From: Clostridia bacterium
GTDB taxonomy: Bacteria; Bacillota; Clostridia; Oscillospirales; RGIG8002
Direction: 5' to 3'
Length of the DNA: 64,000 nt
Assembly (NCBI GenBank): GCA_017620395.1
Contig: JAFZQJ010000003.1
Coordinates: 1 to 64,000 of the forward strand
Part shown: positions 1-64,000 of the stretch, piece after piece
Layout of the letters: the number at the start of each line of letters is the position of its first letter
Numbering within the stretch: the first letter of the stretch is position 1
Notes under the pieces: generated by a model
What the model was told of the DNA's origin: nothing
Databases searched by the model: none
Seen by the model: only the letters and a program-made list of their open reading frames with translations
Program-made: the position numbers and the translations under genes

Positions 1-664
1 CGGCGGTCTTGCCGACGCCCGGCTCGCCGATCAGGCAGGGGTTGTTCTTCGTGCGGCGGGAGAGGATCTGCGTGATACGCTCGATCTCCTCCTCCCTGCC
101 GATGACGGGGTCGATCTTGCCCTGCGCCGCGAGCGCGGTAAGGTCGCGGCTGTACTTTTTCAGCGCGTCGCCCTTAGCCTTGCGGCCGCCGCCCTCGGGC
201 TCGTCCTCCCCGGCCTCCTCCTCGTACGCCTCGCGGCATTCGGAAAGCAGCTCCTCCATAACGGCGCTGACGTTTCCGCAAAGCTCGCTGATGATGCGGC
301 ATCCGATGTTGTTATTCTCTTCGATTATCGCTATGAGCAGGTGCTCGGCGCCGATGAGCTGCTTGCCCATACGGTTCGCCTCCGCGAGCGAAAGCTCGAC
401 GATGCGCTTGGTGCGCGGAGTCAGCTCCGCGTTGACCACCTGCGCAGGATCGCCCCTGCCGATGGCGGCTTCTATCTTTTCCCGTACGGCGTCTTCGGTG
501 ACGCCGTTGTTCTCAAGCACCTTCGCGGCGACGGAGCCGCCCTCGCGGAGCAGTCCGAGCAGCAGGTGCTCGCTGCCTATATAAGCGTGTCCGAGCTCCT
601 TCGCGGCCTGCACGCTCAGTTCAAGCGCCTTTGACGCTTCTTCCGTAAATCTTCTGTTATACAT
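1..664 (-). CDS. clpC: ATP-dependent Clp protease ATP-binding subunit ClpC, N-terminal part (cut by window edge)
   Basis: HSP100 unfoldase that feeds substrates to ClpP. Only the first ~221 codons are inside the window. Translation from the ATG at 664 starts [17 protein letters not shown] and shows both halves of the Clp N domain ([19 protein letters not shown], then [16 protein letters not shown]), a charged linker rich in Glu and Gly, and the start of AAA-1 with the segment [16 protein letters not shown]; the Walker A motif GEPGVGKTA lies at the very edge. The start is set by a strong AAGGAGG site about 7 bases upstream. It is the third gene of a ctsR-mcsA-clpC operon, 37 bp after mcsA, so it should be induced by stress through CtsR. 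The mcsB gene found between mcsA and clpC in Bacillus is not here. ClpC is favoured over ClpA or ClpB because of the operon and the N-domain repeats. Confidence 0.95.
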
Positions 665-701
665 AAGTCATTCCTCCTTTTCGGCCTTCGGGAAACCGCG
701 C

Positions 702-1202
702 TTACGCGTTCTTTCCGCGCAGCACGTCCCTGATGCGCGCCGCCTCCTCGAAGTTTTCATCGGCGACGGCTTTTTTCAGCTGCGCCTCGAGTTCCTCGCG
801 CGAAGGCGTTTCGTTCTTCGGCGGTTCCTCGCCGGGCTCGCGCTTCGGCTTCGGCAGCGGCATGCCGCCGAAGACGCTGTAGCATTCGCCGCAGCCAAGA
901 CGGCCGTTGCGGGTTATGTCCGCGAGCGTGGAGCCGCAGACGGGGCAGCGCTTTTCGCCGCGGGGCTCGCGCCTGCCGCTTTCGAGCGCGAAGGACGGCA
1001 TCGCGGCGTTCAGCAGGCCGTTGAAAAGGCCGCCGCCGAACAGACCGCCGCCGAAGTTCAGCATCTCCCTGCCGAAGTCGGGGATGCTGACTCCCTTTTC
1101 CGCCGCGCAGTCGGGACAGAGCTTGTAGCTCTTCTTTTTGCCGTTTATGTTTTCCTCGTAGAAGACGGTCGCTTCTCTTTTCTTGCAGTTTTCACACAAC
1201 AT
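702..1202 (-). CDS. mcsA: McsA-like zinc-finger/UVR-motif protein, modulator of CtsR
   Basis: 166 residues. It has an N-terminal zinc-finger pair (CENC near residues 3-6, CPDC near 30) and a second CxxC pair further on (RCPVCGS and LGCGECY), followed by a C-terminal UVR helix-hairpin (SREELEAQLKKAVADEN then FEEAARIRD). This is the McsA layout; in Bacillus McsA partners the arginine kinase McsB and modulates CtsR. The ATG at 1202 is chosen because AAAGAGGTG lies 6-7 bases before it; an in-frame TTG six codons upstream at 1220 overlaps that ribosome site and is less likely. It sits between ctsR (46 bp upstream) and clpC (37 bp downstream). With no mcsB beside it, McsA may act here as a redox or metal sensor on CtsR or as a ClpC adaptor; that is inference. 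Confidence 0.9.
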   Translation of the reverse strand: MLCENCKKREATVFYEENINGKKKSYKLCPDCAAEKGVSIPDFGREMLNFGGGLFGGGLFNGLLNAAMPSFALESGRREPRGEKRCPVCGSTLADITRNGRLGCGECYSVFGGMPLPKPKREPGEEPPKNETPSREELEAQLKKAVADENFEEAARIRDVLRGKNA

Positions 1203-1248
1203 ATCAAACACCTCTTTCAAGTGATATTTATATAATGTAGTATTTGCG

Positions 1249-1692
1249 CTAAATATTCATGAGCATATTTTTGAGAAGGTCCGCGCGGATCGCGCCCGCG
1301 GTCTCCGGCGGAAGCGACGCTACGCTCCTGCTGCGGAGCGCGGCGAGGATCAGCTTGCCCTCCTTCTCGGTCAGGCAGCCGTTGGCGACGAGGTTGCGCA
1401 GTATCGCGAAGGCGGAGTTCATATCTATATATGCGCCGATGCTGTTGACTATATGCATCCGGTAGCCGTCGCGGCTGCCGTCAACCATTCTGATGCGGAT
1501 GTAGCCGCCGCCTCCGCGCCGGCTCTCCACGATGTAACCCTGCTCCGGCGTGAAGCGCGAGGAGATAACGTAGTTTATCTGGCTCGGAACGCACCCGAGC
1601 TTGCCCGCGAGTTCGTTGCGGGCGATCTCCGCGGAACCCTCGCTTTCGATAAGCTCGCGTATCATCGCGTATATCCTGTCGGTCATTGCCAT
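1249..1692 (-). CDS. ctsR: Transcriptional repressor CtsR
   Basis: 147 residues from the ATG at 1692. The winged-helix segment KLGCVPSQINYVISSRFT and the tetraglycine loop SRRGGGGYIRI are the hallmark CtsR DNA-binding and heat-sensing regions. The C-terminal part (GCLTEKEGKLILAALRS) matches the dimerisation domain that is also regulated through McsA/McsB. The start was chosen because GGAGG lies 9 bases before ATG (MAMTDRIYAMI); a longer in-frame extension would run back through the operator and is rejected. First gene of the ctsR-mcsA-clpC operon, and autoregulated: a perfect CtsR box lies just downstream of its -10 element. Confidence 0.95.
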   Translation of the reverse strand: MAMTDRIYAMIRELIESEGSAEIARNELAGKLGCVPSQINYVISSRFTPEQGYIVESRRGGGGYIRIRMVDGSRDGYRMHIVNSIGAYIDMNSAFAILRNLVANGCLTEKEGKLILAALRSRSVASLPPETAGAIRADLLKNMLMNI

Positions 1693-1715
1693 ACCGTTTC
1701 GCCTCCGTTTTTGAC

Positions 1716-1732
1716 TTTGACTTTCTTTGACC
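1716..1732 (-). promoter_or_regulatory. CtsR operator (tandem heptamer)
   Basis: On the minus strand the site reads GGTCAAA-GAA-AGTCAAA, a full match to the CtsR consensus RGTCAAA-NAN-RGTCAAA. It begins about 11 bp downstream of the -10 hexamer, so bound CtsR would block initiation or early elongation. This supports autoregulation of ctsR-mcsA-clpC. No second copy was seen ahead of the ClpE-type gene at 12892. Confidence 0.92.
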
Positions 1733-1743
1733 TTTCGAGACAT

Positions 1744-1771
1744 ATTATAGCACCCCTTTCGGATTTGTCAA
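1744..1771 (-). promoter_or_regulatory. Sigma-A promoter of ctsR-mcsA-clpC
   Basis: Minus strand -35 TTGACA (1766-1771), 16-bp spacer, -10 TATAAT (1744-1749): both hexamers are consensus. The -35 element lies in the loop of an inverted repeat with arms CACCCCTT and AAGGGGTG (1751-1758 and 1771-1778), which may be a second control site or only a weak terminator. Confidence 0.85.
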
Positions 1772-1811
1772 GGGGTGCGGAGAAAATTTTTTGAAAATTT
1801 TTCGGGAGCGG

Positions 1812-2315
1812 TCAGCCGAGGGCTTTGCGGAAGACGGGGGTGTAGACGAGGCGGCCGTCGACGCGGTCGGAGCGCATGAGGACGAACTCCGTTACCGGCG
1901 CGGAAACGGCGGGCAGCTCGAGCTGCGGCTTCCCCTCGCAGACGGCGCGGCGCGCGAGGGTGATATGCGGGCGGAAGGGCTTCGGGTCGAGCGCGAAGGC
2001 GGCGGCGTTGAGCGCTTCGCGCACCTTCGCGGCGAGGAAGTCGAGGCCGGGCTCGCGGCGGAGTCCCGCCCAGAGCAGATCGCCGAAGGCGCCCGAGCCG
2101 CCGAGCGCGACGCGGAAGGTACGCGCTTTCACGGTATCGAGCGCCGCCTTCGCATCGGCAAGGCGGTGTGTCTCGCCGATGAAGGCGAGCGTCAGGTGCA
2201 TATTCTCGCGGCTGGTGAAGTTCGCGGACACGCCCTGCGATTTCAGCGAAACGATCGCGGCGGAGAGGGCGTCCTTTATCTCCGGCGGGAACTCTATGGC
2301 GACGAAAAGTCTCAT
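1812..2315 (-). CDS. thpR: RNA 2',3'-cyclic phosphodiesterase (2H family, LigT/ThpR)
   Basis: 167 residues starting MRLFVAIEFPPEIKD. It carries the two signature HxT motifs of the 2H phosphoesterase superfamily, HLTLAFIG near residue 40 and HITLARR near residue 118, which supply the two catalytic histidines. Length and motif spacing fit bacterial ThpR. The family hydrolyses RNA 2',3'-cyclic phosphates and can ligate tRNA halves in vitro; the cellular role is often unclear. The ATG at 2315 has GGAGC about 7 bases upstream. It lies upstream of ctsR on the same strand but is separated by the ctsR promoter. Confidence 0.9.
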   Translation of the reverse strand: MRLFVAIEFPPEIKDALSAAIVSLKSQGVSANFTSRENMHLTLAFIGETHRLADAKAALDTVKARTFRVALGGSGAFGDLLWAGLRREPGLDFLAAKVREALNAAAFALDPKPFRPHITLARRAVCEGKPQLELPAVSAPVTEFVLMRSDRVDGRLVYTPVFRKALG

Positions 2316-2383
2316 ACGCGGCTCCTTATATCGTGATAGCGGTTTCCCCTATTATATCACCCGGCGGCGCGGATTTCAATTAT

Positions 2384-2413
2384 AAAAGAGCGATGCTTTC
2401 GCATCGCTCTTTT
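2384..2413 (-). terminator. Intrinsic terminator after tRNA-Thr
   Basis: Thirteen-bp perfect stem (AAAAGAGCGATGC with GCATCGCTCTTTT) around a four-base loop, ending in a T-rich arm in both directions. It directly follows the tRNA 3' end on the minus strand and can also end transcription coming from the plus side. Confidence 0.85.
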
Positions 2414-2416
2414 GAA

Positions 2417-2492
2417 TGGAGCCGGTGGACGGACTTGAACCCCCGACCTGCTGATTACAAATCAGCTGCTCTACCGACTGAGCTACACCGGC
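2417..2492 (-). tRNA. tRNA-Thr (anticodon TGT)
   Basis: 76 nt with encoded CCA. The acceptor stem is GCCGGTG paired with CACCGGC. The D-arm contains TAGCTCAGTCGGTAGAGC, the anticodon arm is CTGAT-TTGTAAT-CAG with TGT in the loop, and the T-arm carries GTTCAAGTC. All four stems fold. It has its own promoter and terminator, so it is a single-gene unit. Confidence 0.95.
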
Positions 2493-2502
2493 GACAAGCG
2501 TT

Positions 2503-2531
2503 ATTATATTATCCGCGCGTCAATTTGTCAA
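2503..2531 (-). promoter_or_regulatory. Promoter of tRNA-Thr
   Basis: Minus strand -35 TTGACA (2526-2531), 17-bp spacer, -10 TATAAT (2503-2508). The tRNA 5' end is 11 bp downstream of the -10. Confidence 0.85.
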
Positions 2532-2614
2532 TATATTTTTCCAAAACGCGCCGCGTTCCGCCACGCCGCCGATACCCCCGGCCGCACGTTTTCTATCATA
2601 TTATAATAATTGAC

Positions 2615-2643
2615 TATACATTTCGTGAAAAATGTGATATAAT
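2615..2643 (+). promoter_or_regulatory. Promoter of the secreted dockerin-protein pair
   Basis: Consensus extended -10 element TGATATAAT (hexamer 2638-2643) with a weaker -35 TATACA (2615-2620) at 17 bp. A ribosome site AGGAGG lies 7 bases before the ATG at 2685. The GTGATAT within this region resembles half of the box upstream of the genes at 51-62 kb, but only one copy is present here. Confidence 0.65.
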
Positions 2644-2684
2644 TCATATGGCGTATACTAATCCGACACACAGGAGGACTTTTT

Positions 2685-4949
2685 ATGAAACGGCTTATTT
2701 CAATCATTATCGCTATCGCGATGCTCATCGGGATCGCGCCGCTCGCGGTCTTCGCCGGCGGCGGAAACGACTTCCCGCCGGTGCCCTGCATCAACGAGGG
2801 CAACCCCATCCGCGCGGAAGGCGAATACGAATTCGACTACGACGGCAGCGGGGTCTACATCAACCTCTACACCGGCGCCGCGGGTATGTATACCATCGAA
2901 TCGGAGAGCGATCTCGACCTCTACTGCTACGTCTATGACAGCGAAGGTCAGCAGCTCGGCTACGACGACGACAGCGGCGAATACACCAACTTCAAGTGCT
3001 ACTGCGACCTTGGAAAAAGGACGAACGTATACATTTACGTCGGCATGTGGGGCTCCTCCTCGGGCCACGTGAAGGTCACCGTATCGCGCTCCGACGTGCA
3101 GAGCGTCGACGTCATCAGCTGGCCGACGAAAACGACCTACCTGCCGAACGATCGCAATCCCGACCTTGCCGGTCTCACGTTCAGGATAAACTACGCGAAC
3201 GGCGACAAGGCGACCTGGATGCCCGCTTCCGGCGAGTACTCCGACGTTGAATCCCCCGACGGCGTCATATGCAAGGCCGATTTTGAAGACGAGCCCACGG
3301 CGGGCTGCGCCAACCGCGTCATAATCGAATGCTACGGTTTCAGATTCGTCTACGACGTCAGCTTTCTCTCCTACAACTTCGACGAGGCGCGCGTCACCCG
3401 TATGCCCTACAGAACGGAATACATCGTCGGGCTCGATAACCACAGCTTCTACCCCGACGGCATGCTGATACAGTTCTGTAAAAACGGCTCGCCCGTAGAA
3501 ACGGTCAACTTCCGCAACGATTCGCCCACGCATCCGTTCTTTCAGGATTACGTCTTTCCCGACGAGTACTCGCTCGGCGATAACACGGTCACGGTCAGAT
3601 TCACCAACGGCGTCACCGCCGAGCTGACCGTTACCGGCATCGAGAATCCCTATAAGTCCATCGAGTTCGTCAAGCTTCCGGACAAGACCGTCTACGACAC
3701 CACGCCCAACGGCTTCTTCCCCGCTCCCGACCTCACCGGCGCGGTGCTGCGCATCCATTACAAGAACGACGATTATTACGACTACACGTTCGAAAATAAC
3801 TACGACTGGCAGATACTCGGGCATTATTACATGTGCGACTTCGAATCGGGGCTCTCGGTCGGAACAAACACCGTTATGTTCGAATACTGCGGCATGACCT
3901 GCTCCTTCAACGTCACCGGCACCGCGTCCAAGATAAAGAGCATCGAGCTGACGAAGCTCCCCGACCACACCGTCTACTATATCGGCGAACAGTATCCCTC
4001 GATCAAGGGCGCGGTCCTGAAGGTCAACTACACGGACAACACCTATAAGACCATCGTCTTCAAAGACGACACCAGATACGTCGACGGCTTCTATATCGAC
4101 TTCTGGTTCGACGGCGACATCACGGTCGCCGGCGCGAACACCGCCACGCTCTGGTACGGCGGCGAGAGCGTCACGATCGACGTCACCTTCGTGGAGAGCG
4201 GTATCAAGCGCATAACCGTCGCGCAGGAACCCTACAATAACGAATTCGCCCTCTCCTCCGTCGTCAGACCCGAGGACCTGGACGGCCTCGTGCTGAACGT
4301 GACCTATAAAGACGGCACGACGGAAAGCTGGGACTTCACCGCGAACGGCGGTATCTTCAAGGGCACGCAGACCTTCAGCGCCGCTTATATCCAGCACGAC
4401 GGCTACAACGCCGTGACGCTCGACATGGCCGGCAATCACGCGACGATCTATCTGCTCGCCAAAGACTTCTACGTCATGCAGCGCGAAATAATCAACAACG
4501 CCGACGCCTTCGGCAACAACGCCACGATCAAGTTCACGCTCGAGGACGGCAAAACGTTCGAGGTCACCTTCGTCGGCAAATATAACGAAAACGACTACGC
4601 GACCGGCTTCTTCACCCTCCCCGGATACGGCACCTTCAGCTACGACCTCTACCGCAACGTCACGCTGACCGGAGTCAAGGGCGTCAACGTCTACGTCTTC
4701 CAGAACAACGAACCGATATTCGTGCCTATGGAAGAAGGCGGCGTTTCCAAGGGCGATATGGACGGCGACGGCGAGATCACGGTCGCCGACGCGCTGAAAG
4801 CGCTCCGCATCGCCGCCAAGCTCGTCGCCCCGACCGCGCAGGATATCACGCTCGGCGACGTCGATAACGACGGCGAGATAACCGTAGCCGACGCGCTGAA
4901 GATACTCCGCGTCGCCGCGAAGCTGGCTCCTCCGAGCAGTCTTGGATAA
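2685..4949 (+). CDS. Secreted multi-domain protein: PPC-like domain, four Ig-like repeats, C-terminal dockerin
   Basis: 754 residues. A signal peptide (residues 1-24, ending AVFA) is followed by a PPC-like beta-sandwich (about 35-130, GVYINLYTGAAGMYTIE). Then come four repeats of an Ig-like unit (bacterial group 3 type) from about 140 to 600; each begins like KSIEFVKLPDKTVY and continues DLTGAVLRIHYKN. The C-terminus (about 690-754) has two calcium-binding loops, GDMDGDGEITVADALKALR and GDVDNDGEITVADALKILR, typical of a type I dockerin. No catalytic domain is seen. The Ig repeats suggest a stalk or adhesion role, and the dockerin suggests docking to a cohesin-bearing scaffold, but no cohesin is in the window. 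First gene of a two-gene unit with the next protein (44 bp apart). The near-identical signal peptide and dockerin point to shared ancestry. Confidence 0.8.
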   Translation: MKRLISIIIAIAMLIGIAPLAVFAGGGNDFPPVPCINEGNPIRAEGEYEFDYDGSGVYINLYTGAAGMYTIESESDLDLYCYVYDSEGQQLGYDDDSGEYTNFKCYCDLGKRTNVYIYVGMWGSSSGHVKVTVSRSDVQSVDVISWPTKTTYLPNDRNPDLAGLTFRINYANGDKATWMPASGEYSDVESPDGVICKADFEDEPTAGCANRVIIECYGFRFVYDVSFLSYNFDEARVTRMPYRTEYIVGLDNHSFYPDGMLIQFCKNGSPVETVNFRNDSPTHPFFQDYVFPDEYSLGDNTVTVRFTNGVTAELTVTGIENPYKSIEFVKLPDKTVYDTTPNGFFPAPDLTGAVLRIHYKNDDYYDYTFENNYDWQILGHYYMCDFESGLSVGTNTVMFEYCGMTCSFNVTGTASKIKSIELTKLPDHTVYYIGEQYPSIKGAVLKVNYTDNTYKTIVFKDDTRYVDGFYIDFWFDGDITVAGANTATLWYGGESVTIDVTFVESGIKRITVAQEPYNNEFALSSVVRPEDLDGLVLNVTYKDGTTESWDFTANGGIFKGTQTFSAAYIQHDGYNAVTLDMAGNHATIYLLAKDFYVMQREIINNADAFGNNATIKFTLEDGKTFEVTFVGKYNENDYATGFFTLPGYGTFSYDLYRNVTLTGVKGVNVYVFQNNEPIFVPMEEGGVSKGDMDGDGEITVADALKALRIAAKLVAPTAQDITLGDVDNDGEITVADALKILRVAAKLAPPSSLG

Positions 4950-4993
4950 GTTTTTGAAGCAAGCGCACGATATCCATAATTACGGAGGAAAAA

Positions 4994-6697
4994 ATGAAAC
5001 GCATTCTTTCAATTATAACGGCGTTCGCGATGCTCATCGGGATCGCGCCGCTTGCGGTCTTCGCGGACGGCGGGAAGCCGGTTGAATCGAGCTTTAACAT
5101 CACCTACGATCCTTCGATGGTAATCGCCACCACCCGCCTGACCGGCAAAGACGTATCAAAAATGCTGAGGCTCGCCGTCACCTCGCTCAAGAGCACCGAC
5201 TATTACGGCGACGATCAGGGCTGGTACGTTTACGCGAATCTGAACGCGGACGACAGCGAATACACCTCGCTCGGATATTTCGAAGACGACCGTTTCCGCA
5301 GTCTTGCGGATTCGGACGAGTACCTGACCTTCGGCAGAGAGTATTATTACGAATTCAACGTCGAGAATACGAGCGGTTATATCTGGGACGTAGACAATCT
5401 GCCGGCCGTGACGGTCAACGGCAAACCCGCCGACGTCAGATGGAGAAACCATGACGAAACCGGCGATATCGACGTCTTCGTCAAGGCGCCGCTCGACGAC
5501 AGCGGCCACGCCGTCGCGCAAGTCAAAGTAAATCCCGATCACGCCATAGTTCAGCGCGGAACGCAAAAGCAGTTCTCGCTCGAGGCGCTCGGCACCTCTA
5601 ACTCCGCCGAATGGACGGTCATCGGCGCCGAAAGCGCGTCTACGCGAGTCAGCTCCGGCGGCCTGCTCACGGTCGCCGCAAACGAGACCGCGAGCCTCAT
5701 CCTCGTCAAAGCGTCCTCCGCTTATTCGACCGCGTGGGCGCAGGCGCAGGTAACGCTCATTGACGAGCCCGTCAGAATCGACAGCGTTACGCTCGACGTT
5801 TCCGCCGCGGTCGTTCCGAGAGGCGGCGCGCTGGATATCGAAGCGACCGTCACCGGTACGGACGTGCTCGACGTCGAATGGACGCTCGACGGAGACGGCA
5901 TGGATCCCGGAACCGAACTGACGGCCTTCGGCTCGTCCGCGCGCCTGAACGTTTCGGTGAACGAAGGGGAAAAGGTCCTGACCGTCACCGCGCGCTCCGT
6001 CGCCGACCCCACGAAATTCGCGGTCGCAAAAATCACCGTCGGCCCCGGCGTCCCGGTCCCGTCGAGCATCAACGTCGAATATGACGCGGCTCAGGTCGCG
6101 CTCACGACCGCGACGACCGGAAAAGAAGCCACACAGGCGCTCCGCGACTCGCTGATCTCGGTTCACGGAACGGAATCATACCGCCCGGGTGAAACCTGGT
6201 ACGTTTACTGCAACGCCAACGCCGAAGACAGCGTCTACACCTGCATCGGCTTCTTTGACGAATACGGCGCCTTCGTAACGCTCAACGACAGCGACGAGCC
6301 GCTTTCGGCGGACGTACAGTATTATCTCTGGTTCAACGTCGAGAACTGCTCCGGCTGCGAATGGGACGTCGACAACCTCCCGGCCGTGACGGTAAACGGC
6401 GCAAAAGCGGACTTAATCACATGGAGAACACATGACTACAACGGCGACGTCGACGTCTTCATCAAGGCTGACGTCGCGCCCGCCGGCGCTCTGAAGGGCG
6501 ACTTCGACGGCGACGGCGAAATCACCGTCGCGGACGCGCTCTACGCGCTCCGCATAGCCGCGAAGCTCGTTCCCGAAACGCTCGAAGCTATCGCCGTCGG
6601 CGATACGGACGGCGACGGACGCCTCACGGTTTCCGACGCGCTGGCGATACTGCGCGTCGCCGCGAAGCTGGCAACCCCCGGTTCGCTTCAACAGTAA
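4994..6697 (+). CDS. Secreted protein with duplicated terminal domain, Ig-like core and dockerin
   Basis: 567 residues. The signal peptide (1-24) is almost the same as that of the gene before it. A domain at about residues 33-170 (segments GWYVYANLNADDS and WDVDNLPAVTVNG) is repeated at about 355-495 (TWYVYCNANAEDS and again WDVDNLPAVTVNG), so the protein has an internal duplication. Between the copies lie two Ig-like domains (starting QVKVNPDHAIVQRGTQKQFS and SVTLDVSAAVVPRGG). A dockerin closes the protein (about 500-567: GDFDGDGEITVADALYALR and GDTDGDGRLTVSDALAILR). The function of the duplicated domain is unknown; ligand or carbohydrate binding is a guess. A GGAGG site precedes the ATG. 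It is probably co-transcribed with the 2685 gene, as no promoter or terminator is visible in the 44-bp gap. Confidence 0.78.
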   Translation: MKRILSIITAFAMLIGIAPLAVFADGGKPVESSFNITYDPSMVIATTRLTGKDVSKMLRLAVTSLKSTDYYGDDQGWYVYANLNADDSEYTSLGYFEDDRFRSLADSDEYLTFGREYYYEFNVENTSGYIWDVDNLPAVTVNGKPADVRWRNHDETGDIDVFVKAPLDDSGHAVAQVKVNPDHAIVQRGTQKQFSLEALGTSNSAEWTVIGAESASTRVSSGGLLTVAANETASLILVKASSAYSTAWAQAQVTLIDEPVRIDSVTLDVSAAVVPRGGALDIEATVTGTDVLDVEWTLDGDGMDPGTELTAFGSSARLNVSVNEGEKVLTVTARSVADPTKFAVAKITVGPGVPVPSSINVEYDAAQVALTTATTGKEATQALRDSLISVHGTESYRPGETWYVYCNANAEDSVYTCIGFFDEYGAFVTLNDSDEPLSADVQYYLWFNVENCSGCEWDVDNLPAVTVNGAKADLITWRTHDYNGDVDVFIKADVAPAGALKGDFDGDGEITVADALYALRIAAKLVPETLEAIAVGDTDGDGRLTVSDALAILRVAAKLATPGSLQQ

Positions 6698-6714
6698 AGC
6701 AAACTTTCCCCGCC

Positions 6715-6803
6715 GTCATCCCGGGCGAAGCGAGTGGCCCCGCGCCTTTTGCAGACGGCTGCACGGGGATTCCCCGCCGGCGCGTCCGCGGCTCGGAATG
6801 ACA
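6715..6803. repeat. MITE-like intergenic repeat with inverted ends
   Basis: About 89 bp bounded by GTCATCCCG at the left and CGGAATGACAG at the right, which are imperfect inverted ends. The right half (GGGGATTCC then CGGCGCGT then GCGGCT) recurs at 62411-62454. It has no coding potential and is likely a dispersed non-autonomous repeat. Confidence 0.6.
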
Positions 6804-6851
6804 GACTGAAACGCGATAACCGCAATTCAAAATACAGAAAGGAAAAACACC

Positions 6852-7412
6852 ATGAGCATTTTCGATTCCCTCAAAAAGACGGCTGAAAACGTCGTCAGCG
6901 GCTTCAAAAAGGAGCAGAAGACCGAGACCTTCACCTTCGCCGCGCTGCCCGAAAGCGTCGACGAGATGAAGGCGCTGCCCGAAGGCGCGCTCGACACCCC
7001 CTTCAAGACCGCGGCTCTGTCGATCTGCGCGCTCTGCGCCTACGCCGCCGCGCCCGAGATCGGCACTCAGATGCTGGACTTCCTCAAGGGGCCCCAGCCG
7101 CTGAGCCCGCTCAACAAGCAGTTCCTGCGCGACCGCTTCATGGACGGCAGCACCTACGTCCCCTTCTCCTATTTTGAAGGCGCCGTCCCCGGCAACGACT
7201 ACACCCCCACCGAGCCATTCAAGGTGACCTTCTTCACCAACCCCTACTCCTTCGATAACGAGGGCTACGTCAAGCTCTTCGTCCGCTCCGGCGGCGCCGA
7301 CAGCGAACGCTACCTCGTGCTTCGTCAGAAGGGCGAACAGTGGTTCCTGTGGGAGTACGAAGGCCTGCTCTCCGGCATCCGCAAGCCGAAGTCGCAGGAT
7401 CCGTGGGCGTAA
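6852..7412 (+). CDS. Conserved-looking cytoplasmic protein of unknown function
   Basis: 186 residues, no signal peptide or TM segment. It starts MSIFDSLKKTAENVVSGFKK (amphipathic helix), then an alpha-helical part with SICALCAYAAAPEIGTQMLDF, and a beta-rich C-terminal half containing VTFFTNPYSFDNEGYVKLFV and RYLVLRQKGEQWFLWEYEG. I do not recognise a characterised family with certainty; similar short proteins occur in gut Clostridia. The ATG is supported by AAAGGAAAA nine bases upstream. It stands alone: a repeat separates it from the dockerin pair, and a strong terminator follows at 7510. Confidence 0.7.
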   Translation: MSIFDSLKKTAENVVSGFKKEQKTETFTFAALPESVDEMKALPEGALDTPFKTAALSICALCAYAAAPEIGTQMLDFLKGPQPLSPLNKQFLRDRFMDGSTYVPFSYFEGAVPGNDYTPTEPFKVTFFTNPYSFDNEGYVKLFVRSGGADSERYLVLRQKGEQWFLWEYEGLLSGIRKPKSQDPWA

Positions 7413-7509
7413 GCTCGCTGCGCTCGCAGCTAAATTCGCGGGCGTTGCCCGCGCGAACTCTTAACTCGGCGGAGCCGATCATAACTCTAAACTATAAACT
7501 ATAAACTCA

Positions 7510-7539
7510 AAAGCCCCATCCGGATTCGGATGGGGCTTT
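7510..7539. terminator. Bidirectional terminator between the 6852 gene and nagB
   Basis: Thirteen-bp stem AAAGCCCCATCCG with CGGATGGGGCTTT, loop GATT, followed on the plus strand by CTTTT. It is flanked by AT-rich relics (AACTCTAAACTATAAAC on the left, GAGTTTAGAGTTAT on the right) that look like worn copies of an intergenic repeat. It serves the plus-strand gene and can serve the convergent nagB operon. Confidence 0.8.
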
Positions 7540-7575
7540 CTTTTAGTGATGAGTTTAGAGTTATAATGCCGCTCC

Positions 7576-7652
7576 GCGGCAGTTATGAGCCGCCTTCGGC
7601 GGCGTACAACCCCTCCGCCCCTTCGGGGCACCTCCCCTCGCACAAGGGAGGC
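7576..7652. repeat. Dispersed intergenic repeat, ACAACCCCTC family
   Basis: Contains ACAACCCCTC followed by a small GC-rich palindrome and CACCTCCCCTCGCACAAGG. A second member lies at 47861-47910. Both sit in gene-free spacers beside hairpins and carry no open frame of interest. Confidence 0.5.
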
Positions 7653-7662
7653 GTCGCTGCTC

Positions 7663-8421
7663 TTACAGCAGCTTCGCGGCGTCCTTGTCGATGAAGACGT
7701 GCACGTCGGGGTGGAGCTGCAGTATCGACGCCGGACAGAGCGGATCGACGCCGCCGGTCAGCATCGACGCGATCGCCTGCGCCTTCGCCTCGCCGTTGGC
7801 GACGAGGACGATGCGTTTGGCGGACATTATCGCGCCCATACCCATAGTGACGGCGAAGCGCGGAACGTCGGCTTCGCTCGCGAAGAAGCGGGCGTTCGCC
7901 TTTATCGTGTTCTCGGTCAGCGCGACCTTGTGGGTCGCGGCGGTGAAGAAGCCGTCCGGCTCGTTGAAGCCGATGTGGCCGTTGCATCCGATACCGAGCA
8001 CCTGCACGTCCGCGCCGCCCGCCGCGGCGAGCGCGGCGTCGTATTCGGCGCACTCCTTTTCCACGTCCTCGGCGACGCCGCTGGGTACGCGGGTATTCGC
8101 CTTGTCGATGTTGACGCGGTCGAAGAGGTTTTTATTCATAAAGTAGCGGTAGCTCTGGTCGTTCTCCGGCGAAAGCGGATAGTATTCGTCCAGATTGAAG
8201 CTGCGGACAGCGGAGAAATCCAGCTCGCCGGCCTCGTATTTGCGGGTCAGCGCGTCGTATATGCCGACCGGCGAAGAACCGGTGGCGAGCCCGAGGATGA
8301 TATCCGGCTTATCCAGCATCAGCGCGGCGATGTAATCCGCCGCCGCTTCCGAAAGCCCTTCGTAGCTGTCGAAGACTTCGACCTTTATGTTTTTGTTATA
8401 GCCGTAATAAAGCGTTTCCAT
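7663..8421 (-). CDS. nagB: Glucosamine-6-phosphate deaminase
   Basis: 252 residues. Converts glucosamine-6-phosphate to fructose-6-phosphate and ammonia. Family marks in order: phosphate loop ILGLATGSSPVGIYD (about 43), active-site segment FNLDEYYPL (about 72) and GIGCNGHIGFNEP (about 131) with the catalytic histidine and glutamate region. The ATG at 8421 (METLYYGYN) has GGAGG six bases before it; a longer in-frame extension into glmM is rejected. It is the last gene of a four-gene unit starting at 12828 and begins 10 bp after glmM. In this setting it channels amino sugar released by the GH94 phosphorylase into glycolysis. No nagA deacetylase is beside it. Confidence 0.95.
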   Translation of the reverse strand: METLYYGYNKNIKVEVFDSYEGLSEAAADYIAALMLDKPDIILGLATGSSPVGIYDALTRKYEAGELDFSAVRSFNLDEYYPLSPENDQSYRYFMNKNLFDRVNIDKANTRVPSGVAEDVEKECAEYDAALAAAGGADVQVLGIGCNGHIGFNEPDGFFTAATHKVALTENTIKANARFFASEADVPRFAVTMGMGAIMSAKRIVLVANGEAKAQAIASMLTGGVDPLCPASILQLHPDVHVFIDKDAAKLL

Positions 8422-8431
8422 AGCGAACCTC

Positions 8432-9775
8432 CTATTTCTCGCCGAGCCGTTCTCTGACGGTGTCGGCAACCTGCGCGACGACTCGCTGCGCCTTATCTTC
8501 GTCGCCGCACTCGACCATGACGCGGATCAGCGGCTCGGTGCCGGACTCGCGCACGACGATCCTGCCGTCGTCGCCGAGATCCTTACCCGCTCCGTCGATC
8601 GCCGCGCGGACGACCTTGTCGGTGAAGAGGCGCTCCTTGCCCGCGGGCGTGACGCGGACGTTGATGAGATGCTGGGGATAGCGCGTCATAACGCGCTTCA
8701 GCTGCCCGATAGGCGCGGAGCTGCGGGTGAGCATATCCAGCACCTGAAGGGCGGTAAGCTGCCCGTCGCCCGTCGTGGCGAACTCCTTGAAGATGATGTG
8801 CCCCGACTGCTCGCCGCCGAGGGAGTAGCCGTTTATCAGCATCTCCTCGAGCACGAAGCGGTCGCCGACCTTCGTGGGAATGAAGGCGAGCCCGTTCTCC
8901 GCGCAGAAGCGGTTGAAGCCGAAGTTGGTCATTATCGTGCCGACGACGGTGTTTTTGTTCAGCGTGCCGCGCTGCTTCATATCGACGGCGGCCATCGCCA
9001 TAATCATATCGCCGTCCACGACCTCGCCCGCCGCGTCCACCATGAGGCAGCGGTCGGCGTCGCCGTCGAAGGCAATGCCGAGGTCGTAGCCGCCGGCGAC
9101 TACATTTTCGCAGAGCTTATCCAGATGCGTCGAGCCGCAGCCGGCGTTGATGTTCACGCCGTCCGGCTCCGCGAAGATGATATCGCAGTCGCAGAGCGAC
9201 GGGAAAAGCACCGGCGCGGTCACGGAGGCGGAGCCGTTCGCGCAATCGATCAGCGCGCGCACCTTGAAGCCGCCGCCGACGGTGGACTTCAGGTATTCCA
9301 CGTAGTCCGCCACGGCGTTCTCCGCGCGCGAGATCCTGCCGACGGAGGCGCCGTCGCAGGCGTAGAACTCGTTACCGAGCACGAGCGTTTCGACCTTCTC
9401 TTCCAGCAGGTCGGGCAGCTTGTAGCCGTCGCCGCTGAAAATCTTGATGCCGTTATACTCCGCGGGATTGTGCGACGCGGAGATCATCACGCCCGCGTCC
9501 GCCTTGTACCTGCCGACGAGGTACGCGACCGCGGGGGTCGGCACGACGCCGAGCTGAAGCACGTCCGCTCCGGCGGCGCAGATGCCCGCCGCGAGCGCGG
9601 AGGCGAGGAAGTCGCCGCTTATGCGGGTGTCCATACCGAGCGCGATGACGGGGCGTTTCCCGTCCGCATCCGTGAGCACACGCGCCGCGGCGTTGCCAAC
9701 CTTCATGGCGAGGTCCGCGGTCAGTTCCTTGTTGACTACGCCGCGAACGCCGTCGGTTCCGAAAAGTCTGCCCAT
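8432..9775 (-). CDS. glmM: Phosphoglucosamine mutase
   Basis: 447 residues, full length for the family. Interconverts glucosamine-6-phosphate and glucosamine-1-phosphate for UDP-GlcNAc synthesis. Seen: N-terminal MGRLFGTDGVRG, the phosphoserine loop MISASHNPAEYNG (active Ser about 101), the magnesium loop FDGDADRCLM (about 240), and the phosphate-binding RESGTEPLIRVM near the C-terminus. It starts one base after the stop of the hexapeptide gene upstream and ends 10 bp before nagB. In this operon it may also act on the hexosamine-1-phosphate set free by the GH94 enzyme (inference). Confidence 0.95.
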   Translation of the reverse strand: MGRLFGTDGVRGVVNKELTADLAMKVGNAAARVLTDADGKRPVIALGMDTRISGDFLASALAAGICAAGADVLQLGVVPTPAVAYLVGRYKADAGVMISASHNPAEYNGIKIFSGDGYKLPDLLEEKVETLVLGNEFYACDGASVGRISRAENAVADYVEYLKSTVGGGFKVRALIDCANGSASVTAPVLFPSLCDCDIIFAEPDGVNINAGCGSTHLDKLCENVVAGGYDLGIAFDGDADRCLMVDAAGEVVDGDMIMAMAAVDMKQRGTLNKNTVVGTIMTNFGFNRFCAENGLAFIPTKVGDRFVLEEMLINGYSLGGEQSGHIIFKEFATTGDGQLTALQVLDMLTRSSAPIGQLKRVMTRYPQHLINVRVTPAGKERLFTDKVVRAAIDGAGKDLGDDGRIVVRESGTEPLIRVMVECGDEDKAQRVVAQVADTVRERLGEK

Positions 9776-9776
9776 A

Positions 9777-10445
9777 CTATCTCCTTTCGGCCACGTTGTT
9801 CTTCTCCTTGTAGATGCTGTTCGCGGCGAGCACGCCGCGGAAGCAGGAGGTGGGATATACTATGCAGTTTTTGCCGAGCACCGAACCGGGATTCAGCACG
9901 CTGTTGCAGCCGACCTCGGTGCCGTCGCCGACCATCGCGCCGAACTTTTTAAGCCCGGTCTCGATATCGCCCTCGTCGGAGCCGTGAAGCACGACGAGCG
10001 TTTTGTCGCTCTTGACGTTGGAGGTCACGGCGCCGGCGCCCATGTGCGCCTTCCAGCCCATGATGCTGTCGCCTACGTAGTTGAAGTGCGGCACCGTCGC
10101 CTTCTCGAAGAGGATAGCGTTCTTGACCTCGACGGAGTTGCCGACAACGGCGTCCTTGCCTATCAGCGCGGAGCCGCGGATGAAGGCGCAATGGCGTATC
10201 TCCGCGCCCTCGTCGATGATGCAGGGTGCGCCGATGAACGCCGTGGGCGCGACCTTAGCGGTCTTATGTATCCAGACGCCCTCGGACGGGTTGTCGAACT
10301 CGTCGGCCGGCAGAGTCGGGCCGAGCGCGAGCAGGAATTCCTTTATCCCGCCCAGCGCCTCCCACGGACGCTCGAAGCCTTCAAGCCAGCTGCCCGCGCG
10401 CGACTTCGTCAGGTCGAAAAGCTCGGTTGTTTTTACTGTTTTCAT
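9777..10445 (-). CDS. Left-handed beta-helix (hexapeptide) sugar-nucleotide pyrophosphorylase-like protein
   Basis: 222 residues from the ATG at 10445. An N-terminal helical cap (SWLEGFERPWEALGGIKEFL) is followed by imperfect hexapeptide turns (VWIHKTAKVAPTAFIGAPC, AEIRHCAFIRGSALIGKDA, GAMVGDGTEVGCNSVLNPG). This resembles the C-terminal acetyltransferase half of GlmU; such stand-alone proteins are often annotated as UDP-GlcNAc pyrophosphorylase, but no nucleotidyltransferase G-rich loop is visible, so acyltransfer is more likely than pyrophosphorylase activity. The start is set by GGGAG eight bases upstream; an in-frame GTG three codons earlier is possible. It lies between the GH94 gene (46 bp) and glmM (1 bp), which links it to amino-sugar metabolism. 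Confidence 0.75.
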   Translation of the reverse strand: MKTVKTTELFDLTKSRAGSWLEGFERPWEALGGIKEFLLALGPTLPADEFDNPSEGVWIHKTAKVAPTAFIGAPCIIDEGAEIRHCAFIRGSALIGKDAVVGNSVEVKNAILFEKATVPHFNYVGDSIMGWKAHMGAGAVTSNVKSDKTLVVLHGSDEGDIETGLKKFGAMVGDGTEVGCNSVLNPGSVLGKNCIVYPTSCFRGVLAANSIYKEKNNVAERR

Positions 10446-10491
10446 TCGTATCACTCCCGGATATATACGTTCTTTCTATTCTATTCGGCGA

Positions 10492-12828
10492 TTACGAAAT
10501 CGTTACCTTGACCTCGTGCCTGCCGCCCTCGAACAGAGGCAGACGCGCTCCTTCGATAGCTTCGCCGTCGACAGAAACGGAAACGGCGCCCTTCTCGAGC
10601 CCCTTCGGGTTCTCGATCGTGATGTCGTATTCCGCGCCGCGATAGACGCGCTTGACGGCGCAGTGTTTGAACTCGGCGGGCAGGCAGGGATCGATGACGA
10701 TGCCGCCGAAATCGGGCTTGACGCCGAGCATTTCGTTCAGCAGAACGGTGGTGAACCACGCGACCGAGCCGGTGATCCAGGTGAACTCGGTGATGTACGC
10801 GCTGTTCTTGTGGTCGGGCCCGAAGTAGCAGTTGGCGTACATGAAGGGCGGGTTGTTATCCTTGTTGTCGTCCGCGGAGACGAGGTATCCGGGCGAGACC
10901 TTCTTGAAGAGCTCGTAGGCGAGGTTGCCCTTGCCGATGCGGAGCAGGCCGAGGATCATCCAGATATTGAGGTGGGAATAGATGGTGCCGTTCTCGGCGA
11001 TGCCGGGCTCCATGCTGCTGATCCTGCCGATGCCGGGATCGAATTCGCGGAAGCAGGGTGCGAGAAGCAGGTAGCCGTATTTGCTGCCGAGCAGACGGTC
11101 GCAGGTCTTTATGACCTGCTCGGCGCGTTCGCCCGTGGCGACGCCGGAGATGAGGCTCCAGCACTGCGGCTCCATGAAGATCTCGGCGGCCTTCGCGCCG
11201 GCGGCGCCGACCTTCTTGCCGTAGTCGTCGATGCAGCGGATGTATCTGTCGCCGTCCCACGCTTTTTCGTTGATGACGGCCTTCATATCCTCCATACGCG
11301 CGAGGTAGTCCGCCTCCGCGTCCTTTTCTCCGAGGTAGTTCGCGAGCGCCGCCATTTCGGTCAGCGCCTCGACGTAGGCGATGCTGAGCCAGACGCTCTC
11401 GCCTCTGCCCTCCTTGCCGGTGCCGGTAAGGGAGTCGTTCCAGTCGCCGAACTTGATAAGCAGCAGGCGGTCGGCGCCCTTGTTGCTCTCGAGGAAGTTC
11501 AGCGCGCGGTCGATGTGGCCGCGGACGGTGGCGCTGCCGCCGTCGTAGAACGGGACTTCTTCTTTAAGCAGGTCAAAGTCGCCCGTCTCGCGCAGGTACG
11601 CGATGAGGGTGAAGACGAGCCACATCGCGCTGTCGGAATACGCCTTTTCGTCTATCGGGTTCCAGCCGCGGACGGCGAGGCCGCTCGAATACTGGCGCTT
11701 GAGCGCTTCTACGAGGATCTCGCGGGTGCGGGCGGGAGTCTGCGCAGCGCAGCCGAGCCCCTGCTGGACGATGTCGCGGTAGCCGTTGTAGCCCCAGCGG
11801 CCCCAGGCGGCGCCGTAGAGGTTCGCCTGCTTCGCCCATACGTTGATGAGGCGGTCGAAGTGCTCGTCCGGAGTCGTCGCCTTGTTCTTGCCGATGACGG
11901 AGGCGAAGTACGCCTTGACCTCGGCGAGCAGCGAATCGAGCCTGCCTATGTACTTATCCTTGAACGCCTTGACCTCGGCGGGCGAATCGACGACGCCGAC
12001 GACGATCTCGACGTTCTTCTTCTCGCCGGCGGCGAGCTTGTAGTTATACTGCGCGGCGCCCACGGTCGCTTCCGCGGAGCCCTCGGTGTTCGTGCAGCTT
12101 CCGGCGGCGACGGCGTCCGGCGCGGCGAGCGAGCCGTATCTGCCGACGAAGGCGGCGCGGCTGCCGTCGAACGCGGCGATCTTCTCATCCGACGCGAAGA
12201 AGGCGGTCAGGTGGTTGTGCGGCTTGATGAAGGGGTGCTTCGTGGCGACGATGGCGTTGTTCTCCTTGTCGAAGACGACGCTGCGGTAGATCATATCGCC
12301 GTAGCTGTCGAAGCCCCACTTGAAGGAAAACTGATACTGGTTATAGCAGAAAACGGAGATATCGCGCTCTCTGCCGGAGACGTTCTCGAAGGAAAGCTTC
12401 CAGAGCTCCGCGGGCACGGGGCCGACGGGCAGGAAGACGGTCATTTCGGCGGCGATGCCGTTGGTCTGATTGCGGATTATCGAGTAGCCGAGCCCCTGGA
12501 CACACTCGTATTTCTCATACTTCGCCTTTATCGGCTCCCAGTTGAGAGTCCAGAACTCGCCGGTCTCGTTGTCGCGGATGTAGATAAGGCGGCTCATGAG
12601 GTGGTCGCGGCCGAAGACGTCGAAGTCGCAGATGCGGCCGATGCCGGTGTAAAGCTGAACCGCTTCCTTGTCGCCTATCTGATAGTCGAACCAGCCGATG
12701 CCGGTCTGCTCGACGTTCGCCTGCGAGCACTCGTTGAACAGGAAGTTGTCGAACGCTCTCGGGCAGTCGGGACGGGTAACGATGAACTCGGTGCCGTCGG
12801 AATTGAAATGTCCGTACTTGTAATCCAT
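10492..12828 (-). CDS. GH94 glycoside phosphorylase, candidate for beta-linked GlcNAc or glucose disaccharides
   Basis: 778 residues, the usual length of GH94 (cellobiose / chitobiose phosphorylase clan). The N-terminal beta-sandwich begins MDYKYGHFNSDGTEFIVTRP. The (alpha/alpha)6 barrel carries YGAAWGRWGYNGYRDIVQQG, RGWNPIDEKAYSDSAMW, the catalytic-Asp segment KFGDWNDSLTGTGKEGRGES (about 460) and EPGIAENGTIYSHLN. A C-terminal jelly roll closes it. The enzyme should use phosphate to split a beta-linked disaccharide into a sugar-1-phosphate and a sugar inside the cell; there is no signal peptide. Substrate is not readable from motifs. The neighbours glmM and nagB argue for an amino-sugar substrate such as N,N'-diacetylchitobiose. 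First gene of its operon, with its own promoter at 12848-12876. Confidence 0.85.
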   Translation of the reverse strand: MDYKYGHFNSDGTEFIVTRPDCPRAFDNFLFNECSQANVEQTGIGWFDYQIGDKEAVQLYTGIGRICDFDVFGRDHLMSRLIYIRDNETGEFWTLNWEPIKAKYEKYECVQGLGYSIIRNQTNGIAAEMTVFLPVGPVPAELWKLSFENVSGRERDISVFCYNQYQFSFKWGFDSYGDMIYRSVVFDKENNAIVATKHPFIKPHNHLTAFFASDEKIAAFDGSRAAFVGRYGSLAAPDAVAAGSCTNTEGSAEATVGAAQYNYKLAAGEKKNVEIVVGVVDSPAEVKAFKDKYIGRLDSLLAEVKAYFASVIGKNKATTPDEHFDRLINVWAKQANLYGAAWGRWGYNGYRDIVQQGLGCAAQTPARTREILVEALKRQYSSGLAVRGWNPIDEKAYSDSAMWLVFTLIAYLRETGDFDLLKEEVPFYDGGSATVRGHIDRALNFLESNKGADRLLLIKFGDWNDSLTGTGKEGRGESVWLSIAYVEALTEMAALANYLGEKDAEADYLARMEDMKAVINEKAWDGDRYIRCIDDYGKKVGAAGAKAAEIFMEPQCWSLISGVATGERAEQVIKTCDRLLGSKYGYLLLAPCFREFDPGIGRISSMEPGIAENGTIYSHLNIWMILGLLRIGKGNLAYELFKKVSPGYLVSADDNKDNNPPFMYANCYFGPDHKNSAYITEFTWITGSVAWFTTVLLNEMLGVKPDFGGIVIDPCLPAEFKHCAVKRVYRGAEYDITIENPKGLEKGAVSVSVDGEAIEGARLPLFEGGRHEVKVTIS

Positions 12829-12847
12829 TTTTGTCTTTCCTTTCGGT

Positions 12848-12876
12848 TTTATATTTTTATTTTAATTATTTTTCAA
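12848..12876 (-). promoter_or_regulatory. Promoter of the GH94-hexapeptide-glmM-nagB operon
   Basis: Minus strand -35 TTGAAA (12871-12876), 17-bp AT-rich spacer, -10 TATAAA (12848-12853), then AAAGGAAAG before the ATG at 12828. The spacer stands out as AT-rich in a GC-rich region. Confidence 0.7.
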
Positions 12877-12891
12877 TAATTGATTCGCCGA

Positions 12892-15168
12892 TTACTTTGC
12901 GGTGATTTTGAGCTCTTCGCCGTCGGCGGAAAGCGCGACGCCGGACTTGATCTTTCCGGTGACCATCAGCTCCGCGACCTCGTCCTCGACGTTGCGGCGT
13001 ATCAGACGGCGCAGTTCGCGCGCGGACTGCTGACTGCCTTCCGCGCGGGAGGCGAGCCAGAGTCTGACGTCGTCGCCGTATTCGAGGCTGAGCCCCTTCT
13101 CCTTCATGCCGGAGGCGAGCTCGTCGAGCATCAGGCCGGCGATGTCTTTGTAGTTATCGAGCGTGAGCTTGTTGAAGAAGATGACGTCGTCGATGCGGCT
13201 CAGAAGCTCGGGGCGCATTATCTCCTTGAGCGCCTTCTCCGCCTTCGTCTTATCGAAGCTGCCTCCGCCGCCTCCTGTGAAGCCGAGGGTGGAAACGCCC
13301 GTTCCGCTGCCCGCGTTGGAGGTCATGACGACGATGGTGTTCTCGAAGTTCACGCGCCTGCCGTGGGCGTCGGTGAGGCGGCCTTCGTCGAGTATCTGAA
13401 GCAGTATGTTCAGCACGTCGGCGTGCGCCTTCTCGATCTCGTCGAAGAGGATTATCGAGTTCGGCTTGCGGCGGACGCGCTCGGTCAGCTGCCCCTGTTC
13501 GTCGTAGCCTATGTAGCCGGGTGGCGAGCCGACGAGCTTGCTGACGGAATGCTTCTCCATATACTCCGACATATCCAGCCGGATGAAGTTCTCCTTCGTG
13601 TCGAAAAGCTCCTCCGCCATGACGCGCACGAGCTCCGTCTTGCCGACGCCGGTGGGACCCATGAAGACGAAGGACGCAGGGCGGCGGCGCGTGGTAAGCC
13701 CCGCGCGGGCGCGCTTGACGGCGCGGACGACGGCTTCGACCGCCTCGTCCTGCCCGATGACGCGGCGCTTGATGCGCTCCTCGAGCAGCGAGAGCTTGTC
13801 GAACTCCTGCTCCTTTATCCTGTCGGCGGGAATGCCCGTCCACAGCTCGATGACGGAGGCGAGCTCCGCGATCGTGACCGGCATAATGAGGTTCTTTTGG
13901 CGGAGCTTCTCGGCGTCCTCTTCAAGACGGCAGCGCTCGACGCGCAGGTCGGCGATCTCTTTGAATATCTCGTCCTTGTTCTCCTCGCCGCCTTCGGAGG
14001 CCTCGACGTTCGTAAGCTCCTCCTCGCGCGCGGAGAGCTCGGCGATCTTTTCCTCCAGCTCCGCGAGCTTCGCCGCTTCCTTGTTCTTGATGCTCGCGGT
14101 GGAGCACGCCTCGTCGATAAGGTCTATCGCCTTATCCGGCATGAAGCGGTCGGTGATGTATTTCGCGGCGAGGGAGGCGGCCTTGTAACAGAGCCCGTCG
14201 TCCAGCTTCACGCCGTGGTGTTCTTCGTAATAGCCCTTTATCCCCTCGAGGATGGCGGCGGTCTCGGCCACGCTCGGCTCGTCGACGTTTATCGTCTGGA
14301 AGCGGCGCTCGAGCGCGGCGTCCTTCTCGATATACTTGCGGTATTCGCCGAAGGTGGTCGCGCCGATGACCTGTATCTCGCCGCGTGAAAGGGCGGGCTT
14401 GAGGATGTTGGCGGCGTTCATGCCGCCTTCGCTCTCGCCGGTGCCGATGAGGTTATGCACCTCGTCGATGAAAAGTATGATGTTCCCCTCGCGCTTGACC
14501 TCGTCGACGAGCCCCTTGACGCGGCTCTCGAACTGCCCGCGGAACTGCGTTCCGGCGACCAGCGCGGTCAGGTCGAGCAGGTGTATCTCCTTTTTGCGCA
14601 GGCGCGGAGGGATGAAATCCGCGTGCTGAAGCGCATATGCGAGCCCCTCGGCGATGGCGGTCTTGCCGACGCCGGCTTCGCCGATGAGGCAGGGATTGTT
14701 CTTGATGCGGCGGTTGAGTATCTGGACGGCGCGGTAGATCTCCTTGTCGCGGCCGATGATGCGGTCGACCTTGCCCTGACGGACACGCTCGGAAAGGTTG
14801 ATGCAGAAGCCGTCGAGGAACTTGCGCTTCTGTTCCTTCTCCGGCTGCTCCTGCGCCTTTTTGCCTTTTCCCCTCTGCTTTTTGCCGTCGTCCTTGCTTT
14901 CCTTGTCGCCGGAGACCTGGAAGAAGGGCATCGGCGCGGTGCCGCCCGGCTCGAACATATCGCCGTCGCCTATAAGCTGCGCCATACTCTCGTTGACCGC
15001 TTCTATATCCTCCTCGGTCATACCCATGCGGTCGATGATGTTGCGGATGTTCGGGAGGTTCATTTCGCGGGCGCAGGGTATGCAGTAGCCCTCGTTGACC
15101 GGCTTGCCGTTATCCATTTTCGTGACGAAGACTACCGCCACGCGTTTTTTACATTTGCTGCAAAGCAT
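12892..15168 (-). CDS. clpE: ClpE-type HSP100 unfoldase with N-terminal zinc finger
   Basis: 758 residues. Instead of the Clp N domain it starts with a zinc finger (MLCSKCKKR, then CIPCAREM) and a charged linker ([20 protein letters not shown]), as in ClpE. AAA-1 has Walker [10 protein letters not shown] and Walker [10 protein letters not shown] middle coiled coil (about 370-440, [20 protein letters not shown]) follows. AAA-2 has Walker [10 protein letters not shown], Walker [12 protein letters not shown], and a loop TLGFTG that fits the (I/L)GF ClpP-binding tripeptide, so it likely works with ClpP. It is the last gene of the long minus-strand run, 39 bp after the PgsA-like gene; no CtsR box was seen in the gap. 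The symbol rests on domain layout, and the local middle domain is longer than I would expect for ClpE. Confidence 0.85.
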
Positions 15169-15207
15169 TTCAGTTCTCCTGTTCTTCGGTGGTCGACTGT
15201 ATCGGTA

Positions 15208-15987
15208 TCAGTCTTCTGCGGTTTCGTCCTTGCGGGCGGCCTTCGCGGCCTCCCCCGCTTTCGCGGCGGCGCGTTCGGCGCGGTCGTTCGCCTTCTCGAC
15301 CGCCTGCTCGGCGTTCCTGACGGCGATATCCGCGTGCTCCTTCGCCTTCTCGGCGTGCTTTTCGGCGCGCTCGGCGAGTTTCTCCGCCCTCTCGGCGTGA
15401 CGCTCCGCTTTTATCTCGGCGCGCTTGTACGCGCCCTTGAAGCCCTCGATGTAGTAGCGGATGAAGGAGTACACGAGCAGCACTCCGACGATGCCGAAGA
15501 CCACGAAGCAGACCGGCTTCGGAATGCCCCATCCGAGCGAAGCGCCGCTGTCGTCGAGGTGGCCTTCGATACCGTAGCCGCGCCAGATGAGCAGGCTCAG
15601 AAAGATGAAGATTATCGCCGTGTTAAGCTTGCCGTACCACTTCGAAGGCATAATCTCCTTCTTATCCTTTATCAGCTTGAAGCCGCCGATTATCTGCAGC
15701 ACCTCCTTGGCGCAGAGCATCGCGAGCAACCAGAGCAGCTGCGGGAACTCCCACGCGAGGAGCACGACCGCGCACATCTGCATCAGCTTGTCCGCGAGCG
15801 GATCTATTATCTTGCCGAGGTCGGTCGTCATGTTGAACCTGCGCGCGATCCAGCCGTCGAGCACGTCGGTAACTCCCGCGACGAAGAAGAGGATCGCAGC
15901 CAGCAGGAAGTTATCCGCTTTGTACGCCCAGAAAAAGAACGGGATCATTATGAATCTGCATATTGTGAGTACGTTCGGAATGTTCAT
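15208..15987 (-). CDS. CDP-alcohol phosphatidyltransferase (PgsA-like) with a C-terminal coiled-coil tail
   Basis: 259 residues. Membrane enzyme that transfers a phosphatidyl group from CDP-diacylglycerol to an alcohol, most likely glycerol-3-phosphate. The diagnostic motif DG-x2-AR-x8-G-x3-D-x3-D is complete (DGWIARRFN through GKIIDPLADK, about 43-66). Several TM helices occupy residues 1-190. Unusually, about 70 residues follow the last helix as an Ala/Glu/Lys/Arg heptad-like tail (AERAEKLAERAEKHAEKAKE), absent from ordinary PgsA, which may form a cytoplasmic coiled coil. It starts after AAGGAG and lies 32 bp downstream of cvpA. A phosphatidylserine- or cardiolipin-type enzyme of the same family cannot be excluded. 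Confidence 0.82.
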   Translation of the reverse strand: MNIPNVLTICRFIMIPFFFWAYKADNFLLAAILFFVAGVTDVLDGWIARRFNMTTDLGKIIDPLADKLMQMCAVVLLAWEFPQLLWLLAMLCAKEVLQIIGGFKLIKDKKEIMPSKWYGKLNTAIIFIFLSLLIWRGYGIEGHLDDSGASLGWGIPKPVCFVVFGIVGVLLVYSFIRYYIEGFKGAYKRAEIKAERHAERAEKLAERAEKHAEKAKEHADIAVRNAEQAVEKANDRAERAAAKAGEAAKAARKDETAED

Positions 15988-16019
15988 GGTATCGCTCCTT
16001 GATCAGAGTGTATTTATCG

Positions 16020-16718
16020 TTACTCGCCGTCGACGAGTGAGTAAGCGTATTTGAAAACCAGCGTTTTGTCTATGGTCTCGCGGTTGATCGTGTTTGAGAT
16101 CGCGGGGAGCGCGAGCCGCAGGACGAACGCCAGCAGCAGCACTATAAGCACGCCCCGCGCGCCGCCGAGCACGCCGCCGAGCGCGGAATCGAACCCGCCG
16201 AGGTGCACCGCCTTCAGAATCGGACGTATGACCAGCTTCAGCACGAAGAGGATCAGCACGCCCGCGAGGATTATCGCGACCGCGGCGATAATACGCGAAA
16301 CACTGCCGGAAAGCTTATCGACAAGCGAGAATATTCCCTTGACGACACTGCCGGACGCCTCCTGCGCCGCCTGATTTATCTTTTCCCTCCCGATGCCGAG
16401 GACGGTAAGCCCCTCCTCGCTCTCGTTTTTCTGCTCTATCTCGGCCTCGAAGTTCTCGAGCTGGGCTTCCTTGTCGCCCTCCTGAAGCTCGACGCCTATC
16501 TTGTCGGCGATGCGGCTCGACGCAGTTCCGCGAAGCGACGGATTGACGATCTTTTCGTCTATCACGTTCCCCAGCGGGACGGAAAGTTTATACGCAAGGA
16601 AGAAGACGAGAATCATTCCCGCGAGCGCGAGGACCGTCTTCAAAAAGCCCTTTTTTATGCCGAGAAGCACGGATGCGGCGACTATGGCGACCGCTATGAT
16701 ATCAAGCGCAATATTCAT
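16020..16718 (-). CDS. CvpA family membrane protein
   Basis: 232 residues with an N-terminal run of TM helices (NIALDIIAVAIVAASVLLGI then GFLKTVLALAGMILVFFLAY), a loop of about 75 residues rich in charged residues, and two further TM segments (IIAAVAIILAGVLILFVL; ARGVLIVLLLAFVLRL) with the GGFDSALGGVLGGARG motif typical of CvpA. The family is linked to envelope integrity in several bacteria but its molecular role is unsettled. The start has AAAGGAGCG upstream; spacing is 15 bp to the gene upstream and 32 bp to the gene downstream. Confidence 0.8.
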   Translation of the reverse strand: MNIALDIIAVAIVAASVLLGIKKGFLKTVLALAGMILVFFLAYKLSVPLGNVIDEKIVNPSLRGTASSRIADKIGVELQEGDKEAQLENFEAEIEQKNESEEGLTVLGIGREKINQAAQEASGSVVKGIFSLVDKLSGSVSRIIAAVAIILAGVLILFVLKLVIRPILKAVHLGGFDSALGGVLGGARGVLIVLLLAFVLRLALPAISNTINRETIDKTLVFKYAYSLVDGE

Positions 16719-16733
16719 AAAACGCTCCTTTCA

Positions 16734-17897
16734 TCAGACGGGGATCTTGGAAATGCTGCCGACGCCGAAGACGAAAACGTTATCCCCCGAAACACAGGCG
16801 TAGCTGCCGTCGGCGGAGGTCTCGGCGACCGCCTCCTGCTCAAGCTTCTTTGAGAAAACCGTTACTTCGTGCGACCCGAGAACGGCGACGCCGCTTTTAC
16901 CGGCCGAAACGCAGCGGAAATCGACCGAGAGCTCCGCGCGCGCATATTCTTCGCCGTCGTCGTCGACGGAGACGATAACGTGCTCCCTGCCGACGCCGTA
17001 TTTGCTGAACACGAGCACTGTGCGGTCGGACGTGTTCGCGTAACCGCGCAGGCTCATTCCGCCGTAGTCGAAGGCCGCCTCCGTGCCGCCCTCGTCGTTC
17101 AGCGTCACGGCGCTCGAATCGCCGATAATCGTGGCGTTACTACCTTTATATGAGACGTAGTAGAAATTATTACCGCCGAGCGGAACTCTGAGCGGCTCCG
17201 CCTTGCTGCTCGGCTCGAAAAGGAACGCCGTTACGGAGCTTTCGCCGCTTTCGGCGCTCATGCCGAGGGCGGTCAGCATCTTGCCGTTCGACTTCATGCC
17301 GACCTTGTATATGTAATTGTCGGCGGAGTACCAGACGTAAGTCTCCGCTCCGTCAGAGTCGAAATAATGCACCTCGTTGTGGTAGCTTTTCGAGGTCGTG
17401 ACAAGCGCCATGCTGCCGTTTGAGGCGACCGCGGCGTCGGTTATGTCATAAGGCGCCGCGCCGGAGCGTATGAGCCCGTCCTTGGAATAAAGCTCCCAGC
17501 GCACGCCCCCGCGGTCGAAGACAAGGAACCGGTCGCCGCATGCGACGGCGGACGGTTTCGCGCAGCCGTGCTGAGCAGTCAGCAGTTCTCGGCCGCTGCC
17601 GCTCATTAGCATCACGCCGATGTCGCTGACGACGAGCATATCCGAGCCCATCAGTTTCACGTCCTCGACGGAGGTGCCGTTAAGCGGTGCGACCTTGTCG
17701 TCCTTGCCCGAGGTGAAGGTCTCGATAAAGAAGTTCTTTATGCCCTTGAAGGAGATGACGTCGTTGCCGAAGAGAAAAAACCACGCGGCAACGCCGAGGA
17801 CGGCTATCCAAAAGACCGTCTTCAGTATGCGCTTGCGCCTGCGTATTCTGTTTTTTTCGTCCCGCGTAAGCTCGCGGGCGTCGGTTTTGCGCTTCAT
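16734..17897 (-). CDS. Single-pass membrane protein with extracytoplasmic propeller-like domain (DUF5711-like)
   Basis: 387 residues. A basic cytoplasmic N-terminus (MKRKTDARELTRDEKNRIRR) leads to one TM helix (about 28-48, KTVFWIAVLGVAAWFFLFG). The outer domain is made of short beta repeats such as VKLMGSDMLVVSDIGVMLMS, AVACGDRFLVFDRGGVRWEL and YACVSGDNVFVFGVGSISKI, which look like blades of a propeller. This architecture resembles the uncharacterised DUF5711 proteins of Clostridia, recalled from memory and unverified. It lies between truA and cvpA with gaps of 13 and 15 bp, so it belongs to the operon; an envelope role is likely, the precise function unknown. Confidence 0.7.
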   Translation of the reverse strand: MKRKTDARELTRDEKNRIRRRKRILKTVFWIAVLGVAAWFFLFGNDVISFKGIKNFFIETFTSGKDDKVAPLNGTSVEDVKLMGSDMLVVSDIGVMLMSGSGRELLTAQHGCAKPSAVACGDRFLVFDRGGVRWELYSKDGLIRSGAAPYDITDAAVASNGSMALVTTSKSYHNEVHYFDSDGAETYVWYSADNYIYKVGMKSNGKMLTALGMSAESGESSVTAFLFEPSSKAEPLRVPLGGNNFYYVSYKGSNATIIGDSSAVTLNDEGGTEAAFDYGGMSLRGYANTSDRTVLVFSKYGVGREHVIVSVDDDGEEYARAELSVDFRCVSAGKSGVAVLGSHEVTVFSKKLEQEAVAETSADGSYACVSGDNVFVFGVGSISKIPV

Positions 17898-17910
17898 TCT
17901 CTCTCCGCTT

Positions 17911-18651
17911 TCAGTCGTAATATACTTCGCTCAAATAGAGTCCCTGCGGTTTCGCGGTCGCGCCGGCGGCGTTCCTGTCGCCGGAGGCGATTATGCCCGA
18001 AAGCGCGTCCGGAGCGATCTTGCCCTGCGCGATCTCAAGCAGCGTGCCGGCCATTATCCGCACCATGTTGTATAAAAATCCGCTGCCCGCGACCGAGAAG
18101 ACGACAAGGTCGCCCTCGCGCCGCACGGACGATTCGGTTATCGTTCTGACTTTATCTTTGACAGAACCGCCCGCCGAGCAAAACGCCGAGAAGTCGTGCT
18201 CGCCGAGGTACGCCTTCGCCGCTTTGTCGAGCAGCTTTTCGTCCAGCGGGTAGGGGTAGTGGAGCGCACGCCCCTCCCAAAACGGATCGCGCTGCGGCGA
18301 ATTCAGTATGTAATACTCGTATTTCTTGCCCGTCACGCTGAAACGCGCGTGGAAGTCCAGCGCCGCTTCGGAAGCCGCCTTCACCGCGATATCGCGCGGC
18401 AGCAGCGCGTTCAGCCCGCGCACGAAGGTTTCGGGCGAAGCCTTCGACGGCGTCTTGAAGGAGCAGACGTAGTTCTTGGCGTGGACGCCGGAATCCGTTC
18501 TGCCGCAGCCGTGGAGCTTCGGATACGCGCCGGTCAGCTTCTCTATCGCGGCGGCGAGCGTTTCCTGCACCGTCGTGCCGTTGCGCTGGGACTGCCAGCC
18601 GCAGTAGGCGCTGCCGATATAGGTTATATCAAGTTTAATATTTCGCTCCAT
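17911..18651 (-). CDS. truA: tRNA pseudouridine(38-40) synthase TruA
   Basis: 246 residues. Modifies the anticodon stem-loop of many tRNAs. The catalytic aspartate lies in GCGRTDSGVHAKNYV (about 50), preceded by the conserved ITYIGSAYCGWQSQRNGTT opening, and followed by the C-terminal segment GSGFLYNMVRIMAGTLLEIA. Length fits the family. The reading frame overlaps the end of ecfT by 28 bp. No strong ribosome site sits directly before the ATG (AAAGGA is about 14 bases away), so translation may be coupled to ecfT. The ecfA1-ecfA2-ecfT-truA order is the common Firmicutes order. Confidence 0.95.
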   Translation of the reverse strand: MERNIKLDITYIGSAYCGWQSQRNGTTVQETLAAAIEKLTGAYPKLHGCGRTDSGVHAKNYVCSFKTPSKASPETFVRGLNALLPRDIAVKAASEAALDFHARFSVTGKKYEYYILNSPQRDPFWEGRALHYPYPLDEKLLDKAAKAYLGEHDFSAFCSAGGSVKDKVRTITESSVRREGDLVVFSVAGSGFLYNMVRIMAGTLLEIAQGKIAPDALSGIIASGDRNAAGATAKPQGLYLSEVYYD

Positions 18652-19463
18652 GGGGGCACGTCAATTCCTTTCACCCTTGCGAATATCACCGCGCCGAGCA
18701 GCGCGAGGACTATCAGCGCGGCAAGCGCGTCGCGGTATCCCGCCTTCATGACGCGGAGCTTCGTTCTGCCCTCGCCGCCGCGGTAGCAGCGGCACTCCAT
18801 AGCCGTGGCGAGCTCCGGAGCGCGGCGGAACGCCGAAACGAGCAGCGGCACGAGCACCGGTATCAGCGCCTTCGCCCTGCGGAAAAGGCCTCCGCTCTCG
18901 AAGTCCGCTCCCCTCGCCTTCTGCGCGTTCATTATCTTATCCGCCTCTTCGAGCAGAGTCGGGATGAAGCGGAGCGCGAGGGTCATCATCAGCGCCGTTT
19001 CGTGCACCGGGAAGCGCACGAACTTCAGCGGCTTCATCAGCCATTCGAGCGCGTCGGTCAGCGCGACCGGCGTAGTCGTATACATCAGCGCGGAGCTGAC
19101 AATTATCAGGCTGACTATCCTCACTATCATCTTAAGCGAGAAGAGAACGCCCTCGAATTTCGGGTGGAATATCCACCAGTCGAAAAGCGGTATCACGCCG
19201 GGGGTGTAAAAGATATTCAGCAGCGAGGTGAATACGACGAGTATCAGCAGCGGCTTTAAGCTCTTCATATAGAGCTTCAGCGGCACCTTCGTCATCAGCA
19301 TCACCGCGACGCTGAAAATGAAGACCGCGGCGTATGAAACGGTGCCGTTCGCGGTGAAGATCGCCGCCATCAGCACTATCATGAGCAGTATCTTCACGCG
19401 CGCGTCGAGCTTGTGGATGACCGAATCGGCTCGGTAGTAGCTGCCGAGGGTTATGTCTCTCAT
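18624..19463 (-). CDS. ecfT: Energy-coupling factor transporter transmembrane protein EcfT
   Basis: 279 residues from the ATG at 19463 (MRDITLGSYYRADSVIHKLD, the typical EcfT opening). It has several TM helices and the two coupling-helix motifs that touch the ATPases: ARG-type sequences AQKARGADFESGG and ATAMECRCYRGGEGRTKL. It joins EcfA1/EcfA2 to exchangeable substrate-binding S components. The start has GGGAGGGG about 6-8 bases upstream and overlaps the ecfA2 stop by 4 bp. No S component is encoded nearby, so this is a shared (group II) module serving vitamins or metals through S units elsewhere. Confidence 0.92.
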   Translation of the reverse strand: MRDITLGSYYRADSVIHKLDARVKILLMIVLMAAIFTANGTVSYAAVFIFSVAVMLMTKVPLKLYMKSLKPLLILVVFTSLLNIFYTPGVIPLFDWWIFHPKFEGVLFSLKMIVRIVSLIIVSSALMYTTTPVALTDALEWLMKPLKFVRFPVHETALMMTLALRFIPTLLEEADKIMNAQKARGADFESGGLFRRAKALIPVLVPLLVSAFRRAPELATAMECRCYRGGEGRTKLRVMKAGYRDALAALIVLALLGAVIFARVKGIDVPPWSEILNLI

Positions 19464-20305
19464 AACGAACCCCTCCCGAGCAGCTTTTTGACCGCTTCCG
19501 CGCCCTCCTCGACCGTGAGAACGGTGCCTTCGCAACCGGTCTCGGAGCAGATGCGCGTCACCTGCGGCACGGAAAGCCCGTGCTCCGCAAGCTCGCCGAC
19601 GCGGGAGAAAACCTCGCGCGTCGCGCCCTGCATGACGAACTTTCCCTCGCGCATGACGGCGACCGAGGTCGTATAAGCGGCGATATCCTCCATCGAGTGG
19701 CTGACGAGCAGGATCGCGGCGTTCGTCTCCTTCGCGTAGGCGAGTATGTCGAGCATTATGCGGCGGCGCGACACCGGATCGAGCCCCGCGGCGGGCTCGT
19801 CGAGCACCAGCGCCTCCGGCTCCATCGCGAGCACGCCCGCGAGCGCGGCGCGGCGCTTCTGCCCGCCCGAGAGCTCGAAGGGCGACGCCTTCAGCTCGCG
19901 CGCGGTAAGTCCGGCAAACTCCGCCGCCTTCTCAACGCGGCGTTTTATTTCTTCATCGCCGCAGCCCATGTTGCGCGGGCCGAAGGCGATATCCTTCTCG
20001 ACCGTTTCGTCGAAAAGCTGGTATTCGGGGTACTGGAAAACCAGGCCGACGCGGTGGCGCAGCCGGCGGCGGTCGTAGCCCTTGGCGAAGATGTCCTCGC
20101 CGTCCGCCCTGACCGTGCCGGAGGTCGGCTTCATAAGTCCGTTCAGGTGGCGTATAAGCGTGGACTTTCCGCTGCCGGTGTGACCGATCACGCCCATGAC
20201 GTCGCCGCTTTTCAGCGTGAAGGACACGCCGCTGACGGCGGTCTTTTCAAACGGACTGCCGGGCGAGTAGGTATGAGTCAGGTTTTCCGTGGAAATGGTT
20301 ATCAA
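19460..20305 (-). CDS. ecfA2: ECF transporter ATPase EcfA2
   Basis: 281 residues. ABC ATPase of the ECF core. Walker A GHTGSGKST, Q-loop FQYPEYQLF, signature LSGGQKRR, Walker B EALVLDEPAAGLD, H-loop LVSHSMED. Q-loop wording and gene order identify it as the second ATPase. The start is a TTG at 20305 with AAAGGA nine bases upstream; no better start lies nearby. It follows ecfA1 by 6 bp and overlaps ecfT by 4 bp, so the three are translated together. Confidence 0.92.
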   Translation of the reverse strand: MITISTENLTHTYSPGSPFEKTAVSGVSFTLKSGDVMGVIGHTGSGKSTLIRHLNGLMKPTSGTVRADGEDIFAKGYDRRRLRHRVGLVFQYPEYQLFDETVEKDIAFGPRNMGCGDEEIKRRVEKAAEFAGLTARELKASPFELSGGQKRRAALAGVLAMEPEALVLDEPAAGLDPVSRRRIMLDILAYAKETNAAILLVSHSMEDIAAYTTSVAVMREGKFVMQGATREVFSRVGELAEHGLSVPQVTRICSETGCEGTVLTVEEGAEAVKKLLGRGSL

Positions 20306-20311
20306 TTCGGG

Positions 20312-21148
20312 TTATCCTTTCAAAAGGGCTTTTATCGCGGCTATGCACTCGTCGGCGGTGAGAATGCCGGCGGGGAGGTCGAAGCCTTCGCCGCGGAGCA
20401 GATCCGCGAGCTGCGACGGCTGCGGCGGTATCAGGCCGCTTTCCGCGAGCTTTTCGCGCTGCGAGAAGACCTCCCGCGGCGCGCCGTCGAGGAGTATTCC
20501 GCCTTCCTTCAGCACTATCACGCGGTCGGCGGAGACCGCTTCGCTCATGTGATGCGTCACGCAGACGACGGTCATGCCGCGCTCCGCGTTCAGCCGGTGC
20601 GCGATCGCCGTTACCTCCCGTCTGCCGACGGGATCGAGCATCGAGGTCGCCTCGTCCATTATCAGACATTCCGGCTCCATGGCGAGCACGCCGGCGATCG
20701 CGACGCGCTGCTTCTGCCCGCCGGAAAGGTTCGCGGGCGTATACTCACGGTGATCGTACATCCCGACCGCGTTCAGCGCGTCGTCCACTCTGCGGCGTAT
20801 CTCCTCGCGCGGAAGCCCGAGGTTCTCCGGCGCGAACGCCACGTCGTCCTCGACGACGGTGGCGACGAGCTGGTTATCGGGGTTCTGGAAGACCATACCG
20901 GCGCGGCGGCGTATTTCAAACGTATTCGCCTCGTCGGAGGTGTCCATGCCGGCGGTGAAGACCTTGCCCTCGGTGGGGACAAGGATGCAGTTGATGAGCT
21001 TCGCCAGCGTGGACTTGCCGCTGCCGTTATGGCCGAGGACCGCGACGAATTCGCCCTTCGCGATGGTCATATTTATATTTTTCAGCGCCGGCGTTTCGCT
21101 CTTGCCGTAGGTGAAGCCGGCGTTTTCAAAGCGTACAAACTCGTCCAT
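20312..21148 (-). CDS. ecfA1: ECF transporter ATPase EcfA1
   Basis: 278 residues. Walker A GHNGSGKST, Q-loop FQNPDNQLVATVVEDDVAF (the wording usual in EcfA1), signature LSGGQKQR, Walker B CLIMDEATSMLD, H-loop VTHHMSEA. It forms the heterodimer with EcfA2 that powers EcfT-linked uptake. It begins 3 bp after the methyltransferase gene, within the long operon. Both EcfA proteins share a C-terminal region downstream of the ATPase core that is typical of ECF modules. Confidence 0.92.
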   Translation of the reverse strand: MDEFVRFENAGFTYGKSETPALKNINMTIAKGEFVAVLGHNGSGKSTLAKLINCILVPTEGKVFTAGMDTSDEANTFEIRRRAGMVFQNPDNQLVATVVEDDVAFAPENLGLPREEIRRRVDDALNAVGMYDHREYTPANLSGGQKQRVAIAGVLAMEPECLIMDEATSMLDPVGRREVTAIAHRLNAERGMTVVCVTHHMSEAVSADRVIVLKEGGILLDGAPREVFSQREKLAESGLIPPQPSQLADLLRGEGFDLPAGILTADECIAAIKALLKG

Positions 21149-21151
21149 TCG

Positions 21152-22012
21152 CTATTTCAAAAACTCCGTTATCGTGGTGTTGCCGCAGGGAAGCGCCCCG
21201 CCGCTGACTATCGGAAGCCCGATCTCGTCGCTGACCGTGCGGCTGTTCGCGCCCTTGCCCGCGGTGAGGGAAAGTATCTGCCCGCCGACAGACGGCGCGA
21301 GCGCGGTGGTATACATATTCAGAATGAAGAAAACGGGATCGTCCGAGAGCAGCTTGGCGCACTCGGCGCAGAAGACGTAAAGGTCGTCCTCCAGCTTCCA
21401 CACCTGCGAGCCGCTTCCCCTGCCGTAGGACGGGGGATCGCAGATTATCGCGTCGTAGGTCTTGCCGCGGCGCTGTTCGCGGCGGACGAAGGCGAGGCAG
21501 TCGTCCGCGATCCAGCGCACTGGCGCATCCGCGAGGCCGGAGAGCGCGGCGTTTTCCTTCGCCATCGCGATCATGCCCTTCGACGCGTCGACGTGCGTGA
21601 CCTGCGCGCCGGCGGCGAGGCAGGCGACGGTCGCTCCGCCGGTGTAGGCGAAGAGGTTGAGCACGCGCGCGCCGGAACGCTTTTTCAGCTTCGCCGCGGC
21701 GTAATCCCAGTTGACCGCCTGCTCCGGAAAGATGCCCATATGCTTGAAGCCCATCGGCTTGATAACGAAGTTATAGCCGCCGTAACTGATGCGCGACTGC
21801 GCCGGAAGACCTCTGTCCTCCCAGCGTCCGCCGCCCGTTTCGGAGCGGTGGTAGCGGCCGGCGAATTCGCGCCAGCGGCGATCTTTTTTATCCGTCGTCC
21901 ATATCACCTGCGGGTCGGGGCGCACGACGCAGAAGTCGCCCCAGCGCTCCAGGCGTTCGCCGTCGGAAGCGTCGAGCAGCTCGTAATCGCGCCAGCCGTT
22001 TGCAATCCTCAT
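21152..22012 (-). CDS. Class I SAM-dependent methyltransferase, rRNA (RlmI/RlmK-like) type
   Basis: 286 residues. The Rossmann core begins with RVLNLFAYTGGATVACLAAGA (motif I), the acidic residue in VTHVDASKGM (motif II), DDCLAFVRRE, and the catalytic loop IICDPPSYGRGSG, which matches the DPPxF/Y pattern of RlmI-like 23S rRNA methyltransferases. The N-terminal part (DYELLDASDGERLERWGDF, IFPEQAVNWDY) also fits that family, but the PUA domain of RlmI is missing. The exact target base is not readable. RBS TAAGGAGAAACT precedes the ATG. Gaps are 19 bp from ruvB and 3 bp to ecfA1. Confidence 0.82.
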   Translation of the reverse strand: MRIANGWRDYELLDASDGERLERWGDFCVVRPDPQVIWTTDKKDRRWREFAGRYHRSETGGGRWEDRGLPAQSRISYGGYNFVIKPMGFKHMGIFPEQAVNWDYAAAKLKKRSGARVLNLFAYTGGATVACLAAGAQVTHVDASKGMIAMAKENAALSGLADAPVRWIADDCLAFVRREQRRGKTYDAIICDPPSYGRGSGSQVWKLEDDLYVFCAECAKLLSDDPVFFILNMYTTALAPSVGGQILSLTAGKGANSRTVSDEIGLPIVSGGALPCGNTTITEFLK

Positions 22013-22031
22013 AGTTTCTCCTTAACGTATC

Positions 22032-23078
22032 TTAAACGTCGAATTTGATCTGCGCGTCCTCCTTGACGGGGATGCCGAGATATTCGTAAGCCGCCTTCGT
22101 CAGACACCTGCCGCGCGGCGTGCGGTTTATGAAGCCGAGCTGCATGAGATACGGCTCGTAGACGTCCTCGATGCTCGCGGACTCCTCGCCCGTCGCGGCG
22201 GCGAGCGTTTCAACTCCGACGGGGCCGCCGCCGAAGGTATTCGCTATCGCGCCGAGGATGCGGCGGTCGACGGTGTCGAGGCCGAGGGAGTCGATCTCCA
22301 TCAGCTCCAGCGCCTTCGCGGTCGCCTCCGCGGTGATGACGCCGTCCGCCATGACCTCCGCGTAGTCGCGTACGCGTTTGAGCAGGCGGTTGGCGACGCG
22401 GGGCGTGCCGCGGCTGCATTTCGCGATCTGCATCGCGCCGTCCGGCGCGCAGTTGATGCCGAGGATGCCGGCGCTGCGCGTGACGATGTCCGCAAGCTCC
22501 CGCAGGGAGTACATTTCGAGTCTGAAAAGCACGCCGAAGCGGTCGCGCAGCGGGTTGGAGATCGAGCCGGGCTTGGTCGTCGCGCCTATCAGCGTGAAGC
22601 GCCGCAGGTCGAGCCTTATCGAGCGCGCCGAAGGCCCCTTGCCGATGATGATGTCTATGGCGAAATCCTCCATCGCGGGGTAGAGCACCTCTTCGACCGC
22701 GGTGGAAAGGCGGTGTATCTCGTCGATGAAGAGCACGTCGCCTTCGCCGAGGTTGGTCAGCAGCGCCGCGAGGTCCGCCGGCTTCTCGATCGCCGGGCCG
22801 CTCGTGACGCGGATATTCGTATTCATCTCGTTGGCGATGACGCCGGCGAGGGTGGTTTTGCCGAGGCCGGGAGGCCCGTAAAGCAGGCAGTGGTCTATCG
22901 GCTCGCCGCGCTTCTTCGCCGCTTCGATGAAGATGCGCAGGTTCTCTTTCACCTTCTCCTGCCCGACGTACTCGTCGAGCGTGCGCGGACGGAGGGTGTT
23001 CTCTATGTCTCTGTCGTATATATTCTCTTCGGGGGCGACGAAGCGGCCCTCGTCGAAATCTTCGTAATCCATCTGCAT
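22032..23078 (-). CDS. ruvB: Holliday junction branch-migration helicase RuvB
   Basis: 348 residues. Hexameric AAA+ motor of the RuvAB complex. Seen: [19 protein letters not shown], Walker [13 protein letters not shown], Walker [11 protein letters not shown], sensor [10 protein letters not shown], arginine-finger region [12 protein letters not shown], and the C-terminal winged helix with [17 protein letters not shown]. All blocks are complete. The ATG at 23078 has AAGGAG eight bases upstream. It follows ruvA by 19 bp in the order ruvC-ruvA-ruvB. Confidence 0.97.
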
Positions 23079-23097
23079 ATCAACTTCTCCTTTCGGT

Positions 23098-23673
23098 TCA
23101 GCGCTTGCCGAGCGCCGCCGCGATCAGCTGCTCGACGGTCATATCGCCGTCCAGCGGAGCGACCGCCGCCGCCGCTTCACGCGGCTTCATGCCGAGCGCC
23201 TCGAGCGCCTGCGCCGCTTCCGCCTTGTTGCCGCGCACCTGCGGAACGTCGCCGCCCGTCAGCTCGGATATGTCGCCGAGCTTGCCCTTCAGCTCGAGCA
23301 CGATGCGCTGGGCGAGCTTCGGCCCGACACCGTTAGCGAGCGTCAGCAGCTTGTAGTCCCCCGCCGATACCGCGGAGGCGAAGCGGTCGGGAGTAAGCTC
23401 CGAAAGTATCGCCAGCGCCGCCTTCGGCCCGACGCCGCTGACGGAGATCATGCTGCGGAAGCAGTCCAGCTCCTCCTGCGTCAGAAAGCCGTAAAGCTCG
23501 GCGGCGTCCTCGCGGACGACGTAGTGAGTGAGCAGCTTCACCTTTTCGCCGAGCGCGGGCAGATTGCGGTAGGTGTTGCTCGACACGCCGGCGTAGTAGC
23601 CCACGCCGCCGCAGTCGACGACCGCCCAGCCGGGGCCGGCGCTGTCAAGTATGCCTCTGAGATGATGATACAT
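23098..23673 (-). CDS. ruvA: Holliday junction DNA helicase subunit RuvA
   Basis: 191 residues. The N-terminal OB fold is followed by two helix-hairpin-helix motifs ([18 protein letters not shown] and [21 protein letters not shown]), then a flexible linker and domain III ([19 protein letters not shown]) that contacts RuvB. Full length. Lies 12 bp after ruvC and 19 bp before ruvB. Confidence 0.96.
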
Positions 23674-23685
23674 AGCGTTTCTCCG

Positions 23686-24207
23686 TTATCTTATATTTCT
23701 GCGGGCGGCGCCGCGGTTCATTTCGTAGACGTTCAGCGAGCCGGAGCAGTGCGCGTGGCAGACGGCCACGGCGAGCGCGTCGGCGGCGTCGTCCGGACGC
23801 GGTATCTGCTTGAGATTGAGCAGCATGCGGGTCATTTCCATTACCTGCTTTTTCTCCGCCTTGCCGTAGCCGACGATCGCCTGCTTGACCTCGGCGGGAT
23901 TGTATTCGTAGACGCCGACCCCCGTCTTCTGCGCCGCGAGGAGCAGGACTCCCCTCGCCTCCGCGACGGGTATGCCGGTGGTGATATTTTTGCTGAAATA
24001 AAGCTCCTCCATCGAGATGGCGTCGGGGCGGTATTTCGCGAAAAGCGCGGAAGCGTCCGCGAAGATGCGCTCCAGCCGCTCCGGCACGGGAGTATGCGCC
24101 GGCGTGGTCAGCACGCCGTAGTCGAGCGTTCTGAAGCGTCCGCCCGCGTAGTCTATGACTCCGAAGCCGATGGTAGCGAGTCCCGGATCTATGCCGATGA
24201 TAATCAA
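23686..24207 (-). CDS. ruvC: Crossover junction endodeoxyribonuclease RuvC
   Basis: 173 residues from a TTG start at 24207 (MIIIGIDPGLATIGFGVIDY). The catalytic acidic residues are in place: D in GIDPG (about 7), E in SMEELYF (about 66), and the aspartates in RPDDAADALAVAVCH near the C-terminus. The TTG start is supported by GGGGAG six bases upstream, a four-base TTGA overlap with the stop of the gene before it, and a protein length matching RuvC. An upstream in-frame start would add about 25 foreign residues. Cuts Holliday junctions resolved by RuvAB. Confidence 0.95.
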   Translation of the reverse strand: MIIIGIDPGLATIGFGVIDYAGGRFRTLDYGVLTTPAHTPVPERLERIFADASALFAKYRPDAISMEELYFSKNITTGIPVAEARGVLLLAAQKTGVGVYEYNPAEVKQAIVGYGKAEKKQVMEMTRMLLNLKQIPRPDDAADALAVAVCHAHCSGSLNVYEMNRGAARRNIR

Positions 24208-25313
24208 TATCTTCTCCCCCGTACGAGCGCCGCGGCCGTAACCGCGAGCAGTATCGCGATGCCCGCGAGCATCCATATCCATACCTTCAGCCCGAGAAAA
24301 TCGTTCATAAGGAAGGACGGCGCCTCAAACTGCGGGTTGTTCCCCTGATCGAGGTATTCGCCGATCGCGGTCGCCTCGGTCCAGTCGGATCTCATATCCC
24401 TGCCGGAAACGGCGTAGGCAAACCGGACGCGAACGTTGCTCCGCTTGACAGCCTTCGCATCCGCGAATTCCGGCTCCTGCGGCAGCGTGAAACGCGCCAT
24501 GTCCGGCGCGGACTCCGCGGCGGGCGCGTCCAGCCACTCGCCCTCGTTAAGGCTCACCTGCGCGGTCAAACTCACGCCTTCGCCGCCGTTCTCACGCAGG
24601 AAGCGGTCGACCAGAGTGACCTGCACCGGCGCCTTCGCGGTCACGGCAAGCTCGGTGCCGTTCGCGCCGTCGACCGGCTCGGCGGATACCACTGCCGGCA
24701 GACGGAGCGCCTGCGGGAGCGTATCCTCCGTCACCTTCGTGGAGGCGGTCACCGCCGCCGACCACGGCGACGTGACGCTTTTGACAACAAGGTCGTTTTT
24801 GTCTATCCATTCGAGCTCCACGCGAACGCGGAAGCGGAATTCGTGTTCTTCATTCAGCAGACAACTGTTCTGCGGCAGCTCCGGGTCGTAGTAATAGACT
24901 CCTTCGGGAAGCTGATTACGCTCCTGCTCGCGCATCAGATTCAGCACTGAAACGCTGTTTCTGCGCGTGATAGTCAGCTTTCGCGCTGCACGCTGCACTT
25001 CGTTGCCGTCGTCGTCCGCTGCGGTGAAATAAAAGCTTTTCCAGGCGTCGCCGTCTATTGAGAACTGCACGTAGAGCTTGCCCTCCATCGTCAGCGCGTT
25101 ATAACGCGCCGGATCGGTCGACATTACCTCTATTACGTCGTCCTGAAGGGTGAAGTAGATGAGCGTGCGGTACTGGTATTCCTCGGCGAGAAGATTCTCG
25201 GCGGCAACGCCGGTTGGGACGTTCAGCTTTTCCGGCACGGTCAGCGCGGCGGCGGGCGTTGCGAGCGCGAACGCAAGCAGCGCCGCAAGCATTATGGCAG
25301 CTGTTTTTTTCAC
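24204..25313 (-). CDS. Exported membrane-anchored protein of unknown function
   Basis: 369 residues from a GTG at 25313 (MKKTAAIMLAALLAFALATPAAALT, a signal peptide with AAA cleavage site). A beta-rich ectodomain has segments YQYRTLIYFTLQDDVIEVM, LYVQFSIDGDAWKSFYFTA and VSLNEGEWLDAP, suggesting two fibronectin/Ig-like folds. It ends in one TM helix (VWIWMLAGIAILLAVTAAAL) and a basic tail (VRGRRY), so it is bitopic with the bulk outside. A GTG three codons upstream is an alternative start; AAGGGG placement favours 25313. It heads the thirteen-gene run, driven by the promoter at 25402-25430, and overlaps ruvC by 4 bp. No family recognised. Confidence 0.7.
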   Translation of the reverse strand: MKKTAAIMLAALLAFALATPAAALTVPEKLNVPTGVAAENLLAEEYQYRTLIYFTLQDDVIEVMSTDPARYNALTMEGKLYVQFSIDGDAWKSFYFTAADDDGNEVQRAARKLTITRRNSVSVLNLMREQERNQLPEGVYYYDPELPQNSCLLNEEHEFRFRVRVELEWIDKNDLVVKSVTSPWSAAVTASTKVTEDTLPQALRLPAVVSAEPVDGANGTELAVTAKAPVQVTLVDRFLRENGGEGVSLTAQVSLNEGEWLDAPAAESAPDMARFTLPQEPEFADAKAVKRSNVRVRFAYAVSGRDMRSDWTEATAIGEYLDQGNNPQFEAPSFLMNDFLGLKVWIWMLAGIAILLAVTAAALVRGRRY

Positions 25314-25401
25314 GCGCTTCACGCCCCTTTCGCACGGCTTTTCGTCCCATTCGGCGACGGATAATAACACTACTCCATATTTACCCTACTATACAGAATA
25401 T

Positions 25402-25430
25402 ATTATAATACCAAACGGCGGATTTTGCAA
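25402..25430 (-). promoter_or_regulatory. Promoter of the 25313-12892 operon
   Basis: Minus strand -35 TTGCAA (25425-25430), 17-bp spacer, -10 TATAAT (25402-25407). About 90 bp of leader follow before the GTG start. It is the only good promoter seen ahead of the thirteen closely packed genes. Confidence 0.75.
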
Positions 25431-25470
25431 GTGAAAGTTGCGGATGAGGCGAGTTTTCGCGCGCGCGCAC

Positions 25471-25499
25471 TTGTATTTCGGAGCGTTTTGTGGTAAGAT
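25471..25499 (+). promoter_or_regulatory. Weak promoter of the GT2 gene
   Basis: -35 TTGTAT (25471-25476), 17-bp spacer, -10 TAAGAT (25494-25499), then GGGAG nine bases before the GTG at 25534. It is divergent from the ruv operon promoter 40 bp away. Confidence 0.5.
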
Positions 25500-25533
25500 G
25501 TATTCGGAAACAAAAGCAAGGGAGTGAAACCCC

Positions 25534-26484
25534 GTGAGAAATAACGATACGCTCTATATCGTCGTGCCATGCTTCAACGAGGAGGAGGCGCTGCCGGAAA
25601 CCTCGCGCGTACTGCTCGGGCGCGTCGCGGAGCTGGCGGAGGCGGGGCGCGTTTCGGCGGAAAGCCGCGTGCTCTTCGTCGACGACGGCTCGAAGGACGG
25701 CACGTGGAAGTTCATCGCAGGGCTGAAGTCCGTCAGCCCCTACGCCGCGGGGCTGAAGCTCTCGCGCAACCGCGGACATCAGAATGCGCTGCTCGCCGGG
25801 CTCCTCGCCGCGAAGGACGACTGCGATATGACGATTTCCATCGACGCCGACCTGCAGGACGACGTTTCCGTCATAGACGGCTTCCTCGATAAGTATTACG
25901 AGGGCTTCGACGTCGTATACGGCGTGCGCTCCGACCGCAAAAGCGACTCCGCCTTCAAGCGCGGCACCGCGCGGCGGTATTACAAAACGCTGCGGAAGAT
26001 GGGCGTCGAGATCGTTCCCGACCACGCCGACTGCCGCCTGATGAGCAAGCGCGCGCTGGACGCGCTCGCGGAGTTCAAGGAGGTCAACCTCTTCCTGCGC
26101 GGGCTCGTGCCGCTGGTCGGCTTCCCCTCCGCGACGGTGGAGTACGCCAGACACGAACGCAAGGCGGGAAAATCGAAGTATTCGCTGAAAAAGATGCTCG
26201 CGCTCGCCTGGCAGGGCGTCACCTCGATGTCGGTGCGCCCGATACGGCTGATACTTACGCTCGGCGCAGCGCTTCTCGCGCTCGGGCTCGCCGCGCTGAT
26301 CGCCTTCTCGATAGTGACCGCCTGCGGCAATCCGGAATGGAAGTGGACGATTATCCTCGCGGCGATCGCCGCCGCCTGCGGTCTGAACCTCACCGCCGTC
26401 GGCATAGTCGGCGAATACGTCGGCAAGGTCTACCTCGAAACAAAGGCGCGGCCGCGGTATATAGTTGAAGATTACTTCAAGTAA
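25534..26484 (+). CDS. GT2 family glycosyltransferase (polyprenyl-phosphate sugar transferase type)
   Basis: 316 residues from a GTG start. The GT-A domain has the opening LYIVVPCFNEEEALPET, VLFVDDGSKDGTW, the metal-binding SIDADLQDD and the acceptor segment ADCRLMSKRALDAL, followed by two C-terminal TM helices (LILTLGAALLALGLAALIAF; IILAAIAAACGLNLTAVGIV) and the motif VGEYVGKVYLETKARPRY. This is the GtrB/DPM-like layout, in which a sugar is moved from a nucleotide donor to undecaprenyl phosphate at the membrane. The donor sugar is not readable. A single-gene unit ended by the terminator at 26528. Confidence 0.88.
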   Translation: MRNNDTLYIVVPCFNEEEALPETSRVLLGRVAELAEAGRVSAESRVLFVDDGSKDGTWKFIAGLKSVSPYAAGLKLSRNRGHQNALLAGLLAAKDDCDMTISIDADLQDDVSVIDGFLDKYYEGFDVVYGVRSDRKSDSAFKRGTARRYYKTLRKMGVEIVPDHADCRLMSKRALDALAEFKEVNLFLRGLVPLVGFPSATVEYARHERKAGKSKYSLKKMLALAWQGVTSMSVRPIRLILTLGAALLALGLAALIAFSIVTACGNPEWKWTIILAAIAAACGLNLTAVGIVGEYVGKVYLETKARPRYIVEDYFK

Positions 26485-26527
26485 CGAATACCGGAAACCG
26501 GAAAATGAATATTGAATAATTAACGAA

Positions 26528-26555
26528 CAAAGCCGCGCCCGCGGGCGCGGCTTTG
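26528..26555 (+). terminator. Terminator after the GT2 gene
   Basis: Stem CAAAGCCGCGCCC with GGGCGCGGCTTTG around a two-base GC core, followed by AATTATAATAA. It is preceded by AATGAATATTGAATAATTAA, a relic that recurs before the terminator at 51485. Confidence 0.7.
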
Positions 26556-26651
26556 AATTATAATAACATGCAGTTCGGAAACCGCAGAAAGACCGTATAC
26601 GGTTTTGCCGTATGCGATCCCGTTTTTATCCGAACGTTTTTCTACGAAGCA

Positions 26652-26682
26652 AAGCGGACGGAGCAAATTGCTCCGTCCGCTT
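26652..26682 (-). terminator. Hairpin ending the SipW-class gene
   Basis: Fifteen-bp perfect stem, AAGCGGACGGAGCAA with TTGCTCCGTCCGCTT, 45 bp beyond the stop of the minus-strand gene. The following minus-strand bases are only moderately T-rich, so efficiency is uncertain. Confidence 0.55.
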
Positions 26683-26726
26683 GTGTGGCTATTTGCCGCT
26701 GCGCTTATCCGTAAGCGCAGACGCTA

Positions 26727-29060
26727 TCAGGCAATGCGATAAGCGAGAGACTGATAGGCGATCATGTTGCCGGAGGCGTCATAAGCGTAAACGTACAGCG
26801 TGGCGTTTACACTGGTCACGTCAAAGTCCGCGGAATAGAAGTGATACGCTCCGTCCGCAAACCAGATGACGCTGCCGTTAGAATTGCTGATCAGCGTTCC
26901 GGATGCGCTGCCGTCGGAAGTCTCGTTGATGACGTCATACTTATAAATACCGGACGCATAGGTCGCAGCGTCGGTGTCGTCAAAGTCCTTCGTGATGAAG
27001 CGCGGATAACCCTGGCCGACGCTGAACACGACGGCCGCTCTGTATGTCGCGGCGTTAACGTCCTTGACTATGACCTGATTATCGGCGTCGACAGTGAACA
27101 GATCGGTGGACGCGGCAATCTTGGAAACGACGGCGTTCGCGCCGAGCGTTACGCTGTCGTTGAGCGTGGCGAGCGCAGCGCTGCCGCCGGTGATGTTGCC
27201 GTTGCAGCCAAACGCTCTGGCATCCTTGGAACCGATGATAGTGCCGTTCATAACGTTGCCGGTGCTGGTAACGGCTCCGCCGTTGGGAGCGGAACAGTTG
27301 TTAAGGAACGCGCTCGCGTGCGGCGCGACGACGCTGCCGTTGAACGTGCAGTTCGTCACGGACGCGGTCACCTGAGTTCCCTGAACGTATCCGAACAGGC
27401 CGCCGACGTAACCGTCGGAATTGGAGCTGGCAATGCTCAGATTATTCACGATTTTGTCGGCGGAAATCACAACGGTATCGCCGCTGCGATAGTAGGCGCC
27501 GAACGCATACGCGACCAGAGGGCCGAAGTGTGAAGCACTGTTGCCGATGATCGTACCGGCAAGGGTAAGATCGTGGAAGCTCAAGTTGTAGCTATCGACG
27601 TTCTGATTGCACGCGTAGCCGACGACAGCGGTGCCGACGCCGGTGTAGGCGATGGTTCCGTTGTAAATCTCTATGTTACGCGCATATCCGTACATGTACT
27701 TGGTTCCGAGGGTAACGGTCTTTCCGCCGAGGTCTATGGCGAAGGTTCTGGGATCGCCGGTCAGCCAGGAATGAGCCCAGTTGGTTCCGTCCTTAGCCGC
27801 GAAGTTGATATCCTCGGTCACCTTGTAATAAACCTTATCGGTGCCGGTCTCGGGATAAGAGCTTCCGATGCCGACGTCAACGTTGACCAGCTGATAGTAA
27901 GTGCCGATCAGATAAGGATACGCCTCGGTGCCGAGACCGCCGTCGAAGAAGTATTCAGCGGTGAAGGGGCTGAAGGAATCGGTGATGAAGGTAAGCTTTC
28001 CGGCAGTCTGATCGTAATAGTACTTATTCATCGCAACAGCGTCGAGGCTGTCGACCTTCGTCATCTCGGTCGCGTTGTGATAGAAGTGCTGCAGATCGAC
28101 TACGCCGATATCAAGCTCGACCTTGATGCCGGCCGCGCTGGTGACCTTCTCGTTATCCTGATTGGTCAGCGTGACCTCATAGGTCGTGGTGCCGTTGCCG
28201 TCGGTAATCTGGAGATTCGAATCCGGAGTGCCGGGCAGAACGGTCAGGTTGAGGGTGTCGCCGTCGAGAGAATCGCCGTTCTCGGTCGTCGAAGCGGCGG
28301 GAACGGTAGCCTTGGCGTGAGAAGCCTCAAGGACCGTGTCGCCGGTAGCGGAATAAGGCGCGGAAGCGTTCTCAATCGGGAAGTCCGCGTTATCCGGAGA
28401 GCCGTTCGCGTTCGCGTCGTACTGGTCGTTGAAGCTGTCGGACTCGTAGGTGTACTGAGTGGCAAGGATCTTGAGGTCGAAATCGATCTCGCCTTCCTGA
28501 TACTCGTTGCCCGCATTCTCGTCCATATGGATGACGAGCGCGAAGTTGTGGACGTCGCCCGGCTGCATCGGGACCTGGCCGGAAACGGCCTGAGTGCCCG
28601 CGGAAACAGGCAGCGCGCCGGCGGGAACCCAAGCGGTAACTCCGTTCGGGCCGACGGCGTCGGGCTCGATCTTGTAAAGCATCGCTTTGTCAAGATTCTT
28701 GACGATGTTGTAGGTCTCGAGAGCGACCTGATACTTGAGCGCGAGGTTGCCCGCGTTCTTCAGCTGCAGATACGCGATCTGAGTCTTGCCGGGCTCCCAG
28801 AGCGTCGCGGTGCTGTTCTGAGCAAGGTTCGCTCCCTGGAAGATCGGGGCCTGACTGTCGCTGATGTCGACGTAGGCGCCGGCGGTCTCGTCGTACTTCC
28901 AAAGCTCGAGGTCAAGCTTACCGGAAATAATCTTGTTTCCGGCGCTGGTCACGGAATCCGTAAACCACGCAAAGGTCGTACCCGCCAGCATAGTGAAGCA
29001 CATCACGAACGAAAGGAAACTGCAGATGAACGCGCGCTTCGCTGACTTTTTCTTTGTCAT
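26727..29060 (-). CDS. SipW-class (TasA/CalY-like) surface protein with beta-helix region
   Basis: 777 residues. The N-terminus MTKKKSAKRAFICSFLSFVM followed by LAGTTFAWFTDSVTSAGNKI is the SipW-type signal, where the cut falls near TFAWFTD. Residues about 45-215 fit a TasA/camelysin-like jelly roll (SGKLDLELWKYDE, WEPGKTQIAYLQLKNAGNLA). About 270-370 is another beta domain. From about 400 to 650 the chain is beta-helix-like with GLUG-type motifs (GYVGGLFGYVQG). It is likely a cell-surface or matrix fibre protein. No sipW peptidase or partner tasA gene is next to it. Composition looks less GC-biased and more Asn/Thr-rich than the neighbours, which may mean transfer or just surface-protein bias. 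A GGAGGAATG site precedes the ATG, and there is a strong promoter upstream. Confidence 0.82.
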   Translation of the reverse strand: MTKKKSAKRAFICSFLSFVMCFTMLAGTTFAWFTDSVTSAGNKIISGKLDLELWKYDETAGAYVDISDSQAPIFQGANLAQNSTATLWEPGKTQIAYLQLKNAGNLALKYQVALETYNIVKNLDKAMLYKIEPDAVGPNGVTAWVPAGALPVSAGTQAVSGQVPMQPGDVHNFALVIHMDENAGNEYQEGEIDFDLKILATQYTYESDSFNDQYDANANGSPDNADFPIENASAPYSATGDTVLEASHAKATVPAASTTENGDSLDGDTLNLTVLPGTPDSNLQITDGNGTTTYEVTLTNQDNEKVTSAAGIKVELDIGVVDLQHFYHNATEMTKVDSLDAVAMNKYYYDQTAGKLTFITDSFSPFTAEYFFDGGLGTEAYPYLIGTYYQLVNVDVGIGSSYPETGTDKVYYKVTEDINFAAKDGTNWAHSWLTGDPRTFAIDLGGKTVTLGTKYMYGYARNIEIYNGTIAYTGVGTAVVGYACNQNVDSYNLSFHDLTLAGTIIGNSASHFGPLVAYAFGAYYRSGDTVVISADKIVNNLSIASSNSDGYVGGLFGYVQGTQVTASVTNCTFNGSVVAPHASAFLNNCSAPNGGAVTSTGNVMNGTIIGSKDARAFGCNGNITGGSAALATLNDSVTLGANAVVSKIAASTDLFTVDADNQVIVKDVNAATYRAAVVFSVGQGYPRFITKDFDDTDAATYASGIYKYDVINETSDGSASGTLISNSNGSVIWFADGAYHFYSADFDVTSVNATLYVYAYDASGNMIAYQSLAYRIA

Positions 29061-29165
29061 TGTTCATTCCTCCTCAAAGAATGTCGAATATGAGAAATCT
29101 TACATATTCTTTTCTTTACGCAGTCAATCCCACATAATAGCAGAATTAACCTATAATACAGTTAT

Positions 29166-29194
29166 ATTCTATATCAACATCCGGAAATAGTCAA
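29166..29194 (-). promoter_or_regulatory. Promoter of the SipW-class gene
   Basis: Minus strand -35 TTGACT (29189-29194), 17-bp spacer, -10 TAGAAT (29166-29171). About 100 bp of AT-rich leader separates it from the ATG at 29060. Apart from this promoter and the terminator at 29311, I see nothing in the gene-free stretch 29061-29383. Confidence 0.8.
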
Positions 29195-29310
29195 TAGTTT
29201 TTCTCGATTTTTTGTCGGGATTTTTTGCGTTTTAACGCGCCGCACGATATTTTGATATCCGGGCGGCGTATTCCTCCGCCGGCACACAATATATAGTTCC
29301 GCAGGAAATA

Positions 29311-29346
29311 AAAAAATAACAGCGTGCGTCTGAAACGCACGCTGTT
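29311..29346 (-). terminator. Terminator after the F420-ligase-like gene
   Basis: Twelve-bp stem AACAGCGTGCGT with ACGCACGCTGTT, five-base loop, followed on the minus strand by ATTTTTTTATTT. Classic intrinsic terminator about 40 bp beyond the stop codon. Confidence 0.85.
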
Positions 29347-29383
29347 CTGCGGTTTTTAGCCGGTTTTTCGCCCGTTTTCTCTC

Positions 29384-30562
29384 TTACTCCGTGGCGAAAT
29401 TGGTGAAGTAGCCCTGGATGAGGACGACGGGGGTTCCCCTGTCGCCGCTGCCGCTGGTCAGGTCGCAAAGGCTGCCTAGCAGGTCGGTCAGGCGGCGCGG
29501 AGTCGTGCCCTGCGACTGCATATTGCCGACGAGGCTCTTATCCTTCTCGCGGATGCGGGAGCGCATCGCCTCGGCGAGCGCTTCGCCGGACAGGGAGGCG
29601 AACTCGTTATCCGCGAAGTACTTCATCTTCAGCTCGTTGGGCGTGCCCTCGAGGCCGGCGGTGTAGGCGGGGGAAACGACCGGGTCGGCAAGTTCCCAGA
29701 TGCCGCCGACGGGATCCTTGAAGCCGCCGTCGCCGTAGACCATGACCTCGATGCGCTTGCCGGTCGCTTCATAGAGCGAGGCGGCGAGCTTCTCGACGAA
29801 CTTGTCGGCGTCGCGCGGGAAGAGCTTGACCTTCTCCTCGGTCGCCTTGTTGCTGCCGAGCAGGCCGTACTTCGGGTTGAAGCCGCTGCCGTCGACGGAC
29901 GCGGTCATCAGCTCGTCCATCGCCCAGACGTTCGCGCCCGCGCCCTTCAGGATGCGCTCGGTGCGGCGGCGGGTGTGGATGTCGCAGTTGATGACGTTAT
30001 TGGTATAGTTAAGGATGAAGCGCGGGTCGTTGGAGAAGATTATCTCCACGTTGTCGCCCAGCGTGCGGTAGTATTCGATATAGTCGACGCCGGTGAACTT
30101 ATGCACGGTGTCGTTGCCGAACTTCGCGCGGAACTGCTCGAGGGTGAAGCTGTCCTTGTAGGGATCGACTCCCGCGGCGTCGACCTGCTCCCAGGTCAGA
30201 AGCGGGTTGCCGACCTCGTCGGAGGGGTAGGAAAGCTGTACGATCAGCTTGCCCGCCGCGCGCGCGAAGGCGCGGAGCATTATCGCGAATCTGTTTCTGC
30301 TCAGGATCGGGAAAACCAGGCCGATTGCGCCGTCGCCGAGCTTGGCGCGGACGTCCGCGGCGATCTGGTCGCAGGTCGCGTAGTTGCCCTGCGTTCTCGC
30401 GACGACCGCTTCGGTGACGCCCACGACGTCGCCGTCGTGAAGGGCGAAGCCCTCTTCGGCGGACGCCTTGATGATGCTCGACGTAACGCCGGCGATAAGG
30501 TCGTCTCCCTGCTGGAAAATCGGGGTGATTATTCCTCTTGAAGTTACTCCCGTGTATCTCAT
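29384..30562 (-). CDS. Coenzyme F420-0:L-glutamate ligase-like (CofE fold) protein
   Basis: 392 residues, no signal or TM segment. The N-terminal half fits the CofE/FbiB ligase domain: TPIFQQGDDLIAGVTSS, then HDGDVVGVTEAVVARTQGNY, the equivalent of the CofE nucleotide-binding opening. Further conserved-looking segments are VFPILSRNRFAIMLRAFA, NCDIHTRRRTERILKGAG and MVYGDGGFKDPVGGIWEL. It is longer than archaeal CofE (about 250 residues), and no other F420 genes are nearby, so the substrate may not be F420. A gamma-glutamyl or other amide ligase role is a fair inference. It begins 34 bp after the CNNM/CBS gene and shares its promoter. Confidence 0.72.
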   Translation of the reverse strand: MRYTGVTSRGIITPIFQQGDDLIAGVTSSIIKASAEEGFALHDGDVVGVTEAVVARTQGNYATCDQIAADVRAKLGDGAIGLVFPILSRNRFAIMLRAFARAAGKLIVQLSYPSDEVGNPLLTWEQVDAAGVDPYKDSFTLEQFRAKFGNDTVHKFTGVDYIEYYRTLGDNVEIIFSNDPRFILNYTNNVINCDIHTRRRTERILKGAGANVWAMDELMTASVDGSGFNPKYGLLGSNKATEEKVKLFPRDADKFVEKLAASLYEATGKRIEVMVYGDGGFKDPVGGIWELADPVVSPAYTAGLEGTPNELKMKYFADNEFASLSGEALAEAMRSRIREKDKSLVGNMQSQGTTPRRLTDLLGSLCDLTSGSGDRGTPVVLIQGYFTNFATE

Positions 30563-30596
30563 CTTGTATCTTCCCTTCCGGCTTGCGCCGTAAAAA

Positions 30597-32012
30597 TTAC
30601 TCGTTTTCGCCCGCGGTTTCTTCGCCCTCGGGCAGCTTGGTGATGCGGACGCTCTGGATGCGGTGATCCTCGACCTTCAGCACCTCGAAGCGCAGGCCGT
30701 CGAACTCCACGACGGGCGTTTCGCCGTCGTCGGGGACGCGGTCGAGCCGGTCGATGAGCATTCCGCCGAGGGTGGCGTATTCGCCCTCCGGCAACTCGAC
30801 GCCGATGCTCTCGGAGACCTCCTCGAGGTCGGACGCGCCGTCGATGACGAAGACGCTTTCGTCGACCTTGACGATCTCCTCGTCCTCGTTATCGTATTCA
30901 TCCTGAATATTGCCGACGATGGCTTCGAGCAGGTCCTCCATCGTGACGATGCCGGCGGTGCCGCCGTATTCGTCGAGCACGACCGCGATGTGCTGGCGGC
31001 GGTTCTGCAGCTCGCGCAGCACTTCGGAAACCGTGTTCGTATCCGGCACGAAATAGACCGGCCGCAGCAAGGTCTTTATGTTGAAGTTTTTCGGTGCGTT
31101 CTTCGTGACGAACTTCAGCAGATCCTTGACGTAGAGCACGCCGATTATATCGTCTATCGTTTCTTTGTAAACGGGGATACGCGAATATCCCTCTTTTATC
31201 GCGATTTCGACCGCCTCGTCGATGCCGTCTTCAACGGAAATGGCTTCGATCTCCGTGCGGTGGGTCATTATCTCGCTGACGCGGATGTCGTTGAGCTCGA
31301 AGACGTTGTCGATCATCTCTTTCTCCGACTGCTCGACGACGCCGGCCTCCTCGCCCTCTTCGACCATGATGCGGATCTCCTCCTCGGTCACTTCCTCGGA
31401 GTTGAGATTCGGGTCGACGCCGCAGATACGGAGCACGCCGTTAGTCGTCTTGGTAAGCAGCCAGACGAAAGGCGCGAATATCTTAGATATCCCCGTCACG
31501 AAGCCGGAGACCGCAAGCGCGAGCTTTTCGGACTTCTGCATCGCGATGCGCTTCGGCACCAGCTCGCCGAAGACGAGCATGAGAAATGAAAGCAGCAGCG
31601 TCAGCACAACGAGCACCGCGACCTCGACCGCGCCTCTCGACGCGCTCGCCGGATCGCAGAAAAGATTGCTGACCGGAGTCACGAAGCTTTTCGCCGCGCT
31701 CGCGCTCGCCATGAGTCCCGCGAAGGTCACGCCGACCTGAATGGTCGCGAGGAACTTCGCCGGATTGTCGATGAACTTCATCAGCCGTTTCGCTTTTTTG
31801 CCGCCTTCGTCGGCCATCTTCCTGACCTTGCCCTCGCTGACGGATATGACCGCTATCTCGGTCGCCGCAAAGAAAGCGTTGACGGCTATAAGCACTATCA
31901 ATAAAAGTATTCTGAGCACTATGCCCGTTGTCGTGTCTCCGCCGGAGACCTGTGATACGGTATCAACCGCTGATGCGCCGGCCAAAACCGGCATTATACT
32001 TCCACCGTCCAT
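30597..32012 (-). CDS. CNNM/CBS-domain (CorC/HlyC) membrane protein
   Basis: 471 residues from the ATG at 32012. The CNNM transmembrane domain (about 25-210: [58 protein letters not shown]) is followed by a CBS pair ([60 protein letters not shown]) and the C-terminal CorC_HlyC domain ([20 protein letters not shown]). Such proteins act in magnesium or cobalt efflux or homeostasis. The start is uncertain: the nearest AGGAG lies about 17 bases before this ATG. A longer start would place its first codons in the promoter leader. Confidence 0.88.
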
Positions 32013-32084
32013 ATGGATACCTGTTATTTCTCCTTTCGATTCAAACGCGGTATGAGCGCGGAAAGCGCCCTCTAACAAATTATC

Positions 32085-32113
32085 ATAATACAATACATAT
32101 GCGGCTTTGTCAA
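32085..32113 (-). promoter_or_regulatory. Promoter of the CNNM/CBS and F420-ligase-like genes
   Basis: Minus strand -35 TTGACA (32108-32113), 17-bp spacer, -10 TATTAT (32085-32090). It lies immediately after the terminator of the upstream operon. Confidence 0.85.
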
Positions 32114-32116
32114 GTG

Positions 32117-32153
32117 AAAAAACACAACCGGTTGTGATTTTCACAACCGGTTG
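32117..32153 (-). terminator. Terminator of the 46662-32161 operon
   Basis: Thirteen-bp stem CAACCGGTTGTGA with TCACAACCGGTTG, three-base loop, followed on the minus strand by TGTTTTTTCAC. It begins 8 bp beyond the stop of the pseudo-GH16/WD40 gene and cleanly ends the operon. Confidence 0.9.
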
Positions 32154-32160
32154 AAAAGTA

Positions 32161-34482
32161 TTACCCTATCTGATAGAAGCAAAGCCGTCCGTTCTCCGTA
32201 CAGACGACGGCGCGTGTGCCGTCAGTCGAGAGGGCGCATCCGGACGCAAAGCCCGAGACGCCCTTCAGCTCGTACTTCACGTTCAGCTCCGCGTCGCAGA
32301 AGAACGCCTTGCCGTCGTAGCCCGCGCTTAGCACTCCGCCGCGCACCGACGCCTCGCAGACGGAGGCGCCGTGAAGGGCGCGTACCGCGGTTATCTCGAC
32401 CGGTTCGCCGAGCGCGTAGCGCCTCAGCGCTCCGTCGCCGCCCGCGGTGTAAAGCGCGCCGCCGGACGCGTATATCCCGTTTATCGCGCTCAGGCAGTGA
32501 GACGAAGTATAGTACCTGACGTTCACGTAGATATCCCACAGCATAAGCTTGCCGGAGGCGTCGCCGCTGGCGAGGGCGCCGTCGTTTATGAATTTCAGCG
32601 CGGTCACGGCGCAGTCGTGTCCGTTGAAATAGGTGAAGAGCTTGCGCGAGCCCGTATTGTAGACGCGGACGTAGCCGTCGTTGAAGCCTATCGCGAAGCG
32701 GTCGCCGGAGAAATTGATCGCCGCGGAACGCGGAGCCGATTCGGCGTTTATCACCGCGAGCGACTCGCCGCTGTCCGCGCTCCATATGCGTATCGTGCCG
32801 TCCCGCGCACCGGTCACGCACACGCCGGAAACCGCGAGCGCGCCGCAGGTTATGCTGTCGGTATGACCGGAGAGGGTTTTATACGCGCCGGAGAGACAAT
32901 CGACGACGTAGGCGTTCCTGCCGCCGCGGCAGAGCACCAGCAGCAGGTCGCCGCCGCGCCCGGGCACAAGCGAGGTAACGGTGCCCTCGAAGCCGGAGAC
33001 ACCCATATATTTCACGCCGTTTCCGGTGTAAAACTCAACTCCGTCAGCGACCGCGACGGCGAAACCGCCGTTGACCGCGGCGGCTCCGTGGCAGACTCCG
33101 CCCGCTGAGGCGGTCGCCATAGGATCGATCGGCGTTCCCCCGCCGGCGGGGGACATCGTTTCGCCCCTGGGCTTCCGGAATTTTACGTAGTCTATGCTTT
33201 CGGAATACGGCGGCGCAAAGCCCTCGATCGAGAGCGTCATCAGCGTGCCGGTGAACGAAGCGCGCGCGGCGTCGGTGGTGACGTTGAAGACCGAATACAT
33301 GACGCCGTCGAAGTAGAACCGTATCTGTTCGGCGTCCCATTCGACCGCGTATTCGTGCCAGCCGTCCAACTCCGCGCCGAGGCCGAGCTGCCCGTGCTTT
33401 ACGGTCGTCGCACCGTCGGTAAAGGAAACGCCGCAGCGCAGCGTTCCGTCCGCGACGGAGTTGTCGAAAACGTCCACACGCGCCGCTTCGCCGGTGGCGG
33501 TCAGCGCGGTCATATACGCGCGCGCTCCCTGCTTCAGACGCGCCTTTATCTCTATCCTGCCGCCGTCGAACACCCAGCTGCCGTCTGTCGTCAGGTCGTT
33601 GCCCTTTCGCGTCCACATTGCCGAGATGAAGCCCGGCTCGAAATTATCGACGAAAACGCTCTGCCAGGATACCCCGTCCACCTCATAGATGAACCAGGCG
33701 TCGTCATCCATCAGCTCCTCCCTCTCAAGAACAAGCTGACCGTGATACATATTCAGCACTCCGCCGTAGGGGATCGAAGTTATAACGTACCTGCCGCTTT
33801 CCGCCTTTTTGACGTCCCAGCGACGTCCCGCAACGAAGCCGGAGTCGCGCAGCATCGGGTAGCCGCCGACCTCGGAAAGCATTTTGCCCGAGGATTTTGA
33901 AATGATGTAATACCCGCCCTCCGCGGCCGGTATGAAGAGGAATTCCTGCGAATTCGAATCGCGGCGCTCCTCGTGATATATCGTCATATCGGGCGTAACG
34001 ACGGTGTTAAAGCCGTCCGACGTCCGCACGGTACGCGAGTCGGTAACGTCCGGCGCGGCGCGTACCGCGTTGTCGTCCGCGGCGTAGACGATCTTGTAGA
34101 AGCTGCTTGTCTTCAGGCTGCCGGCGGCGGTCTCCGAATACCCCTCGCGCTCGATATTGCAGGCGACGGAATTGCGGAGCAGCTCCGACATACGCGCGTA
34201 GTACTGCTCGTCCGTCTCGCTCTGTTCGCTGCCGGAATCGCTCGAGGATTCGGAAACGTCGTCCTGCGAGAACTCCGACCAGCCGTAGTTGTAGCGGTGA
34301 TCGCTGTAGCTTCTGGAACCGAACCGGTAGGGTTCCTTTTTGCCGACCGCCATAAGCACAACGAGCAGCGCGACTATCAGCGCGAGCGCGATAACGGGCA
34401 AGAAAAGAAGCTTCGAGCCCGCCCACGCGGGCCCGAAGCCTTGTGAAAACTTATTTTTGATATTCTCAAAAAAATTCTTCAT
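32161..34482 (-). CDS. Membrane-anchored protein with ricin-like, catalytically degenerate GH16-like and WD40-like propeller domains
   Basis: 773 residues. One N-terminal TM anchor (about 25-47, LLFLPVIALALIVALLVVLM) and a Ser/Glu-rich stalk. Residues about 185-270 look like a ricin-type trefoil (EGGYYIISKSSGKMLSEVGG, RYVITSIPYGGVLNMYHG). Residues about 285-430 follow the GH16 laminarinase fold (GGRIEIKARLKQGARAYM, HEYAVEWDAEQIRFYFDGVM). However, where active enzymes have ExDxxE this protein has R335-V-D337-V-F-D340, so both catalytic glutamates are lost and binding rather than hydrolysis is expected. The rest (about 450-773) is a WD40-like propeller (GHTDSITCGALAVSGVCVTG, DGTIRIWSADSGE, GHDCAVTALKFINDGALASG). 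It starts 7 bp after the permease gene without a clear ribosome site, so coupling is likely. Last gene of the operon; probably an outer-face sensor or ligand-binding partner of the transporters (inference). Confidence 0.72.
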   Translation of the reverse strand: MKNFFENIKNKFSQGFGPAWAGSKLLFLPVIALALIVALLVVLMAVGKKEPYRFGSRSYSDHRYNYGWSEFSQDDVSESSSDSGSEQSETDEQYYARMSELLRNSVACNIEREGYSETAAGSLKTSSFYKIVYAADDNAVRAAPDVTDSRTVRTSDGFNTVVTPDMTIYHEERRDSNSQEFLFIPAAEGGYYIISKSSGKMLSEVGGYPMLRDSGFVAGRRWDVKKAESGRYVITSIPYGGVLNMYHGQLVLEREELMDDDAWFIYEVDGVSWQSVFVDNFEPGFISAMWTRKGNDLTTDGSWVFDGGRIEIKARLKQGARAYMTALTATGEAARVDVFDNSVADGTLRCGVSFTDGATTVKHGQLGLGAELDGWHEYAVEWDAEQIRFYFDGVMYSVFNVTTDAARASFTGTLMTLSIEGFAPPYSESIDYVKFRKPRGETMSPAGGGTPIDPMATASAGGVCHGAAAVNGGFAVAVADGVEFYTGNGVKYMGVSGFEGTVTSLVPGRGGDLLLVLCRGGRNAYVVDCLSGAYKTLSGHTDSITCGALAVSGVCVTGARDGTIRIWSADSGESLAVINAESAPRSAAINFSGDRFAIGFNDGYVRVYNTGSRKLFTYFNGHDCAVTALKFINDGALASGDASGKLMLWDIYVNVRYYTSSHCLSAINGIYASGGALYTAGGDGALRRYALGEPVEITAVRALHGASVCEASVRGGVLSAGYDGKAFFCDAELNVKYELKGVSGFASGCALSTDGTRAVVCTENGRLCFYQIG

Positions 34483-34489
34483 ACGGTGA

Positions 34490-35515
34490 TCAGCCGACGA
34501 TACCGGTCTTCTCGATGCTCTGCGTGAAGAAGCGCTGGAAGATGATATAGACTATCAGCGGAGGCGCTATCGTCAGCAGACATCCCGCCTGCATGTAGGT
34601 GATGATCGAGTACGGGTCGAAGCTTACGCTCGCCTGGCTCATGCTCAGCAGGCTGCGCAGGCCGGAGAGCCTGACCGAAACCGTGCCTATGTTCGAGAAG
34701 AACATTCCGGATACGTAATAGTCGTTCCAGTACCAGACGAAGGAGAACAGGAAGACCGTGATGAACGCCGCCGAAGACAGCGGGATCATTATCTGGATGA
34801 ACGTTCTGACAGGTCCGCAGCCGTCGATGTACGCCGCGTCCTCCAGCTCCTTCGGCAGTCCGCGGAAGAACTGGCGGAAGATGTAGATCATTATACCGGC
34901 GCGGATGCCGTTGGCGAAGATCGCGGGCAGGTAGAGCGACCAGCCGGTGTCGAGAATGTTCGTCGACCACAGCTTGCCGGTTATCAGCTGCACTATCTTA
35001 CCGATCCCGAAGAAGTCAAAGTATCTGAACTGGATGAACTGCGGGATTATCGTCGTCTGCGACGGGATAATGACCATCAGCAGAACCAGCACGAAGAGGA
35101 ACTTCTTACCCTTGAACTTGAATCTCGCGAAGCCGTAGCCGGTTATCGCGCAGGACGCGACCGCCAGCAGCGAGCTGAGTATACTGAAGAGCACCGTCTG
35201 CTTCAGCGCGTCCCAGTACTTCATCAGATCTATCGTCATCTTGAAGTTGTTGAGCGTCAGCGTTCTGGGGATCCAGACCACGGACGGATCCATGACCTCT
35301 TCCGGTACGCGGAAGCCCATGGAGAACATATAGATTACGGGATAGATGATGATGAAGCTCAGACCGATAAGCAGCAGCGTTCTGAATATCGCCCACGCGT
35401 AATGCGCCAGCTTGCTGGTCGCCTTCTTGGCGAAGTAGGGGTTCTTCTCGTGCTTTTCGCGCAGGAAGCTCTTCGCTCTGCCGGGGAAGCCGAATACTTT
35501 TTCTTTCAAATCCAT
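34490..35515 (-). CDS. Carbohydrate ABC transporter permease, MalG type (second pair)
   Basis: 341 residues. A 35-residue basic N-terminus (FPGRAKSFLREKHEKNPYFA) is followed by six TM helices and the EAA loop KELEDAAYIDGCGPVRTFIQ (about 240), which docks the ATPase, and ends IIFQRFFTQSIEKTGIVG as in MalG-like subunits. It pairs with the MalF-type permease just upstream (13-bp gap). RBS AAGGGGGG precedes the ATG. No ATPase gene is in the operon, so an MsmX-like shared ATPase is expected. Confidence 0.9.
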   Translation of the reverse strand: MDLKEKVFGFPGRAKSFLREKHEKNPYFAKKATSKLAHYAWAIFRTLLLIGLSFIIIYPVIYMFSMGFRVPEEVMDPSVVWIPRTLTLNNFKMTIDLMKYWDALKQTVLFSILSSLLAVASCAITGYGFARFKFKGKKFLFVLVLLMVIIPSQTTIIPQFIQFRYFDFFGIGKIVQLITGKLWSTNILDTGWSLYLPAIFANGIRAGIMIYIFRQFFRGLPKELEDAAYIDGCGPVRTFIQIMIPLSSAAFITVFLFSFVWYWNDYYVSGMFFSNIGTVSVRLSGLRSLLSMSQASVSFDPYSIITYMQAGCLLTIAPPLIVYIIFQRFFTQSIEKTGIVG

Positions 35516-35528
35516 ATCAGCGCCCCCC

Positions 35529-36713
35529 TTAATCCACCGAGTAGAAGACCAGTCGGTCGATTATCACGTATACGATACCGATGACCGCGAGGGCGAGCAG
35601 CGAATAGATTATCGCGAGGACGGAGCCGTATTCGATCCTGCCCTTGTTCTTGACCTGATCGGTGATGTACGTCATTGTACTGCTGGAGTAGTCGGTGAAG
35701 GAGTCGACTATCGTGTAGATCGACGCCAGCAGGATCATCGGAGAGATCATCGGAATGGTGATCTTCCAGAAATCCTCCCACGCCGTGGCGCCTTCGATCG
35801 AGGACGCCTCGTAGAGGTCCGGAGATATAGTCTGCAGAGCCGCTATAAACAGCAGTATCTGCACGCCCGACTTCCACGCGAAGTTGAACATCTGGTTCGT
35901 GAAGTTCGAGATGAAGTTGACTATGTCCGCCTGCAGGTTCAGCGAATAGAGGAAGTTACTGAGTCCGAACGCCTGCACCATCGAGCCGCCCTTCGAGCCG
36001 CTCAGAACGACCGTCGACATCGAGTCGCCCTGGATTATCGAGATGACGACGCCGCTGGTGACGATGACGGGCAGGAAGAATACCGCTCTCGCGAAGGTCC
36101 TGCCGCGGAACTTTCCGTTGAGTATGACCGCTATCGTAAGGCTGAATATGACTATGCCCGGCACGGAGTAGAACATACTCAGGAAGGAAGTCACCATGCT
36201 GCGCAGGAAGGACGGGTCGGTCTGGAACGCGTACTTTATCCACTCAAAGTTGTTCCAGCTCAGCGTGTAGCCGCCGACCTGCTGATTGATGTTTATGTCG
36301 CAGAAGGCGAACTCGAAAACGCCGATCAGCGGACGGATGAAGAAGGTCAGCACGCCGATGATCCAGATGGCTATGAAGCCGTAGCCGTAAAGCCCCTTCT
36401 TGCGCTCGTATGACATCTTGTGCCTCCCGCGGCGGCGCAGCGGGCTGCGCGAAGCGCCCTCCATTCCCGCGTAAGCGGGCTCGAGGACCGTTATGCGCTC
36501 GACCTCCGCCTCGGCGGCGGCGATCCCGGGGGCGGCTTCTTCGACGCTTTCGACCGCTTCTTCGACTGTTTCGGCGGCTTCTTCCGCTTCAGCCTCGACG
36601 GCTTCGACCGCTTCGGCCGCTTCTTCCGCTTCAGCCTCGACGGCTTCGAGCTTTTCGATCTCGCCGTTCACGCCGATCTCGTCGTCAGGGGCGAATCTCT
36701 TTCTGAAAATCAT
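35529..36713 (-). CDS. Carbohydrate ABC transporter permease, MalF type, with Glu/Ala-rich N-terminal extension (second pair)
   Basis: 394 residues. About 95 residues precede the first TM helix and include a Glu/Ala/Val repeat tract (EAVEAEAEEAAEAVEAVEAE) encoded by DNA repeats of 42 bp. The rest is a standard MalF-like permease: six TM helices from about 108 (LYGYGFIAIWIIGVLTFFIR) and the EAA loop DLYEASSIEGATAWEDFWKI. The extension lies on the cytoplasmic side if topology is standard and could form a coiled coil. The ATG overlaps the stop of the DUF5696-like gene (ATGA), so translation is coupled. Confidence 0.88.
   Translation of the reverse strand: MIFRKRFAPDDEIGVNGEIEKLEAVEAEAEEAAEAVEAVEAEAEEAAETVEEAVESVEEAAPGIAAAEAEVERITVLEPAYAGMEGASRSPLRRRGRHKMSYERKKGLYGYGFIAIWIIGVLTFFIRPLIGVFEFAFCDININQQVGGYTLSWNNFEWIKYAFQTDPSFLRSMVTSFLSMFYSVPGIVIFSLTIAVILNGKFRGRTFARAVFFLPVIVTSGVVISIIQGDSMSTVVLSGSKGGSMVQAFGLSNFLYSLNLQADIVNFISNFTNQMFNFAWKSGVQILLFIAALQTISPDLYEASSIEGATAWEDFWKITIPMISPMILLASIYTIVDSFTDYSSSTMTYITDQVKNKGRIEYGSVLAIIYSLLALAVIGIVYVIIDRLVFYSVD
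36541..36650. repeat. In-frame 42-bp direct repeat within the permease N-terminal extension
   Basis: The segment starting CTTCTTCCGCTTCAGCCTCG occurs at 36578 and again at 36620, period 42 bp. Related shorter units flank it. It encodes the acidic EAEAEEAAE tract. Because the unit is a multiple of three, copy-number change would alter length and not frame. Confidence 0.75.
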
Positions 36714-39211
36714 TGCACGCTTCCCTCCTCCGAAACGATAACGTAACTGTCGGCGGGCACCGTAACGCCCTGCTCGGTGACGAAGTCACGCTCCGTGTAG
36801 TTGAAAACTATCTTCTTACCGCTCTCGTACGTGCTCTCGGTCACGCCCTCGGCCAGTCTCTTGTGGCCGCGAAGGACGTTCGAGCCGAGCTCGTCGTAGA
36901 CTCCGGTAAGCTCCTTGTACGCCGCGACAGCGCCTTCAAAGCCGTTCTCGTAGCTCGCGCCGTAAAGGAATTCGTACCAGGTATCCTTCAACTCGTAAGG
37001 ATCCTTGTAGATGAAGGTGTAATACAGCGCGCTGCCGGTCTCCATCGTGCGCATCAGCGCGTCGTGGATATCGCCCTCGAAGTTCAGCGCGGGCGAGGTG
37101 TAGATCATGCTGCCGCTGATCACCATCTGATAGAAGGGCACGCTGTAATCCGTCAGGTCGTAGCCGGAGGAGGTCGTCGGGACCTCGGTGGCGTAGTCGA
37201 CGTATTTCAGCTGGTAATAAATCGGGAACTTGGTCATCACGGAGTTCTTCTCCGTCGCGACGGTGAACATATTCTCCTGATAGATGCTGTAGGCCTCTCT
37301 GGAAATGAAGCCCGTGCGGGAGAAGTTGCTGTAATGCGTCTGTTCGTTATTCATATAGACGCCGAACTTCGTGCCGGTATCGTTGGCGTTGTTCAGATAA
37401 CGCGTGATCAGCTCCTCGAACTTCAGCGGCGTTATCGCGCTCGCGCCGCGGCTGTACGCGCCGGCGTAGCCGGTTGCCACGGAGTAGGCGTAAAGCGCGA
37501 CGGGGCTGCCGCTGAGGCTCTTCGCGGTGTCGGAGTTCTTCGTCAGTCCGCTGCCGTTGCTGTTGAGGTTGATCGGGTTGTAGCTGAGATAGAGCTTGCC
37601 GTTCAGCCTGTCGTAAAGGCTGCGGAGCTTCTTGACGGAGCCGAGGCCGGACGGGATGCTTATATCGGTGATGAATTTGCTCTTCTTGATATCCGTCGTG
37701 TTGTATCCGGCGTAGGTCGCGACGACGTTCTTGATGCCGACTCCGTCGAAGTCGTCGAGTATCTCGTTGATATTATCGACGCTGGTGAATACCTTGAGCT
37801 TGTTGACAGGTATGCCCGCGACGCTCTCCTTCTTGTACTGGCCGCCGATGAAGTTCATGAATATCGGCAGGTCGGCGTTATCCTCCTCTTTCTCGCGATT
37901 GACGAGGATGGCGTTGTCGGTCATATACCCGCGGACGGCGTCCGCCATTTCGACGTATCCGGCGTCCTTTTCAAGCAGCAGGTAGTTGACCTCGGCGATG
38001 GAGAACTGCGCGCCTTTGGTGTAGTACTTCTCGACCTCGCGGGCGGTCCAGTCGCCGCGCTCGCCGATCGTTACCGTGCCATGGGTGTAGCGCTCGAAAT
38101 TGGGATAGACCTGGTTCTGAAGGTTCTTTGAACCGGAGGTGTACGCAACGACGGTCGCCGCGGAGTCGCCTTCGGTTATAAGCGCCGCAAAGGACGTGTC
38201 GTTGTTCTTCACGCCGAAGACGGGCAGCGCGGGAATGTAAACTCCGGAGGAACGGTAGTCGTAACGCAGAGCGGTATCCAGACCGTAGACCGGCACGGAG
38301 TACTTCGCGATGTTGGAAGAAAGCCCTTCGTTCTTGCCGTTGTTGAACTCGATTATCGCGCCGCTGCCGTCGGGAACGAGCATATATCCCTCGTCCTGAA
38401 CGGAGCCGGAGTTGAAGTAAGGCAGGATGACGACGTTGGATACGACGATGCGCTTCGTGCCGTCCTTCTTCGTCTTTTCCTTTATCTGATTCTCGAGCGT
38501 GTACGCCTTAAAGCCGGTATCCGTCAGCTGAACGTAGAGCGGAACGGTGACGTTCGGAGTCGAGAAGTGATACTTGCAGACGAAGCCGTCCTCGATGCCC
38601 TGGATGCTGAAACCGTCGGCGTTGTCGGCGCGGTCGCTCGACGCGTGCCAGTAGGAGTTATAGCCCTCGGCGGTGCTGGTGCTGTTATCGTAGGTCGTGA
38701 TGAGCAGCTGCGAGTACATCTCCCACTTGAACTTGCCCGCGGCGGTCTCGCCGTCGCTGTCTCTGTCCTGCGGGTTGGAGAACCAGATCTGCTCGCCGTC
38801 GCCCTTGACGACGCAGAACTCGCCGCGGCTGCCGTAGCATTTCGTGCCGTCCGAAAGGTCGTAGATACCGCCTTCGGCGCAGACGCAGAGCGTGTAGTCT
38901 CCCTTGCGCGCCGCCGGTACCATGTACTCCGGCACTCCCGCGGGGAGCGAAACGCCCGCAAGCGGGACGAAATCGAAGGTCTCGACCTTGCGCTTGGCAA
39001 GCGGGACTATATCCCTGCGGCCGAGAACGGGAAGCACGAGGGACGCGAAAAGCTCCCAGAGGATAAAGAGGATGATCAGTATGATGAGCACGGGCTTGAG
39101 CCACTTCTTGGTCCTGCCCCACTTCGTTTCATCCTTGGTCAGAACGAGCGAAGCCTTATCGAATTCAGCTTCTTCGATCTGCTCGGACTGCTTTTTCTTT
39201 CCGAATTTCAT
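36710..39211 (-). CDS. Membrane-anchored DUF5696-like protein
   Basis: 833 residues. Short cytoplasmic charged N-terminus, one TM helix (about 38-62, WLKPVLIILIILFILWELFA), then a large ectodomain. The first half (about 90-330) is beta-sandwich rich (GIYDLSDGTKCYGSRGEFCV, YVQLTDTGFKAYTLENQIKE) and resembles the supersandwich domains in front of glycosidase barrels. The second half (about 440-760) looks like an alpha/beta barrel (LKVFTSVDNINEILDDFDGV, VVATYAGYNTTDIK, LYLSYNPINLN). It resembles DUF5696 proteins found beside sugar ABC permeases in Firmicutes (from memory, unverified). A glycan-processing or glycan-binding role is plausible, but no catalytic pair is proven. Next to the NHL-Yip1 gene (19 bp), overlapping the following permease by 4 bp. 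Confidence 0.7.
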   Translation of the reverse strand: MKFGKKKQSEQIEEAEFDKASLVLTKDETKWGRTKKWLKPVLIILIILFILWELFASLVLPVLGRRDIVPLAKRKVETFDFVPLAGVSLPAGVPEYMVPAARKGDYTLCVCAEGGIYDLSDGTKCYGSRGEFCVVKGDGEQIWFSNPQDRDSDGETAAGKFKWEMYSQLLITTYDNSTSTAEGYNSYWHASSDRADNADGFSIQGIEDGFVCKYHFSTPNVTVPLYVQLTDTGFKAYTLENQIKEKTKKDGTKRIVVSNVVILPYFNSGSVQDEGYMLVPDGSGAIIEFNNGKNEGLSSNIAKYSVPVYGLDTALRYDYRSSGVYIPALPVFGVKNNDTSFAALITEGDSAATVVAYTSGSKNLQNQVYPNFERYTHGTVTIGERGDWTAREVEKYYTKGAQFSIAEVNYLLLEKDAGYVEMADAVRGYMTDNAILVNREKEEDNADLPIFMNFIGGQYKKESVAGIPVNKLKVFTSVDNINEILDDFDGVGIKNVVATYAGYNTTDIKKSKFITDISIPSGLGSVKKLRSLYDRLNGKLYLSYNPINLNSNGSGLTKNSDTAKSLSGSPVALYAYSVATGYAGAYSRGASAITPLKFEELITRYLNNANDTGTKFGVYMNNEQTHYSNFSRTGFISREAYSIYQENMFTVATEKNSVMTKFPIYYQLKYVDYATEVPTTSSGYDLTDYSVPFYQMVISGSMIYTSPALNFEGDIHDALMRTMETGSALYYTFIYKDPYELKDTWYEFLYGASYENGFEGAVAAYKELTGVYDELGSNVLRGHKRLAEGVTESTYESGKKIVFNYTERDFVTEQGVTVPADSYVIVSEEGSVQ

Positions 39212-39230
39212 ATATCTGCTCCCCCTTCCC

Positions 39231-41543
39231 TTAAGATATCCTGTACGCTATCTCGTTGTAGACCGAGAGCAGGAAAACGTAGAACTGCTGGATAAGGCTG
39301 ATCGACAGCGCCACAAGAACCGCGACGACGATCATGAACGCTACGGTGCATACTATCGTCAGCACCGAGCCCGCCATCCTGAACTGGTGGATGCCCTTGA
39401 CCATATTCATCAGCAGCCAGATGCTCCAGAGAGTACCGATATAGGTGATGACGTTCAGCAGCGCGCTCTCATCGTATGTGATGAAGTTGCTGGCGATCGC
39501 CTTCAGGATTATCGATACGCTGTAAGGAAGCAGCGAATAGCAGGTGCCGTAGAAGATCTTGCGCAGGTTGCCTTCGCCGTTGGTAAAGGTCGTGACCGCC
39601 CAGTTGGACGCGATGAACAGCAGCGCGATAACGACCGTCTGCAGCATTACCATTCCTATATCGAGGTCCTCCGGCTTGTTGGTGTTCAGTATGAAGCCGG
39701 TCGACTGTCTCTCGATGACGCGGGAGATGAAGAAGAGGAAAAGTATTCCTATAGAATAATATATCTGTCTGTTACGCCACTGGAAACGCAGGTCTTCAAA
39801 GCCTTCTATCGGGTGACGCGCGATATAGAACGGACTGAAGATGTCCTTGTAGTCCTCCGGCTTGCCGCGCTTGCGGTTGAACCAGCGCTTGAAGCGGCCG
39901 ATCTGACTGAGCAGGACAATCAGCACCACAAGACCGACGACGACCCACACGAAGTTCTTGCGGATCAGGTCGGCGCGGTAATACTTATACGCCTGCGAAT
40001 AGGTCTCGCGGTCGAAACCGAGCTTCAGATATTTGAGAGCCTCTTTGTAATTCTCTTCCTCGTAATACGCCTTGCCGATGCCGGTGTACGCCATTTCAAA
40101 GTTGGAGTTGCGGAGGATGACCTTTTTCCAGATCTCCTTCGCCTCGGCGTATTTGCCTTCGTTGAAGAGCAGCGTGCCCTGATGGACGAGCTCGCCGTAT
40201 TCCGTCGGCGACCACTTCGTGACGTAGCCCTTGTGCATATCGAGAACGAGGATGCTGTCGTCCGGCAGCGACTCGATCGCGATAGGCTGACTGGAGGTTC
40301 CCGCCTGATCGCCGAGTCCGCTGAAGATGAAGAGCAGCTCGCCGTCCTGGTCGTACTGGAAGAGCCTGCCGCGGGTATAGTCGATGACGTTGATGAAGCC
40401 GTTATCGGAGATGTCGATGTCCTTGAAGCGCGTCTCCTTGGAAACGCCGAGGTCCCACGACATCTCAAGGTCGCCGAAGACGGCCTTGTTTCTGCCGACG
40501 CGGACCGTCTCGGTCTGCAGGACGTTATCGCCGACGGCGTTCAGCTTTTTGATCGCGTTCGCGCCGTTGTCGGCTATGGTGTAAATGAAGTTTTCGCTGT
40601 CGACGTCGAAGCCGTTGTACGCCGTCGGAACGTAGTTGGCGGTGTAGCTGGTCGCCTTCTTCGTCATTATCTTACGCCAGGCGCGCTCGACGAGCAGTCC
40701 GGCGGTGACGGCGACCTTGTTCGCGCCGTAGAAACCGACGAAGGTACCGTCCTCACGGTAGACGATCGCGCCGTAGTAGAAGCCCTCGGAGAGGATATAG
40801 ATCTGACCGAGCCCGTCCTTCAGAACGGCGGTCGGCTTCATTTTGATATCCTGACGGAAAATGTCGCTGTCCGGCTTGGTGAACTCGGCGACGATGTTTC
40901 CGCCGTCGTCGATGCAGATGACCTTGTTGCCGACGGTGATCTCCTGCTTCGTGCCGTCGGGGTTGCGGACGATCTCGCCGTTTTCGTCATAAACGGTCAG
41001 CGTTTCGTTGTTCGTATCCGCGATGTAGATGTGCTTCTCGTCGGTATCGACGAAGAATCCGTTCGGGTCGTGGAGCTTATACTCCGTGCCGTCCTTCTCG
41101 TAGAAGCGATCGATGACCTTGACGAGGTTGAAGTCGAAGTCGGTCACGATTATTCTGCCGCTCTGCGCGCTCGTGCCGTCGGAGTTTTCGGAGACGGCGG
41201 TCTCCGTTTCCGAGGCGGCTGCCTCGGCGGCTTCGACGGCGGCTTCGCCGCTCGTCTCTTCAAGGCCGGTGCCGGTGTAGCCGGAGTCGAGAATATAGAT
41301 GTGGTCGTTGCGCACGAATATATCCTTCGGGCTGCTGAGCTTGCCCACGCCCATATCGTGGCCGCTGACGACCTTCGTCACCTGATAGCCGTCCGGCGCG
41401 ACGCGCGCGGTGCTGTAGGTGTCGTAGGTGTAGGTGTCGTAGGATACGGCGGCGGAGGCGGGCATCGCGGCGAGCGACATCGCGAACGCGAACACGAGCG
41501 ACAGCGTTATGAATCTGACGAAGTAATTACTGTTTCTCTTCAT
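39231..41543 (-). CDS. Exported NHL-type propeller / TPR / Yip1-domain membrane protein
   Basis: 770 residues from the ATG at 41543, which has AAGGAG eight bases upstream; a longer frame would overlap the upstream permease gene. Signal peptide (1-31, MKRNSNYFVRFITLSLVFAF to ASA). A beta-propeller follows, with repeats like LSSPKDIFVRNDHIYILDSG, DPNGFFVDTDEKHIYIADTN and FKDIDISDNGFINVIDYTRG, about 50-440; an Ala/Glu/Thr tract interrupts it near 110. A short TPR pair (GTLLFNEGKYAEAKEIWKKV, AYYEEENYKEALKYLKLGF) leads to one TM helix (about 515), and the C-terminal 220 residues carry about five TM helices of a Yip1-like domain. Topology would place propeller and TPR outside. Seems to belong to the transport complex; the biochemical role is unknown. 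Confidence 0.72.
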   Translation of the reverse strand: MKRNSNYFVRFITLSLVFAFAMSLAAMPASAAVSYDTYTYDTYSTARVAPDGYQVTKVVSGHDMGVGKLSSPKDIFVRNDHIYILDSGYTGTGLEETSGEAAVEAAEAAASETETAVSENSDGTSAQSGRIIVTDFDFNLVKVIDRFYEKDGTEYKLHDPNGFFVDTDEKHIYIADTNNETLTVYDENGEIVRNPDGTKQEITVGNKVICIDDGGNIVAEFTKPDSDIFRQDIKMKPTAVLKDGLGQIYILSEGFYYGAIVYREDGTFVGFYGANKVAVTAGLLVERAWRKIMTKKATSYTANYVPTAYNGFDVDSENFIYTIADNGANAIKKLNAVGDNVLQTETVRVGRNKAVFGDLEMSWDLGVSKETRFKDIDISDNGFINVIDYTRGRLFQYDQDGELLFIFSGLGDQAGTSSQPIAIESLPDDSILVLDMHKGYVTKWSPTEYGELVHQGTLLFNEGKYAEAKEIWKKVILRNSNFEMAYTGIGKAYYEEENYKEALKYLKLGFDRETYSQAYKYYRADLIRKNFVWVVVGLVVLIVLLSQIGRFKRWFNRKRGKPEDYKDIFSPFYIARHPIEGFEDLRFQWRNRQIYYSIGILFLFFISRVIERQSTGFILNTNKPEDLDIGMVMLQTVVIALLFIASNWAVTTFTNGEGNLRKIFYGTCYSLLPYSVSIILKAIASNFITYDESALLNVITYIGTLWSIWLLMNMVKGIHQFRMAGSVLTIVCTVAFMIVVAVLVALSISLIQQFYVFLLSVYNEIAYRIS

Positions 41544-41548
41544 ACGCC

Positions 41549-42535
41549 TTACTCCTTTATGCCCGAATACGCCATGGTCTCGATAACGTTCGACTGCGTC
41601 AGTATGAAGACGAGCAGCGGCGGGATTATCATTATGACCGAGGCGGCTGCCGCGGCGCCGGAACGCGCGATTCCGGACGCGGTTATCTGGGCGAGCACCG
41701 TGGGAAGCATTTTCCAGGCCTCGTCGTAAATGTACGTTCCGCCCGAGTTGTTCCAGAGCCCCTGGAACGTGAAGATTATCAGCGTCAGCCACGCCGGCTT
41801 GACGGAGGGCATCACGATGCTGCGGAAGATCTTGAACGTGCCCGCGCCGTCGATCGTCGCCGATTCGATAATGGACGGATGTATCTGCTCCATAAACTGC
41901 TTCATGAGGAAGAGTCCGAAGGAGCCGCCGATGGCGGGTATGATTATCGCCAGCGGTGTGTTGATCAGGTTCAGTTTATTCATTACTATGAACGACGGCA
42001 TCGCGGTAACGGAGCCGGTGAAAAGCAGCGAATAAACTATGATGGTGAAGAAGGTCTTGGAGCCCGGGAACTTATACTTCGCGAGCACGAACGCGCCCAT
42101 CGACGCGACGATGACGTGAAGCAGCGTACCCGTGACGGAGACCATGACGCTGTTGGTGATGTATCTGGAAAGCGGGACCCACAGCGAGTTGGTCAGCTGA
42201 CCGAGAACGATGAAGTTATCGATCGTCGGGTTTCTCGGGATCAGACGCGGCGGGTAACGGAACAGCTCCTCGGCGGGCTTGAAAGCCTGCATCAGCGTGA
42301 AGACGAAGGGGAGCATGAAGAACGCGGCGAACGCCAGCAGCAGCACGAATATCGCGATATTGCCGGCGCGGCTTCTGGCGTGCCTGCCCGCGCGTTTCGC
42401 ACGGACGCGGCGGTTTCTCGCCTTTATCGCCTTTTTGCGCGCCTTCATTTCCTCTTTGGACATGAAGTCCTCTGCTGTGAGGAGACGCTTTTCGCCGTTA
42501 GCGTTCTGCTCGGCGAGTTTCTTTTTCTTTGACAT
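41549..42535 (-). CDS. Carbohydrate ABC transporter permease, MalG type (first pair)
   Basis: 328 residues. A basic N-terminal stretch (MSKEEMKARKKAIKARNRRV) precedes six TM helices; conserved MalG features include RYPPRLIPRNPTIDNF and the EAA loop PSIIESATIDGAGTFKIFRS. It pairs with the MalF-type gene 18 bp upstream. GGGGGTG lies about 11 bases before the ATG. Highly basic N-terminus, in contrast to the acidic one of the second MalF-type permease. Confidence 0.9.
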   Translation of the reverse strand: MSKKKKLAEQNANGEKRLLTAEDFMSKEEMKARKKAIKARNRRVRAKRAGRHARSRAGNIAIFVLLLAFAAFFMLPFVFTLMQAFKPAEELFRYPPRLIPRNPTIDNFIVLGQLTNSLWVPLSRYITNSVMVSVTGTLLHVIVASMGAFVLAKYKFPGSKTFFTIIVYSLLFTGSVTAMPSFIVMNKLNLINTPLAIIIPAIGGSFGLFLMKQFMEQIHPSIIESATIDGAGTFKIFRSIVMPSVKPAWLTLIIFTFQGLWNNSGGTYIYDEAWKMLPTVLAQITASGIARSGAAAAASVIMIIPPLLVFILTQSNVIETMAYSGIKE

Positions 42536-42553
42536 ATTGCCGACGTCACCCCC

Positions 42554-43495
42554 TTACAGATACTTCTGGAGTACCTTACGTACTCCGACGTTGGCGAAGA
42601 TCATCAGCACAAACAACACGGTCGATATCGCGCAGGCGTAGCCCATTTCGTATCGTCCGCTGACGTCGTAGATATGCGTCAGTATCGTCGCCGCCGAATA
42701 GTCTGTCGACGGGTTGCCCGCGAACGCCACGCAGATGTCGCCGGCCGCGAAGGAGGACGCTATCTGCATGACCGCGCCGAAGAGCAGCTGCGGCCCCATC
42801 GACGGGAGCGTGATGTGAAGAAGCTCCTGCCAGCGGTTGCTGACGCCGTCGACCGCGCCCGCTTCATAAAGCGAGGTGTCGACGTTCTGGAAGCCTGCGA
42901 CGAACGCGAGGAAGCCGGTGCCCAGACTCGCCCATACCTGAACAATCATTATGATCGTCAGGTTGTACTGCGGGTCGCTCAGCCACAATATCGGTTCGTC
43001 TATCAATCCCCAGCTCATCAGTATACCGTTCGCCCAGCCGTACATATCGCCGGAGAATATCAGGCTCCAGATCATATACAGCGAGCCGCTGATACTCGGC
43101 GCGTAGAACATAAGCGTCATCAGCGTGCGGAGCTTCGGGCCCAGCTCGTTGACGAACCACGCGAGCATAAGGCAGGCGAAGTAGCTCAGCGGGCCGGTGA
43201 TGACCGCGAAGACAAGGGTGTTCTTTATCGCCTTCGGGAAGATCGTATCCGAAAGCAGCAGTCTGATGTAGTTGTCGAATCCGACGAAGCCGGGAGTCTG
43301 CACCATGTTGTAGTTGGTGAAGCTCAGGACTATCGCCGCCGCGACGGGAATGACGGTGAAGATCGTGAAGATGATGAAGAAGGGGGCGAGCATAACGTAC
43401 TTATCCCAGTTGCGCGCCACGAGAGTTCCCTGCAGCTTTATGTATTCTTTCGGCTTCAGCTTGCGCTTGACGGGCATTTTTACTTCTGTCGTCAT
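42554..43495 (-). CDS. Carbohydrate ABC transporter permease, MalF type (first pair)
   Basis: 313 residues, six TM helices (first at about 33: KYVMLAPFFIIFTIFTVIPV), conserved FTNYNMVQTPGFVGFDNYIR and EAA loop SLYEAGAVDGVSNRWQELLH. The ATG overlaps the stop of the solute-binding lipoprotein gene (ATGA, 43492-43495), so binding protein and permease are translationally coupled and probably form one transporter with the 41549 gene. Confidence 0.92.
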   Translation of the reverse strand: MTTEVKMPVKRKLKPKEYIKLQGTLVARNWDKYVMLAPFFIIFTIFTVIPVAAAIVLSFTNYNMVQTPGFVGFDNYIRLLLSDTIFPKAIKNTLVFAVITGPLSYFACLMLAWFVNELGPKLRTLMTLMFYAPSISGSLYMIWSLIFSGDMYGWANGILMSWGLIDEPILWLSDPQYNLTIIMIVQVWASLGTGFLAFVAGFQNVDTSLYEAGAVDGVSNRWQELLHITLPSMGPQLLFGAVMQIASSFAAGDICVAFAGNPSTDYSAATILTHIYDVSGRYEMGYACAISTVLFVLMIFANVGVRKVLQKYL

Positions 43496-46400
43496 TTCTC
43501 ATCCACCTCCAGACCGAATTCCTTGCGTTTGGTCGTTATCTCCGCGTTGATCTCCTTGTTGTAGCTCAGGAGCATCTCTCTCGGGTTCTTCGAGTAGATA
43601 ACGACGTTTCTGAACGCGAAGGTTATGTTTCTCGAATAGTAGTAGTCGCCGATGACAACGGGATTGATGAACATGTTGTCCCACTGTTCTTTCAGCACCT
43701 TCCACTCCTTGGCGCTCCAGGGAAGGCGTTCCGCGGCGGCTCTGTTGGCCGTGTCGTAACGGCCGGCCGCGCCGAGTAAGGTCTCGATATCGAAGCCGTA
43801 CTTCGCCTGCGCGTCCTCGCTGGTGAACCAGTCGATGTACGCCCACGCCGCGTCCGCGACTCCGCGCTTGACCGCGCGCTGATAGATAAGAGCGCCCGCG
43901 CCGCCGCCGGAATCGATGTTGTTGACCGTGCCGTCCTCCATAACGGTGCCGGGGATCGTAGTCATCTGCCACAGACCCTTCAGCTCGGGCGCCGCGTAGT
44001 TCAGCTGGTTGACGAAGGTGTAACCCGCGAAGCCCATCGGCATTTCGCCCGTTCTGAAACGTGTGTAGAGGTCGTAGCGCTGCGGCATACTGTACTGCGA
44101 GTAGAAGCCGGTCCACTGCTTGAACACCGCGAGGGCGGTGGTCGTATCGAGATTGGTCTTCTTCAGGTCGTCGCTGTAAAGGCTCAGGCCGTTCTGCTTC
44201 AGCAGCGTCAGGAAGATACCGCTGTCGACGGCGCTGTCGCTGCCGTTCGGGATACCGACCTGCATATTGTTGTTCTGCAGCACCGTCAGGACTTTGTAGA
44301 ACTCGTCCCAGGTCTTCGGCGGCTCGAGCCCGAGCTCATCGAAGATGTCGGTGCGGTAGAAGAGCATATTGAAGTTTTCGGTTATCGGGATCGAATAGTG
44401 GCCGGTGTGACCTGTCTTGTCGGTGAATCTGTAGGGCTCGCCGGCGTACTTCGAGAAGCGCTGCATGACGTCCTCGTAGCTGCTGACGGTGTACTTCTCG
44501 CCGTTGACTCCGGTCAGCTCGCGGCTCTTGAACTGCGACATATCCACCAGCGCTTCACGGGCGGACAGGTTGACGACGTCGCCGCCGCCGACGAAGAGGA
44601 CAACGTCAGGTCCGTCGTTCGCGATATTCGCCTGGATGAGGTTCTGCTGAACAAGACTGACCTTGACGCGAATGCCCGTCTTCGAGGTGAAGTCGGAGTC
44701 GCTCATCTCCTTGATGAGGTTCGCCTGATCGCGTCCGAGGTTTACCCATACGCGGAGAACGTCCTCGCCCTCGGCGTTGGAGCCGACGGAGTTGTAGTCC
44801 TCGACGTAGGTGGCGAAGTAAGCCTTGATCTTATAGCTGAGGTTCTTGAAGAAGCCCTTGTCCTCGACGAACTCTTCGACGTCCTTGGCGGTGGCGGTCA
44901 GGTAGTCGAGCTCCAGCGGCTGCTCCTTCAGCTTGACGGAGAGCGCCGCGAGGGCGGAAATGTTATCCTTGAACATCGAGAGTCGGACCGGAATAGTCTC
45001 GGGATCCTTCAGCAGGCTCTTGAGCTGAACGCTCATGTTCGTCAGCGACGCGACCTCGGAGGAGGACGAACCGCCGCGGATCTCGATCAGTCGTTCTCTG
45101 ATGCTCTCGCACTGCTCCTTCAGACGGGTAAAGGTCGGCAGCAGCGTCGGGATATCGGATTCGAGGTGATAGTCGCGGTAGGGGTCCGGATCGAGTCCGG
45201 TTATCATGATGATCTTTCTGTATATGTAGTTGAACTCGTAGACCATATCGTCCAGCTCGGCGATTATGACTCCGGTCGGACCGGTTATCGCCTCTATGCG
45301 GACTTCGTTTTTGCCGGCGTTAAGATGGAACCAGTAGGGCTCCTCGTTGTTGTCGATCTCGCCGAGCACCGTCTTCTGCCAGTAGTCGGAATACTCGAAG
45401 GTCATGCAGTCGGCTTCGGCGAAGGGTACTTCGCCGTTGATATAGACGCGGCGGTAGGTCTTAAGTCCGCGGGCGACGTTCTGTCTGTAGCGGACGGCGA
45501 TCTTGTACCAGCCTTCCTGCGGTACGTTAAAGGTGTATACGGCGTACTGTCCCTGAGACGCCCAGTTGCCGCTGCCCATCGTGTTTCTCTTGAGCAGTAT
45601 CGGATCGGCGGGCAGCGTGTTGACGCTGGAGCGGTCGTAGATCGGGTGGAGCGCCGGGTCGCAGGTGTAGGACGGCAGTTCGCCCTGCACCAGCTCGTAG
45701 TAGTTATTTTCGCTCGGGGAGGCGTTCTTGGAATATTCGGCGTAGGAAACGCGCTCGGGCGTGTTGTAAAGGCTGATGCCCGCGATCGCGAACTGCGCTC
45801 TCGCGCCGATGATCGTCAGCGTGTTTTCGCCGGCGTCAAAGCAGAAGGTGAAGGGCGCGTCGTAAAGTCCTTCGTTATCGCGGACCGGCCCTTTTATCCA
45901 CGCCTTGTAGGCGACCTGAGACGGGTTCAGGTCGTTGCCGCGGACGTCCTGCTCTATCGTGTCGTTCTCATTGTGCCAGAGGCGCGTCATGTTGATACGC
46001 TCCGCCTGAGAGAAGGTCTTTTTGCCGTTAAGGTAAAGCTCGAGCTCAACGTTGCGGGCTTCGTCGGACAGCGCGAAGTAGTCGAACCAGATCGCGTAGC
46101 GGCCGGCCTGAGCGACGTTGAACTTAACGTCAAGGCGGCCCTCGGCGTTTTTCCATACGATTATGTTGCCTTCCCTGCCCTCGTAGCCGTTGACAAGCTC
46201 GAAGTCCTCGGAGGTGAAGGCGGCGGGGCCTTCCTCCGGCTGCGCTTCGGCTTCGTCGGGCGCGGCGGTCTGATCCGGCTGCGCTTCGGCTTCCGGCTGC
46301 TGCGCTTCGGCTTCCGGCTGCGCTTCGGCTTCGGGCTGCGCTTCGGCTTCGGGCTGCTCCTGCTCGTCCTCAACGGGCACGAAAACGGTGTCCATCGAAA

Positions 46401-46662
46401 AGACGGCGGCCGCCAGGTTGGCTTCTATCGGATCGGCGTAGACGAGCTTATAGTCCGGGTTCGCCTTCAGATAGTCGTCGTAGGTCGTGCGGACGGTTCC
46501 GACCATACGCATATCGCCGCTCCCGTTGCCGGAAGCAGCGGCAGCGCCGTCGGAGCCGCTCCCCGTGCCCGTAGCCTCAGTCGGACTGCAGGCGCAGAGC
46601 GATATCACCATTGCCGCGAGCAGCAGCGCAGATAATATCCGCTTGAGGTTTGAGATCTTCAA
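43492..46662 (-). CDS. Lipoprotein: carbohydrate-binding-like domains fused to an ABC solute-binding protein
   Basis: 1056 residues, about two and a half times a normal binding protein. Lipobox ISLCAC with lipidated Cys at about 25, a Gly/Ser linker, and a PEAEAQ repeat tract (about 103-145). Two galactose-binding-like sandwiches follow (about 150-300 with VKFNVAQAGRYAIWFDYFAL; about 370-500 with QYAVYTFNVPQEGWYKIAVR). A helical segment (about 500-650) leads to a family 1 solute-binding domain from about 655 to the end (VLRVWVNLGRDQANLIKEMS, GPDVVLFVGGGDVVNLSARE, PMGFAGYTFVNQLNYAAPEL). The start is TTG at 46662 with GGGAGG eight bases upstream. First gene of the operon; probably captures a large glycan at the membrane and hands a breakdown product to the first permease pair (inference). 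Confidence 0.82.
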   Translation of the reverse strand: MKISNLKRILSALLLAAMVISLCACSPTEATGTGSGSDGAAAASGNGSGDMRMVGTVRTTYDDYLKANPDYKLVYADPIEANLAAAVFSMDTVFVPVEDEQEQPEAEAQPEAEAQPEAEAQQPEAEAQPDQTAAPDEAEAQPEEGPAAFTSEDFELVNGYEGREGNIIVWKNAEGRLDVKFNVAQAGRYAIWFDYFALSDEARNVELELYLNGKKTFSQAERINMTRLWHNENDTIEQDVRGNDLNPSQVAYKAWIKGPVRDNEGLYDAPFTFCFDAGENTLTIIGARAQFAIAGISLYNTPERVSYAEYSKNASPSENNYYELVQGELPSYTCDPALHPIYDRSSVNTLPADPILLKRNTMGSGNWASQGQYAVYTFNVPQEGWYKIAVRYRQNVARGLKTYRRVYINGEVPFAEADCMTFEYSDYWQKTVLGEIDNNEEPYWFHLNAGKNEVRIEAITGPTGVIIAELDDMVYEFNYIYRKIIMITGLDPDPYRDYHLESDIPTLLPTFTRLKEQCESIRERLIEIRGGSSSSEVASLTNMSVQLKSLLKDPETIPVRLSMFKDNISALAALSVKLKEQPLELDYLTATAKDVEEFVEDKGFFKNLSYKIKAYFATYVEDYNSVGSNAEGEDVLRVWVNLGRDQANLIKEMSDSDFTSKTGIRVKVSLVQQNLIQANIANDGPDVVLFVGGGDVVNLSAREALVDMSQFKSRELTGVNGEKYTVSSYEDVMQRFSKYAGEPYRFTDKTGHTGHYSIPITENFNMLFYRTDIFDELGLEPPKTWDEFYKVLTVLQNNNMQVGIPNGSDSAVDSGIFLTLLKQNGLSLYSDDLKKTNLDTTTALAVFKQWTGFYSQYSMPQRYDLYTRFRTGEMPMGFAGYTFVNQLNYAAPELKGLWQMTTIPGTVMEDGTVNNIDSGGGAGALIYQRAVKRGVADAAWAYIDWFTSEDAQAKYGFDIETLLGAAGRYDTANRAAAERLPWSAKEWKVLKEQWDNMFINPVVIGDYYYSRNITFAFRNVVIYSKNPREMLLSYNKEINAEITTKRKEFGLEVDEK
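46262..46355. repeat. 18-bp tandem repeat in the lipoprotein gene
   Basis: Four to five near-identical units of GGCTGCGCTTCGGCTTCC (with small changes) encode the PEAEAQ tract. Units are in frame, so slippage would change linker length without breaking the gene. Similar acidic Ala-rich tracts occur in two more proteins of this operon. Confidence 0.75.
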
Positions 46663-46821
46663 AGTATTTGCCTCCCGTCAGTTGGTGTCTGCTTTGCGCA
46701 AAAACGCAAACGTCCCGCCTTCCCCGCCGCCGTCGCGGAGGGGCGCGGAGCAATATTTAATATGTAAATACCCATATCAGAAGACGCGCGCTGGCTATTC
46801 TCCTAATATATACCTAGTTAG

Positions 46822-46850
46822 ATTATAGCGCACGTTTTCGAAAATGGCAA
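46822..46850 (-). promoter_or_regulatory. Promoter of the ABC/propeller operon
   Basis: Minus strand -35 TTGCCA (46845-46850), 17-bp spacer containing the palindrome TTTTCGAAAA, -10 TATAAT (46822-46827). The leader to the TTG start is about 150 nt. The remainder of the gene-free stretch 46663-47047 is AT-rich with no other clear element; a plus-strand promoter for the 47048 gene is expected near 46960-47000 but is not distinct. Confidence 0.75.
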
Positions 46851-47047
46851 TAGTAAATGTTCAATACTACCTAAACTTTCGCCATATTTTTGTCTTTTTA
46901 TCACAATTTGAAGACAAAATCGCGGTCTAAATATGAATTTCTTTCATTTTTCTCATAAAGGGGTTTATTATGCGTTCGTAATATGTTATTATTAGCACAA
47001 CAGAATAATGCTGAACGGCGACGCCGTCAGCCGATACGGAGGTCATT

Positions 47048-47806
47048 ATGAGAATACTCGTTTGCCGTCACGGCTATCCCGATTATGAAAACGATTCGCT
47101 GACCGAGCGCGGAGTCATGGAAGCGGAGCTGCTTTCGCAAAGGCTCGCGCCGCTGAAGCCCACGGACATATACTGCTCAATCCTCGGCAGGGCGAAGCTG
47201 ACCGCGAAACCGACCGTTGAAAAGACAGGTGTCGAACCGGTCATCTGCGACTGGCTGCAGGAATACCCGATCTCCGCCAACGTCTTCCCCGAGAAGGACG
47301 GCGACATGAGCTGGCTCTGCCCCTGGGCGATCGGTCACGAGGAGTGGTTCGACGACGAGAAGTCGATCAGCCCGACGAAGTGGCTCGAATGCGACCGCTG
47401 CATAGGCAAGAAGTTCCCGGAGCATCAGCATAACATCATCACCCACCTCGACGAGATCTTCGCGACTAAGGGGCTCGTTCGCGAGGGCAGCTTTTACCGC
47501 AAGACGCCCGAATACGAGGCGCACAAGGACGACGTCATCCTCATCTTCTGCCATTACGGAGCCGCTATGGGCATACTCGCCGCCCTGCTCCCGCTCTCCG
47601 CAGTCACCCTCTGGAACGGCTTCAACATCGACCCGACCGGCGTTACGGAGTTTATGCCGGACAAGGTCGACGCCGAGCGCTTCATCATGCGCTGCATCAG
47701 GCTCAACGACGTCTCGCACTTCTACGGCAGCGGCAATGAATACACCGGCGCTCCGCGCGAGGGCTGGTACCTGCCGCGCGAGGAGAGGGACGCGCCGAAG
47801 GTGTAA
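47048..47806 (+). CDS. Histidine phosphatase family protein
   Basis: 252 residues. The phosphoglycerate-mutase-like core opens MRILVCRHGYPDYEND with the RHG motif (catalytic His8). It continues with SLTERGVMEAELLSQRL and the second catalytic His at about 169 in LIFCHYGAAMG. An insertion (WLCPWAIGHEEWFDDEKSIS) of about 60 residues between the two motifs is larger than in simple family members. Substrate unknown; small-molecule or protein phosphate are both possible. GGAGG lies before the ATG. Monocistronic by appearance, divergent from the ABC operon. Confidence 0.85.
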   Translation: MRILVCRHGYPDYENDSLTERGVMEAELLSQRLAPLKPTDIYCSILGRAKLTAKPTVEKTGVEPVICDWLQEYPISANVFPEKDGDMSWLCPWAIGHEEWFDDEKSISPTKWLECDRCIGKKFPEHQHNIITHLDEIFATKGLVREGSFYRKTPEYEAHKDDVILIFCHYGAAMGILAALLPLSAVTLWNGFNIDPTGVTEFMPDKVDAERFIMRCIRLNDVSHFYGSGNEYTGAPREGWYLPREERDAPKV

Positions 47807-47860
47807 ACCGATACGCGCATCAGTTTACACAATGATATCGCCGCCGGCGCAGCGAAAACA

Positions 47861-47910
47861 ACCCCTCGGTCAGTTTCACTGACAGCTCCCCCCTGCACAG
47901 GGGAGCATTT
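47861..47910. repeat. Second member of the ACAACCCCTC intergenic repeat
   Basis: Reads ACAACCCCTCGGTCAG, a small palindrome (GTCAG/CTGAC), then CTCCCCCCTGCACAGGGGAG. It matches the 7576-7652 element in its two conserved blocks. It lies in the spacer between the phosphatase and macrodomain genes and contains no gene. Confidence 0.5.
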
Positions 47911-47934
47911 CACCGCACGTAAGCGAGGTAACTT

Positions 47935-48987
47935 ATGCCGCTTTTTATCGTTGAAAACGACATAACCCGAATGAAATGCGACGCGATAGTCAACGCCGCC
48001 AACCGCTCCCTGCTCGGAGGCGGCGGAGTCGACGGCGCGATACACGCCGCCGCGGGTCCGGAGCTGCTCGCCGAATGCAGAACGCTCGGCGGCTGCGAAA
48101 CGGGCGGCGCGAAGATCACGGGCGGCTATTTGCTGCCCGCGAAGCGCGTCATACACACCGTCGGCCCCGTCTGGCGCGGAGGCGCGAACGGAGAGGAAGA
48201 CCTGCTCCGCTCCTGCTACCGCCGCTCCCTCGCGCTCGCCGAGGAAAACGGCTGCGAGACCGTCGCCTTCCCGCTGATCTCCGCCGGCGCCTACGGCTAC
48301 CCGAAGCGCGCGGCGTTCGAGGTCGCCGTCGACGAGATAACCGCCTTCCTGCGCGGGAGCGAAATGACGGTCTATATAGTCGTCTACCGCCGCGAGGAAG
48401 CGCTTTTTGACGAAGCGGTCACCGCGTCGGTGGCAGAGGCGCTGCGCGACAGCGCGGAGCCGGAGCCGGTGAACGCCGCCGAGCCGCGGGCGCGCGAAAA
48501 GCGGCTCTTCAGTCCGCTCGCGAAACGCGCCGCTCCGCGCAGGCGCGAAACGGAAGAGTACTGCGATTCCGCAGCGGGGCGTTTCGCCATGCTCGCCGAG
48601 CCGTGCGGCTCCGCGGCTCCGGAGCTGGAGAATCAGCTCCGCGATCTTGACGAGAGCTTTTCGCAGTCCCTGCTGCGCCGCATAGACGAAAAAGGCATGA
48701 CCGACGTCGAATGCTACAAGCGCGCGAACGTCGACCGCAAGCTCTTCTCGAAAATACGCGGCGACGCGGGCTACCGCCCGAGCAAGCAGACCGCCGTCGC
48801 CTTCGCGATCGCGCTGCGCCTTAGCCGCGCCGAAACGGACGACCTGCTGATGAAAGCCGGCTTCGCCCTCTCGCGCAGCAGCAAGTTCGACGTGATAATC
48901 TCCTATTTCATCGCGCGCGGCGACTACGACGTCAACCGCGTCAACGAGGCGCTTTTCGCCTTCGACCAGCCGCTGCTCGGCTGCTGA
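47935..48987 (+). CDS. Macrodomain (ADP-ribose-binding/hydrolase-like) protein with C-terminal helical domain
   Basis: 350 residues. The macrodomain (about 1-155) shows [20 protein letters not shown] (ribose-binding loop), [14 protein letters not shown], and [17 protein letters not shown] (phosphate loop), close to the MacroD type that removes ADP-ribose from proteins or O-acetyl-ADP-ribose. A basic/Ala linker (about 165-220) leads to a helical domain of about 120 residues ([60 protein letters not shown]) that resembles an HTH or phage-repressor-like fold. That domain is unassigned by me and may target the enzyme to a partner or DNA. RBS GAGG six bases before ATG. A terminator separates it from the vWA gene downstream. 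Confidence 0.8.
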
Positions 48988-49035
48988 AAATGTCGCTTCG
49001 CAGGCGACCTCTTCCCCTCCGAAAAGGTATAAAAT

Positions 49036-49077
49036 AACAGCCGTAAGGTCAAGAAAACGACCGCACGGCTGTTTTTT
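49036..49077 (+). terminator. Terminator after the macrodomain gene
   Basis: Stem AACAGCCGT with ACGGCTGTT extended inside by GGTC/GACC, followed by TTTTTT. It lies about 50 bp past the stop and shows that the macrodomain and vWA genes are separate units. Confidence 0.8.
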
Positions 49078-49105
49078 CAAAACTATTTTTACGGAGGAAA
49101 CGAAA

Positions 49106-49780
49106 ATGAAAAACAACGAAACTAAGAAAAACGGGAACGGAAAGAACGAAAACCTCACCGAGCTGGTTTTCATCCTCGACAGAAGCGGCTCCATGTCCGG
49201 TCTGGAGGGCGACGTCGTCGGCGGCTTCAACTCGCTGATCAAAAAGCAGAAGGCGCAGGAGGGCGACTGCTTCGTCACGACGGTGCTCTTCAGCAACGAC
49301 TGCGAAACGCTGCACGACCGCGTTCCGCTGAAAGACGTGCCGGAGATGCGCGAAAGCGACTTCGAAGTCGGCGGCTGCACCGCCCTCATCGACGCCATCG
49401 GCGGGACCGTCGAGCATATCGCGAAGATCCACAAGTACGCCCGCCCCGAGGACGTGCCCGCGCACGTCGTATTCGCGATAATGACCGACGGCATGGAAAA
49501 CGCGAGCCGCCGTTTCAGCTCCGCTAAGGTAAAAGCGGAGATCGAGAAGCGGAGAGCGCAGGGCTGGGAGTTCCTTTTCCTCGGCGCGAACATAGACGCC
49601 GTCGAAACCGCCGGCCGCTTCGGCATCGCCGCCGAGAAGGCGGTCAACTACCGTTCCGACAACCGCGGCACCGGATTGGCCTTCACGGCGTTCAGCAAGG
49701 CGATGGGCGCCGCACGCAAGGGCGAGGTCTGCGCGGAGTGGCGAGACGAGCTCGACGCGGACTTCGAAGAAAGAAAATAG
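49106..49780 (+). CDS. Cytoplasmic vWA-domain protein
   Basis: 224 residues. The whole chain is a von Willebrand A domain. The MIDAS metal site DxSxS is intact in LVFILDRSGSMSGLEGDVV (D25, S27, S29), and the third loop is VFAIMTDGMENASRR. No signal peptide or TM helix, so it is cytosolic. Similar stand-alone vWA proteins (TerY-like) occur near stress and phosphorylation genes; the partner is unknown. GGAGG lies before the ATG. A bidirectional terminator follows 14 bp after the stop. Confidence 0.85.
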   Translation: MKNNETKKNGNGKNENLTELVFILDRSGSMSGLEGDVVGGFNSLIKKQKAQEGDCFVTTVLFSNDCETLHDRVPLKDVPEMRESDFEVGGCTALIDAIGGTVEHIAKIHKYARPEDVPAHVVFAIMTDGMENASRRFSSAKVKAEIEKRRAQGWEFLFLGANIDAVETAGRFGIAAEKAVNYRSDNRGTGLAFTAFSKAMGAARKGEVCAEWRDELDADFEERK

Positions 49781-49793
49781 GAACCGCACGCAC

Positions 49794-49823
49794 AAAAGCC
49801 GCACCCTCACGGGTGCGGCTTTT
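49794..49823. terminator. Bidirectional terminator between vWA and XRE genes
   Basis: Thirteen-bp stem AAAAGCCGCACCC with GGGTGCGGCTTTT, loop TCAC, followed by CTTTCTTTTTT on the plus strand. It ends the vWA gene and can end the convergent XRE gene. Confidence 0.88.
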
Positions 49824-49844
49824 CTTTCTTTTTTCAGTGCGGGC

Positions 49845-50264
49845 TTACAGCTGATACTGCTTCTGCTCCTTCAGGCGCTGGATAACGTCGCCCATATTGA
49901 GCGCGTTGAACGCGGAACTCATGGACTCGGTGATGAGGATGCTCATTTCGGGCTCCTCAGCCTCACGCTTCGCTTCAAGATACTGAAGCACGCGGCGGTC
50001 GATGAGCTTGTTCTCAACGAAGTACTCCTTGGTCAGCTTGTTCAGCGAGAAGATGAACAGGAAGGAGGTGAACTGCGACCACGTCATCTGGAAATGACCG
50101 TTCTCAATGAGAGAAACGCGGTCGACGGATACGCCGGCGCGAAGGCCGAATTCTTTCTGAGACAGTCTGAGGAGCTTTCTCAGCTTGGGCATATGCTTTG
50201 CGAGCGCTTTGCAGAGCATTGCTTTTTCTTTCGGGGTTATGACTACCAGATCTTCTGCTACCAT
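49845..50264 (-). CDS. XRE-family transcriptional regulator
   Basis: 139 residues from the ATG at 50264 (MVAEDLVVITPKEKAMLCKA), with AAGGA eight bases upstream. The helix-turn-helix lies at about 40-70 (LRLSQKEFGLRAGVSVDRVS then LIENG), and the remainder is helical (TWSQFTSFLFIFSLNKLTKE). Small soluble regulator with no ligand domain; target unknown. It has its own promoter, and an extra 29 codons upstream in frame would include the promoter -10, so they are excluded. Confidence 0.85.
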   Translation of the reverse strand: MVAEDLVVITPKEKAMLCKALAKHMPKLRKLLRLSQKEFGLRAGVSVDRVSLIENGHFQMTWSQFTSFLFIFSLNKLTKEYFVENKLIDRRVLQYLEAKREAEEPEMSILITESMSSAFNALNMGDVIQRLKEQKQYQL

Positions 50265-50322
50265 AATCGGATTCCTTTCTTGATGCTCGATTTCGTGCAA
50301 TTCTTTACACTTGCCATCGTTG

Positions 50323-50351
50323 ATTATATCACACAATAGCCTATTTTGCAA
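50323..50351 (-). promoter_or_regulatory. Promoter of the XRE regulator
   Basis: Minus strand -35 TTGCAA (50346-50351), 17-bp spacer, -10 TATAAT (50323-50328), with about 55 nt of leader before the ATG. Confidence 0.8.
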
Positions 50352-50522
50352 GCACTTTTTCCAAAAACACTGTAAAAATATACATATATCGTATGTGTTC
50401 CGCTTCTTTATACCGATATGATGTATTTCGTGAAAATATTATATTATGTCGAATCTGCACGTACGGCATTTTTGCGGTACGGGCGGCATATAATTCACTG
50501 AAAATCAGCCGAAAGGACCGCT

Positions 50523-51440
50523 TTGAACGCGGTGGTGATGATAATGACGTTTTTACCGGAGGGGCGGATAGGCTTCCGCCCCGGCACAAGAGCCGAGCTG
50601 CTGCGCGCTCGTGATGAAAAGCGAATATGCGAGGGGGTGGCGCTGCTTTGCGACAGAGAACGCAACCTCGTCGTCGACCTCGGCTCCATGCGCGGGATCA
50701 TCCCCCGCCGGGAGGGCGCGTGGTCGCCCGAGGGCGGAGTCAGGGATATCGCCGTGATCTCCCGCGTCGGCAAGGAGGTCTGCTTCACCGTTACCGGCGT
50801 CGTAAGAGACGTTGACGGCAGCGAATACGCGCTGCTCTCCCGACGCGAGGCGATGAAAATGTGCGCGGACGAATACCTCACCGGCCTGCGCCCGGGCGAC
50901 GTCATCGACGCGCGCGTCACGCGCCCCGACAGCTTCGGCGCCTTCGCGGACGTCGGCTGCGGGATCGTCGGGCTGCTGCCCATTGACGCGATCTCCGTTT
51001 CGCGCATCGCGCATCCCGCGGAGCGCTTCGCCGCCGGCATGGATATCCGCGCCGTCGTCAGCGGCGTCAGCGGCGGACGCGTCACGCTTTCTCACCGCGA
51101 GCTGCTCGGAACGTGGGAGGAGAACGCCGCGCTCTTCGAGGCGGGGCAGACCGTGGCGGGAACGGTGCGTTCGGTGGAGAAATACGGCGTCTTCGTGGAG
51201 CTGACGCCCAATCTCGCCGGACTCGCGGAGCCCGGCGCGGAAGTCTCCGCCGGCGACCGCGTCTCGGTCTACATAAAAAGCATCATTCCCGAAAAAATGA
51301 AGGTCAAGCTCGTACTGATCGACCGCCTGCCGCGCGTCGAGTCTTATCGCGGCTTCAACTATCCCGACGTGACGCATATAAGCAGGTGGCGCTATTCGCC
51401 CGAAAGGTGCCCGAAGGTGATAGAGAGCGTCTACGACTGA
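50523..51440 (+). CDS. S1-repeat RNA-binding protein
   Basis: 305 residues. Three S1-like beta-barrel segments: about 35-100 (CEGVALLCDRERNLVVDLGS), about 120-180 (GDVIDARVTRPDSFGAFADV) and about 190-255 (GQTVAGTVRSVEKYGVFVEL then PNLAGLAEPG). The last two have the canonical S1 wording. This resembles the shortened ribosomal protein S1-like proteins of Firmicutes, and a role in translation or RNA handling is likely. The start is uncertain: TTG at 50523 with AAAGGA five bases upstream, or ATG at 50538. A terminator follows at 51485. No regulatory element is distinct in the upstream gap beyond a TATAAT. Confidence 0.8.
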   Translation: MNAVVMIMTFLPEGRIGFRPGTRAELLRARDEKRICEGVALLCDRERNLVVDLGSMRGIIPRREGAWSPEGGVRDIAVISRVGKEVCFTVTGVVRDVDGSEYALLSRREAMKMCADEYLTGLRPGDVIDARVTRPDSFGAFADVGCGIVGLLPIDAISVSRIAHPAERFAAGMDIRAVVSGVSGGRVTLSHRELLGTWEENAALFEAGQTVAGTVRSVEKYGVFVELTPNLAGLAEPGAEVSAGDRVSVYIKSIIPEKMKVKLVLIDRLPRVESYRGFNYPDVTHISRWRYSPERCPKVIESVYD

Positions 51441-51484
51441 ATGAATACTGAAAACTGAAGAATGAATAATGAATAATTGAGGAA

Positions 51485-51512
51485 AAAACGGCTCCCCGAA
51501 GGGAGCCGTTTT
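51485..51512. terminator. Bidirectional terminator after the S1-repeat gene
   Basis: Twelve-bp stem AAAACGGCTCCC with GGGAGCCGTTTT, loop CGAA. On the minus strand it is followed by TTTTTTCC, so it can also end the dockerin gene at 51642. Preceded by a GAATAATGAATAATTGAGG relic like the one near 26505. Confidence 0.8.
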
Positions 51513-51641
51513 ACTCTGTTTGAATTGTTGTCTATCAAAAGCGAGGGGTTTTCGGATGATTTGCGGCGCGGAAGGAGGAAGGCCAGGCTATCTGCCTGCC
51601 GACGACGACAAGCCGCAAAGGGCCGAAAAGACCCGCTTTAC

Positions 51642-54600
51642 TTATCCGAGGCTGCTTTCGTCGGCGAGCTTCGCGGCGACGCGGAGGATCTTCAGCGCGT
51701 CGTTGACGGAGATCTCGCCGTCGCCGTCAGTGTCCGCTATCAGCATATCCTCTTCGGTCGCGACCGCGAGTCTCGCGGCGATACGCAGCGCCTTCAGCGC
51801 GTCGTTGACCGTGATCTCGCCGTCGCCGTCCATGTCGCCTTTCTTATACTCCGGAGGCGGCGGGGTCTGCTCCTTGATCTCGAAGCGCACCGTGACGCTC
51901 TTGTCGCCGTTGACGACCCTGAGTGCGTATAAGCCGGGTTCGCTCACCACGACGCCGCTCTCGACCGCTTCTCCGTTCAGCACGCCCTCTCCGACGTCCC
52001 AGGTGATCGTGACGGGCTCCTCGTAAACGCCGCTTCCTACGACGCCGGCGACCACAGGCATCGTGTACTCATCTTCGCCGCCGGTGACGGTGAAGGTGAC
52101 GGTCGTGCGCTTATCGCCGTTTATCAGCTCGAGGGTGTGCTCGCCGTTTTTCTCAACGGCGGCGTCGACGGGGAAGAATTCGCCGTCGAGTATCGCGGCG
52201 CCCGCGTTCCACGCGGGAACGAGCGGCCGCTCGGAAACGTCGTAAACGCCGCCGTCTTCGATATTGGACGCGGCGGGGACTTCCCACTCGCCGGCGGTCA
52301 CGTTCTTATACGCGTGGATGCCGGTTACGTAAATCTCCGCGCCCTGCTTTATCTCTCCGTTGAAGCGGATGACGTAGAAATAGATCCTGGCGAGGTCGAT
52401 CTCCTGGCCGTTGGTCCACTCGTCGTAACGCTCGAAGCACTCCCACGGGATATATATCCAGCCGCTGCCGGACGCGGGAAGCGGGATATGCAGGGTCGAA
52501 CGCTCGAAGAGCGGGCTTACCTCGCAGTTCGACACGCCGAAGCGCAGCGTGCCCTCGCGGATCAGCGACATATCGTTGACGCCTACCCAGAGGCAGATCC
52601 CGTCGGTGCCGGTCAGGTCGCCGATAAGGGTGTTCGCCTTCGGATCCTCCGGCGTGCCCATCTTCAGAGGCACTACCCTGTTCGTGCCGGCCTCTCTGTA
52701 CATCGCCGCGAACTGGAGGATGCCGTTGACGCTTTCGTCGTCGACGCTCTTATCTTCAAGAGATGTCATTTTCAGCGCCTTCGCGTAGCCCTCGGGGAGC
52801 TTGTCGAAGTCGGAGTCGAGCGAATAGCTCACCATGTTGCTGCCGCCGGTCGCTCTGTTCAGGTCGCGGGTGGTGTAATCCTCAAAGCTGTAAATGCTCG
52901 TGACCTTCCCGCCCGCTTTTATCGGAACGAGCCCGGCGATCGCGGCATCGAGCGTTTCTATTCCCGCGTTGAAGTCGCGAAACGTGCCGCCGTATTCAAG
53001 CAGTTCCTCCGCCTGTTCGAGCGCAAGCTTCAGCTCGCGGTAGCTCGCGGAGGTCACGTTGCCGCGCCAGCAGGCCGCGCCGCATTTATACAGCGCCTCG
53101 AGCCGCACCACCACTTTCGGAGGCGGAGCGACGCCGCCGTAGGTCAGCCTGCGGACCGCGTTATCGATATTGTTGACGGCTTCCTCGACGTCTTCCTCAG
53201 TCGCGCCGTAAACGCCGAGCAGAGCGCGTCCGTCTTCGATCGCGCTCAAAACTCTGTTCCATGAATTGATCATATATTCGCCTCTGTCGAGCGTCGCCAA
53301 ATACGCTTCGGTTTTGGCGATCTTCGCTTTGAGCGGGCCGAAATCCGCGGACGACGTGCTCCACGTGAAGCCGCCGAGATCCCCGATATAGTAGAGTCCG
53401 GCCGTTTGGCCGAGATAAATATAGATCGTGTCGAACTCGTCGATGCGGTCGTAAACGTCCTCGTCGCCGTCGACGTCGTAGAAAGCGGACCACGGAACGC
53501 CGATATATCCTTCACTGTCGGGCAGGGCGACCGATCCGTCTTCGCTCTCGAAGTACAGGCCTTCGGAGGAAACGCCGAGGCCGACGCGGAGATCCTCCGG
53601 CGCTCCGTCCATCGCCTCTCCCCACTTGATCCAGAAGCGGAGGCCGGCGGCGCTGCTGAGCGGCGCGGAGCCCTCGAGCGGCTCGAAGGGATTTTTGACC
53701 GCGCCGTCTTCGACGGCGTTGGTGAAGCAGCTGTAGCCGTAAAGCGGCTCGCCGTCGAGCGGCTGCGCGAGGATCATAACGGACTGATCGCGGTTTTTCG
53801 GAACGTTCTCATCTTCGACCGCAGCGGTGTCGAAGCAGACGCCGCCGTTCATAATTTCATCGAAGTCGTCGTCGTCCCAGACCTCAAAGCCGGCGAGCTT
53901 CACGTCGTTTTTGGCCGCCTTGAACATCGGCTTGAGCGCTTTCAGCGCGAGTTTCAGCTCGCGCGCCGCCGCGTCGATCTGCTTCTGGTCGCATCCGGTG
54001 TGATCCAGCAGCATTCCGTATGCGCTTAGGTACGCCTCGGTCGCGGCGGCGTAGGTCTCCTCGGTGTACGCCTCGGGATCGAGGGCGTCATAAGCGGCGC
54101 ACTGCTCCTCAAGCTCGTCGAGATGCAGGCGCGTATCCCTGTACGCGCGCCAGTCGCCGATATACAGCGTGTCGCCCGTCTGCAGCCCGCTGAAGGTGAT
54201 CTGGAAGCCGTTGAGCCGCGCGATCACACTGTACGGGATCGGGTATTTGCCCATTCCGAACGCGTTGACGCCGTATTCGTCGGTAGTCCACCAGTCGACC
54301 TGCTTATAATCCGTTTTGAAATCAAAGTAGAAATAACCGTCCTCGTCCGGACGTATCATATCGGTCTCGTAAACGGAGCCGATCCCGTATCCGCTCATAT
54401 CGGTCGAGCCGTCCTCGCTGGCGATATAGAAGGGCCCCCTCGCGGGAACGTCGTAGATCGTGACCTTGGCGGTCCCGACGAAAGCGCCGCCGTTCAGCCC
54501 CGCCCAGAAGCAGAAGCCCTGAGAATCGGCGAAAGTCAGACCGGTATCGCCGAAGATATCCTTACCGTTCGGCTTATCCTTCGCCGCCCAGTTCGGACTG

Positions 54601-54950
54601 TCGAGCTCCATGCCCTGCGTGTTGTTCTCGGGCGCGGTGTTGCGCAGACGGACGGACGAAACGGAGCTGCACCCCCACGCGTCGGCGCCGGTAACGGTGA
54701 ACGACTGCACCGCTTCAACCCCGCCGCCGGCGGGCAGGCACGCGCCGCTGCTCCCCGCGTAGGACGCGCGCGGCATCCACGCGAGCGCGAAATCCGCCGC
54801 GTCGAACGCGTCGAGCCCGGGGATACGGGTATATTCGTAGTAATCGAAAAACTCGGCGCCCGCGCCGAGCGCGCCTCCGAACAGCGACGCCGCGCCGAAC
54901 GCGGTCAGCGTAATAAGAGACGCGAGCAGCATTGAAACGAATCTTTTCAT
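51642..54950 (-). CDS. Giant secreted CBM-like/FIVAR-like/Ig-like dockerin protein, paralogue A
   Basis: 1102 residues. Signal peptide MKRFVSMLLASLITLTAFGA, cut after about 31. Then beta-sandwich modules with CBM-like wording (about 80-235; 330-490; 660-830, e.g. GICLWVGVNDMSLIREGTL), separated by FIVAR-like helical repeats (YTEETYAAATEAYLSAYGML; YMINSWNRVLSAIEDGRALL; YWRGNVTSASYRELKLAL...). Two Ig-like domains follow (GEHTLELINGDKRTTVTFTV; TITWDVGEGVLNGEAVESG), then a dockerin (about 1037-1102: GDMDGDGEITVNDALKALR; DTDGDGEISVNDALKILR). No catalytic domain. Probably a cell-surface or scaffold-associated glycan-binding protein. It is the most divergent of three adjacent paralogues. RBS AAGGAG; upstream regulatory box at 55023-55088. 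Confidence 0.78.
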   Translation of the reverse strand: MKRFVSMLLASLITLTAFGAASLFGGALGAGAEFFDYYEYTRIPGLDAFDAADFALAWMPRASYAGSSGACLPAGGGVEAVQSFTVTGADAWGCSSVSSVRLRNTAPENNTQGMELDSPNWAAKDKPNGKDIFGDTGLTFADSQGFCFWAGLNGGAFVGTAKVTIYDVPARGPFYIASEDGSTDMSGYGIGSVYETDMIRPDEDGYFYFDFKTDYKQVDWWTTDEYGVNAFGMGKYPIPYSVIARLNGFQITFSGLQTGDTLYIGDWRAYRDTRLHLDELEEQCAAYDALDPEAYTEETYAAATEAYLSAYGMLLDHTGCDQKQIDAAARELKLALKALKPMFKAAKNDVKLAGFEVWDDDDFDEIMNGGVCFDTAAVEDENVPKNRDQSVMILAQPLDGEPLYGYSCFTNAVEDGAVKNPFEPLEGSAPLSSAAGLRFWIKWGEAMDGAPEDLRVGLGVSSEGLYFESEDGSVALPDSEGYIGVPWSAFYDVDGDEDVYDRIDEFDTIYIYLGQTAGLYYIGDLGGFTWSTSSADFGPLKAKIAKTEAYLATLDRGEYMINSWNRVLSAIEDGRALLGVYGATEEDVEEAVNNIDNAVRRLTYGGVAPPPKVVVRLEALYKCGAACWRGNVTSASYRELKLALEQAEELLEYGGTFRDFNAGIETLDAAIAGLVPIKAGGKVTSIYSFEDYTTRDLNRATGGSNMVSYSLDSDFDKLPEGYAKALKMTSLEDKSVDDESVNGILQFAAMYREAGTNRVVPLKMGTPEDPKANTLIGDLTGTDGICLWVGVNDMSLIREGTLRFGVSNCEVSPLFERSTLHIPLPASGSGWIYIPWECFERYDEWTNGQEIDLARIYFYVIRFNGEIKQGAEIYVTGIHAYKNVTAGEWEVPAASNIEDGGVYDVSERPLVPAWNAGAAILDGEFFPVDAAVEKNGEHTLELINGDKRTTVTFTVTGGEDEYTMPVVAGVVGSGVYEEPVTITWDVGEGVLNGEAVESGVVVSEPGLYALRVVNGDKSVTVRFEIKEQTPPPPEYKKGDMDGDGEITVNDALKALRIAARLAVATEEDMLIADTDGDGEISVNDALKILRVAAKLADESSLG

Positions 54951-55022
54951 TGCTATTCTCCTTTTTGGAGTTCTTGGAGTTTTATAACGGGACAGGGCGC
55001 GCCCCGCTCAATATACATATAC

Positions 55023-55088
55023 ATTATAGCGAGCGCGGCGGCGCAATCTCTTGTCGGATGGTGATATTATTCACGCTCCGTGATATTT
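55023..55088 (-). promoter_or_regulatory. Conserved regulatory box and -10 upstream of paralogue A
   Basis: Plus-strand wording: CTTGTCG (55050-55056), GTGATATT at 55061 and again at 55080, period 19 bp. The minus-strand -10 TATAAT lies at 55023-55028, 33 bp from the first repeat. There is no good -35, so an activator bound at the repeats may be needed. The same arrangement precedes paralogues B and C. Confidence 0.75.
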
Positions 55089-55111
55089 ACGCGGATTTTT
55101 CGGAAGCAAAA

Positions 55112-55140
55112 GGCAGCCCCCTCAAATTGAGGGGGCTGCC
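55112..55140 (-). terminator. Terminator after paralogue B
   Basis: Fourteen-bp stem GGCAGCCCCCTCAA with TTGAGGGGGCTGCC, followed on the minus strand by TTTTGCTTCC. Lies 80 bp beyond the stop codon of the 55220 gene, so paralogues A and B are separately transcribed. Confidence 0.82.
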
Positions 55141-55219
55141 GGCGCTTCGTTTGTTCGCGCCGCGTCCTTCGCCCGGGCGGACGGGGACGGTCTGCGCGGA
55201 CCGTTTTCAGGCGGTCGGC

Positions 55220-58200
55220 TTATCCGAGGCTGCCTTCGTCGGCAAGCTTCGCGGCGACGCGGAGGATCTTCAGCGCGTCGTTGACCGTGATATCGCCGTC
55301 GCCGTCGACGTCGCCGATCTCAAGCGCTTCGGGAGTCGACTCCGCGAGTCTCGCGGCGATACGCAGCGCCTTCAGCGCGTCGTTGACCGTGATCTCGCCG
55401 TCGCCGTCCATATCGCCCTTCTTGACCGCGGGAGGCGCGTCCGTGGTGACGGTGAAGCGGACGGAAACAGACTTCGTTCCGTTGACCACCTCGAGCACGT
55501 AGCCGCCGGGAGCTTCAACGACAAAGCCGTTTTCGACCGGCTGGTTATTCAGCGTCGCGGTGCCGACGCTCCAGTTGAGCGTCAGCGGCGCGGCGTATTC
55601 CTTGCCGTTCTCGACGTTGACTACCGGAGTATCATACTCGACGGCGCCGGTGGTGGTGAAGTGGACCGTGGAGGACTTGTCGCCGTTGGTCACGACGAGC
55701 GTGTGCTCGCCGTTCTGAAGAACGGGAGCGCCGTAGATCAGGAATTCGCCGTCCAGCATCGCGGCGCCGACGTCCCAGTCGGGAATGAGCTCCTGCTCGG
55801 AGACGTCGTAGTCCGCGCCTTCGGTAATGTTGGCGATGACGGGCGTCTTCCAGGAGTCGGCGGCAGCGTCCTTATAGGCGTGGATGCCGGTGATGTAAAC
55901 CTCAAGTCCGGCCTTGATCGCTCCGTCGAAACGGATAATGTAGAAGAATATCTTCGCAAGGTTGATCTCCTCGCCCTTGGTCCAGCCGTCGTAATACTCG
56001 AAGTATTCCCACGGCAGGAATATCCAGCCCTGGCCGGTGGCGGGAATGGGGATGTTGATGGCGGCGCGCTCGAAGAGCGGGCTGGCTTCGCAGTTGGATA
56101 CCGCGAAGCGCATCGCGCACTCCTGAACGAGGTTGACGTCGTTGACGCCTACCCAGAGGCAGATGCCGGCGGTGCCGGAAAGGTCGCCGATAAGGGTGTT
56201 GACGGCGGTCGCGCCGTTGCCCTCCATCATAAGCGGATGAGGATGGCCGTCCGGGGTACCGCCCTCGCGGTACATGGCCTTGAACTGCATCATACCGTGC
56301 TCCATGTTCGTCTCGGAGGACATATCCTGAGTCGCGGTCATCTTCAGCGCCTTGGCGTAACCGGCGGGCAGCTTCGGGTAGGTGCTGTCCAGCTCATAGG
56401 TGACGTCGGGCTTGCGGTCGCCGTTCGCTCTGGAGAGTTCGCGGCTCGTGTAGTTCTCGAAGCTGTGGATGCTCGTGACTCTCTCGCCCGCCTTTATCGG
56501 AACGAGACCGGCGATGGCGGCTTTCAGCGCGGCGATGGTCGCCTCCGCCTCGTCCTGCTTCGGGCCCTTGAAAAGCAGAGCTTCGGCGTCTTCTATCTGC
56601 TCCTTCAGAGCGATATAGGAGCGCGGGGTAACGTTGCCGCGCCAGTAGGTCTTGCCGCTCTTGCAGAGTCCCTGAAGCTCCTTGATGGTCGGTTCGTCGG
56701 CGAGTTCTCCGAGCAGCGTCAGAGAGTTGATCGCCTTTTCTATATCGGAGATCGCTTTGCTGACTTCTTCGTCGGTGGTGCCGTACGCGTCAAGCAGGGA
56801 TCTGCCGTAATCGATGGCCTGCTCGGCCTGGTTCCAGGAAACGTAGTAATAATCCGCCTTGTTGAGGGTGGCCATATAATCCGCCTTCGCGTTGATGACG
56901 GATATAAGCTCGGTGAAATCGGCGGGCGCGTAGCTCCATTCGAAGCCGGTCAGATCGGCGATGTAGTAAATGCCGGACGCGCCTTCAAGGTAGATGTATA
57001 TGGTATCGATCTCGTCGATCCAGTCGTAGATATCCTCTTCGCCGTTCAAGTCGTAGAACGCGGACCATGCGACGCCGACGTAGCCCTGCTTCTCGGGCAG
57101 TCTGACGGCGGTGTCCTCGCACTCGAACTCGAGCTCGTCAGCGGAAACGCCGAGCCCGATGCGGCAGGCGGCCGGGAGCTCGGTCATCGACTCGTCCCAC
57201 TTCAGCCAGAAGCGGACGCCGGCGGAGGCGCTCAGAGGCTCGGAGCCTTCAAGCAGCTCGAAGGGGTTCTTGACGGCGCCGTCTTCGGTGGCGTTGGTGA
57301 AGCAGCTCCAGCCGTAGTAGGGCTCGCCGTCGATGGCGTTCGCGTATACGAGTACGGACTGCTCCCTGGAGGCGGGAACGTTATCCTCGTCGACCGCGGG
57401 AGTATCGGCGCAGAGACCGCCGTCCATCATTTCTTCAAAGTCGTCGTCGTCCCAGACCTCGAAGCCGGCGAGCTTGACGCTCTTCATCTCCGCGTGGAAC
57501 ATCGGCTTCAGATCGCGGATAGCCGTATTCAGCGACACGGCCATCGCGTTGATCCTCTTCTGGGAATAGGAGGAAGCGTCCTGCAGCATTTCAAACGCCG
57601 CGAGATAGACCTCGAGCGCGGCGGCGTAGCTTTCCTCGGTGTACTCCTCGGGGTTCAGCTCGTCGAAGATGGCGCACAGCTCGTCGAGCTCGTCGACGTA
57701 AACGCGGGTGTCGCGGAAGGTGCGGAAGTCGCCGACGTAAAGCGTGTAGCCGGCTTCCAGTCCGCTGTTGAAGCGGATCTCAAGCGCGTTGACGTACGGG
57801 AGCGTCTTGTCCGGGACCGGAGATTTGCCGACCTTGTACTGATTCACGCCGTTGTCGTCGGTGCTCCACCAGTCGGTCTGTGAGAAATCGGTCCTGAAGC
57901 CGAAGTAGTAATATCCGTCTTCGTCGGGCGTAACGAAATCGGAGCTGTAAACGAAGCCCCTGTCATATTCGCCCATATCGGTGCTGCCGTCTTCGCTGGA
58001 TCTGTAATACGGTCCTTTTGTCGGCGCGCCGAAGAGCGAGATCTTGATCTTGCCGTCGTAACGGTCGCCGTTGACGGCTACCCAGAAGCAGAAGCCGCTG
58101 GCCTCGTCGAAGGTCACGCCGCTGTCGCCGAAGATGTCCTTGCCGTTCAGCTTGTCGTTCGCCGTCCAGTTGGGGCTGCCGTGGTAGTCGGCGTTCTGCG

Positions 58201-58531
58201 TGTTGTTCTCCGGATCGGCGTTGCGCTGACGCATGGTGCCGAGGGAGGCTCCGCCGTACTTATCCGGCGTCAGAACCGTGAACGACGCCACGTTCTCGAC
58301 GGGGTTGCCCGCCGGCAGACAGTCGGAAGACAGGCCGGCGAATTCGAGGCCGTTCTTCCACGCGAGCGCGTAGTCGTCCGCGTTGAAGGCGTTGAGGCCC
58401 GGGAACTGCGTGTATTCGTAATAATCGAAGAACACGGCGCCCGCGCCGATCGCTCCTCCGAATACCGTCGCAGCGCCGAACGCGGTCAGCGTCATCAGCA
58501 CGGCAAGCAGTGTTGAGATGAATCTTTTCAT
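55220..58531 (-). CDS. Giant secreted CBM-like/FIVAR-like/Ig-like dockerin protein, paralogue B
   Basis: 1103 residues from the ATG at 58531 (MKRFISTLLAVLMTLTAFGA), with AAGGAGG eight bases upstream; an eight-codon upstream extension is rejected. The order of domains equals paralogue A: CBM-like sandwiches (e.g. GICLWVGVNDVNLVQECAMR), FIVAR-like helices (EEYTEESYAAALEVYLAAFE; YYYVSWNQAEQAIDYGRSLL; YWRGNVTPRSYIALKEQIED), Ig-like domains (GEHTLVVTNGDKSSTVHFTT; LTLNWSVGTATLNNQPVENG) and a dockerin (GDMDGDGEITVNDALKALR; GDVDGDGDITVNDALKILR). Closely similar to paralogue C in the central modules (YYIADLTGFEWS in both). Own promoter box and terminator. The ligand is unknown. Confidence 0.8.
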   Translation of the reverse strand: MKRFISTLLAVLMTLTAFGAATVFGGAIGAGAVFFDYYEYTQFPGLNAFNADDYALAWKNGLEFAGLSSDCLPAGNPVENVASFTVLTPDKYGGASLGTMRQRNADPENNTQNADYHGSPNWTANDKLNGKDIFGDSGVTFDEASGFCFWVAVNGDRYDGKIKISLFGAPTKGPYYRSSEDGSTDMGEYDRGFVYSSDFVTPDEDGYYYFGFRTDFSQTDWWSTDDNGVNQYKVGKSPVPDKTLPYVNALEIRFNSGLEAGYTLYVGDFRTFRDTRVYVDELDELCAIFDELNPEEYTEESYAAALEVYLAAFEMLQDASSYSQKRINAMAVSLNTAIRDLKPMFHAEMKSVKLAGFEVWDDDDFEEMMDGGLCADTPAVDEDNVPASREQSVLVYANAIDGEPYYGWSCFTNATEDGAVKNPFELLEGSEPLSASAGVRFWLKWDESMTELPAACRIGLGVSADELEFECEDTAVRLPEKQGYVGVAWSAFYDLNGEEDIYDWIDEIDTIYIYLEGASGIYYIADLTGFEWSYAPADFTELISVINAKADYMATLNKADYYYVSWNQAEQAIDYGRSLLDAYGTTDEEVSKAISDIEKAINSLTLLGELADEPTIKELQGLCKSGKTYWRGNVTPRSYIALKEQIEDAEALLFKGPKQDEAEATIAALKAAIAGLVPIKAGERVTSIHSFENYTSRELSRANGDRKPDVTYELDSTYPKLPAGYAKALKMTATQDMSSETNMEHGMMQFKAMYREGGTPDGHPHPLMMEGNGATAVNTLIGDLSGTAGICLWVGVNDVNLVQECAMRFAVSNCEASPLFERAAINIPIPATGQGWIFLPWEYFEYYDGWTKGEEINLAKIFFYIIRFDGAIKAGLEVYITGIHAYKDAAADSWKTPVIANITEGADYDVSEQELIPDWDVGAAMLDGEFLIYGAPVLQNGEHTLVVTNGDKSSTVHFTTTGAVEYDTPVVNVENGKEYAAPLTLNWSVGTATLNNQPVENGFVVEAPGGYVLEVVNGTKSVSVRFTVTTDAPPAVKKGDMDGDGEITVNDALKALRIAARLAESTPEALEIGDVDGDGDITVNDALKILRVAAKLADEGSLG

Positions 58532-58590
58532 GGTTTTATCCTCCTTCTGACGCACGGCTTAGCGGCACGTCGCAACAGTATACCGTTTAT

Positions 58591-58654
58591 ATTATAGCGC
58601 AACCGCGCCGCAAGCTCTTGTCGTATTGTGATATTATTCGTGATTTGTGATATT
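58591..58654 (-). promoter_or_regulatory. Conserved regulatory box and -10 upstream of paralogue B
   Basis: CTTGTCG (58617-58623), then GTGATATT at 58628 and 58647 (period 19 bp) on the plus strand. The minus-strand -10 TATAAT lies at 58591-58596, 32 bp from the first repeat. Matches the boxes of paralogues A and C. Confidence 0.78.
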
Positions 58655-58789
58655 TGGGAACTTTTTTTGCGTTCCGCCCGCCGCGCATTTCGTTCTGCGG
58701 CGCGGAAAGACGCCTCCCCGGGTAAAAGGCGTGCAGATAAGGGATAAGCCGGATCTTGAACGGCTGTTTCCCGCCCGCGCTTTACAAAA

Positions 58790-58824
58790 AACAGCGGCCA
58801 TACGTCAAGTATGACCGCTGTTTT
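58790..58824 (-). terminator. Terminator after paralogue C
   Basis: Stem AACAGCGG/CCGCTGTT extended by CATAC/GTATG across one mismatch, loop of five bases, followed on the minus strand by TTTTTTGT. The spacer between here and the box at 58654 holds no gene. Confidence 0.85.
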
Positions 58825-58887
58825 GTTATTTTGCCGTTTGTGCGGGATCCTCAGGCGGCGACGCCGCTTCGGGACCCGCGCGCGTTA

Positions 58888-61800
58888 TCAGCCGAGCGAA
58901 TCCTCGCCGGCGAGTTTCGCGGCAACACGGAGGATCTTCAGCGCGTCGTTGACGGTGATGTCGCCGTCGCCGTCGACGTCGCCGATCAGCATATCCTCAT
59001 CGGATGCCGCAGCCAGCTTCGCGGCGATACGCAGCGCCTTCAGCGCGTCGTTGACGGTGATCTCGCCGTCCTTGTCCATATCGCCCTTCTTGACCGCGGG
59101 CTCGTCGGTGACGGTGAATTTGACGGTCAGCACCTTGTCGCCGTTGGTGACGACGAGGGTGTAGTTACCGGCCTCTTCGATGAGGTCGCCCTGCATGAGC
59201 GGGATACCGTCCAGCTCGGCGGTGGCGTCTTCGGGAGTCCAGGTGATCGCGACGGGCTTGACGTAGCTCTTGCCGTTCTCAACGCTCGCGGTGGGCATCT
59301 CGTATTCGATGGCGCCGGAGGTGGTGAAGTGAACGGTGGTGGACTTGTCGCCGTTGGTGACGACCAGCTCATGCTCGCCGTTGGTGACGACCGGATCGCC
59401 GTAGATCAGGAACTTGCCGTCCAGCATCGCGGCGCCGACGTTCCAGTCGGGGATGAGATTCTGCTCGGAAACGTCAAAGCTCTGTCCCTCGGTGATGTTG
59501 GAGATGACGGGAGCGTCCCACGTGCCGTTCTGCGGATCAGAGTAGGCGTGGATGCCGGTGACGTAGACTTCGAGTCCCTGCTTGATCGCGCCGTCGAAGC
59601 GGACGATGTAGAAGAAGATCTTTTCGAGGTGGATGTCTTCGCCGTGAGTCCAGTCATCGTAGTATTCGAAGTACTCCCAGGGGAGGTAGAGCCAGCCGGC
59701 GCCGGTAGCGGGTACCGGGATGTCGACGGTGGCGCGCTCGAAGAGCGGGCTGACCTCACAGTTGGAGACCGCGAAACGCATCGTGCAGTTCTGGACGAAA
59801 TCCATATCGTTGACGCCTACCCAGAGGCAGATACCGGAGGTGCCGGAAAGGTCGCCGATAAGGGTGTTGACGGCGGTCGCGTTCGAGCCTTCCATCTTGA
59901 TCGGAACAGGATGGTTGGACTTGTCGCGGTACATGGCCTTGAACTGCATCATGCCGTGCTCGTCGATCGTCTCGGAGCCCATATCGGCCTGAGCGGTCAT
60001 CTTGAGCGCCTGGCTGTAACCGGCGGGCAGCTTCGCGAAGTCGGAGTTCAGCTCGTAAACAACGTTGGGAGTACGGTCGCCGGTCGCTCTGCTGAGGTCG
60101 CGGTTCGTGTAGCTCTCGAAGCTGAAGATGGTGTTGACGGTAGAGCCGGCCTGGATCGGCACGAGTCCGGCGATAGCGGACTGCAGCGCGGCGATCGCGG
60201 CTTCGGCCTCGGCCTGAGTCGGGCCTTCGGCGAGCAGTCTCTCGGCGTTATCGAGCGCTTCCGAAAGCGTCATATAGGTGCGCTGGACAAGGTTGCCGCG
60301 CCAGTAGGTCTTGCCGCTCTTGTAAAGGCCGTTGAGCTTGGCAAGGGTCGGGCCGTCGGCAAGATCGCCGAGGAGCTTCAGATGGTTGATGGCGTAGTTG
60401 ATCTCTTCGATAGCTTCGTCGACTTCTTCCTGAGTTACGCCGTACTGGCCGAGCAGGCCTCTGCCGGCCTCAATGGCGGCTTCGGCTCTTTCCCAGGAGG
60501 GAGAGTAATACAGCGTCTCGTCGAGAGTATTCATATACGCCGACTGAGCCGTGACAACAGACTCGAGCGTCGTGAAGTCGGCGGAGGAAACGCTCCACTC
60601 GAAACCGGTCAGATCGGCGATGTAGTAAATGCCGCTGACGTCTTCAAAATAGATGTAGATGGTATCGAGCTCGTCGATCCAGTCATAGATGTCTTCATCG
60701 CCGTTGACGTCGTAGAAATTCGTCCACGCAACGCCGACGTAGCCCTGCTTCGCGGGCAGGTCGACCGCGGTCTCTTCGCATTCGAAGTAGATCTCTTCGG
60801 AAGAAACGCCGAGGCCGATGCGGCAGGCGTTCGGGATCGGATCGAGGCTATCGTCCCACTTGATCCAGAAGCGGATGCCGCTGGCTTCGCTCAGAGGCTC
60901 GGAGCCTTCTTCAAGCTCAAAGGGGTTCTTGATCGCGCCGCCGTCTTCGATGGCGTTGGTGAAGCAGCTCCAGCCGTAGTAGGGCTCGCCCGGAACCGCG
61001 TTCGCGTATACGAGTACGGACTGCTCCCTGGTGGCGGGAACGTGATCCTCTTCGATCGCGGCGGTATCGACGCAGAGGTCGCCGTCCCTCATTTCTTCAA
61101 AGTCGTCGTCGTCCCAGACTTCGAAGCCGGCGAGCTTGACGCTCTTCTTCTCAGCCTTGAACATGGGCTTCAGATCGCGGATGGCATGCTTGAGCTCGGT
61201 CGCCATGGCGTCGACCTGCTTCTGAGTGTAATCGTCGGGGCTCTGGAGCATCTCGAAGGCTTCGAGATAGATCTCCATCGCGTCGGAATAGCTCTCTTCG
61301 GTGTAGGCTTCCGGATCGAGGTCGTCGAAGATAGCGCACTGCTCTTCGAGCTCATCGACGTGGATACGGGTATCCTTGTACATACGGAAGTCGCCGACGG
61401 AGACGACGTCTCCGGACTGCACGCCGCTGAGACGGATGCAGACGGCGTTCAGCTGAACGAGGTACTTCGCGGAGATCGGGAAGTGATCAGCCATGTTGCC
61501 GGTGTTGTGGAAGTTGCCGTCGTCATCGGCGTACCACCAGCCGGGCCAGTAGAAGTCCGTTTTGAAGTCGAAGTAGACGTAACCGTCTTCATCGGCTCTC
61601 TTGCCGGAGCATTCGAAGATGCAGCCGGAGCCGTAATCGGACATCGTAGTGCCGCCGTCGTTGTCGGTGCTGTAGGAAACGCCCTTGGTCGGGATCGCGA
61701 ACAGCTGGATTTTGACGTCGCCGTCAAAATGTCCGCCGTTGTTGCCGACCCAGAAGCAGAAGCCCGCGCAGTCCTCAAAGGTGGTGTCCAGAACTATCTG

Positions 61801-62211
61801 GCCTTCGCCGTCCTTGGAGTTGCCGAACATGTCCTTGCCTTCGATGGTGTCGAGGGCGCACCACATCGGTTCGGTCTGCACGCCGTAGGTGCTGGTCTGG
61901 TCGTTCTTGACCTCCAGCGGGGCGAGGACCATGCCGTGATACTTATCGGGCGTCGTGCAGGTAAAGGTGGCTACCTTGTCAACGCCGTCCGGCATGTAGT
62001 CGCTGCTGAAGCCGGTGAACGTGCAGGCGTTCTGCCAGGCGTGATTCGTGATGGCGTCCGCCGTAAAGGCGCTGAAGCCGGGGAACTGCGTGTATTCAAA
62101 GTAATCATAGAATACGGCGCCCGCTCCCAGCACGCCGCCGAATATCGTCGACACGCCGAACGCGGTCAGCACGAACATCACGGCAAGCAGCATGGAAAGT
62201 GTCTTTTTCAT
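58888..62211 (-). CDS. Giant secreted CBM-like/FIVAR-like/Ig-like dockerin protein, paralogue C
   Basis: 1107 residues from the ATG at 62211 (MKKTLSMLLAVMFVLTAFGV), with AGGAGG nine bases upstream; a longer frame of about 90 codons would run through the promoter box and is rejected. Modules match paralogue B: CBM-like sandwiches (GICLWVGVNDMDFVQNCTMR), FIVAR-like helices (EAYTEESYSDAMEIYLEAFE; YYSPSWERAEAAIEAGRGLL; YWRGNLVQRTYMTLSEALDN), two Ig-like domains (GEHELVVTNGDKSTTVHFTT; TWTPEDATAELDGIPLMQGD) and a dockerin (GDMDKDGEITVNDALKALR; GDVDGDGDITVNDALKILR). All three end in LRVAAKLA plus a short acidic tail and SLG. No enzyme domain. Probably a surface glycan binder or structural subunit. 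Confidence 0.8.
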   Translation of the reverse strand: MKKTLSMLLAVMFVLTAFGVSTIFGGVLGAGAVFYDYFEYTQFPGFSAFTADAITNHAWQNACTFTGFSSDYMPDGVDKVATFTCTTPDKYHGMVLAPLEVKNDQTSTYGVQTEPMWCALDTIEGKDMFGNSKDGEGQIVLDTTFEDCAGFCFWVGNNGGHFDGDVKIQLFAIPTKGVSYSTDNDGGTTMSDYGSGCIFECSGKRADEDGYVYFDFKTDFYWPGWWYADDDGNFHNTGNMADHFPISAKYLVQLNAVCIRLSGVQSGDVVSVGDFRMYKDTRIHVDELEEQCAIFDDLDPEAYTEESYSDAMEIYLEAFEMLQSPDDYTQKQVDAMATELKHAIRDLKPMFKAEKKSVKLAGFEVWDDDDFEEMRDGDLCVDTAAIEEDHVPATREQSVLVYANAVPGEPYYGWSCFTNAIEDGGAIKNPFELEEGSEPLSEASGIRFWIKWDDSLDPIPNACRIGLGVSSEEIYFECEETAVDLPAKQGYVGVAWTNFYDVNGDEDIYDWIDELDTIYIYFEDVSGIYYIADLTGFEWSVSSADFTTLESVVTAQSAYMNTLDETLYYSPSWERAEAAIEAGRGLLGQYGVTQEEVDEAIEEINYAINHLKLLGDLADGPTLAKLNGLYKSGKTYWRGNLVQRTYMTLSEALDNAERLLAEGPTQAEAEAAIAALQSAIAGLVPIQAGSTVNTIFSFESYTNRDLSRATGDRTPNVVYELNSDFAKLPAGYSQALKMTAQADMGSETIDEHGMMQFKAMYRDKSNHPVPIKMEGSNATAVNTLIGDLSGTSGICLWVGVNDMDFVQNCTMRFAVSNCEVSPLFERATVDIPVPATGAGWLYLPWEYFEYYDDWTHGEDIHLEKIFFYIVRFDGAIKQGLEVYVTGIHAYSDPQNGTWDAPVISNITEGQSFDVSEQNLIPDWNVGAAMLDGKFLIYGDPVVTNGEHELVVTNGDKSTTVHFTTSGAIEYEMPTASVENGKSYVKPVAITWTPEDATAELDGIPLMQGDLIEEAGNYTLVVTNGDKVLTVKFTVTDEPAVKKGDMDKDGEITVNDALKALRIAAKLAAASDEDMLIGDVDGDGDITVNDALKILRVAAKLAGEDSLG

Positions 62212-62303
62212 GTGTTTTCTCCTCCTGTAAGATTTGTCTGTTTTCGTGTGCGACAGTGTGCATATATTGCAGATGCGACACCTACGCACAATATCAGCAT
62301 TGT

Positions 62304-62368
62304 ATTTTAACACGATTGAACGCGGGGTTTCTTGTCGTATGGTGATATTATTACGAACTTGTGATATT
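62304..62368 (-). promoter_or_regulatory. Conserved regulatory box and -10 upstream of paralogue C
   Basis: CTTGTCG (62331-62337), then GTGATATT at 62342 and 62361 (period 19 bp) on the plus strand. The minus-strand -10 is TAAAAT (62304-62309), 33 bp from the first repeat. The region between the box and the gene is a leader of about 90 nt. Confidence 0.75.
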
Positions 62369-62410
62369 TTTGCAAGTTTTTTGAGAAAAAGAACGGCGGC
62401 CGCAAAGTGA

Positions 62411-62764
62411 AGGGGATTCCTCGTCGGCGCGTTCGCGGCTCCTCGGAATGACAGAACACGCAGCGCCGCGGGTAGGTCTGTCATCCTGAGCGGAGGCGAA
62501 GCCGGAGCCGAAGGATCTTAAAGACGAGGTCGTGTCAATAATGAAAGTGTGTATTCGGAGCAGTCGGTAACGCTCATATTCCGAATACACACTTTTCCTT
62601 TTATTATGCCGTTACCTTCAGGATCCTTCGACTGCGCGGGCTTCGCCTCCGCTCAGGATGACATACGCTCTGCTGACGGCGGGGGATCCTTCAGCGGCTG
62701 CGCCGCTTCAGGATGACAGACGACAACGTGAGATCCTTCGGCGCGTTGCGCCTCAGGATGACAC
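62411..62764. repeat. Cluster of dispersed intergenic repeats
   Basis: The gene-free stretch 62370-62798 holds: the right half of the 6715-type repeat (62411-62454); one forward copy of a GTCATCCTGAG...AAGGATC unit (62480-62518); and three inverted copies (62621-62662, 62684-62719, 62731-62762), each running from GATCCTTC to CAGGATGAC. The first and second copies face each other and frame the 62544 hairpin. No reading frame of note. Such units are common in GC-rich Clostridia; their transposition source is unknown. Confidence 0.65.
62544..62595. repeat. Long hairpin inside the repeat cluster
   Basis: Sixteen-bp perfect stem, AAAGTGTGTATTCGGA with TCCGAATACACACTTT, around a 20-nt loop. On the plus strand it is followed by TCCTTTTATT. 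It could act as a terminator, but it lies more than 200 bp from any stop codon and more likely forms part of a mobile repeat. Confidence 0.55.
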
Positions 62765-62798
62765 GAACGCGGCGTCGGCGCATGAATGCGCGGGCGTA

Positions 62799-64000
62799 TT
62801 ACGCCTCGATAAACCTCTGCATCTTCGCCAGGACCGCCTGCGCTTCCGCGTCGGCGGCTTCGGCGGAGTCCGCCTTCGCGCTGACGTAGACTTTCAGCTT
62901 CGGCTCGGTGCCGGACGGGCGGACGGTCAGCCGCGCCTTCGAATCGGTGAAGGAAAGCACCTTCGACGGCGGAAGGCCCTCGATGCCGTTCGAGTAGTCC
63001 TTGGCGAGCGGCGCTTCGCCCTCGTGGAGCGTGATGCCCTCTTTTGCCAGGCGCGCGATTATCGCGTCCATCTGCGCCTTGCCGGTGATGCCCTCGAAGA
63101 CGAAGGTTTTGAGCGTTTCTCTGTAGTATCCGTATTTCTCATAAAGCTCGGCGAGCCTGTCGAGAAGCGACTTGCCCTGCCTGTGATAGAAGGCGGTCAT
63201 CTCGCATATCAGCAGCGAGGCGACGACGGCGTCCTTGTCGCGCACGTAGCCGCCGGGGAGGTAGCCGTAGCTCTCCTCGAAGCCGAAGACGTAGCGGTCG
63301 CCCTCGCCCGCGGCTTCAAGGCGGCCTATCTCTTCGCCGATATACTTAAAGCCGGTCAGCAGCTCCTTGACCGTCGCGCCGTGGTCGGCGGCGACGACCT
63401 GCGCCATGGGGGTGGAAACTATCGTGGTGACGATCTCGGGGCGCTCGGGCATCCTGCCCGCCGCTTCGCGCCTGCCGAGGATATAGTCGATGAGCAGAAT
63501 GCCCATCTGGTTGCCGTTGATGAGGGTGAAATCTCCGCTGCCGTCCGGCACCGCGGAGCCGACGCGGTCGCTGTCCGGATCGGTGGCGAGCACGAGGTCT
63601 GCGCCTTCGCGCTTCGCCTTCGCGACCGCGAGGGAGAGCGCCGCCGCTTCCTCCGGGTTGGGGTAGGTGCAGGTCGGGAAGTCGCCGTCCGGCTGCTCCT
63701 GCTCCGGCACGACGGAGACGTTCGTGAAGCCGGCGCGCGCGAGCACGCGGCGGACGGGCTTGTTGCCCGCGCCGTTCAGGGGCGTGTAGACTATCTTCAG
63801 GTCGCCGCCGACTCCCGTCGAGCAGGCGAAGACGGCGTCGTCGTACGCCTTTATCACGTCGTCGCCGATATAGGTGACGCGTCCGTCCGCGACGGCGGCT
63901 TCGAAGTCCGCCGCCGGTACGGCGAAGGGGTCGTCGTATTCGCAGATGCGGGCGTAGATCGCGTCCGCCGCCGCGTTGGTTATCTGGCAGCCGTCCGCGC
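62799..64000 (-). CDS. pgcA: Alpha-phosphoglucomutase / phosphosugar mutase PgcA type, C-terminal part (cut by window edge)
   Basis: About 400 codons are inside the window and the frame stays open to base 64000. Reading in from the edge gives DGCQITNAAADAIYARICEY, DDPFAVP, VTYIGDDVIKAYDD, then the magnesium loop LVLATDPDSDRVGSAVPDG, the sugar-specificity loop VFGFEESYGYLPGGYVRDKD, and the phosphate-binding RPSGTEPKLKVYVSAKAD. The N-terminal phosphoserine loop lies outside. Wording fits PgcA (glucose-1-phosphate/glucose-6-phosphate) better than GlmM, which is present separately at 8432. An internal GTG at 63857 is not the true start. Confidence 0.9.
   Translation of the reverse strand, partial: ADGCQITNAAADAIYARICEYDDPFAVPAADFEAAVADGRVTYIGDDVIKAYDDAVFACSTGVGGDLKIVYTPLNGAGNKPVRRVLARAGFTNVSVVPEQEQPDGDFPTCTYPNPEEAAALSLAVAKAKREGADLVLATDPDSDRVGSAVPDGSGDFTLINGNQMGILLIDYILGRREAAGRMPERPEIVTTIVSTPMAQVVAADHGATVKELLTGFKYIGEEIGRLEAAGEGDRYVFGFEESYGYLPGGYVRDKDAVVASLLICEMTAFYHRQGKSLLDRLAELYEKYGYYRETLKTFVFEGITGKAQMDAIIARLAKEGITLHEGEAPLAKDYSNGIEGLPPSKVLSFTDSKARLTVRPSGTEPKLKVYVSAKADSAEAADAEAQAVLAKMQRFIEA

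Follow-up and report, generated by a model that had tools for sequence, protein, structure and literature searches.

A two-gene dockerin locus in a rumen Clostridia genome and its probable place in a genome-wide cohesin-dockerin complex

What would dockerins bind in a stretch of DNA that encodes five of them and no recognizable cohesin? The question is raised by two adjacent genes at positions 2685-6697 of the 64,000 nucleotides of Clostridia DNA analyzed here (contig JAFZQJ010000003.1, positions 1 to 64,000; hereafter the window). The first gene (2685..4949, + strand) encodes a secreted protein of 754 aa for which the ORF, Pfam and NCBIfam scans and orthologs in two sister genomes define a signal peptide, a Big_3-like part (a sub-threshold match) and a C-terminal dockerin; the same two scans found no catalytic domain in it. 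Its dockerin (4752..4928, + strand) was located with Pfam and the leave-window-out profile described below and has two F-hand repeats, both with V-A at positions 10-11. The second gene (4994..6697, + strand) encodes a secreted protein of 567 aa in which the ORF and a Pfam scan define a signal peptide, two copies of a 143-residue domain (5081..5509 and 6056..6484, + strand, 51% identical to each other), Ig-like parts between the copies (sub-threshold I-set and Big_2 matches) and a C-terminal dockerin (6497..6673, + strand; Pfam and the same profile) with V-A and V-S in its two repeats. An AF2 model of the first copy of the duplicated domain (pLDDT 75) gave no confident fold match (best Foldseek E 0.47, best VIA-align Z 4.8), and our search found no relatives of this protein in named genomes. 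The two genes are separated by 44 bp and probably form one operon; their order is kept, dockerins included, in sister genomes G002 and G003.

A sequence-only reading of the window had described these dockerins as near-identical to those of an array at 51-62 kb and the rest of the proteins as unrelated. The array consists of three genes on the - strand (51642..54950, 55220..58531 and 58888..62211), assigned by ORF, Pfam and profile to one protein family with C-terminal dockerins at 51663-51839, 55241-55417 and 58909-59085, respectively; the first protein has three array-wide body modules and a FIVAR-like part, and the three bodies are 50-61% identical. Both ORFs of the two-gene locus do end in the shared, duplicated GDxDGDGxxTVxDAL...LR.AAKL motifs. 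Pfam Dockerin_1 (PF00404) matched the 2685 protein at E 6e-5 and the 4994 protein at E 9e-4, and the scores of the five window dockerins ranged from 12.9 to 23.6 bits around a cut-off of 22.9; as whole proteins the 2685 protein alone exceeded it (the other four scored 12.9-22.3 bits), while in a genome-wide Pfam search four of the five did. A profile of 59 dockerins encoded elsewhere in this genome, the window's own being left out, found five strong domains in 452 window frames (E 4e-31 to 5e-28), and 9,040 composition-shuffled frames gave no reported match. The dockerins are of a single type, type I, but near-identity was a mild overstatement: the 2685 dockerin is 75% identical to the 4994 dockerin and 75-78% identical to the three array dockerins, and the 4994 dockerin is 69-73% identical to the latter, which share 83-85% among themselves. 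The bodies of the two proteins are indeed unrelated to those of the array (best matches at E 0.33 for 2685 and E 4.7 for 4994), and the part that they have in common with each other is the 28-residue signal peptide (79% identity, E 4e-9). An AF2 dockerin model was weak (pLDDT 72, pTM 0.42); its five best Foldseek matches were dockerins in complex with cohesins, though at E 0.15-0.35 and an rmsd of about 9.5.

The five window dockerins belong to a much larger set. Dockerin_1 has 94 matches at E<=1 in this genome, and the stretches retrieved hold 79 dockerins that cover at least 50 model positions. This small rumen Clostridia MAG encodes about 80 dockerin proteins; by a crude rule, 74 of 81 begin with a signal-peptide-like N-terminus. 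With repeats aligned and residues counted by model column across the genome, in the usual numbering of dockerin recognition positions, valine occupies position 10 in 78/78 first and 75/79 second repeats, aspartate position 12 in 77/78 and 79/79, and arginine position 18 in 78/78 and 78/79. The two repeats of a dockerin agree with each other at position 10 in 74/78 cases and at positions 12 and 18 in 77/78 each; symmetry is lower at positions 11 (33/78) and 22 (41/68). Such near-twin repeats would permit a dual binding mode, as in cellulosomes. At about ten to one, the ratio of dockerins to cohesins is an odd balance for this draft genome.

Profile searches of the window returned no cohesin match, in agreement with the sequence-only reading, which had gone on to propose that either a dedicated scaffold is encoded elsewhere or the partner is something other than a cohesin. 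The genome as a whole does encode cohesins: a cohesin profile built here recovered eight strong ones in six ORFs on five contigs other than that of the window, and their relatives among solved structures are type-I-like cohesins (best E 7e-12). A further, weak match, C30 (13 bits), was dropped; the protein that contains it resembles a GGDEF/EAL signalling protein. By eye, a dockerin accompanies the cohesin or cohesins in four of the six proteins. The other two, one with two cohesins and one with a single cohesin, are dockerin-free, and each has a C-terminal membrane-type segment. Two cohesin proteins, C32 and C35, turn hydrophobic at the C-terminus and close with a basic tail, as judged by eye. 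Two cohesins per protein, as in C8 and C35, is the most that we found in this genome. The same inventory recurs within the genus: cohesin matches number 7-16 per genome in 4/4 members, compared with 1-6, mostly weak, in 12/55 other genomes of the order, and dockerin matches number 65-77 in three sister species, which on these matches share the same system.

We favor the possibility, at a probability of roughly three in four, that the 2685 and 4994 proteins are secreted, apparently non-catalytic subunits of a genome-wide cohesin-dockerin complex and that dockerins of one subgroup have been exchanged by gene conversion. The domains are present and conserved within the genus; binding, anchoring and substrate are what we infer. 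The calcium-binding dockerins of the two proteins would in all likelihood dock with cohesins of scaffoldins that other parts of the genome encode. The dockerin-free cohesin proteins are apparently surface-anchored, judging by their membrane-type ends, and may serve as cell-surface anchors; the four that bear a dockerin would be adaptors or scaffoldins, and because they can themselves dock, chains of the complex could grow.

An alternative is that the dockerins bind a non-cohesin partner such as a glycan or another surface protein. Cohesins are few (8 versus about 80 dockerins), and there is precedent in Ruminococcus albus, for which PMC4081043 gives 58-90 dockerins with 0-1 cohesin and proposes an alternative mechanism; going by those counts, the presence of dockerins does not by itself imply a complex of the cellulosome type. 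R. albus resembles our case in its dozens of dockerins and few cohesins, but here there are eight cohesins in six proteins. We consider this alternative unlikely, as cohesins occur in every one of the genus members searched, most of the cohesin proteins here bear the same dockerin type, and the recognition positions are strongly conserved. The sequence-only reading had itself held that a complete genome lacking cohesins, together with a lack of conservation at the recognition residues, would argue against a cellulosome-like role, and the counts given above show neither. With eight cohesins in the genome, the first of its two proposals, a scaffold encoded elsewhere, is supported and no exotic partner is needed.

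Might the cohesin-dockerin complex that we favor then simply be a cellulosome of the ordinary kind, with which a rumen bacterium degrades plant cell walls? The nearest named genomes, as placed with the GlmM gene, are of rumen origin and the cohesin and dockerin parts are present; moreover, Ruminococcus flavefaciens also has LRR-dockerin and unknown dockerin proteins and a few GH16 enzymes (PMC2930009). We nevertheless regard this explanation as improbable on the basis of the cargo, which is unusual. The dockerin proteins include 13 GH16 enzymes that combine WD40 propellers with an intact motif of the laminarinase type, together with phosphatases, esterases, LRR proteins and Ig-like proteins. 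GH16 dominates, with 16-18 per genome in 4/4 genus members versus 0-4 in 55 others, while GH9 was absent from all four, in a search that was positive in 7/55 others. GH48 had no match in this genome, though the control genomes gave none either, and starch or mucin enzyme families are not among the top 25 families of two cargo tallies, with full lists covering 30/80 proteins. Domain names and motifs suggest a machine perhaps directed at beta-1,3-glucan: the cargo would act on this or other non-cellulose substrates, with the 2685- and 4994-like proteins as binding or spacer subunits. That array proteins might share a glucan-binding role with GH16 enzymes is only a hint, because array body modules match just 2/13 GH16 proteins, with weak E-values in a small set.

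There is precedent for such complexes. The amylosome of Ruminococcus bromii, as described in PMC5814915, is likewise a cohesin-dockerin complex for a non-cellulose substrate and likewise includes a protein bearing both cohesin and dockerin; it has five scaffoldins where we find six cohesin proteins, with surface-anchor signals on two there and apparently on two here, but its five dockerin enzymes are all GH13, whereas there are about 80 dockerin proteins here, 13 of them GH16-WD40. For the Limousia mucinolysome (PMC12997984), too, a cellulosome-like system was deduced from the small genome of a gut Clostridia member and the type of its dockerin cargo; that cargo consists, in the account given there, of mucin-glycan hydrolases instead of GH16 enzymes, phosphatases, esterases and LRR proteins, and growth and RNA data exist for that system. 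R. flavefaciens FD-1, to the extent covered by PMC2930009 and PMC4081043, shares the rumen habitat, many dockerins, mono-cohesin adaptors with a dockerin, and LRR-dockerin and unknown dockerin proteins, but its 222 dockerins fall into several sequence groups, unlike the nearly constant valine at position 10 here, and it has GH9 and GH48 with GH16 minor (5 in the table).

We also asked why dockerins on unrelated proteins are so alike. In a subset of them, dockerin DNA has been replaced between unrelated genes: (i) the 4994 ortholog in G002 is a mosaic, with a body 93% identical but a dockerin whose first part instead matches the neighboring gene and whose middle matches neither parent well; (ii) dockerins of seven G002 families on seven contigs form one clade with 100/100 support and their ortholog clades are rejected there by AU tests, with the provisos that the families were chosen after the pattern was seen, that two of them (f0 and f14) have related array bodies and that the tree carries a long-branch warning that includes f2 in G002; (iii) descent of the 2685 dockerin with its orthologs is rejected (AU p 1e-10); and (iv) DNA identity is 70-100% within the dockerin and mostly 10-57% outside, with one interval at 67% (9 pairs). 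A search for other mosaics by a strict half-split criterion returned 0/55. Among 28 trios, two of the initial 30 having been dropped for dockerins <165 nt, descent with orthologs was rejected in 10 at 0.05, 6 of which pass the Bonferroni limit; 8 were neither a clade nor rejected, including the C22 adaptor (p 0.068). The remaining 10 are still ortholog clades, and for this reason we rejected concerted evolution of all dockerins. A same-genome dockerin was closer than the ortholog by >5 points in 15/42, 23/39 and 20/30 pairs, a comparison that leans towards exchange by setting many paralogs against one ortholog; pairs with body identity <60% were excluded, which placed 4994 outside the G003 comparison. 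In a fairer neighbor test, 89/175 dockerins were nearer to a same-genome one, with 10 ties, after 28/203 dockerins of three genomes had been left out for a short body or dockerin.

Selection on the protein for one partner, or slow evolution, could in principle produce the same likeness without any DNA exchange. Constraint acts on the calcium loops and on the recognition positions, and besides the ten trios that remain one clade there are two more of the 28 in which the constrained tree fits better than the unconstrained one found. Identical residues nonetheless use the same codon at frequencies of 0.72 and 0.68 within two subgroups (0.67 for the first with a single array member) compared with 0.54 among other dockerins and about 0.42 from codon usage, although the other dockerins also exceed their codon-usage expectation (0.54 versus 0.41). 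This, the drop to mostly background identity at both dockerin edges, the seven-family clade and the mosaic make selection alone quite improbable. We consider it very improbable that the tails merely bind calcium for structural purposes and have no partner, as almost all of the 79 dockerins retain positions 10, 12 and 18 in each repeat and cohesins co-occur. Concerted evolution would explain the likeness of subgroup dockerins: gene conversion is the mechanism that we infer, exchange among unrelated genes would hold a subgroup on a common docking code, and the homogenization suggests a shared partner as its reason.

The homogenized version differs between sisters. Asparagine at position 11 occurs in 19 first and 19 second repeats of 79 each here (G000), in 0 and 2 of 61 each in G002 and in 1 of 62 and 0 of 63 in G003, whereas aspartate occurs in 10 and 10 in G002, 0 in G003 and 2 shown in G000; the figures for G002 and G003 draw on 61 and 63 dockerins, respectively, versus 68 and 77 Pfam matches. 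Cohesin identity between this genome and G002 is 99% for C28 and 72-75% for three others, and in G003 the C22 adaptor has a cohesin 49% identical in a protein otherwise 77% identical; these cases are too few to argue that cohesins change in step with dockerins. A bolder and more tentative reading, to which we give rather less than even odds, is that this genus of uncultured rumen Clostridia has a beta-1,3-glucan (fungal, algal or cereal) cohesin-dockerin machine built on GH16-WD40 enzymes, whose docking code is rewritten as a set. As gene conversion would spread one dockerin version through unrelated genes, scaffold adaptor included, all parts would change code together from one sister species to the next (V-N/V-A here, V-D in G002 and mostly V-A in G003), and the complexes might be mutually incompatible. 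In the literature collection searched we found no fitting paper on dockerins with gene conversion or concerted evolution, and no paper in which dockerin, cohesin and WD40 are all mentioned.

If the GH16 reading is true, beta-1,3-glucan would join cellulose, starch and mucin, the substrates in the papers cited, as a target of cohesin-dockerin complexes. The genus also makes it testable how dozens of enzymes keep one docking code and how that code changes without breaking the complex, as each sister species combines the shared set of proteins with a homogenized dockerin version of its own.

The proteins encoded at 2685-4949 (+) and 4994-6697 (+) form a locus that, taken alone, is an ordinary member of a cohesin-dockerin system. 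The two genes lie head to tail with a 44 bp gap, adjoined by a tRNA-Thr gene on the opposite strand and followed 3' by a DUF6935 gene (6852-7412, (+); E 6e-57). The first product is a secreted protein with a signal peptide, a sub-threshold Big_3 match and a dockerin at its C-terminal end; the second has a signal peptide, a terminal dockerin and a 143-residue domain present twice (copies 51% identical), placed around sub-threshold I-set/Big_2 matches. Family-profile scans of both proteins found no catalytic domain. The sequence-only reading had assigned them dockerins like those of the three related proteins of the array at 51-62 kb, and a profile built from 59 same-genome dockerins outside the window recovered all five among 452 window frames (E 4e-31 to 5e-28), with no match reported among 9,040 shuffled frames. 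By Pfam Dockerin_1 the 2685 domain (23.6 bits) exceeded the cut-off of 22.9, whereas the other four were weaker (12.9-22.3 bits). The claim that the rest of these proteins is unrelated also stands for their middle parts, which are related neither to one another nor to the array proteins; the 2685 and 4994 products share a signal peptide (79% identity over 28 residues). Gene order is kept in two sister-species genomes, G002 and G003. In G003 the locus has grown by two extra 2685 paralogs upstream of the pair (L180, C87:1-9500), both matching 2685 along to the dockerin.

It had further been claimed that five dockerins occur without a cohesin. This is correct for the 64-kb window, C3:1-64000 of the assembly, where neither Pfam nor our own cohesin profile gave a match, but not for the genome, a 1.93 Mb draft of 35 contigs that is 98.7% complete. 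Pfam detected five cohesins there, one below cut-off, and our profile of six cohesins gave eight strong cohesins in six ORFs, two of which cohesins (both on contig C35) were absent from the profile. They resemble solved type-I-like cohesins (best E 7e-12). By eye, the architectures are: on C35, two cohesins in a protein that ends in a membrane-type segment; on C32, one cohesin, a linker and a C-terminal membrane-type segment; on C8, two neighbouring proteins that each have a dockerin, one of them with two cohesins and the other with one; on C28, LRR, dockerin, Big_3-like repeats and cohesin; and on C22, a protein of 324 residues combining one cohesin with a window-array type of dockerin. The genome-wide search for a scaffoldin therefore supports the proposal of a dedicated scaffold elsewhere, these proteins on other contigs being predicted to bind the dockerins. 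In C8:9000-19519 (L018) two adjoining scaffoldins have long CxxC-containing repeat runs between cohesin and dockerin, and are followed by two N-terminal-dockerin proteins resembling, by eye, SGNH/GDSL esterases.

Pfam Dockerin_1 gave 94 matches at E<=1 in this genome, and the stretches fetched around them hold at least 79 dockerins with at least 50 model positions; at a looser limit 81 ORFs have a match, and under a crude rule 74 of them begin like a signal peptide. In what we take to be the numbering of the recognition positions, the model columns have V at position 10 in 78/78 first and 75/79 second repeats, D at position 12 in 77/78 and 79/79, and R at position 18 in 78/78 and 78/79, while position 11 is mostly S, A or N. 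N at position 11 occurs in 38/158 repeats of this genome and in almost none of G002 and G003; D is frequent there in G002 only (20/122 repeats).

Because of this position-11 pattern, together with neighbour, codon, flank-identity and tree results, we conclude that one dockerin subgroup evolves in concert and that others descend vertically. In 12/42, 20/39 and 18/30 pairs of reciprocal-best body orthologs, a same-genome dockerin with an unrelated body surpassed the ortholog in dockerin DNA identity by more than 5 points, a measure biased towards exchange because many paralogs compete with one ortholog. A fairer test, in which the other two genomes supply more candidates than the same genome, showed that for 89 of 175 dockerins the closest dockerin with an unrelated body came from their own genome (10 ties); with a margin above 5 points, the same genome was nearer in 23 cases and the other genomes in 3. 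For 55/175, a same-genome unrelated-body dockerin was nearer than anything in the other two genomes. Across nine pairs examined, one of which had related bodies, DNA identity was 70-100% inside the dockerin and mostly 10-57% in the flanks (one value, 67%). Synonymous-codon agreement was 0.72 and 0.68 within two subgroups (0.67 for the first when reduced to one array member) and 0.68 between orthologs, against 0.54 among other dockerins and a codon-usage expectation of about 0.42. Of 28 ortholog trios placed in one tree, 10 were clades, 10 were rejected as such (AU p<0.05; 6 after Bonferroni) and 8 were neither; the 2685 trio was rejected at AU p 1e-10. One clade (100/100) united seven G002 dockerins whose families lie on seven contigs, that of the C22 adaptor's ortholog among them; most were of the V-D type (positions 10-11).

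The G002 ortholog of 4994 is one example, and not an isolated one. Its body is 93% identical to that of the window protein (439/471) and its dockerin region 76% (52/68), and no 59-residue window of the body diverges as much. Over the first 75 bases of the dockerin, identity is 87-100% with the dockerin of the 2685 ortholog next door and 73-80% with the window, a middle stretch matches both poorly (60-73% and 63-87%), and from about base 120 onward identity to the window is 90-100%. Judged from sequence, this mosaic looks like a conversion tract. Gene conversion would be the simplest mechanism for exchange between genes, and a shared cohesin may be the selective reason for homogenisation.

With regard to cargo, 80 dockerin proteins were scanned (one contig-edge fragment dropped; top 25 families per tally). 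GH16 was found in 13/80, WD40 propellers in 13/80, LRR_5 in 14/80 and GDSL-type hydrolases in 8/80, and a single-protein scan directly revealed GH16 and WD40 together in one protein. The ExDxxE motif is kept in 13/13 GH16 domains, whose profile best matches a laminarinase in the PDB (E 7e-55). Thirty dockerin proteins scanned singly included four of metallo- or purple-acid-phosphatase type, one GH92, two of rhamnosidase type and three of peptidoglycan-hydrolase type. Five further dockerin proteins have a tyrosine-phosphatase-like motif; these are neighbours (L031, C20:27000-46500), with two Dockerin_1 matches per frame, the internal one differing in type from the C-terminal one. GH16 numbers 16-18 per genome in 4/4 genus members versus 0-4 in 55 others (any in 8/55); GH9 was absent from the four genus genomes in a search that was positive in 7/55 others. 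Our favoured interpretation is that the cargo would constitute a beta-1,3-glucan machine.

Elsewhere in the window, the product of 32161-34482 (-) combines a GH16-like part with WD40-like repeats and has a membrane-type segment at its N-terminus, with no dockerin; its GH16 match is partial (C3:33226-33420), with the catalytic columns outside it, and the protein may be related to the 13 dockerin enzymes but limited to binding. We take the adjoining genes to resemble a sugar ABC transporter. The product of 10492-12828 (-) presumably resembles a GH94-type phosphorylase, which would fit beta-glucan oligosaccharide use, and the secreted product of 26727-29060 (-) has a start that we take to resemble SipW/TasA-type biofilm proteins.

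The closest GlmM sequences come from a goat-rumen Clostridia MAG (RGIG3742, 93% identity) and a water-buffalo rumen MAG (RGIG8183, 90%), the next organism being Oscillospiraceae SIG709 at 59%. In a search of 59 genomes, the four belonging to the genus had 7-16 cohesin matches each, fragments counted, and 12 of the 55 outside it had 1-6, mostly weak; dockerin matches in the three sister genomes number 65-77.

There is precedent for this kind of system. Ruminococcus flavefaciens FD-1 is described as having 222 dockerins, LRR- and unknown-dockerin proteins, and both GH9 and GH48 (PMC2930009); three R. flavefaciens strains are credited with 10-17 scaffoldins, and R. albus with 0-1 cohesin versus 58-90 dockerins (PMC4081043). 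For the R. bromii amylosome, five scaffoldins are reported, two of which carry sortase signals, and its binding was shown to depend on calcium (PMC5814915). The Limousia mucinolysome was inferred in a way similar to the system here and then backed by growth and expression; the same study found both cohesins and dockerins in 1.5% of the human-gut genomes searched (PMC12997984). The kind of system is thus already known, but its cargo and concerted dockerins differ from those of the known ones. More than the locus itself, it is the GH16-WD40 enzymes in the cargo and the movement of dockerins from gene to gene that give the system its significance.
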